Shown: positions 1-39,904 of the stretch, piece after piece
Layout of the letters: each line of letters begins with the position of its first letter
Position numbering within the stretch: the first letter of the stretch is position 1
Source: Paludibacteraceae bacterium
GTDB lineage: Bacteria > Bacteroidota > Bacteroidia > Bacteroidales > Paludibacteraceae
NCBI GenBank assembly: GCA_024399835.1
Contig: JAKSNK010000016.1
Location: 1 to 39,904, forward strand
Length of the DNA: 39,904 nt
Reading direction: 5' to 3'
The notes under the pieces: generated by a model
Told to the model about the DNA's origin: nothing
Database searches by the model: none
What the model saw: only the letters and a program-made list of their open reading frames with translations
Made by a program: the position numbers and the translations under genes

Positions 1-50
1 AATATCTCTAAATTGCATTCCCTATTTTTTATGCCTATTCTTTGCGACTG

Positions 51-82
51 CAAAGATACAAAGATTTTTTGATATACACAAA
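51..82 (-). promoter_or_regulatory. promoter reading out of the left edge
   Basis: On the minus strand TTTG (complement of 79-82), a 20-bp spacer and TATCTTTG (complement of 51-58) match the Bacteroidota promoter form. The gene it drives would lie to the left of the window. Confidence 0.65.
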
Positions 83-101
83 TTATTCTTCTCTAAACTG
101 T

Positions 102-115
102 CGGCGCTTGCGCCG
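102..115. terminator. GC-rich hairpin after the surface-protein gene
   Basis: CGGCGCTTGCGCCG is a self-complementary hairpin placed 4 bp past the end of the minus-strand surface-protein gene. No T-run follows, so terminator function is an inference. A CTCTAAA heptamer like those at 33980 sits beside it. Confidence 0.35.
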
Positions 116-118
116 TTC

Positions 119-1195
119 TCACTCCACAATCAACCGATACATATAAACCCCAAACTTCGCCTCAAACACCGTATCATTTACCATGGTCACCTCTCGCGGA
201 TTGTCTTTTACCCCGTCCGACCAACCGTCAAAGTAATAACACGGGTCCTTCGGAGTGGCACTTATCGTGGCGGTGGTGCCTGCACGCACATCTGATTGCG
301 AACCGTTTACCGAACCGTAATCCGGCTGCTCCGTCTCCACGGTCAAAATGTATTCGTCTATATGACTGTGAACCAACCGAACAGACAAACCGAAATCGCG
401 GTGACCGTTTCCGGACGAGTCGTAATTGGAACCGGAAAAGGAGAAGTTGTAGGAGTTGCCGGCATTGTAGTAGCAGGACGAACTGTAGTAACCATGTTGC
501 TGTACACCGTTCAATGTCGTCACATTGCGGAAACCGGCTGCCGGCAGAAAGACGGCACTGGCTGCTTCCATCTGAGCCCACTGGGTTGCCGTATAGACAT
601 TGGCGTTATAGTTAGTTGTGCCACCCGGAGTGAAGGACAGGCCGGCAGGCAACTTCCATTTATCGGGCAGAAAAACCAAACCTTTCACGCCGGCAACGGT
701 GGCTTTGCCCATTAACTTGTCGGCGTTGGGGCGATTCTTGCATAGGTAGGTCCATTCCGTGGGGGTTAATAGGCGCCATGTGCCGGCAGGGTCGGTGCCG
801 ATAGTGTTATACAAACCCCAATCGTACATAGTGCCTGTGATGTCTTTTTCGCCATCACCAAAACTGCCGCCGGTCATATAGGGATTCTTGCCGTTGTATC
901 CACTGGTGCCCCAGCCGAATAGGTCTATCCAACCCGTGTAAGTGGCAGATATATTGGCATTTCCGTCACCTATATAGTCATATTGATGTTCGGCAAAGCG
1001 CCATGTGTTGGTTGATGCCTGATACTGCAAGTTGCCGGGGGCAAACAGTATCATCTGTGTCTCCGAGATAGAGAAACCCTTTCGTCCACCGTATGCCCCT
1101 ATAGCGACTAACAATAGGCCAATCAGTGTTATTCCTTTACGTACCTCTTTTCTTATCTCTCTGCTAATCTCTTTTCTTACCTCTTTACGCTTCAT
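119..1195 (-). CDS. FISUMP-like surface protein with InlB-type repeat
   Basis: 358 aa, probably exported. The N-terminus has a very basic n-region and a hydrophobic stretch (GITLIGLLLVAIGAYG) that reads as a signal peptide or anchor. The middle (about 35-280) resembles the Fibrobacter-major-paralogous/FGE-like fold: WRLLTPTEW, LPAAGFR, GYYSSSCYY and DFGLSVRLV correspond to the WRLPTxxEW and GxxVRxV signatures of that group. The C-terminus (about 285-350) is one divergent InlB B-repeat (YYFDGWSDG, then NDTVFEAKF). Such proteins are secreted or surface-bound, with unknown ligands. The ATG at 1195 is chosen over an upstream in-frame TTG at 1219 because the TTG lies inside the -7 promoter box. 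No C-terminal secretion-sorting domain is seen. Confidence 0.7.
   Translation of the reverse strand: MKRKEVRKEISREIRKEVRKGITLIGLLLVAIGAYGGRKGFSISETQMILFAPGNLQYQASTNTWRFAEHQYDYIGDGNANISATYTGWIDLFGWGTSGYNGKNPYMTGGSFGDGEKDITGTMYDWGLYNTIGTDPAGTWRLLTPTEWTYLCKNRPNADKLMGKATVAGVKGLVFLPDKWKLPAGLSFTPGGTTNYNANVYTATQWAQMEAASAVFLPAAGFRNVTTLNGVQQHGYYSSSCYYNAGNSYNFSFSGSNYDSSGNGHRDFGLSVRLVHSHIDEYILTVETEQPDYGSVNGSQSDVRAGTTATISATPKDPCYYFDGWSDGVKDNPREVTMVNDTVFEAKFGVYMYRLIVE
1139..1186 (-). repeat. four 12-bp tandem repeats in the signal region
   Basis: Four diverged 12-bp units of the form AAAGAGRTAAGA encode the peptide repeats KEVR, KEIS, REIR and KEVR of the basic n-region of the surface protein. This is a coding microsatellite. 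Confidence 0.6.
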
Positions 1196-1216
1196 ATCCT
1201 CTCCCAAATTCGACTG

Positions 1217-1248
1217 CAAATATACAACAAAAATTTGGCATACGCAAA
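1217..1248 (-). promoter_or_regulatory. promoter of the surface-protein gene
   Basis: TTTG (complement of 1245-1248), 20-bp spacer and TATATTTG (complement of 1217-1224). The 26 bp at 1212-1237 are identical to the mreB promoter region at 33713-33738. Confidence 0.75.
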
Positions 1249-1661
1249 CTATTTGGGCACGAAATAGATTTTTAATCTATAATTATACGATTTTAGGTGG
1301 TTTGTAGGTGCTTGCACATAAAAAACTACCTAAAAACGGATAAAGGAAGATGTTGGTCTTGTGCCCAAATGTATGCGTATGTTAATAAGGACGAGGACTA
1401 CCATTGGGGGGAAAGACGCTCTGCGTCTGGCAGCTTGCCCAAGGTACTAAAAATTTTTGGAATACGCAAATCATTTTGTAAAATGATGAAATAATCATCG
1501 TTCGTCTATCTCGACACCAACGATATACGAACGATGACCGAACGATACACGGAGGGTGAATTTTGGGTGTTTTTGGGGGGCAAAATCCTTGGTTTTGGCA
1601 GTGATTGAGTGGTCGCGATGTGGTCACGAAATACACCCGCGCTTTACCCGTCCCATTCGAA
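1249..1661. other. intergenic stretch with orphan promoter and hairpins
   Basis: No convincing gene. It holds a minus-strand promoter-like match at 1439-1470 (TTTG, 20 bp, TACCTTGG with one mismatch); a 7-bp hairpin at 1264-1280; AGACGC/GCGTCT around 1414-1428; a palindrome ATCATTTT-gt-AAAATGAT at 1470-1487; and an 11-bp inverted repeat TCATCGTTCGT (1495-1505) / ACGAACGATGA (1527-1537) that may terminate the Fic transcript. A short minus-strand RNA from about 1432 is possible but unproven. Confidence 0.4.
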
Positions 1662-2705
1662 TTATTTCTTTATATATGAGCGATTGCGGTTGGCTCCTTT
1701 TTGCTCCAGATAGCCGAAGGCAGTTAGTTGGCGGAGATAACGTTTGGCGGTAGTATCGGCATACCCAAATTTGGAAACTAACTGCTCCGTCGTGATTTCA
1801 TCTTTATCTGTCATCCATTCCACAATATCGGCCAATTTATTTGCCAAAGAGGGTTTTATTGACCATTTATCGACCATTTCTTGTGATATTTGGACTTTAT
1901 CGACCACTTTCTCTGCCGTTGATAATTGGAATTGGTCGATATCTTGTTGAAGATGTTCACAATGCAGTTGATGCATACAATCAATAAAGATTTGTATATC
2001 TTCTTGCTCGCGCGCATCAATCAACGCTTGAATATATTGCGCCTTGTCTTGTTTGAGTACCTTTGTGGGGAGTACACCAAATTCTGTTTGAAGCAGATTC
2101 ATCAGCAAACGGCTGGTGCGCCCGTTACCGTCTGCCCAAGGGTGAATAGTGACCAACTCAAAATGTGCCCAATAACTAAGTTCGTAAATAGCACAAATGT
2201 CGGTAGAATCTATCTTGGCGCGACGACGATTCAGCTCTTCGCAGAATGCTTGTAATTTAGCGGGGACTTTCAAATAAGACATATAGGATTTACCGCCCAA
2301 TCCTGCTGTAACATTCAGCAAACGCAGTTCGCCTTTAGCCGCAGAGAAACTGCCACCTATAGCATTATACTCGTTTCCTGTATGAGCCATCACTTTAGAG
2401 GCAAGCAATATCAGCCAATCCACCGTGATGGGCTTATGCTCTTTTATCCAAGTGCGCCCATATTCGTATGCCACTTTCAGGTCAAGGTTCATCATCTGCT
2501 CCACCATTGTACGCTTGGACGAAGTGATACCTTCGTCAAATAGCAACTGTGCCTCTATCTCTGTTACGGTAGAGCCCTCGATGGCAGTAGAGTGTGTGAT
2601 GATAGAGTACAAATAGAATTTATCGTAATCTATTTGATCCGATATACCCAACTCTTGATGTTTCTGCAAAAGGGTTAGTAATGCGTTATAGGTGTTATTG
2701 TTCAT
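1662..2705 (-). CDS. Fic family protein (class II, self-inhibited) with C-terminal winged helix
   Basis: 347 aa. Fic proteins transfer AMP (or related groups) from nucleotides onto target hydroxyls. The full core motif HPWADGNGR is at residues 188-196, with the catalytic His at 188. The inhibitory motif S/TxxxE(G/N) is at residues 39-44 (STAIEG), before the Fic core, which is the class II arrangement where one protein restrains itself. The C-terminus (about 280-347) looks like a winged helix-turn-helix (TTEQLVSKFGYADTTAKRYL), so it may bind DNA. The gene starts 72 bp after the helicase-nuclease gene on the same strand with no promoter box between, so the two are probably co-transcribed. The target is unknown; many such Fic proteins sit in accessory or defence regions. 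Confidence 0.85.
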   Translation of the reverse strand: MNNNTYNALLTLLQKHQELGISDQIDYDKFYLYSIITHSTAIEGSTVTEIEAQLLFDEGITSSKRTMVEQMMNLDLKVAYEYGRTWIKEHKPITVDWLILLASKVMAHTGNEYNAIGGSFSAAKGELRLLNVTAGLGGKSYMSYLKVPAKLQAFCEELNRRRAKIDSTDICAIYELSYWAHFELVTIHPWADGNGRTSRLLMNLLQTEFGVLPTKVLKQDKAQYIQALIDAREQEDIQIFIDCMHQLHCEHLQQDIDQFQLSTAEKVVDKVQISQEMVDKWSIKPSLANKLADIVEWMTDKDEITTEQLVSKFGYADTTAKRYLRQLTAFGYLEQKGANRNRSYIKK

Positions 2706-2777
2706 ATTCTTAGTGTTTTATCCCTTTCTAATTATCTCTTTTTCGTTTTCGGTTAGTCCATAGAGGTTGTAATTTTA

Positions 2778-5714
2778 TTACTCTATGTTCATCCACTCTT
2801 TTATTTGCTCAATACACCAAGGGAGTTCATCACGAACCTGCTGCACCCAAAAACGACGGATATCCCATCCTTGTTGAAGGAGTGTTTGATTACGTAATTG
2901 ATCATTATAACAGAGTTCATTATCCCATGTTTGGTGATACATTGCTCCATCAACCTCTATGTCTAATTTCTTATTTTTATAGAATAAAGCCAAATCAAGA
3001 TAATATTTATCCACATGATACTGAGCCGTTACCGGAATACCTGCATCAGAAAGAGCTTGCTGGAGAATGTGTTCCCATTCAGATGATTCAACTGGTGCAT
3101 TTTCTCCATGACTATATTCTGCAAAGTGTTCCAAATAACTAACACCACAATGTTTACAATAATTTTTATCTCCAACAGTGACCAGCAATGAACGGGCTCG
3201 AGTGATGGCAACGTTAAACAGGTTTCCTGTGGATTTAAGGAAAGACAAACTTTGTGGTGCTGCTCCGTTAGATACTACTGGTGAGAAAATTATCACATCG
3301 CGTTCATCGCCTTGAAATTTATGGACAGTATCAATAAGAATTTGGTTATGCAATTCGAGTGAATTACGTAATTCGCTATCTCCCTCCAACGCACGCATAA
3401 TCATTTCGGCTTGTAAATGGAAGGGCGTAGTGACACCAATGCTACCCTCAAAATGCATATCCTCTGTTAGGTGTCGTAGCATACGTATGATACCCTGTAC
3501 CTCTTGTGTATTGTATGCACCTCCTTTGTCGGGACGAATAGTTTGCCCCTTAATATTCATCCATTGCATACCAAGGATTGGCCCTTTTTCATTTTCGGGT
3601 GAATTCAGGTAACGGTAATCTGTAGCAACACGCAGTGAATTAGCATAAAATTCTTGGTTAGAGAATTGGATAATATCCATGAAACTACGATGATGGTCAC
3701 GTAGCTGGATTATGCATTCAGAAGGAACAACGCTCTCTGCAAGGTCATATATAGAATTAGCACGATACGACCAACGAGCATCATCTATACCATTAGATGC
3801 CATAAGCGATAAATCCGTTTGTTTATTCAATAAACAGATATGATTTAATTGTTGCTTATCACCGATAACAACAACACGTTTAGCGCGCATCAACAATGGA
3901 ATCATTGAAGCAATATCACATTGACTTGCTTCATCAATAATGAGCATATCGTAAAATCCTTCTACAAAAGGAATACGACGACGCGCAGAAAGAGATGTAA
4001 TAGCACTAATAGGTATCAATTTCTTGAGTACAGATGGCATATCATCTACTTTGTCATGCTCAAGCATACTCAAATAGTGATGAAGTACCTGACGATTTTC
4101 TTGATTATAATCGCGTATATGCTGATCCAACCAATATTGCCAAAATTGAGTGGCTTTACACTGTAACTGAGAATGATCACGTAGCAACACTTGATCTAAC
4201 TGTTCTAAAGATGCAGATTCTCGTAGTTGACGCAGAAGAAAATTATAGTCAGCAATTTGTTTGAGGTCTGAGAGTAATTCTTGGCAAATTAAATCATAGT
4301 GTGTCCTTTCCCGTTCAGACATCGTATTTGTTGCTACGAGATCTTTTTTGAAAGGTTGCATTGCAGCATTAAGACTATTAATTGCAGAAAGAAGACGTTC
4401 TTGGTTTTTTGCTTTATAACGAGATTTAAAGATGCGATTTATTAAACTTCTTGGAGCTTGTAATGACTGCTCATACGACATATAGAAATTTTTATATGCC
4501 TGCTCAAGAGTATTTACAAGACCATCTGACAAAGAACCAAAATAGTGTGGATATTTATCGCGAAGCACTTCGGTCTTTTGCTCCATTTCATCCATCTTAT
4601 TGCGAAGATTAACAATCTCCATTTTTTGCTTTAGATGAAGAACGTAAGCTTTATATAAGTCTATGTATTGTTGCTGATAAGATAAGTCTGGTTGTTCTTT
4701 GGATTTTGCTTTTTCCCATTGTTGAGCATAGTCCGTAAGACATTGTTTAGCGCTTTTCTCATAGCGCAGAACTATAGGTAAAGACTTATTTAAGCGATTC
4801 ACCCTATCGACTACCACATTAACAGCATTATTATTTTTACTCGTAAAAAGAACTGATTGTCCGTTAATAGCAGCGTTAATAAGTAAATTAGCAACGACTT
4901 GTGTTTTACCAGTTCCCGGAGGACCCGCAATAAGTGTCACGTCTGATAAAAGGGCTGTGCGGACAGCTTCTTTTTGTTCTGCATTAAGAGGCAGTACTTC
5001 AAGAATGGCAACTTTTTCTTGTGTGGGGTGATGTACCTTGTTATTACGAATTTTCCATAGAATAGAGTTACAAATAGTGGAGTCATCACATAGACTGAGT
5101 TGTGCTAATTCATTACTCAAGCCAATAGTATAAGGAGTAGGTTCTTTCGCAATGAGAAGGGCACGATTGAGAATGCCATCCGGATAATTAGGTTGGATGG
5201 CTCCCTTACGCAGTTCCGCTGGATTAAGGTCATCTAGCCATTCCCAATTTGGACGAATAGAACGCAATAACGAAACAACACCCAATAGATTTTCTGTTGT
5301 GTTTGTATTGGACGATATTCCTAGTTCCGATTCCAACTGACGAAGTTCGAATATATTCTCCGTTTTTTCATTTGTGGAATAGCGGTCTATTATGTCTTTA
5401 TTTAATGCAAGTTCTTGATCAATAGTATATCCTCTTTTCCCTTTTCGTGTCCCATCATTGAACGTAAGATGAAGAATGAACAGAGGCGAGAGATTGTCAC
5501 CAACCTTCAAAATTGGGTAGCCAATTAATAAATCGTTCTCTTTCTCACGATTATTATCTAAAAAAACTGCAATATCAGATAGTTTTAATGCACTGTCATT
5601 TAACCACGGCAGTTCGATAAAAGAAGTTGGATTCTTTAATGACACGCGCAGCGTTGTGTTATTTTCTAACTCAATGCAACTGATGTAATATCTACAAAGG
5701 TTTTGTAGGGTCAT
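2778..5714 (-). CDS. Upf1-like SF1 helicase fused to a C-terminal MTES_1575/Vsr-like nuclease
   Basis: 978 aa, AT-rich compared with the neighbouring core genes. Superfamily 1 helicase motifs: Walker A GPPGTGKT (264-271), Walker B IIDEAS (592-597), motif III GDKQQL (618-623), then TVHKFQGDERDVIIF and FNVAITRARSLL near 830-870. A long, mostly helical insert (about 340-570) separates motifs I and II. The last 90 residues resemble the DUF559/REase_MTES_1575 PD-(D/E)XK fold (YYLDLALFYKNKKLDIEVDG, then a conserved late RRFW). The architecture suggests ATP-driven movement on nucleic acid coupled to cleavage, as in several phage-defence helicases. It heads a unit with the Fic gene. The exact defence class is not assigned. 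Confidence 0.8.
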   Translation of the reverse strand: MTLQNLCRYYISCIELENNTTLRVSLKNPTSFIELPWLNDSALKLSDIAVFLDNNREKENDLLIGYPILKVGDNLSPLFILHLTFNDGTRKGKRGYTIDQELALNKDIIDRYSTNEKTENIFELRQLESELGISSNTNTTENLLGVVSLLRSIRPNWEWLDDLNPAELRKGAIQPNYPDGILNRALLIAKEPTPYTIGLSNELAQLSLCDDSTICNSILWKIRNNKVHHPTQEKVAILEVLPLNAEQKEAVRTALLSDVTLIAGPPGTGKTQVVANLLINAAINGQSVLFTSKNNNAVNVVVDRVNRLNKSLPIVLRYEKSAKQCLTDYAQQWEKAKSKEQPDLSYQQQYIDLYKAYVLHLKQKMEIVNLRNKMDEMEQKTEVLRDKYPHYFGSLSDGLVNTLEQAYKNFYMSYEQSLQAPRSLINRIFKSRYKAKNQERLLSAINSLNAAMQPFKKDLVATNTMSERERTHYDLICQELLSDLKQIADYNFLLRQLRESASLEQLDQVLLRDHSQLQCKATQFWQYWLDQHIRDYNQENRQVLHHYLSMLEHDKVDDMPSVLKKLIPISAITSLSARRRIPFVEGFYDMLIIDEASQCDIASMIPLLMRAKRVVVIGDKQQLNHICLLNKQTDLSLMASNGIDDARWSYRANSIYDLAESVVPSECIIQLRDHHRSFMDIIQFSNQEFYANSLRVATDYRYLNSPENEKGPILGMQWMNIKGQTIRPDKGGAYNTQEVQGIIRMLRHLTEDMHFEGSIGVTTPFHLQAEMIMRALEGDSELRNSLELHNQILIDTVHKFQGDERDVIIFSPVVSNGAAPQSLSFLKSTGNLFNVAITRARSLLVTVGDKNYCKHCGVSYLEHFAEYSHGENAPVESSEWEHILQQALSDAGIPVTAQYHVDKYYLDLALFYKNKKLDIEVDGAMYHQTWDNELCYNDQLRNQTLLQQGWDIRRFWVQQVRDELPWCIEQIKEWMNIE

Positions 5715-5783
5715 GCAAACGATACTTAGCTGATTTTAGGATTATTCAATGATGTTGAGTAATATTGTTTATTTTTCTACCTG

Positions 5784-5791
5784 CAAAGGTA
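5784..5791 (-). promoter_or_regulatory. second -7 box upstream of the helicase gene
   Basis: TACCTTTG on the minus strand, 70 bp before the helicase start. No TTTG at the usual -33 distance, so weaker than the box at 5849. Confidence 0.4.
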
Positions 5792-5848
5792 CTACTTCAA
5801 ATTGTTATTTTTTGGGTGTCACTTAGTGGATGTTTTTAATTTCGCCCA

Positions 5849-5880
5849 CAAAGATACTAAAAATTTCTGGGATTAGCAAA
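5849..5880 (-). promoter_or_regulatory. promoter of the helicase-Fic unit
   Basis: Minus-strand TTTG (complement of 5877-5880), 20-bp spacer, TATCTTTG (complement of 5849-5856). It would give a leader of about 130 nt before the helicase start at 5714. Confidence 0.65.
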
Positions 5881-5956
5881 TATTTCTGCATTTTGCCTAA
5901 AAATCGCCTACTACAGGAGGACCATTCGGCACACTTTTTGCAGTTGCATCTGTAAA

Positions 5957-5972
5957 TCGGCCACGGGGCCGA
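5957..5972 (+). other. leader hairpin before the PTPS-like gene
   Basis: TCGGCC-ACGG-GGCCGA, a perfect 6-bp GC-rich stem, ends 36 bp before the PTPS-like start. No preQ1 or other known riboswitch consensus was recognised around it. Confidence 0.45.
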
Positions 5973-6008
5973 CTGAACCTAATCATTAACTTCTAAATTA
6001 TTTGTTTT

Positions 6009-6572
6009 ATGAGAAGTCAAACTACTTTTGATTTGCAGTATGCCCATCGTTTCTATGGTTTTAAGGGCGAGGCGCAGTACCTGCACGGACACACCGGTAC
6101 ACTTACCATCGAGGTAGAGGATACCATCAACGAAGGGGTGAATATGGTTTTCCCCTGTAACGAAATCAAAAAGACAGCTTGGAACGTGTTACGTAACTTC
6201 GACCACGCTCTTATTCTGCGTGAAGATGATCCGCTCTTACCTGCTGTTGTAGATGTTTACACCAAGCAGGGCATTCGTCACGGCCACCCGCAGAACACGA
6301 TGAAAGGAGAGGCATTTAAGACGTCCTTGGCAACGGCCTACCCCGATTGCCGTTTGGTGGTAACCAGAGAAACAATGACGGTAGAAGGGTTTATCAAAAT
6401 CGTCTATGAATTATTGAAGGACAAACTCAAGATTGCCAAGATTACCTTCACCAGCGGTGACAATACCGCTTCTGCTTGCTTTGAACCACGCGGTTCACAG
6501 GACCGCTGCCCACTGTGTGGCATTGCGCTCAACGAGCAGGGGTTCTGCCCTAAATGCGGCTACAAAAAGTAA
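6009..6572 (+). CDS. divergent 6-pyruvoyl-tetrahydropterin synthase / QueD-like protein with zinc ribbon
   Basis: 187 aa. PTPS/QueD enzymes act on dihydroneopterin triphosphate with a zinc ion held by three histidines. The three are present (H13 in YAHRF; H26 and H28 in LHGH), and a DH pair is in FDHALIL. The cysteine normally four residues before the first His of HGH is Ala22, and the usual pterin-anchoring Glu near the end of the domain is not in its expected place (SGDNTASACFE). The C-terminus (167-183) adds a zinc ribbon, CPLCG then CPKCG, absent from ordinary QueD. The fold is well supported, but standard QueD or PTPS-I chemistry is doubtful. No other queuosine genes are nearby. Confidence 0.7.
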   Translation: MRSQTTFDLQYAHRFYGFKGEAQYLHGHTGTLTIEVEDTINEGVNMVFPCNEIKKTAWNVLRNFDHALILREDDPLLPAVVDVYTKQGIRHGHPQNTMKGEAFKTSLATAYPDCRLVVTRETMTVEGFIKIVYELLKDKLKIAKITFTSGDNTASACFEPRGSQDRCPLCGIALNEQGFCPKCGYKK

Positions 6573-6611
6573 TAAGTCCCAATATCATTTCTGCACGGTC
6601 GTTTGCTCATT

Positions 6612-6623
6612 GCACGGCCGTGC
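6612..6623. terminator. palindrome after the PTPS-like gene
   Basis: GCACGGCCGTGC is a perfect 12-bp palindrome 40 bp past the stop codon, followed only by TTTAATG. Possible weak terminator. Confidence 0.3.
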
Positions 6624-6646
6624 TTTAATGTAAATTTCCCTAAAAA

Positions 6647-6678
6647 CTTGCGTATATCGAAAAAAAACTGTATCTTTG
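6647..6678 (+). promoter_or_regulatory. promoter of the CDF transporter gene
   Basis: CTTG (6647-6650), 20-bp spacer starting CGTATATC, TATCTTTG (6671-6678). It places transcription start near 6686 and so excludes the in-frame ATG at 6603. Confidence 0.75.
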
Positions 6679-6704
6679 CAGTGATTTTTGATAGGGATAT
6701 TACT

Positions 6705-7607
6705 ATGCGAAAAAATAGTCGGGAAAAACAAATTGCCAATGTAACTATCTGTGGAGCAGGAGTTAACCTGTTACTCACCATAGCCAAAATGGCTGCCGGA
6801 GTTTGGGGACACAGCGCAGCTATGGTCGCCGATGCCGTACACTCACTCTCTGACCTCATCAGCGACTTTGTCGTACTCGTAATGGTACACATAGCCGGAC
6901 AAGATACCGACAAAAATCACGACTACGGGCATGGCAAATTTGAAACACTTGCTACCGTGGCTGTCGCCCTATTACTGCTCGTCGTGGGCGGTAGGTTGAT
7001 AGCACATGGTATAGAGCAGATTCGCTATGTGGCACAGGGAGGCACCTTAGCCCGTCCCGGCATGATAGCCCTTTGGGCTGCACTCGTCTCAATCATTACC
7101 AAAGAAATACTTTACCAATGGACCGCCCATGTGGGACGGCAGGTCAACAGTCAAGCCGTCATCGCCAACGCTTGGCACCACCGCAGCGACGCCCTATCGT
7201 CCATTGGCGCCCTCATAGGTATAGGCGGTGCTATTCTGTTAGGCGGTAAATGGACCGTGCTGGACCCTATTGTGGGGTGCGTCATCAGCGTGGTTATCAT
7301 CGCGGTGGCCGTTAAGATGTTGCTGCCGGCACTGAGCGAACTGACCGAAGCGTCCCTGTCCGACGAGGTTGAGCAACACATCACCCAATTAGCCACCGCC
7401 GTCAGCGGCGTGGAAGATGTGCATAACCTCAAAACACGACGCAGCGGACCTAACATCATCATTGACCTGCACATCGTGGTAAATGGCGAAAAAACAGTAC
7501 GCGAAGCACACGACATAACCATCGACATCGAAAATGCCTTGCGCAATGAATTTGGCGAAGAAACACAAATATCTATTCACGTCGAACCCGACAAAAATGC
7601 AAAATAA
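6705..7607 (+). CDS. cation diffusion facilitator family transporter
   Basis: 300 aa inner-membrane metal/proton antiporter that exports divalent metals such as Zn, Fe or Mn. About six membrane segments lie in residues 12-210. Metal-site motifs of the family are present: ADAVHSLSDLISD in TM2 and HHRSDALSS in TM5. The C-terminal cytoplasmic dimerisation domain spans about 215-300 (VEDVHNLKTRR, HIVVNG, ISIHVEP). The ATG at 6705 is used because the promoter lies between it and an in-frame ATG at 6603. The metal cannot be told from these motifs. Confidence 0.9.
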   Translation: MRKNSREKQIANVTICGAGVNLLLTIAKMAAGVWGHSAAMVADAVHSLSDLISDFVVLVMVHIAGQDTDKNHDYGHGKFETLATVAVALLLLVVGGRLIAHGIEQIRYVAQGGTLARPGMIALWAALVSIITKEILYQWTAHVGRQVNSQAVIANAWHHRSDALSSIGALIGIGGAILLGGKWTVLDPIVGCVISVVIIAVAVKMLLPALSELTEASLSDEVEQHITQLATAVSGVEDVHNLKTRRSGPNIIIDLHIVVNGEKTVREAHDITIDIENALRNEFGEETQISIHVEPDKNAK

Positions 7608-7618
7608 ATGACAATTTA

Positions 7619-7650
7619 TTTGCGTATGTGAAAATTTTTATGTACTTTTG
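7619..7650 (+). promoter_or_regulatory. promoter of the DUF5606-nif3 unit
   Basis: TTTG (7619-7622), 20-bp spacer beginning CGTATGTG, TACTTTTG (7643-7650), 17 bp before the start codon. Confidence 0.75.
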
Positions 7651-7667
7651 CAAAAAATTATACTACT

Positions 7668-8204
7668 ATGCTGAAGAATATACTTGCTATTACAGGCAAA
7701 CCCGGATTGTACAAACTGATTAACCACGGCAATAATATGCTTATCGTGGAGTCCCTCTTGGACGGCAAACGTATGCCTACCTACGGTCGCGACAAAATCA
7801 TTTCTCTCGCCGATATATCTATGTTCACTATGGACGAAGACCTGCCTTTGAGCGAAGTGCTGACACGTTTAGGCAAGAAAGAAGGACTAAAAGTCAGTTC
7901 GATTGATGCCAAAAAGGCCGATAACGATGCTCTGCGCGCTTACTTCGCCAGTTTCGTTCCTAACTACGATGTGGACCGCGTCTATCCGAGCGATATTCGC
8001 AAACTCGTTCTGTGGTACAATATCCTCATTAATGCCGGCATCACCGATTTTACCGTGGAAGAGGAAGAAAACCAAGAACAGGTAAAAGAGAACAAAGAGC
8101 AAAAAACAGATAACAAAAAAGCTGTTGCCAAACAAGCCGTTAAAACCCAAAAAGCAGCCGGAAAAGCTTCTGCCAAAACAGGAGTCGGAGCCAAGAAGGG
8201 GTAA
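7668..8204 (+). CDS. DUF5606 domain protein
   Basis: 178 aa, a conserved Bacteroidota family with no assigned biochemical role. The N-terminus MLKNILAITGKPGLYKLI and the motif MPTYGRDKIISLADISMFT mark the DUF5606 domain. Residues 85-130 (FVPNYDVDRVYPSDIRKLVLWYN as a region) form the second conserved part. The last 45 residues are a low-complexity Lys/Ala/Glu/Gln tail, probably disordered. It has its own promoter, and the nif3 gene begins within 10 bp of its stop, so the two form an operon. Confidence 0.85.
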   Translation: MLKNILAITGKPGLYKLINHGNNMLIVESLLDGKRMPTYGRDKIISLADISMFTMDEDLPLSEVLTRLGKKEGLKVSSIDAKKADNDALRAYFASFVPNYDVDRVYPSDIRKLVLWYNILINAGITDFTVEEEENQEQVKENKEQKTDNKKAVAKQAVKTQKAAGKASAKTGVGAKKG

Positions 8205-8207
8205 TGG

Positions 8208-8231
8208 TTGACAATGCATAATGCACGATTG
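8208..8231. repeat. dispersed repeat copy A (start of nif3)
   Basis: TTGACAATGCATAATGCACG is one of four copies in the window of a family built on GACAATGCACAATGCAC. The start codon of the nif3 gene (8214) lies inside it. Confidence 0.6.
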
Positions 8232-9032
8232 ATTCTAAATGAACTAATCAATACAATAGAATCGGTAGCCCCGACGAAGTGGCAAGAGGAGTGGGATAAT
8301 TCGGGACTGCAGGTGGGTGATCGTAATGCAGACATCAGTGCCGCATTATTGACAATAGACGTTACAGAGTCCGTTGTCGATGAGGCCATTGAGAAGCATT
8401 GCGATTTAATTATTTCTCACCACCCCTTGCTCTTTCACGGACTGAAAGCCATCACCGGTGAAACACCTCAGGCACGCATTGTGACTAAAGCCATTCGGCA
8501 CGGCATAGCCATCTATTCGGCACATACCAACATGGATAGTTACCTGCACGGTGTCAGCGGACGAATGGCAGAGCAATTGGGAATACGGCAATACCGTATA
8601 TTGGTTGACGGTGGACAATGCACAATGCACGATGATGCGTCCGCACACACCGATAAGCACGGTTTAGGCGTGATAGGACAACTACCCCAGCCCCTGCCCT
8701 TTGACCAATTACTACAACTCGTTAAGACCACCTTTGGTGCCCCTGCCATTCGCTATACACAGCCCACGCACCAACAGGTGCAGACCATCGCCCTCTGTGG
8801 CGGCGCAGGCGCCGAATTTATCGACAACGCTATTGCACAAGGCGCGGACGTCTATATTACTGCCGACATCAAATATCACGATTTCTGCAACGCAGCAGGA
8901 CAAATAGCCCTCATCGACTTGGACCACTGGGTGAGTGAACACTTCACGCGCGACATATTCAAGGAGTTGCTGGACGGACAAGTCACCACGTATATTTCCA
9001 AAACGGACAAAAGTCCGGTTTTGGTAGTTTAG
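8214..9032 (+). CDS. NIF3/YbgI family dinuclear metal-centre protein
   Basis: 272 aa with the ATG at 8214 (an in-frame TTG at 8208 is an alternative). NIF3 proteins form toroidal hexamers with a two-metal site; the family is sometimes named GTP cyclohydrolase 1 type 2, but its role is unsettled. Metal-site motifs are WDNSGLQVG, ISHHPLLFHG, SAHTNMD and LDHWVSEHF near the end. It is the short form without the middle PII-like insert; the corresponding linker instead contains a peptide (GGQCTMHDD) encoded by copy B of the dispersed repeat. It is second in the operon with DUF5606, and a zinc-ribbon gene follows 39 bp later. Confidence 0.88.
   Translation: MHNARLILNELINTIESVAPTKWQEEWDNSGLQVGDRNADISAALLTIDVTESVVDEAIEKHCDLIISHHPLLFHGLKAITGETPQARIVTKAIRHGIAIYSAHTNMDSYLHGVSGRMAEQLGIRQYRILVDGGQCTMHDDASAHTDKHGLGVIGQLPQPLPFDQLLQLVKTTFGAPAIRYTQPTHQQVQTIALCGGAGAEFIDNAIAQGADVYITADIKYHDFCNAAGQIALIDLDHWVSEHFTRDIFKELLDGQVTTYISKTDKSPVLVV
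8603..8637. repeat. dispersed repeat copy B, inside nif3
   Basis: Core GGACAATGCACAATGCACG, in frame within the nif3 gene at about residues 131-142. It matches inverted copy C in the GtrA gene over about 34 bp with few differences. Confidence 0.65.
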
Positions 9033-9055
9033 AGTTTAGAGATTAGAGTTTATTA
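9028..9055. repeat. heptamer tandem repeat in the nif3 - zinc-ribbon gap
   Basis: TTTAGAG, TTTAGAG, ATTAGAG, TTTATTA: four 7-bp units that start in the nif3 stop codon and fill most of the gap before the next start codon. Confidence 0.6.
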
Positions 9056-9071
9056 TTAAAATATTACAATT

Positions 9072-9839
9072 ATGGCAAAGAAAGAAGAAAAAGAAATGAC
9101 CGTTGAGGAGAAACTGAAAGCCCTCTACGAGTTGCAACAGGTTGATTCTAAAATCGACGAACTGCGTATTCTGACCGGCGAACTGCCCCAAGAAGTAAAG
9201 GACATGAGCGACGAGGTGGAAGGTCTCAAAACTCGTCAGCAGAACATTGAGGCAGATATTAAAGAGTGCGAAACACAAATCGCTGACCACAACGTTCGTA
9301 TCAACAACGCCAACGCTACCATCTCCCGCTACAAAGAGCAACAGGACAATGTACGCAACAACCGCGAATACGACAACCTGAGCAAAGAGATTGAGTATCA
9401 GCAATTGGACATTGAGTTGAGCGAGAAGAAGATTCGTCAATACACTGCCGACCTCGAGCAACGCCAAGAAGACAAGGTAAAAACAGCCGAAGCTATCAAG
9501 GAAAAGACAATGGACCTTGAGCAAAAACGTGGCGAATTAGATGCTATCATGGCAGAGACCAAAGCCGAAACCGAAGCACTCATTCTGCGTGCCGGCGACT
9601 TGGAGAAGAAAATTGAGAGCCGTCTGCTGGAGGCCTTCAAACGTATCCGTAAGAATGCCCACAACGGTTTGGCAGTAGTTAAAGTAGAGCGCGACAGTTG
9701 CGGCGGTTGCCACAGCAAGATACCTGCACAGAAACAATTGGACATTCGCCAACGTAAGAAAATCATCGTGTGCGAGTTCTGCGGACGTATCCTCGTTGAC
9801 CCGGACATGGAACAGGAAATGGCAAAGAAAAAGAAATAA
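9072..9839 (+). CDS. coiled-coil protein with C4 zinc ribbon (zf-RING_7/CdsZ-like)
   Basis: 255 aa. Residues 1-180 form a long charged helical hairpin (coiled coil), rich in Glu, Lys and Gln. Residues 212-250 form a C4 zinc ribbon: CGGCHSKIP, then CEFCGRIL, followed by a lysine-rich tail. This is the domain order of the zf-RING_7 family, including the Chlamydia CT398-type proteins, which have been linked to binding partners in secretion or sigma-factor control; the role here is not known. It probably belongs to the DUF5606-nif3 transcript, and a strong terminator follows directly. Confidence 0.85.
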   Translation: MAKKEEKEMTVEEKLKALYELQQVDSKIDELRILTGELPQEVKDMSDEVEGLKTRQQNIEADIKECETQIADHNVRINNANATISRYKEQQDNVRNNREYDNLSKEIEYQQLDIELSEKKIRQYTADLEQRQEDKVKTAEAIKEKTMDLEQKRGELDAIMAETKAETEALILRAGDLEKKIESRLLEAFKRIRKNAHNGLAVVKVERDSCGGCHSKIPAQKQLDIRQRKKIIVCEFCGRILVDPDMEQEMAKKKK

Positions 9840-9867
9840 AAAAATCCCCGCTTGGGGATTTTTTTTT
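9838..9867. terminator. bidirectional intrinsic terminator
   Basis: An A-run, TCCCC, loop GCTT, GGGGA and then nine T residues. It sits between convergent genes and has U-tracts in both directions, so it can end the zinc-ribbon transcript and the rsmA-corA transcript. Confidence 0.9.
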
Positions 9868-10813
9868 ATAGCCACTTACGCCACTTGAAGATGCCCAACA
9901 CCCCTAAAGTGAAGATAATCATCAGCACAACGGCAAACAGATAACCGTATTGCCAATGCAACTCAGGCATGAAATCAAAGTTCATGCCATACATGCTGGC
10001 TATCAGAGTGGGTGGCAGGAAAATAACATTCACCACCGTGAAGATCTTGATAATCTTGTTCTGCTCGATATTAACCAAACCAAGGAACGTATCTTGCAGG
10101 TAGTCCAGACGGTCAAAACCAAATCGCGTATAGTCAAACAGTGAATTGATATCCTTAATAATCATCGTCAGGCGCGGTTGCAATTCTGTGGGGAAGAAGT
10201 CACACTTGAGGAAGTTGCTGATTACGCGCTGTTTATCCATTATATTCTGACGAATGACGGTTACTTTTTCCTGTAAGTCCTTAATCTGTATCAGTACCTC
10301 CTCATCTACATGGTCGGAAGCGTTGATGTCGCTACTTAACTTGGTAATCAGGTCGGTGGTGTCCTCAATCAAGTCGGCGTCCTTTTCTACACGTGTTTCC
10401 ATCAATGCCACCAATACGTGGTAACCGGTTGGGAAGGAACGTGCAGCCACGAGCATTTTCTTGACCGTCTCGCTGAACGACTGTAACTCCACATCGCGCG
10501 TAGTTACCAATATATTATTCTTCAGCACAAAGTTAACGGGCTCTATTTCAAAGTCGTCTTTCAGGAAGTTGGAGTTAGCCACTATGCTATCGTCGGTTTG
10601 GATATAACGAGACGACATCTCAATCTCTTCCATCTCCTCATCTTCCTGAATATCAATCTTCAGGAATCCCTCCAGTGCGTCCTCCGTCTTATCGGAAACG
10701 TCCAACAGGTCAATCCAAACAATGTCTTTCTTGTCCAATTCCTTGAGGGCGGAGATAGTCTTGGCTACCTTGATTTTATCGTTATCTTTGTAGTATATTC
10801 TTAATTCTGACAT
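9866..10813 (-). CDS. corA: magnesium/cobalt transporter CorA
   Basis: 315 aa. CorA forms pentameric inner-membrane channels for Mg2+ uptake. The large N-terminal cytoplasmic domain and long stalk helix are followed by two C-terminal membrane segments. The signature GMN is present in SMYGMNFDFMPEL at the TM1 end, with TM2 YGYLFAVVLMIIFTLGVLGI and a basic C-terminus (KWRKWL). The length is usual for the family. The start overlaps the end of rsmA by 13 bp, so the two are co-transcribed with rsmA first. Confidence 0.95.
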   Translation of the reverse strand: MSELRIYYKDNDKIKVAKTISALKELDKKDIVWIDLLDVSDKTEDALEGFLKIDIQEDEEMEEIEMSSRYIQTDDSIVANSNFLKDDFEIEPVNFVLKNNILVTTRDVELQSFSETVKKMLVAARSFPTGYHVLVALMETRVEKDADLIEDTTDLITKLSSDINASDHVDEEVLIQIKDLQEKVTVIRQNIMDKQRVISNFLKCDFFPTELQPRLTMIIKDINSLFDYTRFGFDRLDYLQDTFLGLVNIEQNKIIKIFTVVNVIFLPPTLIASMYGMNFDFMPELHWQYGYLFAVVLMIIFTLGVLGIFKWRKWL

Positions 10814-11583
10814 GACTTTCTCAAATTTTGAATTAGGAGTGTTAGCTCAATAAATTCTTCTACATGCAGTTGTTCGGGGCGGCGCGTAAAAATATCCTCT
10901 TCCAAGACGGGATTACCCTTTCCTGCCAACTGCTGAAGAGAATTGCGCATTTGCTTTCGTCGCTGATTAAAAGCCGTCTTAACGACCGTCTTAAACAGCT
11001 GTTCGTCGCACCCAAGTTGTTGCCGACTATTGCGTGTCATCCGAATAACGGCAGACTTGACCTTCGGAGGCGGTGCAAAGACATATTCGGGCACTGTTTC
11101 CAAATACTCTATATCATACCACGCCTGCAGCAAAACAGACAATATGCCGTATGCTTTTTTACCCGGACCACTCGCCAATCGCTCTGCCACTTCTTTCTGT
11201 ATCATGCCGGAGCAAACGGGAATACGGTCCTTGTAATCCAGCACCTTAAAGAATATCTGCGACGATATATTATAGGGATAATTACCTATCACGGCAAAGT
11301 TGCCTTCCGGATATAGTTCGTCTAAATTGAGTTTGAGGAAGTCGCCCTCGATAAGGTGCAACTCAGGGTACCACTCCTGCAAATAGCGTACGGACTCGTT
11401 ATCGAGTTCGATAGCAGTCAGATCAATAGCAGGGTTTTGCAGAAGGAACTGAGTCAAAACACCCATACCGGGTCCTATTTCCAAGACCTTGCCGGCTGGG
11501 GCTGTTTCAGCAATTCGACGGGCGACGCCCAAATCTTTCAAGAAATGCTGACCCAACGATTTTTTGGCGCGTACTTGTTGCAT
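10801..11583 (-). CDS. rsmA: 16S rRNA dimethyladenosine transferase RsmA (KsgA)
   Basis: 260 aa. It dimethylates A1518 and A1519 of 16S rRNA using S-adenosylmethionine, late in small-subunit assembly. Motifs: KKSLGQHFLKD near the start, SAM motif I EIGPGMGVLTQFLL (36-49), acidic GDFLKL, and catalytic motif IV GNYPYNIS (NYPY instead of the common NLPY). FNQRRKQMRNSL marks the C-terminal domain. The leader contains tandem 7-bp repeats. Overlaps corA, which follows. Confidence 0.95.
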   Translation of the reverse strand: MQQVRAKKSLGQHFLKDLGVARRIAETAPAGKVLEIGPGMGVLTQFLLQNPAIDLTAIELDNESVRYLQEWYPELHLIEGDFLKLNLDELYPEGNFAVIGNYPYNISSQIFFKVLDYKDRIPVCSGMIQKEVAERLASGPGKKAYGILSVLLQAWYDIEYLETVPEYVFAPPPKVKSAVIRMTRNSRQQLGCDEQLFKTVVKTAFNQRRKQMRNSLQQLAGKGNPVLEEDIFTRRPEQLHVEEFIELTLLIQNLRKSCQN

Positions 11584-11610
11584 TATTAGGGTGATAGTCG
11601 TCCATTACTA

Positions 11611-11638
11611 ATTGATAGTTAATAATTGATAATTGATA
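11611..11638. repeat. heptamer tandem repeat in the rsmA leader
   Basis: ATTGATA, GTTAATA, ATTGATA, ATTGATA on the plus strand. Read in the rsmA direction these are TATCAAT-type units, the same class as those before the gene at 14781. Confidence 0.6.
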
Positions 11639-11664
11639 TTTTTTCGTGCAAAAAGTGTATATTT

Positions 11665-11696
11665 ATTGTTTATTTCAAATATATTTTGTACCTTTG
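11665..11696 (+). promoter_or_regulatory. promoter of the GtrA-family gene
   Basis: ATTG (11665-11668), 20-bp spacer, TACCTTTG (11689-11696). Leader of about 45 nt. Confidence 0.65.
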
Positions 11697-11748
11697 CACC
11701 CAAAATCGGTTGCAAAGTTATATAAAAAAAACTAATTAACCAAATTTT

Positions 11749-12249
11749 ATGCAAAAAATTGCCCAATTTATTACCAAAATAGTAGATTTTTTCTACCCGC
11801 CTTTTGAAAAATTCCTCTCTAAAGAGATTTTTCGCTACGCTGCGTGCGGTGGGGGCAATATGGTTTTGGACTGGGTACTGTATTTTCTATTATATAACTT
11901 CGTCATTGGGCATGACCTTATTTATATACCATTGTGCATAGTGCATTGTCCATCGTCAATCTGCTTAACGCCTCACATTGCCACCCTTTGTATTGTTTTT
12001 CCTATTACGCTGTTGACCGGTTTTTGGTTAAATAAATACGTTACCTTTACTCATTCTTCCCTTCGTGGCAGAAATCAACTGCTACGGTATATTTCCATTG
12101 TGGCACTTAATTTAGCCATTAACTACTTTGGACTTAAACTATGCGTTGAAATACTTTATTGGTATCCGACGCCCAGTAAAATACTCATTACCATTGTAAC
12201 GGTCATTGTCAGTTTCTTCGGTCAAAAGTATTTCACTTTCAAGCGATAA
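11749..12249 (+). CDS. GtrA family membrane protein
   Basis: 166 aa, four predicted membrane segments. GtrA-like proteins are thought to flip or help translocate polyprenyl-phosphate-linked sugars for cell-surface glycans. Family features are FRYAACGGGNMVLDWVLYF (first segment), FPITLLTGFWLNKYVTF, and a C-terminal YWYPTPSKILITIVTVIVSF with FGQKYFTF. The loop after segment 2 contains PLCIVHCPSSIC, encoded by an inverted copy of the dispersed repeat, so this loop is probably longer than in relatives. It has its own promoter and is followed by the DnaA-box-like cluster. Confidence 0.85.
   Translation: MQKIAQFITKIVDFFYPPFEKFLSKEIFRYAACGGGNMVLDWVLYFLLYNFVIGHDLIYIPLCIVHCPSSICLTPHIATLCIVFPITLLTGFWLNKYVTFTHSSLRGRNQLLRYISIVALNLAINYFGLKLCVEILYWYPTPSKILITIVTVIVSFFGQKYFTFKR
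11928..11961. repeat. dispersed repeat copy C (inverted), inside the GtrA gene
   Basis: Its complement reads GGACAATGCACTATGCACA in the centre and matches copy B over about 34 bp. It is in frame and adds about 11 residues between membrane segments. Confidence 0.65.
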
Positions 12250-12255
12250 CGTGAC

Positions 12256-12399
12256 TTATCAACATAGTTATCAACATTATTATTTATCTATGTTTATAAT
12301 GTTCAAAAAGTCAATTTATCAACAGTATTAAATTATTTTCAACAATTGAGAGGTATCTCTTATCTGTTAATAAATAATCAATTATGGACGTTATCAACA
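12256..12399 (+). other. cluster of DnaA-box-like 9-mers in an AT-rich gap (candidate origin-type element)
   Basis: TTATCAACA occurs exactly at 12256-12264, 12268-12276, 12316-12324 and 12391-12399, with the near match TTTTCAACA at 12336-12344. All are in the same orientation in a very AT-rich 206-bp non-coding gap. The site differs by one base from the E. coli consensus TTATCCACA. The first two are 12 bp apart start to start. dnaA is not in the window. It could be oriC, a DnaA-titration site or a chance relative of the TTATCAA heptamers. Confidence 0.4.
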
Positions 12400-12455
12400 C
12401 ATTCAACATAATAATATAATCAACCTAATTTATAAATCTATTCTTTTTATTATAT

Positions 12456-13235
12456 ATGTCTTCTACGTTTGCTTTGGTTACGGGTGCCAGTTCAGGGATG
12501 GGATATTGTTATGCACAGGCATTGGCAGCACGTGGGTATCATCTGCTGATGGTCAGTAATGAAGATGCCATTCACGATAAAGCCCAAACCATTCGTGATA
12601 TATATCCTGACCGGCAAGTTTTGTCGTTGGTGATGAACTTAGGTACTCCCACGGCAGCGAAAGAACTATATACCTATTGCATAGATCATCAGTTGGAGAT
12701 AGAAGTGCTTATCAATAATGCCGGCGTCTATCACGACCGCGATTTTTTAGATGACTCAGTGGCATTTAATGAATTGATTTTGTATTTGCACGTATTTACT
12801 CCTGCCATGTTGGAATACTATTTTGCGCAAGAGATGGTTAAACGGCATAAAGGATATATACTGAATATGTGTTCCATTACGGACCGCATAGCGGTACAAC
12901 GTTTGGGCACTTATGGTGCCACTAAGGCCTTCTTGAGTGCGCATACACGCTCCGTACATGTGGAATTAAAAGACAAAGGTGTATTTGTTACGGCTGTGCG
13001 TCCGGGAGCAGTAGATACAGGACTTTATTCGCTCAATTCAACCGCCACTAAAATAGGTAAAATGTTGGGTTATATAGTATCGCCTGAACATCTTGTTCAT
13101 CGTGCGCTTAATGGTCTTTTCCGTGGCCGTGCCATGGTATCAGTGCCCTATGTGTGGAATGCAATATTACTGTTCTTTGTCGCCCTCATTCCCACCTGCC
13201 TCCTCCGCCTTATCCGCAAACTGCATTTATTCTAA
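12456..13235 (+). CDS. short-chain dehydrogenase/reductase family protein
   Basis: 259 aa, classical SDR with a Rossmann fold. The cofactor motif TGASSGMG is at residues 9-16, NNAG follows near residue 88, the catalytic Ser is in NMCSITDR, and YGATKAF carries the catalytic YxxxK. PGAVDTGL follows the active site as in the family. The C-terminal 25 residues (VWNAILLFFVALIPTCLLRL) are hydrophobic, suggesting membrane attachment, as in the SDRs that act on lipids. The substrate is unknown. Its stop overlaps the end of the convergent next gene by 4 bp. Confidence 0.88.
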   Translation: MSSTFALVTGASSGMGYCYAQALAARGYHLLMVSNEDAIHDKAQTIRDIYPDRQVLSLVMNLGTPTAAKELYTYCIDHQLEIEVLINNAGVYHDRDFLDDSVAFNELILYLHVFTPAMLEYYFAQEMVKRHKGYILNMCSITDRIAVQRLGTYGATKAFLSAHTRSVHVELKDKGVFVTAVRPGAVDTGLYSLNSTATKIGKMLGYIVSPEHLVHRALNGLFRGRAMVSVPYVWNAILLFFVALIPTCLLRLIRKLHLF

Positions 13236-14563
13236 AATACACCTTCAGGTAGGCCGATACGAATATTGGCTTGCTCCCACCACGCATAAAGTTTATTAGT
13301 GGCTTTTTCGCGAATAATACATACTTCATCCCACACTGTTATATGTCGTAAGGTGGAGTCTTCACTAATATCTAAACGAACACTTTTTATACCATTGTTG
13401 TTTTGTTGAATATGAAGTGTGCAACTATTGCGTGTTATCGTAACATCTACCACATTCATATTGGTGTCTTCAATGCCCTGATTGGCCATATTTAATGTTC
13501 TTTCTATAGCATTTATATTATCATAATTATTGGGTTGTATGCCATAATTACATAGTAATTTAGGGTCTATTCGTTTCAGTTGGGCAGGCATAGGTAATGG
13601 TTTTTTACCGGATAATGTTTTATAGGCAGTCATTGAAAGTGTTTGATTATCGTCTGTTAATTGATAGAAATAGAAACTGACGATTGTTTTTTTATCACCT
13701 ACATTTTGCCCCAATTGCAACCACCCAAATGGACTTTGAAAGCCGATTCTATAAGTAACACAATCCTCTGGTGTAATTGTGCGGTTACGATTTGCCTTAA
13801 TTACAATAACATTGTATATGCTGCAGCATTCATCGATATTAGACATTCGCCACAAAGTGACTTGCTCATCTGTAGCGTCCGGTTCTTGCCACCAAGTCAC
13901 TGGGTCTAATTCTATAGGAGGAAATTTCTCATTGTGCATTTGATTGATGAACAGTGGATGTGTGTAACACCCTATTACATACCCTGCAAAAAGCATCAGT
14001 AATGTCCAGCCCAAAAATTTGGCTCGTTCTGCTTTAGAAATGTATTCTTGCACTACTTGATGAGCTATTTCTCCTTCAGGATATTTTTTGTGTAACAGCA
14101 CATCTATCTGCAAGAGTATTTCTATCATCATTTGCGAATTTTTTGCAGTATTGACATTATAACCGGAAACTTTGGCGTAGAATAATCCCAATACATAGAA
14201 ATAATCCAACAATGATTCCCTTTTTAATACACGTAAATTATCTTTTAGTTGGTTATCTTTTATGCTGTCTAATTTACTTTGACATAAATCTATAAAATTC
14301 TCTATAGCCAATGTCTCAGCCATTTGATTGGATAGATTCCACAAATTGGGCAGATGAAGAAGTGTATATTCGGAAATATTGTAGTTATAGAGGATTCTCT
14401 TCCAAATATCATTTACCGTTTCCTCTCTTACTGCCTGTGTAGTTAAACGTCCGTAAAGTAGTTTTTTGTCGCTTAGTCCTATTTCTTTTGCTACTCGCGA
14501 GGGGGTGGGCGATAAAATGTTATTATCTAACAGATAGCTCAATATGTTAATTTTTTCATTCAT
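13232..14563 (-). CDS. unknown single-pass membrane protein with N-terminal helical domain
   Basis: 443 aa from the ATG at 14563, chosen because a promoter (14593-14624) lies between it and an in-frame ATG at 14623. I do not recognise the family. Residues 1-60 include a helix-turn-helix-like stretch (PSRVAKEIGLSDKKLLYGRL). Residues 60-180 are helical. One membrane segment, FLGWTLLMLFAGYVIGCY, lies near 185-205. The remaining 240 residues look like a beta-rich exported domain. A cytoplasmic HTH-like domain, one TM and a periplasmic domain recalls membrane-bound regulators, but that is inference. It is AT-rich and monocistronic. Confidence 0.6.
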   Translation of the reverse strand: MNEKINILSYLLDNNILSPTPSRVAKEIGLSDKKLLYGRLTTQAVREETVNDIWKRILYNYNISEYTLLHLPNLWNLSNQMAETLAIENFIDLCQSKLDSIKDNQLKDNLRVLKRESLLDYFYVLGLFYAKVSGYNVNTAKNSQMMIEILLQIDVLLHKKYPEGEIAHQVVQEYISKAERAKFLGWTLLMLFAGYVIGCYTHPLFINQMHNEKFPPIELDPVTWWQEPDATDEQVTLWRMSNIDECCSIYNVIVIKANRNRTITPEDCVTYRIGFQSPFGWLQLGQNVGDKKTIVSFYFYQLTDDNQTLSMTAYKTLSGKKPLPMPAQLKRIDPKLLCNYGIQPNNYDNINAIERTLNMANQGIEDTNMNVVDVTITRNSCTLHIQQNNNGIKSVRLDISEDSTLRHITVWDEVCIIREKATNKLYAWWEQANIRIGLPEGVF

Positions 14564-14592
14564 TATATTGGTATGTCTTACAAAATCGTTTG

Positions 14593-14624
14593 CAAAAATA
14601 CTTCTTTTTTTTGAATCCCACAAA
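14593..14624 (-). promoter_or_regulatory. promoter of the 443-aa membrane-protein gene
   Basis: Minus-strand TTTG (complement of 14621-14624), 20-bp spacer, TATTTTTG (complement of 14593-14600). It decides the start at 14563. Confidence 0.65.
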
Positions 14625-14703
14625 TATATTGTCTATCAAATAGCACTTTTTGTGTCAAACACCTACCTTTTGACACTACTTTTGACAATTATGATTTTTA
14701 TAT

Positions 14704-14734
14704 TTTGCCGTCTCAATATATTGTTGTACTTTTG
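14704..14734 (+). promoter_or_regulatory. promoter of the DnaB-like gene
   Basis: TTTG (14704-14707), 19-bp spacer, TACTTTTG (14727-14734). Transcription would start at about 14741, the first base of the heptamer array. Confidence 0.65.
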
Positions 14735-14740
14735 TCCCAA

Positions 14741-14780
14741 CTATTAACTCTCAACTATCAATTATCAACTATCAACTATT
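14741..14780 (+). repeat. heptamer tandem repeat forming the whole 5' leader
   Basis: CTATTAA, CTCTCAA, CTATCAA, TTATCAA, CTATCAA, CTATT: nearly six 7-bp units running from the predicted transcription start straight into the ATG at 14781. Confidence 0.7.
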
Positions 14781-15359
14781 ATGTTTGACATGAACACATT
14801 CAAGTATCCTTCCTCCAAAAAACTGGTGGAATTGGACGACGCAGATGATTGGGCACACAATAGTAGTGCCTTGCACGTAGCCCTTCAATTGGCTTGGAAA
14901 GCTTGTACCGAACAGCATGTTGGATCCGTCGTTATTGGTTCATCTATGACCAATGCACAAATGGTATCTGACTTGATTTTTTCCAGTCCTGATATGCAAC
15001 AACCTTCGGGACATATAGGTTTCAACCGACAAGTGTTCAATGCCTATGCCGAACAGTTGGAGCACATGCCGCTTTATCTCAATGATGAACACCATCTGAA
15101 TTTTGCTGAAATAGAGAACCTGATTAATTATACCAAGGAACAATCGTCCGTGCCGATTAAGTATGTTTTTCTGGAGTATTGCTCTTTGTATAGGCGCACA
15201 CGCAAGCCGTTACTTGCTATCGCCCAACGTTGCAAAGTGGGCATAGTTGTGCTGGTTAATTATGATGTGGAGGATTATTTGGACTTCGAGACTTATTACT
15301 GTCAGGAGGACAGACAGCAAGCATTCAAAGAAAAACTGATTGACTTTTTCACCAAATAG
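14781..15359 (+). CDS. DnaB-helicase-like RecA-fold protein lacking the P-loop
   Basis: 192 aa. I see a collinear resemblance to the RecA-like C-terminal domain of replicative helicase DnaB. VGSVVIGSSMTNAQMVSDLI matches the region of the SLEMS motif, MPLYLNDEHHLNFAEIENLI matches the PIYIDDTPGL region, IKYVFLEYCSLY matches the Walker B strand VVDYLQL, and LLAIAQRCKVGIVVLVNYD matches the following helix and strand. The Walker A loop is absent (HNSSALHVAL stands in its place), the catalytic Glu of SLEM is Ser, and Walker B Asp is Glu. It is therefore probably catalytically dead, perhaps binding a replication or repair partner. No close family name recognised. Confidence 0.55.
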   Translation: MFDMNTFKYPSSKKLVELDDADDWAHNSSALHVALQLAWKACTEQHVGSVVIGSSMTNAQMVSDLIFSSPDMQQPSGHIGFNRQVFNAYAEQLEHMPLYLNDEHHLNFAEIENLINYTKEQSSVPIKYVFLEYCSLYRRTRKPLLAIAQRCKVGIVVLVNYDVEDYLDFETYYCQEDRQQAFKEKLIDFFTK

Positions 15360-15376
15360 AATCAGTAGTGTTTACT

Positions 15377-15442
15377 ATGAAATTACTATGTGATTAATAT
15401 GTGATTAGTATGTTATTAGTATGTAATTAATATGTTATTTAG
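15377..15442. repeat. six 11-bp tandem repeats
   Basis: Consecutive 11-bp units ATGAAATTACT, ATGTGATTAAT, ATGTGATTAGT, ATGTTATTAGT, ATGTAATTAAT, ATGTTATTTAG, downstream of the DnaB-like gene. The period is close to one DNA turn. Confidence 0.75.
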
Positions 15443-15549
15443 CATACGTGATGCTGAGATTGTCATTGTGTCCCCATCTTTTGATTTTTATTTCAGACAT
15501 CTGCTAAATAGTTAACCAACCAAAATACTCGAGAAATAATGCCCACACC

Positions 15550-15581
15550 CTTGCAAAATTCAAAATTTATTTGTAACTTTG
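15550..15581 (+). promoter_or_regulatory. promoter of the 15607-18692 cassette
   Basis: CTTG (15550-15553), 20-bp spacer, TAACTTTG (15574-15581), 25 bp before the first start codon. No further clear promoter box was seen before 18692. Confidence 0.65.
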
Positions 15582-15606
15582 CAGTCGAATTTAAAATAAA
15601 CAAATT

Positions 15607-15930
15607 ATGACAGAAGAGGAAAAGAATGCTGCTTTACAAAAAGTTTATGATTGCGAAAAACTCTTAAAAGAACTACAAAAGTTAGAGGATGAGCAAAAAA
15701 ATATTGCTAACCGCTATGGCTTTCTAATCAATGATCAAAAACGTTTGGATGAGATTAAAGAACAGGCACAAGTTCTAGAAGAGGATTTCGTTAGAAAAAT
15801 CAACGAATTAGATGGTCAGTTACGTGATTCATGTGGAGCTGACTATAAATATTCCAAGTCGGATTTTGATGAGGATTTAAAAGTAAGCTATTCAAAGGTT
15901 ATCGATAATATGAAGAAAGCATTACAATAA
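15607..15930 (+). CDS. small coiled-coil protein, first gene of an unknown cassette
   Basis: 107 aa, family not recognised. It is almost entirely helical and highly charged, with heptad-like spacing in residues 10-75 (KLLKELQKLEDEQKNI, then LEEDFVRKINELDGQL), so a coiled coil or helical hairpin is likely. No signal peptide or membrane segment. It directly follows a good promoter and is trailed 35 bp later by the 102-aa gene, on the same strand as the two membrane-protein genes. It may be a structural or regulatory partner of those, which is inference from position only. Confidence 0.6.
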   Translation: MTEEEKNAALQKVYDCEKLLKELQKLEDEQKNIANRYGFLINDQKRLDEIKEQAQVLEEDFVRKINELDGQLRDSCGADYKYSKSDFDEDLKVSYSKVIDNMKKALQ

Positions 15931-15965
15931 ATAATGTTTGCCTTAAAATATTTAATCTCAACAAC

Positions 15966-16274
15966 ATGCAATTTATTATAAAACAAAAGACCTTGCCTTT
16001 CTGGTGGAAGGACTTTTTTTCAGGATTAGATAGGGTGAGGAACTTATTAAACACTTTTGCTATTACATGGAAAGATAGTGAAGCAATCATAAGCGACATT
16101 GATTCTTATGATCCCAATTTGGTAATTAGGTGTTACCCTCGCAATCCACAAAAACGTGGTGTGTCCTGGGAAATTGGTGTTAAAGACATGCGCAGATTAT
16201 CTCAATGTGATATTTTAAGACTGAAGCAGTGGTTTGATAATTTAGTGACTAACTATTTTGAAAATCATTTATAA
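15966..16274 (+). CDS. 102-aa protein of unknown function
   Basis: 102 aa, not recognised. It is basic and aromatic-rich at the start (KQKTLPFWWKDFFSGLDRV), with a middle segment SYDPNLVIRCYPRNPQKRG that could be two strands, and a helical C-terminus (DILRLKQWFDNLVTNYFE). No signal peptide and no clear membrane segment. The compact fold and the position between a coiled-coil gene and a TIR/flavodoxin-like gene suggest a cytoplasmic partner. A 143-bp gap, which contains an odd antisense reading frame, separates it from the next gene. Confidence 0.5.
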   Translation: MQFIIKQKTLPFWWKDFFSGLDRVRNLLNTFAITWKDSEAIISDIDSYDPNLVIRCYPRNPQKRGVSWEIGVKDMRRLSQCDILRLKQWFDNLVTNYFENHL

Positions 16275-16429
16275 CTGCGTTTGCCTTTTCCTATTCGAAG
16301 GACTCCATAAAACAAGATAAATCCACAAGAGACAAAAATAGTACCCAAATCAAACAATGGGAGTGCCGATGCCCTTGAGTAGGCAATAAAATCATAATAA
16401 CAAATAAAATACTTATTATGGAAACAACA
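16265..16429 (-). pseudogene. possible antisense membrane-protein remnant
   Basis: A minus-strand reading frame without a start codon encodes about 54 codons ending in RASALPLFDLGTIFVSCGFI, then LFYGVLRIGKGKRSYK and a stop. It looks like a C-terminal membrane helix with a basic tail and faintly recalls the end of lipoprotein signal peptidase (FNxADxxIxxG). It fills the gap between two plus-strand genes. It may be chance. Confidence 0.2.
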
Positions 16430-17173
16430 TCAGAATTTTTACCAGCCCAACAATGCTTCATTGTTTATGACGACCTTACTAAAAAAGTTGCCATCAGTTT
16501 ACGAAATCGCTTATCTGAAAAAGATGTAAAATGCACCATTTGGAATGAAAAACAGTTTAGCGACAACGAAGCACGATTATCCAATTTTAACCGCCTGCTG
16601 ATTTTGAGTAAAAAGATATCTGCTGAATATTTGGCAGCACCAGCTAATGTAAAACAAGCACTAACAGACTACTCTTACTATGTTCGTGAGGGTAGGGTTG
16701 CAAGTATTACATTAAGAGACGACATTGATTATGCTGGCATTTTAGAAACAGCTAATCAAACAATGGCAAGTATAATGGAAGCATTAAAAGATTGTTTTAG
16801 AAAAAAGAAAAAAAATGAAGATATCTCAGCAGAAGATGTAGCACAAGCATTAGATCAACTTCAAAAGGCACAAATGTTAGCATTGCCAATGCCCAATGAG
16901 GATTTGAAACAGCCAGACGATGAAACTACATCTAAAGAAGATAGAATAAAAGAAATTGCCGCCACAATCGGAGGAGGTGCTATAGGAGGTGCTATAGGAG
17001 GAGTTGTTGGAGCTGTTGCTTGGCAAGGTGTTCTTCCTTCTCTGTTAGCTCTATATGGCTATAGTTGGTATGAATCTCGAAAGAATATGAAGGATATGAA
17101 ACTTGCTTTCTATTTTACTGCCGCACGGCAATTTGAGCTACAATACTTTGACGATTTCGTAAATGCAAAATAA
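16418..17173 (+). CDS. TIR/flavodoxin-like protein with glycine-zipper membrane segment
   Basis: 251 aa. Residues 10-100 alternate strands and helices in the order of a TIR or flavodoxin-like fold: strand CFIVYDD, helix KKVAISLRNRLSEKD, strand VKCTIWNEKQF, strand NRLLILSKKI, helix, strand GRVASITLRDD. I cannot point to a certain catalytic Glu, so TIR activity is not claimed. Residues 125-180 are charged and probably linker. Residues 184-214 contain GGGAIGGAIGGVVGAV, a glycine zipper typical of membrane-packing or pore helices, followed by SLLALYGYSWY and a cytoplasmic tail. The start of the next gene overlaps its end by 11 bp, which implies coupled translation. A sensor plus membrane-effector protein is a plausible reading. 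Confidence 0.5.
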   Translation: METTSEFLPAQQCFIVYDDLTKKVAISLRNRLSEKDVKCTIWNEKQFSDNEARLSNFNRLLILSKKISAEYLAAPANVKQALTDYSYYVREGRVASITLRDDIDYAGILETANQTMASIMEALKDCFRKKKKNEDISAEDVAQALDQLQKAQMLALPMPNEDLKQPDDETTSKEDRIKEIAATIGGGAIGGAIGGVVGAVAWQGVLPSLLALYGYSWYESRKNMKDMKLAFYFTAARQFELQYFDDFVNAK

Positions 17174-18692
17174 TTCTTCAAAAATAGAATGGTTTGAAGG
17201 ATGGAATAAGGCTCTATCCCATCTTACAAACTTTGTCGGTTCTGCATCAGGAGATTCTTGGGGAAAGATTTCTCAGTCCATACAAGAGCTTGAAAACAAT
17301 ATAAATGCATGGGAGGGGAATCTATCTCCAGATGATTCATTGGGAGGGTATGTGGCAGAATCTCGCATATCCGGAACATTTAATATTAATGCAGCAATTA
17401 AACATTCTTCTTTCCATACGCATGTTGGCATTTCGGAACGGCATGATTTAGCATCTCCAGATGTTATTGGTAATTGGGGCGAAGACTTTGGGTTAAAATT
17501 CATGAAGAATGCTCAAAGTTCTGCTAATGCTCAAGCTACAAGTTTCTTCAAAAGGTATTGTGAATATGCAAAAGATAATCCAAATATGAGTGTTTCGGAT
17601 TATTTGGAAATTAAAGGTCTTTCTGATGATACTCCTATTTTTGATTCCATATATAGTGGACAAACTCGCATAATCCCAGCAGATCAATTGGAAGCAGCCA
17701 AGGAATATCTTAAACGGAAGATTGCTAAAGCTCGTCCTAATCAAGTTGGTCGATATCAAGATGTGTTAGAAAACTTACAAAGTGTCGTCAAAGCACCAGA
17801 TGGAACACAATCTGTTGAACTTACAAAAGAACAATCACGGGAATTAGCTCGTTTAGCAAGAGAACGAAAATATCGTGCCTATGCAGACCAATTTTGTTCA
17901 GATGATATTCTCAAGTGGAATGACTATATTAATCGTGGATTAAAAGCAGGAGCGACCGCTGCTGTGATTACATTCTCAATTAAGATGTTACCGGTTATCA
18001 AAAAAATGATATCCGAACTAATTGAACAAGGCGAGATTGATTGTGATACTCTTAAAGCAAGTGGGTTAGATGCCATCCCTGCAACCACGGAAAGTTTTTT
18101 GCGTGGCGGTGTGGCAGCGGTTTTGACATTAGGTTATGAGACGGGAAAGTTTGGTGATATTTTCAAATTGATTAAACCAGAACAAGTCCCAAGTGTAATT
18201 GGTGCGCTTACTGTTGTGACATTCTCCATCATAAAAGATGCTTATTCCTTAGCAACCCATAAAATAACTCCACAAGAGTTTATGTTGAATACCCAACAAA
18301 CATTCTTTATTACGGCTTGTGCTGTGGGTACAGGTATTTGGGTGCAAACATTGTTTCCTCTTATGCCATTTGCGTATTTCTTAGGGAATATAGTCGGAAC
18401 AGTTGTAGGATCTTTAACTTTCAAAGTTATTGATAATATATTTGTTGCTTTATGTGTTGAAAATGGTTATACTTTCTTTGGATTAGTTAAACAAGATTAC
18501 ACATTGCCAGAGGAAGTGTTAAAGGAACTAAATATTGATTGGCAACAAGTTGATTCTTTATCCATTGATACAACACGAATTGATGAATGCGAGATAGATT
18601 GTATTAATATTGATGAATGTGATGCTGATTATATAAAAATGATGTCAAGAGGCGTTTTCAAAATACATCATATCGGATATTTATATAAATAA
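17163..18692 (+). CDS. 509-aa multi-pass membrane protein of unknown function
   Basis: Family not named by me. Residues 1-250 are soluble: WFEGWNKALSHL, then GTFNINAAIKHSSFHTHV, a helical part, RIIPADQLEAAKEYLKRKIA and SVELTKEQSRELARLARERK. Residues 255-430 contain several hydrophobic segments (LKAGATAAVITFSIKMLPVI, VPSVIGALTVVTFSIIKDAY, FFITACAVGTGIWVQTLFPL, FLGNIVGTVVGSLTF). The C-terminus is soluble with a short Cys/Asp repeat (IDECEIDCINIDECDADY). It overlaps the TIR/flavodoxin-like gene by 11 bp, so the two are probably stoichiometric partners. A hydrophobic reading frame continues past its stop (18643-18774). Confidence 0.55.
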   Translation: MQNNSSKIEWFEGWNKALSHLTNFVGSASGDSWGKISQSIQELENNINAWEGNLSPDDSLGGYVAESRISGTFNINAAIKHSSFHTHVGISERHDLASPDVIGNWGEDFGLKFMKNAQSSANAQATSFFKRYCEYAKDNPNMSVSDYLEIKGLSDDTPIFDSIYSGQTRIIPADQLEAAKEYLKRKIAKARPNQVGRYQDVLENLQSVVKAPDGTQSVELTKEQSRELARLARERKYRAYADQFCSDDILKWNDYINRGLKAGATAAVITFSIKMLPVIKKMISELIEQGEIDCDTLKASGLDAIPATTESFLRGGVAAVLTLGYETGKFGDIFKLIKPEQVPSVIGALTVVTFSIIKDAYSLATHKITPQEFMLNTQQTFFITACAVGTGIWVQTLFPLMPFAYFLGNIVGTVVGSLTFKVIDNIFVALCVENGYTFFGLVKQDYTLPEEVLKELNIDWQQVDSLSIDTTRIDECEIDCINIDECDADYIKMMSRGVFKIHHIGYLYK

Positions 18693-18774
18693 AAGAGCCC
18701 TTATTGCAACCTCTATTTGCATAGGAACTATATCAATAGGAGCTTTAATCGCATTACTTATCTTGATTTTATAG
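18643..18774 (+). other. hydrophobic +1 reading frame past the 509-aa gene
   Basis: In the +1 frame relative to the 509-aa gene, codons run open from 18643 and encode INKRALIATSICIGTISIGA then LIALLILIL and a stop at 18772. This is a textbook basic residue-plus-membrane-helix tail. There is no ATG, GTG or TTG in frame before it. It may be the true C-terminus of the 509-aa protein reached by a frameshift (real or a base error in the AT-rich run at 18680-18694), or a separate small membrane peptide with an unusual start. Confidence 0.35.
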
Positions 18775-18792
18775 GGAACTTTGTTTTATAAT

Positions 18793-19299
18793 ATGACAGT
18801 CTCACTTCTTAAAGCCGAATTGCAAAACGCCATTACTAACGGCTATGGTGATTATTGGGTACATTTTTATGACCAAGATGGCGATGGTGTAACGATTGAC
18901 ACTTATTATTTGGATAATGATGGCGACTTGTGCCTTGAATCCAATGAGCACGATGACCGTAACTACACCGCCAAAGAATTGTTTGCTATCTTACAAAAGT
19001 ACAAGCACAATACCTATGTGTACATCTATGATGATGATTCGGATATTTCTTTTGACATTGAAGACTATGATGATGAGGGGAATGAAGATGCTGATTCGCT
19101 TTGGTATATTGGCACAAATGATGAATTGTGTTTAGATACTTATTATGACGACGATAGTACTCCCGACTATACTGATAATGGACCTCATAGATATGTTAAC
19201 TGTATTCAATGTGGGGGAAAGGCATATTGGGACGATGAGGAACAATTATATATTTGCCCCAACTGCCACTGGCAAGGTGGTCGCTCTTTCGAAGATTAA
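18793..19299 (+). CDS. very acidic protein with DxDxDG motif and C-terminal zinc ribbon
   Basis: 168 aa from the ATG at 18793 (an in-frame TTG at 18781 is less likely). Very rich in Asp, Tyr and Glu. The segment YDQDGDGVTIDTYYLDNDGD and a later YIYDDDSDISFDIEDYDDEG suggest an internal duplication, and the DxDxDG pattern could bind Ca2+. The C-terminus is a C4 zinc ribbon, CIQCGG then CPNCHWQGG. It may mimic nucleic acid through its charge, but that is speculation. It follows the membrane-protein cassette by about 100 bp, without a clear own promoter. Confidence 0.6.
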   Translation: MTVSLLKAELQNAITNGYGDYWVHFYDQDGDGVTIDTYYLDNDGDLCLESNEHDDRNYTAKELFAILQKYKHNTYVYIYDDDSDISFDIEDYDDEGNEDADSLWYIGTNDELCLDTYYDDDSTPDYTDNGPHRYVNCIQCGGKAYWDDEEQLYICPNCHWQGGRSFED

Positions 19300-19381
19300 G
19301 CAATATCTCTGCTCCGATGAGCAGTTGCACCTTAGATAATTCCCCCAAAATCGCGATTTCGTGCAAAAAGTCTAATTATTA

Positions 19382-19413
19382 TTTGCGTATATCATTTATT
19401 TTTAGTACCTTTG
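19382..19413 (+). promoter_or_regulatory. promoter of the repeat-bracketed ATPase gene
   Basis: TTTG (19382-19385), 20-bp spacer starting CGTATATC, TACCTTTG (19406-19413). The last bases of the -7 box are the first bases of the left 39-bp repeat, so the transcript begins inside the repeat. Confidence 0.8.
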
Positions 19414-19449
19414 CGAAAAATTTCGTTGCGACTTTTTTCGCAATTATAA
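19411..19449. repeat. left 39-bp direct repeat with hairpin
   Basis: Identical over 39 bp to 20527-20565. Each copy folds: TTGCGAAAAA (19411-19420), 13-nt loop, TTTTTCGCAA (19434-19443), a perfect 10-bp stem, then TTATAA. Ends 9 bp before the ATPase start codon. Confidence 0.85.
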
Positions 19450-19458
19450 GTAATTGAT

Positions 19459-20526
19459 ATGAACCCATTTAAATTTGGAACAATAGTTGACGGTGAATTT
19501 TTCACAGACCGCGTTAATGAAATCCAAACGCTACGTCAGAAGTTGGATAGTGAAAATCATATTGTGCTTATTAGCCCACGTCGATATGGGAAGAGCAGTT
19601 TGGTCCGCAAAACACTATCCGAAATGCAACGCCCTTATATTTGGGTGGATTTTCAATATGTCTATACGGCAGAAGGTTTGGCTTCAGCTATTGTTGCTTG
19701 TATCTGCAAACTTTATACATACGAAAAAATTCGGCATCTAATGACGCATTTTCGTGTTGTTCCTACTATTTCTACCAATCCGATCACAAGCAATATTGAA
19801 ATATCCTTCCAACCAACCCTTAACACTAAAATCCTACTGGAAGACGCTTTGGAATTGATTCAAAAAGTTTCCAATGCTCATCAGCGCCTGATTGTAGTTT
19901 TTGATGAGTTCCAAGAAGTTAATAACATTCAAAAAGAACTGGATAAACAACTGCGCGCTATTATGCAGCATCAACAGGGACTTAACTATATCTTTTTGGG
20001 TAGTCAAGAATCTATGATGGAGGAGATTTTTGAACGTAAAAAATCACCATTCTATCACTTTGGTCAATTAATGCGTTTAGGGAAAATCCCATACGTAGAT
20101 TTGTATGCTTATATTGTATCACGCTTACCGAACGAATGTCCTTTGACGCGTCAAGAACAAATCGCACAGGAAATTTTATCCTTTACACATGAGCATCCGT
20201 TTTATACGCAGCAATTGGCTTCTGTTGTTTGGGAATTAATGGTTTATCAACATATATACGATAATGTCGTAAAGCAAGCCATTGACTCTATTGTACAACA
20301 ACACGATTTGGATTTCGAGCGTTTGTGGCTGAGCCAAAACCGCACCGTCCGAAATGTATTGAGTCAGTTTGCTGCCGGTAATAATCCTATGACAAATCGG
20401 CATATACCTTCCAGTACAACATACAGCACTATTAAGAAACTGTTGAAATCAGGTTATCTTGTTAATGATTCAGAATATACTATTGAAGACCCATTTTTTG
20501 CCTCTTGGATAATCAAACATACATAG
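19459..20526 (+). CDS. AAA/STAND-type ATPase (ATPase_2-like)
   Basis: 355 aa. The N-terminal GTIVDGEFFTDR then SPRRYGKSSLV (Walker A, about 40-50) and LIVVFDEFQEV (Walker B, about 143-153) fit the ATPase_2/archaeal-ATPase group of the STAND/MNS clade. LGSQESMMEEIF supplies the sensor strand. The C-terminal 90 residues look like a winged helix (NRTVRNVLSQFAAG, then SSTTYSTIKKLLKSGYLVND) ending in a short strand-rich DPFFASWI, standard for this family. Many copies occur in Bacteroidales genomes and the role is unclear. Here the gene is exactly bracketed by two identical 39-bp repeats, the right one starting at the base after the stop codon. Confidence 0.85.
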   Translation: MNPFKFGTIVDGEFFTDRVNEIQTLRQKLDSENHIVLISPRRYGKSSLVRKTLSEMQRPYIWVDFQYVYTAEGLASAIVACICKLYTYEKIRHLMTHFRVVPTISTNPITSNIEISFQPTLNTKILLEDALELIQKVSNAHQRLIVVFDEFQEVNNIQKELDKQLRAIMQHQQGLNYIFLGSQESMMEEIFERKKSPFYHFGQLMRLGKIPYVDLYAYIVSRLPNECPLTRQEQIAQEILSFTHEHPFYTQQLASVVWELMVYQHIYDNVVKQAIDSIVQQHDLDFERLWLSQNRTVRNVLSQFAAGNNPMTNRHIPSSTTYSTIKKLLKSGYLVNDSEYTIEDPFFASWIIKHT

Positions 20527-20565
20527 TTGCGAAAAATTTCGTTGCGACTTTTTTCGCAATTATAA
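20527..20565. repeat. right 39-bp direct repeat with hairpin
   Basis: Perfect copy of 19411-19449, beginning immediately after the TAG of the ATPase gene. Flanking bases differ on both sides, so identity is exactly 39 bp. Confidence 0.85.
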
Positions 20566-20649
20566 ATTACTGTAAATGTATAAGTTGCCATTCGCTGCAA
20601 CATATACTATCCTATTAAAGGTCACCTCTCTTAGCAAAACCACCAATTA

Positions 20650-20667
20650 GGGACAGTGTTGTGTCCC
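20650..20667. other. hairpin in the gap before tRNA-Leu
   Basis: GGGACA-GTGTTG-TGTCCC, a perfect 6-bp stem followed by CAAAAATCACATT. The rest of the gap 20566-20755 holds no gene that I can support. Confidence 0.4.
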
Positions 20668-20755
20668 CAAAAATCACATTCTCCATTCTCATTTCTCCTA
20701 AAATCACATGATATAGTATTAATTTTGGAATAAAAGTAATTTTTCGGCTAAAATA

Positions 20756-20787
20756 TTTGCATATTCCAAAATTTTGTAGTAATTTTG
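20756..20787 (+). promoter_or_regulatory. promoter of tRNA-Leu and rpsP
   Basis: TTTG (20756-20759), 20-bp spacer, TAATTTTG (20780-20787), ending 13 bp before the tRNA. Confidence 0.75.
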
Positions 20788-20800
20788 CAGTCCCTTTCCG

Positions 20801-20889
20801 GCCGCGGTGGTGGAATCGGTAGACACGAAGGACTTAAAATCCTTTGGCCAGAGATGGCTGTGCGGGTTCAAGTCCCGCCCGCGGTACCA
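20801..20889 (+). tRNA. tRNA-Leu (anticodon UAA)
   Basis: 89 nt including an encoded CCA (20887-20889). The acceptor GCCGCGG (20801-20807) pairs with CCGCGGT (20879-20885), with one G-U pair. The anticodon loop ACTTAAAAT gives UAA. A long variable arm (class II) is present, and the T arm is GCGGG-TTCAAGT-CCCGC (20862-20878). It shares a promoter with rpsP, 91 bp downstream. Confidence 0.97.
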
Positions 20890-20980
20890 AAAACCCATTT
20901 CGAGTAAGTGGGATACCATTAGTATTAACCCCGGGCAAGAATACGAGTTTATTCAACGCCCACAAAACAACAACAAACAA

Positions 20981-21562
20981 ATGGCAACAAAAATTCGTTT
21001 GGCTCGTCATGGTCACAAAGACTATGCTTACTATCACATCGTGGTAGCTGACAGCCGTTCGCCACGTGATGGCAAAATCATTGAACGTATTGGTTCGTAC
21101 AACCCCAACCTCAATCCCGCCAAAGTAGATTTGAACTTTGAGCGTGCATTGTATTGGGTAGGCGTTGGTGCACAACCTACAGACACCGTTCGTTTCATCC
21201 TGTCGGGTGAAGGCGTAATGCTGATGAAGCACTTGCAAGGCGGTGTTAAGAAAGGTGCGTTTGATGAAGCAGAAGCACAAAAGCGTTTTGAGGCATGGAA
21301 AGCAGAGAAAGACGCTAAAAACGGCAAAATCTCTAAAGCTGAAGCTGACAAGAAAGTAGCAGATGCCAAGAAAGCATTAGCTGCTGAAGTAGAAGCTAAC
21401 AAGGCCAAAGCCGAAGCCGTAGCTGCAAAGCGCAAAGCTGAAGCAGACGCATTGGCAGCCGCAGCTCAGGAAGCAGCACAAGAGGCAGCAGCCGCAGAGG
21501 CAGAAGCCAAAGGCGAAGAGCCCGCAGCCGAAGAAGCCGCTCCTGCTGAAGAGCAAGCTTAA
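20981..21562 (+). CDS. rpsP: 30S ribosomal protein S16
   Basis: 193 aa. Residues 1-80 are the S16 domain: [43 protein letters not shown] and [10 protein letters not shown]. The rest is a long Ala/Glu/Lys-rich extension, which is typical of Bacteroidota S16 and roughly doubles the length seen in Proteobacteria. The ATG at 20981 is chosen because the S16 domain begins exactly there; the in-frame upstream codons overlap the tRNA. A strong terminator follows. Confidence 0.97.
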
Positions 21563-21592
21563 GGCGAAAATCAAAGACGAAAGTCAAAGGGT

Positions 21593-21630
21593 AAAAAGTC
21601 CAAAACAAATGTTTTTGGGCTTTTTCTTTT
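21593..21630 (+). terminator. intrinsic terminator after rpsP
   Basis: AAAAAGTCCAAAA pairs with TTTTTGGGCTTTTT around a short loop (one G-U pair), followed by CTTTTT. Confidence 0.8.
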
Positions 21631-21647
21631 TATAAAAAGCAAATAAA

Positions 21648-21679
21648 TTTGCTTATATGTATTTTTTTTTGTACCTTTG
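21648..21679 (+). promoter_or_regulatory. promoter of the polysaccharide cluster
   Basis: TTTG (21648-21651), 20-bp spacer, TACCTTTG (21672-21679), 29 bp before the Wzz-like start. The seven genes behind it have overlaps or gaps of at most 3 bp, so this probably drives all of them. Confidence 0.8.
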
Positions 21680-21708
21680 CACACTAATTATCTAAAATTT
21701 GATGTATT

Positions 21709-22506
21709 ATGCGCAAACAGGACACCGATCACATTGATGTAAAAAAACTTTGGCAGAAGTTGTGGAACCACCGTCTGATATTCCTATTTGTTTGGATAGG
21801 AACGATACTCGTAGTGGGTGCAGGGACCTATCTTTTGCCGTGTAAGTGGAAGAGTACAATCAAGATTATTCCCGAATATAATTTACAGGAAGCATTGGCG
21901 ATGAAAAGTATTTTCACCAATTTGGGCAACAATGTGGAGTACAATGCCATGGGTGATGCTTTTATGCCGCAGGTGTATAAAGAAATAGTCAACGATGCAC
22001 AGTTCTTGGAGGGTTTGACGGCTGAAGTCGTGCAGGACCGCGATGGCAAAGAGTGGACGGTAGAGCAACTCTATTCGGCTGCCGAGACGCGCGAACAGAT
22101 GTACGAAAATATGCGCAACGATATACGTTGCAAATTGTCCACCAAAGACGACATAATCAGTATATCCGTTGTTGCCCGTGATCCGGTGATTGCTATGCAA
22201 ACCGCCAATCTGACTTACCGGCATTTGTCCGCATATATCTCGGCTTATCGTCAGGAAAAGGCACAAAGTAACCTTAATTATTATGCCCCCCTGAAGGAGC
22301 AAAGTTCGGTATATCAGACTCTGTACGAGGTGGCGCAGGTCAAATTGGAAGAGCACCAAGCACCGTTTGTGGTTATCCGTCATGCCGAAGTGCCTATACA
22401 TAAAGAGTCCCCCAAACGGGCTGTGATTGTGTTTATTTTCTTGGTGCTGGTAACGCTGGGAATGACGTGCTACTATTGGCGTGAAGACATTAAGGAATGG
22501 CTATGA
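21709..22506 (+). CDS. Wzz-like polysaccharide chain-length determinant
   Basis: 265 aa. Wzz/PCP proteins are inner-membrane proteins that set polymer length. The layout fits: TM1 LIFLFVWIGTILVVGAGTYL near residues 25-45 after a short cytoplasmic start (DVKKLWQKLWNHR), a periplasmic domain with STIKIIPEYNLQEALAMKS and a helical part, and TM2 AVIVFIFLVLVTLGMTCYYW near 238-257 preceded by a Pro-rich turn (KESPKRA). No tyrosine-kinase domain. It heads the cluster and overlaps the EpsG-like gene. Confidence 0.85.
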   Translation: MRKQDTDHIDVKKLWQKLWNHRLIFLFVWIGTILVVGAGTYLLPCKWKSTIKIIPEYNLQEALAMKSIFTNLGNNVEYNAMGDAFMPQVYKEIVNDAQFLEGLTAEVVQDRDGKEWTVEQLYSAAETREQMYENMRNDIRCKLSTKDDIISISVVARDPVIAMQTANLTYRHLSAYISAYRQEKAQSNLNYYAPLKEQSSVYQTLYEVAQVKLEEHQAPFVVIRHAEVPIHKESPKRAVIVFIFLVLVTLGMTCYYWREDIKEWL

Positions 22507-23726
22507 CCATTGTATATGTCCTGTTTATATTGTTAGCCATCATTGGGTCTGTCTTTTTTGACGGACGGGAAGGATATGACCGATACAAACTGCTATCCTA
22601 TCGCGGTTTGTACCTTTTTTTGATTTGTATAGTAGGTTTCAGTTATGGTTTAGGCGGAGATAAATTCGCCTATATGGAGTATTTTGAGTACTACAAAGAC
22701 AATTTCGAGGACTTTTTTGGCAGTATAAGTTATGAATTTGTCAAAATGGGATTTATGCCCTTGTGGACGCTGCTCTGCCTCACTGTCAAATCGACCGTAG
22801 ATTCTTTTTATGTGCTGCAATTTATATTGGCACTATTGGTTAATATTCCGATTTGTGAGATTGTGCGCAAGCACACGGACCACGGTTTTCTTTTCCTGCT
22901 GCTCTACTTCGTATCGGAGGTGTTTTTTCAGTTCAATACAGAGGTGATGCGTGAGGGTCCGGCGATAGCGTTTGGACTATTGGCGATAGAGAACTACCTG
23001 AGTGGCAATAAGGGAAAATACTGCTTGTGGACGCTGTTGGCGTTAGGTTTCCACCTGTCAGCCGTTGTGTTGCTGGTTGTGCCTTTCATCAAGCATATCC
23101 AACTAACGCGCCGGAATATACTTATTTTATTTGGCAGTACGGCTGTAGCTTGGCTGCTGAGTGATATGGTGCTGTTGCCGCTACTGTCCTATTTCCTAAG
23201 TCACGCCGGTGCTGCTTTTGGGCACAAGATGATTACTTATACGGCTGTTCAAACCACTTTCTTTGGTTTTTTGCGCTCGTTCCTTTCCATCATGGCGGTG
23301 CCGGTGGCTGCCATCTATTTCAATAGGGAGCAGGAGGTAGGCGAGCAGGAAACCAAGTACAGGGATTATATGACGGCGCTGTTGATTTTACTGGCGTTTG
23401 TCGGTTGCACGTTCCCCGGCTTTACCCGCTTCTTCAACTATGTGCAGATTTTCTACCTAATAATGTTGGCGGAACTGATTTATTCCCTCTTTGCTACGAA
23501 AATACATTTTGTTTTTCGGTTAGGGACGGTCATAGCTGCCTTTGTTTTTTGGATATGGTACGAAGTGGCTTATTGGCCGGAGAATGATTTTCATTTTTAT
23601 CAGTTCTTTGTGCCCTATACCTGTATTGTGAACGAGAGCGATGATGTCTTTTTCCGTAGAGATGCCTACCACGAAGTGTGCAATTATAGTTTTTACGAAG
23701 ACCGCATAAACGAAATCGAACAATGA
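22503..23726 (+). CDS. EpsG family polysaccharide polymerase
   Basis: 407 aa with the ATG at 22503, which overlaps the previous stop as ATGA; an ATG at 22497 is also in frame. It is a multi-pass inner-membrane protein with about ten hydrophobic segments, resembling EpsG (Wzy-type polymerases that join repeat units at the periplasmic face). The typical early part with YGLGGDKFAYMEYFEYY (conserved Asp/Tyr region after TM2) and EVMREGPAIAFGLLAI (the MRQ-like motif region) is visible. Overlaps the following glycosyltransferase by 4 bp. Confidence 0.85.
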   Translation: MTIVYVLFILLAIIGSVFFDGREGYDRYKLLSYRGLYLFLICIVGFSYGLGGDKFAYMEYFEYYKDNFEDFFGSISYEFVKMGFMPLWTLLCLTVKSTVDSFYVLQFILALLVNIPICEIVRKHTDHGFLFLLLYFVSEVFFQFNTEVMREGPAIAFGLLAIENYLSGNKGKYCLWTLLALGFHLSAVVLLVVPFIKHIQLTRRNILILFGSTAVAWLLSDMVLLPLLSYFLSHAGAAFGHKMITYTAVQTTFFGFLRSFLSIMAVPVAAIYFNREQEVGEQETKYRDYMTALLILLAFVGCTFPGFTRFFNYVQIFYLIMLAELIYSLFATKIHFVFRLGTVIAAFVFWIWYEVAYWPENDFHFYQFFVPYTCIVNESDDVFFRRDAYHEVCNYSFYEDRINEIEQ

Positions 23727-24679
23727 CCCTGTCTGTCGTCATAGCAACCTACAATGGCGCTCGCTTCTTGCGTGAGCAGTTGGACAGCATCTATGCCCAA
23801 ACGCACCTGCCTGACGAGGTGGTGGTGAGCGATGACGGTTCAACCGACGGGACATTAGCCATTTTGGAGGAATATAAGCAGCGCTACGGACTCAAGTATT
23901 CCGTCAACGAAGGAACACATGGCGTGAATGCCAATTTCTTTCGGGCCATTAGTCAGAGTACAGGCGATTATATTCAAATTTGCGACCAAGACGATGTTTG
24001 GTTAGCAAACAAATTGCAAATTCATTACGATACGCTCCATCAGATGTCTCAAGATGTGCCATCGTTGGTTTCTTCGTGGATGGGGCATATAGACGCGAAC
24101 GGTGAACTGATGGTACCCTTAACAGCTACTTCTTCCACCGCCGATTGGCGAGATACATTGATGACAACGTCACGGGGACAGGGCTGTACGATGATGTTTA
24201 ATAGTGCCTTAAAGGACAGAGTGTTGGAGGTTTATTATTCCAATCCCTTGGCAGATACCGTTTGCTATGATGTGCTTATTGGTTTTACGGCAGCTATTTT
24301 TGGGGTAAAAAATAACTTGGGTACCCCCCTTATGCTGTATCGCCATCATGGTGGCAATGTGGTAGATAAGTGGGGTCCGCATAGTAAACCGTTCTGGACG
24401 AAGGTGGTCGATATGCAGACGTATTATCCGTTTTTGCAGGATTATCGTTTCCGCGAATTGAGCGTTGTTTATGACCTTTATTCGTCGATGCAGATGCCGC
24501 AAGATATTCGTACTTATTTGCAACAGGCGCAATTGGTACACCGCTCAACGTATTGGAAAGGATTATACCTCCTTCTGCAAATGACCGAATTGACAGGGGG
24601 CATAAAAGCAAAACTATTGCTGCTGTCTCCTATTGCCAAAACACTTAAATGGATAGAACAACGATGGGTAAACCATTAG
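23723..24679 (+). CDS. glycosyltransferase family 2
   Basis: 318 aa, GT-A fold. Start SVVIATYNGARFLREQLDSI; nucleotide-binding VVSDDGSTDGT; metal-binding ICDQDDVW (residues about 88-95), the form common in rhamnosyl- and related transferases of surface polysaccharides. The C-terminus carries helices that may touch the membrane. It overlaps both the EpsG-like gene (4 bp) and the next gene (16 bp). Donor and acceptor sugars cannot be deduced. Confidence 0.9.
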   Translation: MTLSVVIATYNGARFLREQLDSIYAQTHLPDEVVVSDDGSTDGTLAILEEYKQRYGLKYSVNEGTHGVNANFFRAISQSTGDYIQICDQDDVWLANKLQIHYDTLHQMSQDVPSLVSSWMGHIDANGELMVPLTATSSTADWRDTLMTTSRGQGCTMMFNSALKDRVLEVYYSNPLADTVCYDVLIGFTAAIFGVKNNLGTPLMLYRHHGGNVVDKWGPHSKPFWTKVVDMQTYYPFLQDYRFRELSVVYDLYSSMQMPQDIRTYLQQAQLVHRSTYWKGLYLLLQMTELTGGIKAKLLLLSPIAKTLKWIEQRWVNH

Positions 24680-25716
24680 CTATATATTACTTAGATAATC
24701 CGAAAGTTGCCGTAACAGGTGGGCAAAAGTACAATGCTCGGTTGAAGCAATGTTTAACGGATTACTCAGGTATTTCTATTACTGATATGCCGCAGATGTT
24801 TGGCTATTACCGTGGGTGGAAATATCCTTTGGCACCCCTACTGGAGTTGGGCAGATTGCGTGCGTTCAAGCGGGGTGATATCGTTTTCTTTAGCGATACG
24901 GCCTATTTATATCACTTGTTGTTGCTGACGCTGTCCGGAATGTTCAAACACACCTACAATGTGTGTATCATTCATCACTTCCCGTGGTTGGGACAAAAGG
25001 GACTTGTGGCCGGTATAAGAAAGGTGCTGATGAAATGGTATTATCGCCAAATGAATGAAATCATCGTGCCCAGTCCCTTCACGTTAGATGTGGCAAAACA
25101 CACCTTCCCATCGGTAAAAACGACGTATATTCCTTTGCCGTTTGAGCATCGGTTTGCGCCGGCAGCGAATTATGAAAAAGGGTATCTCCTGTTTGTGGGA
25201 ACAGTCGAACCGCGTAAGGGTATTCATCTGCTGTTGGAGGCGCTGACGCATATCAAGAGTGACTATCAGTTACATATAGTTGGTCAGGTCGTCGATGACT
25301 GCTATATGCAACGGTTGAAGCAGTATATTACGGCGCATGATTTGGATAGTAAGGTGATTTTTGAGGGTGCTGCGGACAAAGAGCAATTAAATCGGTTCTA
25401 CGACCGTGCCGAACTGTTTGTTTTTCCGTCTCAATTAGAGGGATACGGTATTGTACTCATTGAAGCCATGCAACACGGCTTGCCTATCGTGGCTTTTGAC
25501 AATACGGCTATGCCCTATTCCATCGAAGACGGGGTGAATGGCTATTTGGTTCAGAATAAGAACACCACGGCGATGGCGGAGAAAATAGAACAAATAATGG
25601 GGAATGAAGATGAGCGAGCAAAAATACAGGACGGCATCAAACAACATATCAACCTCTTGCATACACAAAACGATTTTGTGGCAGGTGTGCATTCTTTTTG
25701 GAACAATTTAATATGA
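24664..25716 (+). CDS. glycosyltransferase family 4 (group 1)
   Basis: 350 aa with the ATG at 24664 (in-frame ATG at 24649 possible). GT-B fold. The C-terminal domain has the GT4 pattern: LLFVGTVEPRKGIHLLLEAL, IFEGAADKEQLNRFY, then FPSQLEGYGIVLIEAMQHGL with the E-x7-E motif (EGYGIVLIE). The N-terminal domain includes IIHHFPWLG. It overlaps the upstream gene by 16 bp and the downstream gene by ATGA. Confidence 0.9.
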   Translation: MGKPLAIYYLDNPKVAVTGGQKYNARLKQCLTDYSGISITDMPQMFGYYRGWKYPLAPLLELGRLRAFKRGDIVFFSDTAYLYHLLLLTLSGMFKHTYNVCIIHHFPWLGQKGLVAGIRKVLMKWYYRQMNEIIVPSPFTLDVAKHTFPSVKTTYIPLPFEHRFAPAANYEKGYLLFVGTVEPRKGIHLLLEALTHIKSDYQLHIVGQVVDDCYMQRLKQYITAHDLDSKVIFEGAADKEQLNRFYDRAELFVFPSQLEGYGIVLIEAMQHGLPIVAFDNTAMPYSIEDGVNGYLVQNKNTTAMAEKIEQIMGNEDERAKIQDGIKQHINLLHTQNDFVAGVHSFWNNLI

Positions 25717-26450
25717 TACCCAAGATAATCCATTACTGCTGGTTAAGCGATGAGCCCTATCCCGACAAGATTCGCTACTGCATAGATTCGTGGAAACGTG
25801 TGTTACCCGACTATGAAATACGGTTGTGGGACGCACATCGGTTTGATATTGAATCGGTTGCGTGGGTGAAGGAGGCGTATCAGAGCAAGAAATATGCCTT
25901 TGCTGCGGACTATATTCGTTGCTATGTCCTCTACCACTACGGAGGTATTTATTTGGATTCGGACGTGGAGGTCATTAAGCCCTTTGATGACCTGTTGGCA
26001 TTGTCTTATTTCTTGGGAAAAGAACGTGTATCCGGTTGCATAGAGGCAGCCACTATGGGAGCAGAGAAGGGACATCTGTTGTTCCGATACCTGATGGATT
26101 ATTATGAAAATCAACATTTTATAGAGAATGGCAAACCCAATACATGCGTTATGCCACGTATCATGCAGGACATCATTGCCACACATTTCACCCTACGGGA
26201 AATAGCCACTCCCAATGACTTTGTGGCAGCGTCCAATACCATCTGTCTCTTGCCGTCGGACTATTTCTCGCCAAAGGAGAATGAACAACTATATTTGACC
26301 CCAAACACCTATTCCATTCATCATTATGCCGGCACGTGGCAATCGCCGATATACAGAAAGTTGCGTCTGCTGACTTTGCGCCTGCTTGGTGTCAAGGGCA
26401 AGCAGTGGATAGCACATTTATTACACACCTATTTGCATAAACAACAGTAA
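25713..26450 (+). CDS. GT32-like capsular polysaccharide glycosyltransferase
   Basis: 245 aa from the ATG at 25713 (ATGA overlap); the in-frame TTG at 25698 is less likely. It starts with MIPKIIHYCWLSDEPYPD, the classic opening of the Gly_transf_sug/OCH1-like group. The metal-binding DXD motif is in GGIYLDSDVEV (about residues 86-92), with FAADYIRCYVLYHYGG just before. The C-terminal SIHHYAGTW is also typical. Transfers a sugar from a nucleotide donor; the specific sugar is unknown. Confidence 0.9.
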   Translation: MIPKIIHYCWLSDEPYPDKIRYCIDSWKRVLPDYEIRLWDAHRFDIESVAWVKEAYQSKKYAFAADYIRCYVLYHYGGIYLDSDVEVIKPFDDLLALSYFLGKERVSGCIEAATMGAEKGHLLFRYLMDYYENQHFIENGKPNTCVMPRIMQDIIATHFTLREIATPNDFVAASNTICLLPSDYFSPKENEQLYLTPNTYSIHHYAGTWQSPIYRKLRLLTLRLLGVKGKQWIAHLLHTYLHKQQ

Positions 26451-26453
26451 CTT

Positions 26454-27566
26454 ATGAGTAAATACAAGATAGCGTTTGTAGGTAATAGTTCGCTCACGAT
26501 GATGAATTTCCGGCTGGGGGTGATGACGGAGTTGAACAAGGATTATGAGGTAACGATGGTTACGCCTCAGGACAGCGATGTTACGCCCGTCGTAGAGGCA
26601 GGTATTCGCTACATACCCATTCAGGTGGACTGCAAGGGGCTGAATCCTTTTAAGGACCTAAAACTGATTCGGGATTTGCAGGTTCTGTTCCAAAAGGAGC
26701 AATTTGATTTTGTCTTCTTATACACCGTCAAACCTATCTTATACGGGGCGATGGCTGCATCTCGTAATCACATTGCACACGTGGCTGTGGTTACCGGATT
26801 GGGGTACTCTTTTATCCGGCGGAACTGGCTTTTCTATGTCTCTTGCTGCTTGCATCGTTTTGCCCTGCGGCACACCAATGGCGTGTGGTTCCTCAATCAG
26901 GACGACTGTGACGCCTTTGTCAAGTGGCATCTCATTCCACAGAAAAAAACACACGTCATTCACGGCGAAGGTGTGAATACTACCTATTTTCAATCACAGA
27001 ATCCGCCCGACACGACCTTCAAGTTTCTCCACTGTGGTCGTATGCTCAGGAGCAAAGGGGTCGAATTGTATGTGCAAGCTGCGGCCTTGCTGAAAAAAGA
27101 GTATCCAAATGTGGAGTGGCAGTTATTAGGTCCGTTGGACACGCTCAATAGGGACGCTATCACCACCCGGGAAATGGAGGAGTGGGTGCGAAGCGGCATC
27201 ATTGAATACCTCGGTGTCACCAAAGATGTCCGCCCCTATTTAGACAAGTGTTCTTGTGTGGTGCTGCCCTCGTATTACATGGAGGGTGTTCCTCGTTCGC
27301 TGATGGAGGCGGCTTCTATGGAGCGACCTATCATAACCACCGACTCGGTGGGGTGTAAAGATGTCGTATTGGACGGCGTCAATGGATTCTTGTGCGAGAA
27401 ACGCAGCGTAGAAAGTTTGCAAAAAGCCATGCGAATGGTACTGAACTTAGACCGGGAACGACTGGCCGAAATGGGACACGAAGGACGCAAACTGATGTTA
27501 CGTAAGTTCGACGAAAGTATTGTACTCAAGGAATATATTACCACCCTACAAAGCGCACTGAAATAG
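26454..27566 (+). CDS. glycosyltransferase family 4
   Basis: 370 aa, GT-B fold. The N-terminus YKIAFVGNSSLTMMNFRLGV and HVAVVTGLGYSFI are like those of GalNAc/fucosyl transferases of capsule clusters. The C-terminal donor domain has FLHCGRMLRSKGVELYVQAA, VVLPSYYMEGVPRSLMEAAS with the E-x7-E motif, and RPIITTDSVGCKDVV. It lies 3 bp after the GT32-like gene and 1 bp before the last transferase. Confidence 0.9.
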   Translation: MSKYKIAFVGNSSLTMMNFRLGVMTELNKDYEVTMVTPQDSDVTPVVEAGIRYIPIQVDCKGLNPFKDLKLIRDLQVLFQKEQFDFVFLYTVKPILYGAMAASRNHIAHVAVVTGLGYSFIRRNWLFYVSCCLHRFALRHTNGVWFLNQDDCDAFVKWHLIPQKKTHVIHGEGVNTTYFQSQNPPDTTFKFLHCGRMLRSKGVELYVQAAALLKKEYPNVEWQLLGPLDTLNRDAITTREMEEWVRSGIIEYLGVTKDVRPYLDKCSCVVLPSYYMEGVPRSLMEAASMERPIITTDSVGCKDVVLDGVNGFLCEKRSVESLQKAMRMVLNLDRERLAEMGHEGRKLMLRKFDESIVLKEYITTLQSALK

Positions 27567-27567
27567 T

Positions 27568-28383
27568 ATGCTGAATATCAGTATCGTCCTATATAACCCC
27601 GATTGGACACAGGTGACCAACCTGTGCGAAGAACTGTTGCGCGGCGCTTGCACGAGGAAGATATATCTTGTGGACAATTCCAAGCAGCAAACATCCAACC
27701 TTCCTCTTTCCTCGAGTAAAGTAGAGTATATCTGGAATGGCGGACAGAATCTTGGCTACGGCAGGGCGCATAATATCGCTATTCGGCAATCTGTGCGTTG
27801 GCATACGCCTTTTCACCTTGTCATCAATGCCGACGTGTGGATTAAGGCAGAGGACTTGGACCTGCTGCACGATTTTATAATGAATCAACCGGCTGTGGGT
27901 ATGCTCATGCCCAAGGTCGTTTACCCCAACGGTCAGTTGCAGTATTTGTGCAAACTGCTACCCACGCCGTTGGACGTTTTTGGGCGTCGTTTCTTGCCCT
28001 CGTTCCTCACGCGCAGGCGCAACGCGCGCTATGAATTAAGGTGTACCGGCTATAATAGACCGATGAACGTGCCCTATCTCAGCGGCTGTTTCATGTTGCT
28101 GCGAACGGAGGCGGTACTCAAGGCACGGCTCTTTGACGAACGCTACTTCATGTACCCCGAAGATATAGACCTTACGCGCACTATTCATCGGGATTATTTG
28201 ACGCTCTTTTACCCCGAGGTCACCATCGTACACGACCATGCACAGGCGTCGTACCACTCTTGGCGCATGACGTGGGTGCATATTGTCAATATGTGCCGTT
28301 ATTTCAATAAATGGGGCTGGTTCTTCGACCGCGACCGTCGGCTATTTAATCGTATGGTATTGACCGATACCTCTCAAAATTAG
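27568..28383 (+). CDS. glycosyltransferase family 2
   Basis: 271 aa, GT-A fold. NISIVLYNPDWTQVTNLCEE at the start, WNGGQNLGYGRAHNIAI, the LVINADVWI strand carrying the DxD equivalent, then NVPYLSGCFMLLRTEAV and YFMYPEDIDLTRTI (ED catalytic motif), all in the order of rhamnosyltransferase-type GT2 enzymes. Last gene of the cluster; its stop overlaps the convergent rodA by 4 bp. Confidence 0.9.
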   Translation: MLNISIVLYNPDWTQVTNLCEELLRGACTRKIYLVDNSKQQTSNLPLSSSKVEYIWNGGQNLGYGRAHNIAIRQSVRWHTPFHLVINADVWIKAEDLDLLHDFIMNQPAVGMLMPKVVYPNGQLQYLCKLLPTPLDVFGRRFLPSFLTRRRNARYELRCTGYNRPMNVPYLSGCFMLLRTEAVLKARLFDERYFMYPEDIDLTRTIHRDYLTLFYPEVTIVHDHAQASYHSWRMTWVHIVNMCRYFNKWGWFFDRDRRLFNRMVLTDTSQN

Positions 28384-29525
28384 TGCAACTTATTCACGCG
28401 ACTGGCATCGAGCCGCAGCAGGATAAACAGCAGCAGGGTGAAGCCCCACAGGGACGAACCGCCGTAACTGAACATCGGCAATGGAATACCTATCACGGGC
28501 AATAACCCCAACACCATACCGACATTGATAATCAAATGCACGAGAAAAATACTGGCCACCGAGTAGGCATATACCTGACTAAACGTGTCCCGTTGCCGTT
28601 CGGCTATCATAATAAGGCGCAAGATAAAGGCCAAGTATATTAGCAAAACTAATGTAGAACCGACAAATCCCCACTCTTCGCCTACTGTGCAGAAAATAAA
28701 GTCGGTGTCCTGCTCCGGCACAAACTTCATCTTGGTCTGCGTTCCTTTCAAATAACCCTTACCCCAGAATCCGCCGGAACCGACCGCAATCAGTGACTGA
28801 TTCACATTATATCCTGCTCCCGTCGGGTCTTCTTTGATGCCCAGCAACACCTCAATACGTGTCTTTTGGTGGGGCTCAAACACCTTGTCTAACCATTTAT
28901 CGGGTATCCAACCGCACTTCATCACCACCACAAACACAATAGCCACAATCACGCCACTGCCCATGATTTTGCCTGTCATACCTTGCCGGTAGAGGGGCAG
29001 CAGGAAGGCACCAAAGACGAGGGCTGACCCTGTTTCTTTTTGCATAATCATGATGATAGCCATTGGTATGAGTACCATCACGCAGGGGACTACCAAATCT
29101 TTCCACGTCTCTACGCGGTAGCCGTATCGTCCCATGTACTTGGCAATGGCGATGGCGGTGAAGCACTTGGCAAACTCTGCCGGCTGCAAACTGACAGGGC
29201 CGAAAGTAATCCACGACAGTGAACCTTTGATATCGTGTGCCAAGAAAGGTGTGGCAATCAGCAACAAGATGGTGGCGCCATAGAACCAATACCCCAGCAC
29301 ATCGTAGGTCTTTTCGTCTATCAGTAGGATGCAGAATCCCACGACCATAGCCGTCATCAGCCACACGAACTGTTTACCGGCACGGTTGTCAAACGAGAAA
29401 ATGCTTGTTTGCTCGAAACTGTAACCGGCCCCGTAGATGTTCATCCAGCCAAATAGTGCCAGAGCAAGGAATAACCCAATCGTTATCCAATCTACTCCGC
29501 TCCATATATTATTCCGCTGATTCAT
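28380..29525 (-). CDS. rodA: rod-shape glycosyltransferase RodA
   Basis: 381 aa, SEDS family peptidoglycan polymerase with about ten membrane segments. It polymerises lipid II together with PBP2 in the elongasome. Signatures: WITFGPVSLQPAEFAK, PEQDTDFIFCTVGEEWGFVG and GIPLPMFSYGGSSL. Last gene of mreB-mreC-mreD-mrdA-rodA, 3 bp after mrdA; RodA rather than FtsW is supported by this context. Confidence 0.95.
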   Translation of the reverse strand: MNQRNNIWSGVDWITIGLFLALALFGWMNIYGAGYSFEQTSIFSFDNRAGKQFVWLMTAMVVGFCILLIDEKTYDVLGYWFYGATILLLIATPFLAHDIKGSLSWITFGPVSLQPAEFAKCFTAIAIAKYMGRYGYRVETWKDLVVPCVMVLIPMAIIMIMQKETGSALVFGAFLLPLYRQGMTGKIMGSGVIVAIVFVVVMKCGWIPDKWLDKVFEPHQKTRIEVLLGIKEDPTGAGYNVNQSLIAVGSGGFWGKGYLKGTQTKMKFVPEQDTDFIFCTVGEEWGFVGSTLVLLIYLAFILRLIMIAERQRDTFSQVYAYSVASIFLVHLIINVGMVLGLLPVIGIPLPMFSYGGSSLWGFTLLLFILLRLDASRVNKLH

Positions 29526-29528
29526 CGC

Positions 29529-31355
29529 CTATTCTCTGTTCTCTGTTATCTGTTCTTCGTCCGCTAATTCGGGATAGTGTTTACTTAGGTATGCGTCTAT
29601 CATCTTGACGGCTACCGGGCACGCCCATGTGGCACCAAAGCCCACGTTCTCCACCGCAATGGCAACGGCTATCTTGGGGTTGTCCTTGGGGGCATAACCG
29701 ATAAAGATGGCGTGGTCTTTGCCGTGTGAGTTCTGTACCGTACCGGTCTTACCGCAGATGTGCCATTTGGGCACGTTGTGCCAACGGCCGGTACCGTTGG
29801 TCATCACCCTTTCCATTCCGTCCTTGACTATCTTGAAATATGCCCCGTCTATGCCTGTCTCGTGCCGTTTGTCGGCTTGCAGATAGGTGGAGTCGTTGTG
29901 CAGCAGGTGGGGGGTGATATAGTAGCCCTCGTTGGCAATACAGGCGGCTTGGTTGGCCAACTGGAGTGGTGTCACCAGCACCTCGCCTTGACCGATGGAG
30001 AGTGAACGTATCGTGATGGCTTTCCAACCCGTTTTGCCGTAGAAACGGTCATAGAGTTTGGTCGATGGAATAGAACCGCCTTTTTGGTCGGGCACGTCGG
30101 AGTCCTCAAATTTCTGCCCTAAGCCAAAGCGCATTATACCTTCTCGCCACAACTCATACCGGTGGCGGAAATGTTTGTTGCCTTTGCCGTAACCGTCCAT
30201 CTGCAGCAGGTCACGGAACGCGCACCAGTAATAGGGGTTGCAACTCTGCTCAATCGCCATACCTAAATCGACGGGGCTGCCGTGGTGGTGAGTACACTTG
30301 ATAGGCGTCGATTGGGGACCGTTGCACGGATAGCGTGTGTCCGGCGTTATGCCGCCTTGGTCCAGTGCCACGAGGGTTTGCAGGGTCTTGAAGGTCGAAC
30401 CGGGAGGATACATGGCTTGAGTCGCCCTGTTCATCAGCGGTTTGGACGGATTGCCCAACAGGGCCATGTAGTTGTTACCGCGGGCTTTGCCCACTAAATC
30501 CTTCGGGTTCCACCCGGGCATACTGACCAGCGCCAATATCTCACCTGTTTGGGGTTCTATCGCCACGGCACTGCCGATATGTTCGCCGATTAACTCTTCG
30601 GCCATGCTTTGGATGTCAATGTCTATACCCAAATGCAAGTTGATGCCGGCTGTGGGTGTACGGTCCTCTTCGCCGTTGTTGTATGAACCCTGAATACGTC
30701 CTCGGCTGTCACGCAACAGCACCTCTACGCCGTTCTCGCCGCGCAGTTGTTTTTCGTACTGCTTTTCCACACCGTCTCGGCCGGAATAGTCACCTTGCCT
30801 GTAACTGGGGTCACGTTCCAAATCGCGCTCGTTCACCTCGCCCACACTGCCTAAGATATGACAGGCACTGTTGTAGGTGTAGTCGCGCAAGGTACGCTTG
30901 CGGATGCTCACCCCCGGAAAACTGTATAACCGCTCTTGCAGCAACGATATATCTTCTTTCTTGAGTTGCCCCATAAACACCTGTGGCGTGTATTTGGAGA
31001 AGCCGCGGTTCTTGCGGCGGTCACTGATTTGACTGATACGCTCACGGTAGGCAACGGTGTCTATACTTAGGCACTGACAGAAAGAGAGGGTGTCGAAGTT
31101 ACTGCCCATCTCGCGCATGATAATCAGCACCTCGTAGATGGGTTGGTTGAAGACCAAAAGGGAGTCGTTGCGGTCGTAAATCAGTCCGCGCGCAGCATAA
31201 ACGGGCTGCCGTACAAGGGCGTTATTGTCTGCTTTCTCGCGGCGGGATTGGTCAACGATTTGTAGGGCAAACAGCCGCACGATATAAATCGCCACCACTG
31301 CTATGGCAATGCCGGCTATCACATAACGTCGTTTGTAGTACGTGTCGTTGATCAT
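29529..31355 (-). CDS. mrdA: penicillin-binding protein 2 (elongation transpeptidase)
   Basis: 608 aa. Single N-terminal membrane anchor (VIAGIAIAVVAIYIVRLFAL), then the PBP dimerisation domain with GLIYDRNDSLL and YTYNSACHILGSVGEV, then the transpeptidase domain with all three catalytic motifs: PGSTFKTL (SxxK), EQSCNPYYW (SxN) and CGKTGTVQNS (KTG). The length is normal. It overlaps mreD by 4 bp and precedes rodA, its SEDS partner. Confidence 0.96.
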   Translation of the reverse strand: MINDTYYKRRYVIAGIAIAVVAIYIVRLFALQIVDQSRREKADNNALVRQPVYAARGLIYDRNDSLLVFNQPIYEVLIIMREMGSNFDTLSFCQCLSIDTVAYRERISQISDRRKNRGFSKYTPQVFMGQLKKEDISLLQERLYSFPGVSIRKRTLRDYTYNSACHILGSVGEVNERDLERDPSYRQGDYSGRDGVEKQYEKQLRGENGVEVLLRDSRGRIQGSYNNGEEDRTPTAGINLHLGIDIDIQSMAEELIGEHIGSAVAIEPQTGEILALVSMPGWNPKDLVGKARGNNYMALLGNPSKPLMNRATQAMYPPGSTFKTLQTLVALDQGGITPDTRYPCNGPQSTPIKCTHHHGSPVDLGMAIEQSCNPYYWCAFRDLLQMDGYGKGNKHFRHRYELWREGIMRFGLGQKFEDSDVPDQKGGSIPSTKLYDRFYGKTGWKAITIRSLSIGQGEVLVTPLQLANQAACIANEGYYITPHLLHNDSTYLQADKRHETGIDGAYFKIVKDGMERVMTNGTGRWHNVPKWHICGKTGTVQNSHGKDHAIFIGYAPKDNPKIAVAIAVENVGFGATWACPVAVKMIDAYLSKHYPELADEEQITENRE

Positions 31356-31846
31356 TGTTGCGTCCTGTCATATAGGAAGAATAGTACGAACGTTACCAGC
31401 GAACTGAGTATGATATTCATCAGCAGCCACCAGCCGTGTGCCAAACTCCAGTGTTCCAACACGAGTACCAAACTATGGTGTAGCACAATCATGATGGCAG
31501 CGGTGGTGAGGCATTGCCAAGCACCGATGGTGTTGGTGCAGGTTTGTGTGGCGATGCGTTGCGACTCCTGTACCAAGCGACCGACCAGCAACGGCCGGAC
31601 ATAACTAATCGCCACGCACGCTGCCATGTGTACGCCTGCCGTGGAGCAGATGGCGTCCATAATCAGACCTACTGCCGCACCTACCAGCATCTCCGCCCAA
31701 CGGGGAAGGGTCATCGGCAGCATAACCAGTCCGATGATGTAGATATACGGGTGAAACACCCCCAACCAATGCAGGTTGTTGACAAACAGCCCTTGCAATA
31801 GTATCAGCAGGACGATGCGAACAATATGGCGGAGGACGTTATTCAT
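31352..31846 (-). CDS. mreD: rod-shape protein MreD
   Basis: 164 aa, small multi-pass inner-membrane protein of the elongasome. Weakly conserved sequence, but the opening IVRIVLLILLQGLFVNNLHW, the WAEMLVGAAVGLIMDAIC region and the position between mreC (8-bp overlap) and mrdA (4-bp overlap) support the call. Confidence 0.9.
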   Translation of the reverse strand: MNNVLRHIVRIVLLILLQGLFVNNLHWLGVFHPYIYIIGLVMLPMTLPRWAEMLVGAAVGLIMDAICSTAGVHMAACVAISYVRPLLVGRLVQESQRIATQTCTNTIGAWQCLTTAAIMIVLHHSLVLVLEHWSLAHGWWLLMNIILSSLVTFVLFFLYDRTQQ

Positions 31847-32675
31847 CGTGAAGGGAATCTATTTCGTTGCGCATGGTGTTGTCTAAGACCTGCACGTAAT
31901 TGAGTTTGCCAAAGTCGGTACTCAGGCGCAGGCGAATGTCGTAGTAATTGTCGCCATCGTCCAAGCGCACTTTGTCGGCTATGCCTATCATCATGCCTTC
32001 GGGGAAGGTGGAGGTCATTCCGCTGGTAATTATCGTGTCGCCCTCCTCAATGGAGGTGTGTCGTCCTATCTCCATCAGTTGAACATAGTGCGACTGCATT
32101 CCGTTCCAATGCGTAAAACCTATTTCACCGTTTTTCTTGATGCGTGCCGAGATGTTGATGCTGGTGTGTATCAGCGGTACCACAAGCGCAAAATGCTCGT
32201 TCACCTTGCTCACCACACCCACAATGGACTCGCCGCAAATCACACCCATACCACTCTTTATGCCGTCCCGTTTGCCCTTGTTGAGCGTAAGGAAATTATG
32301 CTCCTGATGAGTGGTAATGTCTATCACCTTGGCGGGGATAATACGGTAACCGAGATGGGCATAATGATAGGGTATGCTGTCTTGCCAACCACTGTCTTCG
32401 GCGTACTGCTCCAACCGGTTTCGCAACTGCTGAACTTCCGTCTGCAGTTGACATATCTGCTCGTTCAGTTGCTCGTTTTGACGGCTCAACTGGAAGTAGT
32501 TTGCCGTGTTGGCTCCTGCTTCGTTAATTCCTGCCACCATCTGGTTGGCAGAGGTGAACAGCGTCGCTTGCGAATAGGACTGGTAATGGGTTATCAGCCA
32601 AATAGCCACCGCCTCCAATAGTAGGAAGAGGAGGAGGTGGCTATAGCGTACTATGAAGTCCAGTAGGTTTCTCAC
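31839..32675 (-). CDS. mreC: rod-shape protein MreC
   Basis: 278 aa. Short cytoplasmic start, one membrane segment (HLLLFLLLEAVAIWLI), a coiled coil (about 60-95: NEQLNEQICQLQTEVQQLRN) and a beta-barrel periplasmic domain with VIDITTHQEHNFLTLNKGKR, DGIKSGMGVICGESIVGVV and IITSGMTSTFPEGMMIGI. It scaffolds PBP2 and other elongasome members. It overlaps mreB by 4 bp. Confidence 0.94.
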   Translation of the reverse strand: MRNLLDFIVRYSHLLLFLLLEAVAIWLITHYQSYSQATLFTSANQMVAGINEAGANTANYFQLSRQNEQLNEQICQLQTEVQQLRNRLEQYAEDSGWQDSIPYHYAHLGYRIIPAKVIDITTHQEHNFLTLNKGKRDGIKSGMGVICGESIVGVVSKVNEHFALVVPLIHTSINISARIKKNGEIGFTHWNGMQSHYVQLMEIGRHTSIEEGDTIITSGMTSTFPEGMMIGIADKVRLDDGDNYYDIRLRLSTDFGKLNYVQVLDNTMRNEIDSLHDE

Positions 32676-33691
32676 CTAATCAGGAAACTGAAGTTCTGGG
32701 TATTCTTCAGGGCAACGCCGGTACCCCGCGCAACGCAGTGCAACGGGTCTTCGGCTACATGGAATGGTATGGTAATCTTGGCAGTCAAGCGTTCTGCCAA
32801 ACCGTGCAACAGGGCACCGCCGCCTGTCAACCATATACCGCGTTTCACAATGTCGGCATACAACTCGGGAGGTGTCGTCTCCAGCGCCAATAGGATAGCG
32901 TTCTCTATCTTGGCAATGGATTTCTCGAGGCAGTGCGCAATCTCCTGATAGGACACAGGCACGCGCATCGGCAGGGCAGTCACTTTATTCGGACCTATTA
33001 CCACAAAGTCCTCCAGCGGCTCTGCCAGTTCGGGAATGGCACTACCTACGGCTATCTTGATGCGCTCGGCAGTGGGCTCGTCGATACGGATGTTGTGCAT
33101 ACGGCCCATATACTCCACGATGTCCGCATTGAAGTCGTCACCGGCTATCTTGATACTCTTGTTCGTAACGATACCGCCCAACGATATAACAGCTATCTCG
33201 GTCGTACCACCACCTATATCTACCACCATGCAGCCCTCCGGACTCTCTACGTCTATACCCATACCAATCGCTGCGGCCATTGGCTCATAAATCATATAGA
33301 CATCTCGTCCGCCGGCATGTTCCGAACTGTCACGCACCGCACGTATCTCCACTTCCGTACTGCCCGAAGGGATACATACCACCATACGAATACTCGGACT
33401 GAACAGACGCGAGGAATGCGGCATCATCTTTATCATGCCACGAATCATCATCTCGCAGGCGTAGAAGTCGGCTATCACACCGTCCCGTAAGGGGCGTACG
33501 GTGCGAATGATGCTGCCGCCCTTACCAATCATCTGTTGTGCCTTACGTCCCACGGCCATCATCTTGTTGTCGGCTACGTTAATAGCCACTACCGACGGCT
33601 CATCTACCACTACTTGGTCGTCCACCATGATGATCGTGTTGGCTGTACCAAGGTCAATGGCTATCTCTTGTGTTAATGAAAAAAGACCCAT
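32672..33691 (-). CDS. mreB: rod-shape determining actin homologue MreB
   Basis: 339 aa from the ATG at 33691; the open frame continues upstream, but the promoter at 33718-33749 and homology (MGLFSLTQEIAIDLGTANTI) fix this start. Actin-fold motifs: phosphate 1 IDLGTANTI, connect and phosphate 2 MVVDIGGGTTEIAVISLGG, adenosine motif WLTGGGALLHGL. Cytoplasmic filament that positions cell-wall synthesis. First gene of the mre-mrdA-rodA operon. Confidence 0.96.
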   Translation of the reverse strand: MGLFSLTQEIAIDLGTANTIIMVDDQVVVDEPSVVAINVADNKMMAVGRKAQQMIGKGGSIIRTVRPLRDGVIADFYACEMMIRGMIKMMPHSSRLFSPSIRMVVCIPSGSTEVEIRAVRDSSEHAGGRDVYMIYEPMAAAIGMGIDVESPEGCMVVDIGGGTTEIAVISLGGIVTNKSIKIAGDDFNADIVEYMGRMHNIRIDEPTAERIKIAVGSAIPELAEPLEDFVVIGPNKVTALPMRVPVSYQEIAHCLEKSIAKIENAILLALETTPPELYADIVKRGIWLTGGGALLHGLAERLTAKITIPFHVAEDPLHCVARGTGVALKNTQNFSFLIR

Positions 33692-33717
33692 AATTGCTAT
33701 TTTATATATTTTGACTG

Positions 33718-33749
33718 CAAATATACAACAAAAATTTGAATTATGCAAA
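33718..33749 (-). promoter_or_regulatory. promoter of the mreB operon
   Basis: Minus-strand TTTG (complement of 33746-33749), 20-bp spacer, TATATTTG (complement of 33718-33725), 26 bp before the mreB start. Confidence 0.8.
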
Positions 33750-33764
33750 TAAAAGTGAATAATA

Positions 33765-33797
33765 CTTGCGTACATCGAAAAAAAAATTGTATATTTG
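33765..33797 (+). promoter_or_regulatory. intact promoter of a decayed aquaporin gene
   Basis: CTTG (33765-33768), 21-bp spacer beginning CGTACATC, TATATTTG (33790-33797). Close in sequence to the CDF promoter at 6647, including the A-rich spacer. Confidence 0.65.
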
Positions 33798-33827
33798 TAG
33801 CCGATAACTATAAAAAAAGTTTTTATT

Positions 33828-33935
33828 ATGAAACTAATCAACAAAATGGGAGCCGAGTGTCTAGGTACATTTTGGCTCCTATTCATTTTTCCTTTTTTAT
33901 CGCCATTACGGTCTTCCTTTTCGTGCATTTTTTGA
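33828..33935 (+). pseudogene. remnant of an aquaporin (AqpZ-like) gene start
   Basis: A 35-codon reading frame starts with MKLINKMGAECLGTFWLLFI. The AE-x-LGTFWL segment is the first-helix signature of bacterial aquaporins (AqpZ: AEFLGTFWLV). After about residue 20 the resemblance ends (PFLSPLRSSFSCIF, stop), and nothing aquaporin-like follows in the next 400 bp. It sits 31 bp behind a complete promoter, so a short transcript could still be made. Read as a truncated gene, most of which has been lost. Confidence 0.55.
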
Positions 33936-34089
33936 CTCGACCGTTTAGTCGAGGGTCATTCGACACTGTCTGCCCCCTCCTCTAAACTCTAAACCGTAGG
34001 CGCTCCGTGCCGTCCTCTAAACTTATCCCCCCTATTATTCTGATTACGAATTTTTGAGGCAAACATTACATCTAACTTACTATTTTTAA

Positions 34090-34131
34090 GATTAGGGAAC
34101 CGAAATGCTGACGCAAATCGGTTCCCTAATC
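34090..34131. repeat. 14-bp perfect inverted repeat
   Basis: GATTAGGGAACCGA (34090-34103), 14-nt spacer, TCGGTTCCCTAATC (34118-34131). A strong hairpin with no T-run after it. Confidence 0.8.
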
Positions 34132-34163
34132 CTATACTCATCCTATACTCATCGTATACTTAT
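34131..34163. repeat. three 11-bp tandem repeats
   Basis: CCTATACTCAT twice, then CGTATACTTAT. The same period as the array at 15377-15442 but a different sequence. Confidence 0.7.
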
Positions 34164-34173
34164 TGCAGTTGGC

Positions 34174-34199
34174 GATTGACAATGCACAATGCATGATGA
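34174..34199. repeat. dispersed repeat copy D, intergenic
   Basis: GATTGACAATGCACAATGCA, the only one of the four copies that lies wholly outside genes. Confidence 0.6.
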
Positions 34200-34230
34200 G
34201 AACTGACGATTTGTAAGATTTAACCCTTTT

Positions 34231-34617
34231 TTAGAGTTCCTTAATTCTCCTTTTTTGCATTTCTAATTTTTGTAGTTCAGTTTTCACATCAAATTCCGTA
34301 ATTTTAGACAATGGTAAATTCATAAATTCCATGGCCTGTTCATCGGTACAATTGGCGCGAGCAACAATGCTTTTGCATGCTTCTGCCGGAGTACTTGCCT
34401 TGCGAATAATCGTAATCAAGTCAGAGAGAAGTTCACTATCCTTGCGGACCAATCCTACAAATTCTATGAGGGCTTGTTTGTCTTGGATATATTCGGAGAC
34501 ACTCTGCCATTGTGGCAACGTATCATAACCTTTTATGATAATCTTCGTTTCATTTTCATTTACATCTAAAATGATCCGATTTGTATTCAGTGTCATAATT
34601 TGTTTATCGTTTTCCAT
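34231..34617 (-). CDS. 128-aa protein, last gene of the WYL-nuclease operon
   Basis: Family not recognised. An N-terminal strand-rich part (TNRIILDVNENETKIIIKGY) is followed by helices (ALIEFVGLVRKDSELLSDLI, ACKSIVARANCTDEQAMEFM) and a basic helical tail (LQKLEMQKRRIKEL). No membrane segment. It begins 1 bp after the nuclease stop, so it is almost certainly co-translated with it; a regulator or immunity partner is possible but unproven. Confidence 0.65.
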   Translation of the reverse strand: MENDKQIMTLNTNRIILDVNENETKIIIKGYDTLPQWQSVSEYIQDKQALIEFVGLVRKDSELLSDLITIIRKASTPAEACKSIVARANCTDEQAMEFMNLPLSKITEFDVKTELQKLEMQKRRIKEL

Positions 34618-34618
34618 A

Positions 34619-35809
34619 TTACTTTGTATTAAATTTGTTTAATTCTTGTTTTACAAACTCGGCATAGTAGTGGGCAATTCCCTTGCGCTTTTGTTCATTG
34701 AGTAGGTCAAAGGTGTCACCTTTCGTAAAATCCCAAAAATCGTACTTGGGAGATTTATTTATATATTTAGATTCATCTAACTTTTCCCAACCAGTTTCAT
34801 TATATTGACATAAGAAAAAACCTTTTGGAAAATCATTATCTCCCTTGTGTTCATCAAATTGCAACCGCCAATGATTGGCAAGTTCAATGTATAAATCATG
34901 GACATGTTTATTGTTGTGCACAATATCGGTTATAACTTCGTAGATTGGACGGTCTGGACGGTCTCTAACTAAATCGCCTAATCCTTCTTGTATTTCTCTA
35001 AAGAATCTATCCAACATGTGCCAATAGACATGCTTGAGTTTATCTTCCCCTATTACATCTTTAATTTCAGAAAGCGTCAAGTTATCATACTTTTCTACAT
35101 AATTCGTAAGTTCTGTATGAAGACGCACATCGCCAGTAAGTTTTACAATAAGTTCCCTGTATTGGCGTATTGCATATTTGACATCTTCATTTTCGGCATG
35201 AGACAATAACTTATCCAACCATTTAATAATCATTGTATAGTCAATTAAACGAACCGTTTTTTCACGATTATGTGTTTCATCTTCTAATGATAATTGTTCT
35301 AAATTCTCATGTCCTTTACCCAAACTTTCTTTACTTGGTTTATGTCTATCCAACGTGAGATAATATATTTCTATTTGTTGAGGTTCATATTTTTTTTCCT
35401 TTCTGAGGAACTGATAATAACCTTGCAATTGTCCCCTGTCATCATGATTACTATCAGCAGCAAAAATCTTATTCTCAATTATAATAGCACTATCTTTTCC
35501 ATCTTTAACTAACCCTTCAATCAAAATATCAATGTTATTATCTTCTGTCCAATTTTCGTAATCAGGAGTAACTTTAGGATGTTGAATTTCAAATTGACTT
35601 TCAATAATGTGCAATAACTCTTGCACTCCGTGCAAACCTAACTCATGCAAACCGTTTGGGTCAAGCAAATTGGAAATAAAGCGTGAATGAAGATATACCT
35701 CATCATGTTCTTTACGCAAGGTGGTAAATACGTTAAACTTAGGAATTTTATACTCCCAACTTTGTTTGTACTCTTCCTTTAATTTTGTAACATCTTCTTT
35801 GAATCCCAT
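34619..35809 (-). CDS. PD-(D/E)XK nuclease superfamily protein (PDDEXK_4-like)
   Basis: 396 aa. The N-terminal half matches the PDDEXK_4 pattern: YLHSRFISNLLDPNGLHELG, active-site Asp in NNIDILIEG (D94), ExK in IIIENKIFA (E112, K114), then QLQGYYQFL (Q127). The C-terminal half is helical, with WRLQFDEHKGDNDFPKGFF near residue 320. Such proteins occur in defence loci, and the metal-dependent nuclease residues are intact. It is the second gene after a WYL-type regulator (13-bp gap) and is followed by a 128-aa gene at 1 bp. Confidence 0.8.
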   Translation of the reverse strand: MGFKEDVTKLKEEYKQSWEYKIPKFNVFTTLRKEHDEVYLHSRFISNLLDPNGLHELGLHGVQELLHIIESQFEIQHPKVTPDYENWTEDNNIDILIEGLVKDGKDSAIIIENKIFAADSNHDDRGQLQGYYQFLRKEKKYEPQQIEIYYLTLDRHKPSKESLGKGHENLEQLSLEDETHNREKTVRLIDYTMIIKWLDKLLSHAENEDVKYAIRQYRELIVKLTGDVRLHTELTNYVEKYDNLTLSEIKDVIGEDKLKHVYWHMLDRFFREIQEGLGDLVRDRPDRPIYEVITDIVHNNKHVHDLYIELANHWRLQFDEHKGDNDFPKGFFLCQYNETGWEKLDESKYINKSPKYDFWDFTKGDTFDLLNEQKRKGIAHYYAEFVKQELNKFNTK

Positions 35810-35822
35810 AACTTTTATTATT

Positions 35823-36752
35823 TTATTTATTGTTATACATTTTCACAACATTTTCAGCATCGAAGCGTAGCCAGTCGGCGAGGCGTTGGGGGGCAAGAAC
35901 TTTGACCTCTGCACCTAGTGAACGCAGTTCTTGGATAAAGTCAAAGGTGGGGGCAACTTTCATCTCAAAAATGGAATAACCATCATTGGTCTGTGGTGCG
36001 CTCTCGGGGACACATTCTACCTCCTTTTGCGACTTATGCAACGGCAAAGAACGCAAATAATTGGCTCTAAATGATGTTGCCCAAATACGTACTTTCTCCG
36101 GCTTTTCATTCATTATAACGCCGTAAAAATCACGAAAATACTTCTCTGCATCAAAATTACGTGGAATGCTATAAGGACAGTCTGTCATTTCTACATTCGC
36201 CATTCTATCTAATGCCAACACACGCAAGTCGTCGTGCTTGCTCGTCTTTGCTAACACATACCAACGACGTTTGAAAGATTTGAGACAATACGGTTCTATC
36301 TCAAATTGTGAGGATTCTGCTGCAAAATAACTTTGATAAGAAACTATTAACGAACGACGTATTTTCATCGCCTTTACGATAGGCGTGAGATAGCAAACAC
36401 CTGACGGCATATCTTCAATAAGTATCTGCTTGCTGATGTCTTTACATTCAGCCACAAAATTACTCATTGCCATTGTTTCTATGACCCATTTTCTAAATGA
36501 TGCATTTTGTAGATTCGTGGTAATAGAATACTGATTCGTTGAACGATTGCAACGAACCTCCACATCAAAGATACTTTCTATCGCCCGTAAATCACGATGG
36601 AAAGTGCGTTCGGGGATGCTCGCTGTTTTGTCATTATTGACGGTTCTGTTGTTCATCCACTTGCGGTCAATCTCCTCTTTGGTGAGCGGACCGCAAGAAT
36701 ACAACGTGTCCACGAGCCACACGTAACGTTGAAATTGTTGAACAGGGGTCAT
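35823..36752 (-). CDS. WYL-domain transcriptional regulator
   Basis: 309 aa from the ATG at 36752; an upstream ATG at 36797 lies in the promoter. The N-terminus (4-60) is a winged helix of the DeoR/YafY sort (QQFQRYVWLVDTLYSCGPLT, RTFHRDLRAIESIF). The WYL domain spans about 125-205: SLIVSYQSYFAAESSQFEIE, PYCLKSFKRRWYVLAKTSKH and DLRVLALDRM. A C-terminal WCX-like part follows. WYL proteins sense ligands, often nucleic acids or nucleotides, and many control phage-defence operons. As first gene of the nuclease operon, it probably regulates it. Confidence 0.88.
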   Translation of the reverse strand: MTPVQQFQRYVWLVDTLYSCGPLTKEEIDRKWMNNRTVNNDKTASIPERTFHRDLRAIESIFDVEVRCNRSTNQYSITTNLQNASFRKWVIETMAMSNFVAECKDISKQILIEDMPSGVCYLTPIVKAMKIRRSLIVSYQSYFAAESSQFEIEPYCLKSFKRRWYVLAKTSKHDDLRVLALDRMANVEMTDCPYSIPRNFDAEKYFRDFYGVIMNEKPEKVRIWATSFRANYLRSLPLHKSQKEVECVPESAPQTNDGYSIFEMKVAPTFDFIQELRSLGAEVKVLAPQRLADWLRFDAENVVKMYNNK

Positions 36753-36768
36753 ACTTGTAAGTTTTCTG

Positions 36769-36800
36769 CAAAGATACACATTTTTATTGATATACACAAA
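36769..36800 (-). promoter_or_regulatory. promoter of the WYL-nuclease operon
   Basis: Minus-strand TTTG (complement of 36797-36800), 20-bp spacer starting TGTATATC, TATCTTTG (complement of 36769-36776). It gives a leader of about 10 nt before the ATG at 36752, so this start is nearly leaderless. Confidence 0.75.
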
Positions 36801-36818
36801 TTAAACGGACAAAAAATG

Positions 36819-37694
36819 TCACAATCCTAATTCTTTCATAATAGCCGGCACGTCATTGGCTGCTATCATCGGTTTGGTAGTTTCATTCACATGGGCAAAC
36901 CATTGCAGGATTTCAAACTGTTTGAGTTCTCCCAAACACCATATAAGGTGCTTGATTTTTGTAATTTCAGAAAGAGATTGATATGTAAGATGCCACTCAT
37001 CATGCTTTTGCGTATAAGAAGCTAATATGCATCCTAAATCTTTCATCATTATATTATATGCAAGGACTCTCGGAACTTTAAGATGCAATTTGGCTGCTAA
37101 ATATAAGTATTCATAATGACATTGATCAATATCTATTGGGGCATCTGCCGGCAAACGTAAGCGGGCATGTAAGTAACTATCTGCTTCGGAGAGTTCTTCC
37201 AAATGGGCACTGATATATTTTGGAGAACCCCATTTGCAAATAACTCTTGCAGAGGCATTACTGCGACTCCATTCAAATATCCTAATAACATCCTTCTCAA
37301 AACGTGCATCCCAATGATTAAAAAGGAATTTCAAAGCCCAATCGCGGTCTAATCGACAATCGTGTAGAAATGTTGTAAGGACTTGCTTTTGCTCCACATA
37401 GGATAAATATGGCAACCTCGTTTGTAACTCTTTTCGCGCTTTCATTCTTTTTCCCTTGGTATGATAATTGGCAAGTAGCGTTTTAACCGATAAATAGTGA
37501 GGATTAGCAGTATTTGAAGACGGAGACCGCTGATATGCAATAGAATCAACGGCACGCCATATAATGGGCTCATCTGCATCTTCACACAATGTGTTCAAAT
37601 CAGTTATGGATAAGGTGCTCATCATAGCACGCAGTATGTTCCAGTCACAATCTGCACGTTGGGCATAGTTCCTAATTATTTCGTTTTGTGTCAT
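36819..37694 (-). CDS. 291-aa all-helical protein of unknown function
   Basis: Not recognised. Nearly all helix, with repeated short amphipathic helices (YLSYVEQKQVLTTFLHDCRL, DWALKFLFNHWDARFEKDVI, EILQWFAHVNE) that suggest a HEAT/ARM-like solenoid. No nuclease or ATPase motif seen. Its start overlaps the stop of the 233-aa gene by 4 bp, so it is the last gene of a three-gene operon. Confidence 0.6.
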   Translation of the reverse strand: MTQNEIIRNYAQRADCDWNILRAMMSTLSITDLNTLCEDADEPIIWRAVDSIAYQRSPSSNTANPHYLSVKTLLANYHTKGKRMKARKELQTRLPYLSYVEQKQVLTTFLHDCRLDRDWALKFLFNHWDARFEKDVIRIFEWSRSNASARVICKWGSPKYISAHLEELSEADSYLHARLRLPADAPIDIDQCHYEYLYLAAKLHLKVPRVLAYNIMMKDLGCILASYTQKHDEWHLTYQSLSEITKIKHLIWCLGELKQFEILQWFAHVNETTKPMIAANDVPAIMKELGL

Positions 37695-38392
37695 GATACT
37701 TTGTTCTTATGCATTAAAGCGTGTATTTGCCGACGGAAAGGAATGTAGAAACGCAATATAACAAAAAGTCCAACAACAGTCCAATATATCACATATTGGT
37801 ATGTGTGAGTACATTTCTCATATCCTTGCACAAGGATTAGTGGCACAAATATCGCTACCATTAAGATTGCAAAAAAGGCGAGAACCGTATATTTTTGAAA
37901 AAACTTTTTCCAGCCCCAAAGATACTTTTTGAACTTAAAGTGGAAAATACCCTCATAAAACGGATTGATTTTCTCTAAATGTTCTACCCCCTTGCAGAAT
38001 TTAGTGTAAAGTGCATCCGGGTATTTATTGCGAATCTTGTTTTCTTCGTTTTGCCTTTGATCTTCATCTGCACCACTACCTATTGCCTCTCTCCATGTTT
38101 CAGATGACATTTGCACCTCAAGTGTCTCTAATTGCAAAAACAACTCTTTGGGGTCTTCCGAGAATATAATATCTCGTACATCATCTACATTGTCTATCAC
38201 AGCAGAGTCAATAGAATTGAGCATATTCTTGTTAGCACGTGCTTCTGCTTGTTCTTTGGCTTTGCTCTCTCCTCGATGAAAAGTGCGATGCTCACTTTGG
38301 TCTAAACCTGTCCATTCGGCAATCTTATTGCCTACTGCGTTGGCGCCTAATCGTCCTAATTGACGCCCAAATCCTGTTTTAAGACTTCCCAT
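37691..38392 (-). CDS. 233-aa protein with two C-terminal membrane segments
   Basis: Not recognised. It opens MGSLKTGFGRQLGRLGANAV, a glycine/arginine-rich start seen in some Bacteroidales hypothetical proteins. The middle (40-160) is helical and charged. Two membrane segments lie at about 165-185 (YTVLAFFAILMVAIFVPLIL) and 195-215 (YQYVIYWTVVGLFVILRFYI), with both ends predicted cytoplasmic. Middle gene of the operon 36819-39093. Confidence 0.6.
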   Translation of the reverse strand: MGSLKTGFGRQLGRLGANAVGNKIAEWTGLDQSEHRTFHRGESKAKEQAEARANKNMLNSIDSAVIDNVDDVRDIIFSEDPKELFLQLETLEVQMSSETWREAIGSGADEDQRQNEENKIRNKYPDALYTKFCKGVEHLEKINPFYEGIFHFKFKKYLWGWKKFFQKYTVLAFFAILMVAIFVPLILVQGYEKCTHTYQYVIYWTVVGLFVILRFYIPFRRQIHALMHKNKVS

Positions 38393-38403
38393 AATATGTA
38401 ATT

Positions 38404-39093
38404 TTAATAAGGTATGTAATCTTGATTTGTATCAAAAGAGTGAAACTCTGTATCGTGTGTGAATAATTGTCCATGGTCTAATCCAAGCACATCTGGAATA
38501 CTAAACAAATCTTGTTTGAGCAAGTGGTCAAGAGTATAACTCCATCGCTCAATGCTCTTCAACTTAGGATGAGAAAAGCCAGTCGGTTCATAGGCGTTTT
38601 CCAAATGACGACTGAATTCTTCTTCTGGCTCAACAGCCATAAAAGGATGATGTAGTTTTTTCTCATAACAATGCACAAAACCATCATCTTGCTTGTTTAT
38701 ATCATGTAGTACCCAAAACATATCGTAGAATTTTGAAGAATACATTTTGTCAATCTGCTCAAGATTGGAACGCAAAAGAAGGGCAACACCGGCAGTTAAA
38801 ACATTTGCATACGATGTTAAATTTTTCTCTTGCATAATCAGTTCTGTCTTATGTTTAATGTCCAAAATAAGTTTAGGCACTTTGGCCTCATATTCAAGAA
38901 AAAGGTTATTTACACGACTGAACTGCTCCAACTCTTTCTGAGTCCCAATAAAGAGAGAATCAAGCAATTGTTTACGCTCTTGTAGGGCATTACGAACACC
39001 TACATAATTGATTAAAGACTCATCTGAATGAATAGCGGATAAGATGTCATTTTCCAAAGATTTCACTTTGGCAAGATTTTGTTTTTTGTTCAT
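38404..39093 (-). CDS. 229-aa helical protein, first gene of a three-gene operon
   Basis: Not recognised. Residues 1-115 are helical with coiled-coil character (SLENDILSAIHSDESLINYV, RNALQERKQLLDSLF). The rest is mixed, with a His-rich stretch (VHCYEKKLHHPFMAVEPEEE) and an aromatic/acidic tail. No membrane segment. The next gene starts 11 bp after its stop. Confidence 0.6.
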   Translation of the reverse strand: MNKKQNLAKVKSLENDILSAIHSDESLINYVGVRNALQERKQLLDSLFIGTQKELEQFSRVNNLFLEYEAKVPKLILDIKHKTELIMQEKNLTSYANVLTAGVALLLRSNLEQIDKMYSSKFYDMFWVLHDINKQDDGFVHCYEKKLHHPFMAVEPEEEFSRHLENAYEPTGFSHPKLKSIERWSYTLDHLLKQDLFSIPDVLGLDHGQLFTHDTEFHSFDTNQDYIPY

Positions 39094-39133
39094 ATAAAAA
39101 TGTTTTAGAAATGTTGTTTTTCGTTTGACGATG

Positions 39134-39141
39134 CAAAATTA
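39134..39141 (-). promoter_or_regulatory. -7 box of the 36819-39093 operon
   Basis: TAATTTTG on the minus strand, 41 bp before the first start codon. A TTTG at the usual -33 distance is not seen. Confidence 0.45.
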
Positions 39142-39173
39142 CACCAACAAACGGACAACATTAGGCAGAAGCA

Positions 39174-39203
39174 CAAAAAAACGTGAACAAATTTATGTTC
39201 ACG
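39174..39203 (-). terminator. terminator of the toxin-antitoxin transcript
   Basis: On the minus strand CGTGAAC, an 8-nt loop, GTTCACG and then a run of seven T residues. It lies 145 bp after the ParE-type gene and before the next operon. Confidence 0.75.
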
Positions 39204-39348
39204 CTTAAAATAAATGGTAAACGTTATATTTTATTATGTCTTTGCAGGGTCATGCCCTGCGGAAGGGGTTAAGTTTCTTTTTCCTTAATTTATTTGTAGT
39301 TGTTTTAATATCAATTGCCTAATATTTAGGTAGTTAGTGGTCATTTAA
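39204..39348. other. gap after the toxin gene, with a small hairpin
   Basis: No gene seen. GCAGGG (39244-39249), loop TCATG, CCCTGC (39255-39260) forms a 6-bp stem, and CCTAA-tat-TTAGG lies near 39318-39330. Confidence 0.35.
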
Positions 39349-39678
39349 TTATAGTCTTGGAAGTAACATGTTCCAATTATTGGTTATACGAGTCACGATA
39401 TAATCATTATTAGAAATATCATAAAATGCATACCAATTGGTTCGATTTCTTCGATATGTATAAACGAATGCCCCATACATACCCAAACCATCAAAAGTAT
39501 TCCGTTGGTGATAAGACTGCATCGGTATGGTAGCAAAATGATCCGCAATATCATCAAATATTTGCTCAGCATGTTCCTGAGTTAATGCGGGGTCAATACT
39601 ATCATTCAAACGAAAAGAATACAAACCTGCCAATATAGTAGCTAAATCTAAATTAGCTTGTTGCGTGAATTTTAGCAT
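39349..39678 (-). CDS. ParE/RelE-type toxin
   Basis: 109 aa. The layout fits the RelE/ParE fold: an initial strand FTQQANLDLATILAGLYSFR (strand then long helix), HAEQIFDDIADHFATIP (second helix), then strands GMYGAFVYTYRRNRTNWYAF and YIVTRITNNWNMLLPRL. The final R-x-x-N-N-W is like the C-terminal end of ParE toxins. Its start overlaps a 42-aa gene upstream by 7 bp, the usual antitoxin-toxin coupling. ParE toxins attack gyrase and RelE toxins cut mRNA; the target cannot be decided here. Confidence 0.75.
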   Translation of the reverse strand: MLKFTQQANLDLATILAGLYSFRLNDSIDPALTQEHAEQIFDDIADHFATIPMQSYHQRNTFDGLGMYGAFVYTYRRNRTNWYAFYDISNNDYIVTRITNNWNMLLPRL

Positions 39679-39800
39679 ACGACTTCAGTCCGAATCAATT
39701 GTTGCAAGCGTTCATGCCCCAAGGTCTTAAATTCTTCCAAAGAAAGCAATTCTTTTTTTGCTAATTCTTTAACATCAACCATTGTTCTTGTTGTCATCAT
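39672..39800 (-). CDS. 42-aa candidate antitoxin
   Basis: A 42-codon reading frame begins MMTTRTMVDVKELAKKELLS and ends ERLQQLIRTEVVC. It is preceded by a good promoter and overlaps the ParE-type toxin start by 7 bp. All-helical, charged, no recognisable DNA-binding domain, so it is shorter than most ParE antitoxins, which carry one. A second Met at 39797 could be the start. Confidence 0.6.
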   Translation of the reverse strand: MMTTRTMVDVKELAKKELLSLEEFKTLGHERLQQLIRTEVVC

Positions 39801-39828
39801 AATACTATTATTATTTCATAATCGGTTG

Positions 39829-39860
39829 CAAAATTACAAAGAAAAAATGATATATGCAAG
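39829..39860 (-). promoter_or_regulatory. promoter of the toxin-antitoxin pair
   Basis: Minus-strand CTTG (complement of 39857-39860), 20-bp spacer starting CATATATC, TAATTTTG (complement of 39829-39836). Confidence 0.7.
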
Positions 39861-39904
39861 TATTTCGGCGTTTTTCCCTATTTTTGGGGATTGTGGGTGT
39901 CAAA

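Follow-up and report, generated by a model that had tools for sequence, protein, structure and literature searches.

Two adjacent genes, A (251 aa) and B (509 aa), form the conserved unit of a locus in the window, the whole 39,904-nucleotide stretch of Paludibacteraceae DNA that was analysed, and this unit is smaller than the four-gene cassette proposed in an earlier note. A-B most resembles a system for phage defence or cell killing that has so far gone unrecognised. Judged from the genes, the pair may be a self-contained, horizontally transferred module of the phage-defence or abortive-infection type, with A as partner or sensor and B as membrane-acting effector, a reading to which we assign a probability of about 0.48. 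Nothing above the curated cut-off was found for A and B of the window in Pfam or NCBIfam, and nothing better than E 0.1 in PHROGs (the NCBIfam and PHROGs searches covered the window proteins), yet A-B is present in two phyla and is phage-carried. If A-B defends against phages, bacterial immunity would gain a compact membrane-effector architecture, and the weakly matching candidate PDC-M09B would become a defined two-gene unit.

A lies directly upstream of B at 30 distinct places in Bacteroidota, Bacillota and phage or viral contigs, the hosts including gut Bacteroidales, Clostridia, streptococci and phages, and the A-B junctions range from -47 to +22 nt in all 28 places measured. As the genes thus co-occur across genomes and neither protein matches a housekeeping family, neither of the outcomes named in the earlier note as fatal to its proposal was found, and the defence-type role proposed there is plausible. 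A adjoins every B that has the C-terminal domain, with the exception of one C-terminal B fragment, and each of 19 genomes contains a single A-family match, located beside B. Distances among A proteins and among B proteins are correlated (r 0.86, n 19), a value reached in 0 of 2000 permutations. A model built only from the A proteins of the window's group (n = 4) recovered 16 of 18 other A genes from 1390 ORFs at E ≤ 0.0012, with the best non-A match at E 1.4; the four proteins are genuine relatives of the A proteins elsewhere.

One Bacteroidales B protein is nested among those of Bacillota, A and B are each 99% identical in two Bacillota of different families, and the pair is evidently transferred horizontally, between phyla. 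In a streptococcus (L016), a bare A-B insert is bounded by 58-bp direct repeats; of eight sibling genomes, four have the flanks joined at this site with a single repeat copy, four have other cargo there, and none has A-B. This streptococcal cargo site with its direct repeats provides a natural presence/absence contrast. Among 24 further loci, direct repeats around A-B were detected in one (L018; 25 bp, 96%), the right flank of L033 being too short for this test. No empty site matching the window was found in six related genomes, where 1 of 14 window genes (an SDR gene) was matched, without synteny.

Table 1. Features of the A-B locus and its surroundings (positions in the window)
Feature	Position	Strand	Basis
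Promoter TTG-N20-TANNTTTG	15551..15581	+	exact pattern match
107-aa gene, local passenger	15607..15930	+	ORF; outside conserved unit
102-aa gene, local passenger	15966..16274	+	ORF; outside conserved unit
Gene A, 251 aa	16418..17173	+	ORF; family alignments; independent homology test
GGGAIGGAIGGVVGAV segment of A	16970..17017	+	sequence and hydropathy; not conserved in family
Gene B, 509 aa	17163..18692	+	ORF; family alignment; PADLOC PDC-M09B match
B N-terminal domain, residues about 10-215	17190..17807	+	conserved E66, D100, K112 and YxGQxRxIPxDQ
B hydrophobic Ala/Gly-rich middle, residues about 260-435	17940..18467	+	hydropathy and alignment
B C-terminal domain	18480..18689	+	FGLVxQDYxLP, period-5 repeat, RGV...IGY cap
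172-aa Asp-rich protein, C-terminal zinc-ribbon-like stretch (by eye)	18781..19299	+	ORF

The E, D and K residues of the B N-terminal domain are invariant in 15 of 15 members and are retained across the A-B type, exported and distant forms of B. The pattern, which we take to resemble the PD-(D/E)XK nuclease motif, shares with that superfamily the order E-D-K and, in three members, QxK; it differs in that the domain has no Pfam or PDB match of such a kind. A PD-(D/E)XK-type fold with a nuclease or nucleic-acid-binding role may be proposed for this domain. By eye, the triad ending in the conserved K is QxK in 3 of 34 B proteins and GLK, SLK or SAK in the remaining 31, and nuclease activity is doubtful because these 31 lack Q, E or D two residues before the lysine. 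The middle of B would work in or on the inner membrane. B had been described as multipass, a term that its only moderate hydropathy does not support; this hydropathy also counts against the membrane-effector reading. At the C-terminus, a hydrophobic residue recurs at every fifth position, with a mean lag-5 autocorrelation of 0.44 versus -0.02 (sd 0.14) for shuffled sequences; the value is above zero in 20 of 20 B proteins (0.17 to 0.57). The period of five and the central hydrophobic residue are shared with pentapeptide-repeat proteins, from which B differs in that its units are short and few, about six to eight, and none of 20 B proteins matched the Pfam pentapeptide profile (E up to 0.1). 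Since B-like proteins without the C-terminal domain also have no A, this repeat is suggested to be the docking part for A.

Several matches were not believed. Among the 20 B proteins, sub-threshold matches to UBA_HOIP (1.2e-4, two members) and Keratin_B2_2 (4.6e-4, one member, repeat composition) were set aside, and the LeoB-like and glycine-zipper matches of a distant relative (L054) were attributed to Gly-rich composition. Two matches to the B profiles, G464 and G856, were rejected because by eye they are Rhs-like and FtsX-like and have only hydrophobic Gly-rich stretches in common with B. A sub-threshold match to DUF697, which we take to be a membrane family (E 0.012 in 4 of the 20), is likewise not believed, yet possibly a real hint. 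PDB profile searches with A, B and both N-terminal domains gave a best E of 0.017, and all matches were judged to be chance or composition.

As read from its sequence, gene A encodes a small alpha/beta-looking N-terminal domain, a hydrophobic Gly-rich segment and a C-terminal helix. The N-terminal domain had been called TIR/flavodoxin-like; a Pfam search with 19 A proteins (E up to 0.1) gave neither a TIR nor a flavodoxin family. A TIR domain is unsupported, and a flavodoxin-like fold may still apply. The PDB matches of the N-terminal domain profile, all non-significant, were to cytochrome c (two chains, best E 0.13) and to chains of ribosomal protein S2 (best E 0.18), and profile comparison indicated no relation between the N-terminal domains of A and B. 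The glycine-zipper motif GGGAIGGAIGGVVGAV is present in the window A as described. As a defining pore motif it is not supported: among 19 A proteins, 10 have a hydrophobic stretch at the cut-off of at least 1.6 between the N-terminal domain and the C-terminal helix, and the window A peaks at 1.58. Sub-threshold matches of the window A to SrfE_fam (0.0056), SM-ATX (0.0075) and DUF7677 (0.011) were disbelieved. In the mechanism that we envisage, A would hold B quiet and/or sense infection through its small Rossmann-like N-terminal domain, and B, as the presumed effector, would once released damage the membrane and perhaps DNA too, so that phage growth is stopped at the cost of the cell. A more detailed version is put forward tentatively, as something nearer a one-in-three guess: A-B would be an undescribed immune system in which B combines three parts, namely a PD-(D/E)XK-like domain that is altered in most members, a helical domain inserting into the membrane and a solenoid of five-residue repeats, is held and triggered by a flavodoxin-fold-like A, and has a fold also recruited for export in Clostridia.

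The closest known candidate is PDC-M09 of the PADLOC collection, itself only a candidate phage-defence system. Residues 37-426 of the window B match PDC-M09B (model PDLC04409) weakly (E 1.1e-9, 35 bits), and B homologues match it as well, some more weakly. The match does not extend to the C-terminal repeat of B, and the partner M09A, whose existence is presumed from the B suffix, has no counterpart among the seven A proteins scanned (window, L010, L011, L013, L033, L036 and L052), which matched no PADLOC model at E 1. Neither the term PDC-M09 nor anything recognised as the A-B pair was found in the open-licence papers searched. Kiwa and RexAB are two-gene membrane-linked defence systems, and A-B likewise is a small, sparse, mobile operon with a predicted membrane-associated partner; it differs in being known here from genes alone, and the PADLOC Kiwa models were unmatched by the window A or B. 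Thoeris is a TIR-domain defence system; A resembles such systems in its small alpha/beta-looking N-terminal domain and differs in that 19 A proteins gave no TIR match.

Regarding genomic company, A-B in phage NatCom_9287 directly follows a gene annotated as a restriction endonuclease, and two DNA methyltransferase genes lie farther upstream. In 4 of 19 genomes, versus 1.2 expected, methyltransferase families lie no more than 10 kb away (P 0.03 before correction for the several families tried). A WYL regulator is directly upstream of A-B in 2 of 19 genomes, and two of the four B-like genes that lack A also have one nearby (raw counts); BrxR-family WYL regulators are described in one report as co-localising with defence systems (PMC9122601). 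In PADLOC, 285 models were matched by 136 neighbour proteins versus 133 models by 129 control proteins; three neighbours were added by hand (genes adjoining A in L017, L029 and L021), a bias favouring the defence reading, and the controls also contain restriction-modification (R-M) and candidate-defence matches, so that this comparison is weak evidence for defence. Judged by R-M neighbours, WYL regulators and phage carriage, the association with defence is suggestive, not decisive.

The rival that survives best, although we consider it unlikely, is a toxin-antitoxin-type addiction module in which B is a membrane toxin and A its neutralising partner, maintained for selfish stability and not for phage defence. 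The invariable pairing, tiny or overlapping junctions and co-divergence agree with it, as does carriage on two plasmids and on viral contigs. Against it, both proteins are large and A is longer than typical antitoxins, the chromosomal insert of L016 sits at a cargo site, and A-B keeps WYL and R-M company. Rather improbable is a toxin-immunity pair of the interbacterial or surface kind: many polymorphic toxins contain PD-(D/E)XK-like domains, and the B-like proteins of L010, L051 and L053 have a signal peptide or lipobox by eye, whereas B proteins of the A-B type have no signal peptide (by eye, alignment) and the exported forms, from Clostridia, lack both A and the C-terminal domain; these exported proteins point to another role for the B fold, which counts against the main reading. 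An envelope-stress or physiological membrane module with no conflict role could explain why several A-B loci (e.g., L016, L018, L024, L027 and L028) lie by eye among ordinary or housekeeping genes, a placement that also weakens the defence reading, but it is very unlikely for a pair that is mobile, phage-carried and as patchy as 1 in 295 genomes of the window's order (its own genome only) and 3 in 295 of the order of Lacrimispora.

That the 107- and 102-aa genes are real components of a four-gene unit, as their common promoter and strand in the window might suggest, is highly improbable, because neither has relatives at 21 other A-B loci or in the plasmid collection, which makes them local passengers, and the insert of L016 is bare A-B. 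The layout behind that proposal is confirmed by the ORF list, with four consecutive plus-strand ORFs of 107, 102, 251 and 509 aa in the order described and an 11-bp overlap of the last two, and the promoter placed at about 15550-15581 is present. The promoter pattern, presumably of the Bacteroidetes type, occurs 17 times in the window versus 0.95 expected. The next intergenic plus-strand match downstream (spacers 18-22) is at 19383, and the transcription unit could therefore extend through the 172-aa gene, which is not conserved alongside A-B at the 21 other loci compared. The GC content around the four genes is 34-38%, versus 44-54% at 21 to 33 kb.

The evidence supports well the view that A and B, the adjacent genes for the 251-aa and 509-aa proteins, make up a two-gene module (A-B) that is conserved, mobile, carried by phages and outside any described family. 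The four open reading frames of the cassette proposed in the earlier note, with their order, common strand, 11-bp overlap and glycine-rich motif, are all borne out by the window sequence. A tblastn search with B revealed matches on a Butyrivibrio and a Peptoclostridium plasmid, where a 215-244-aa gene with about 20% identity to A lies directly 5′ of B. A profile of three B proteins retrieved 18 loci from a collection of 84,980 species genomes, and scans of viral contigs gave 0, 1 and 8 loci, one of the 8 being a contig already found earlier and two having identical B sequences. With each counted once, there are 30 distinct places where A immediately precedes B (the window and compared loci L010, L011, L012-L030, L031, L032, L033, L035, L036, L063, L064 and L065); junctions measure -47 to +22 nt in 28 of them (L019 and L063 left out). 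The single A-family match adjoins B in 19/19 whole genomes. No A was found in L037, which retains only the C-terminal part of B, and the Peptoclostridium B is interrupted by an IS3-family element. No relative of the 107-, 102-, 172-, 192-, 463- or 355-aa window proteins was detected at E 1 in 21 other loci (L010-L030); of the proposed cassette, only A and B are conserved together.

Coordinates of features in the window and in compared loci
Locus	Feature	Coordinates	Strand
Window	463-aa protein without a family	13232-14623	
Window	192-aa protein without a family	14781-15359	
Window	Promoter pattern	15551-15581	+
Window	107-aa gene	15607-15930	+
Window	102-aa gene	15966-16274	+
Window	A (251 aa)	16418-17173	+
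Window	B (509 aa)	17163-18692	+
Window	172-aa gene	18781-19299	
Window	ATPase_2-family NTPase	19459-20526	
Window	WYL-domain regulator	36186-36389	-
L010	Second B-like copy, apparently exported	8808-10736	
L011	B gene interrupted by an IS3-family element	5983-8803	
L016	A-B between direct repeats	7084-9630	
L017	Common stretch	1064-10822	
L029	Common stretch	749-10504	
L051	B-like gene, product apparently exported	1321-2955	
L053	B-like gene, product apparently exported	1474-3369	
L059	Distant B-like gene set	511-6317	
L060	Distant B-like gene set	4460-8695	

In Pfam, NCBIfam and PHROGs no match to window A passed the cut-off, PADLOC gave none, and the best Pfam match among 19 A proteins was at E 0.0075. 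By eye, the sequence of the A N-domain alternates like a small Rossmann-like fold; its profile gave only non-significant matches in the PDB (cytochrome c chains from E 0.13, ribosomal protein S2 from 0.18). Across 22 sequences of this domain, V, L and G residues never change and W34 and E36 are almost invariant. Pairwise blastp divides the A proteins into the window with L012-L014 versus the remainder. The family alignment A4 drew on both groups. Homology was examined independently with a model from window and L012-L014 A only, run on the 1390 ORFs that 22 loci contain. The other A genes ranked next (16/18 at E 7.8e-10 to 0.0012; those of L030 and, partial, L019 were missed), and the best non-A ORF had E 1.4. 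The converse model reached window A at E 0.019 only and L012 at E 1.1. This ranking and a profile-profile comparison of the two groups (E 7.5e-9, 94 columns of the N-domain) indicate that the N-domain is common to both; homology of the remaining A is not demonstrable between groups. A hydrophobic segment of at least 1.6 between the N-domain and the C-terminal helix occurs in just 10/19 A proteins, window A reaching 1.58 and 3/19 lying under 1.0. The glycine zipper, put forward as a membrane-packing or pore motif, is therefore not a family feature.

The sole match of window B among Pfam, NCBIfam, PHROGs and PADLOC was the PADLOC phage-defence candidate (PDC) model PDC-M09B (E 1.1e-9), which its homologues matched similarly or more weakly; 20 B proteins gave only sub-threshold Pfam matches. 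PDCs are described in PMC12988326 as putative candidates identified by guilt-by-embedding. Part i of B is an N-terminal domain with E66, D100 and K112. The three residues are invariant in 15/15 N-domains (alignment A8), and in a 34-member alignment E is absent in L036 alone, where a deletion falls; read by eye, this alignment has GLK, SLK or SAK in 31/34 proteins and QxK in L033, L054 and L055. The E-D-K order resembles that of PD-(D/E)XK nucleases; no supporting profile match was obtained in Pfam for the 20 B proteins or in a PDB profile search. Part ii (residues ~260-435) is Ala- and Gly-rich, with 1-4 segments per protein of Kyte-Doolittle mean at least 1.4. Part iii runs from an FGLVxQDYxLP segment through a period-5 repeat (autocorrelation 0.44 at lag 5 and 0.36 at lag 10; shuffled lag 5 -0.02, sd 0.14) to an RGV...IGY cap. 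B-like proteins without part iii, namely the apparently exported L010 second copy, L051 and L053 and the distant L054 and L055, have no adjoining A (the L055 contig ends near its gene), suggesting that part iii is a putative A-docking part. In the apparently exported forms, which lack the C-terminal repeat, what looks by eye like a signal peptide or lipobox is present; some Clostridia thus seem to export the B fold. In L059 and L060, distant B-like proteins (542 and 545 aa) are encoded on the same strand as an AAA+-like ATPase (by eye) and a 285-aa protein, in L059 also alongside a WYL regulator; these sets are possibly another conflict system with the B N-domain in common.

Regarding distribution, B was found in 1/295 genomes of the window's order, only its own, and 8/295 matched in the order of Lacrimispora (3 A-B, 2 exported B-like, 2 distant, 1 spurious). 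In the B tree, the Bacteroidales sequence L020 is nested within Bacillota, and window B forms a long branch next to three Bacteroidota sequences. A and B distances are correlated (r 0.86, n=19; reached in 0/2000 permutations). Both proteins are 99% identical between Lacrimispora and Caproiciproducens, which belong to separate families; the two share a ~10-kb stretch (L017/L029) containing restriction-like genes, A-B and downstream genes. In the pneumococcal genome L016, A-B is bounded by direct repeats of 58 bp that reproduce the 3′ end of the PspC-like gene (named by eye) lying upstream. Among eight siblings, the best after L016's own of 40 searched with the downstream ABC gene, the flanks are adjacent with a single 52-58-bp copy in four, while two carry a short insert (short ORF) and two an ABC-transporter pair; in all eight, A-B is absent from this site, the only part of these genomes searched for it. 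The site is a small cargo hotspot, its insert lacking an integrase. S. pseudopneumoniae L028 carries A-B at the same site (79% DNA identity), with no second repeat next to it.

Phage NatCom_9287 encodes, on a single strand, two DNA methyltransferases, two hypothetical proteins and a restriction endonuclease, followed by A and B. N6_Mtase or N6_N4_Mtase lies within 10 kb of A-B in 4/19 genomes (G688, G693, G694 and G696) versus 1.2 expected (P 0.03, a Poisson estimate uncorrected for the several families tried), a count lowered because several contigs end close to A-B. A WYL regulator is immediately upstream of A-B in 2/19 genomes (G695, and G698 where it is cut at the contig end) and near B-like genes without A in two of four searched (G829 and G977, not G936; the G921 contig ends). 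PADLOC models matched numbered 285 for A-B neighbours (136 proteins, three added by hand) versus 133 for controls (129 proteins), which also include restriction-modification matches; this excess is weak evidence for defence. By eye, several A-B loci lie among ordinary genes. Most likely, at about one in two, A-B would defend by a kind of abortive infection in which B is the effector acting on the membrane and A its partner or sensor; the main rival readings are an addiction module and a toxin-immunity pair.

The promoter proposed upstream of the first cassette gene fits TTG-N20-TANNTTTG, a pattern present 17 times in the window versus 0.95 expected. Subsequent plus-strand matches (spacers 18-22) fall at 19227, within a gene, and at 19383, ahead of the ATPase gene. 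As the next extragenic match comes only at 19383, the transcription unit of A-B may extend to the 172-aa gene. The ATPase_2-family NTPase (Pfam E 7.6e-10), which has its own promoter, also fits PADLOC candidate PDC-S01 (E 4e-9). The WYL-domain regulator (open frame 325 aa) lies 17 kb away from A-B, and the 192-aa protein weakly matches the C-terminal part of DnaB-like helicases (E 9e-4, below cut-off).
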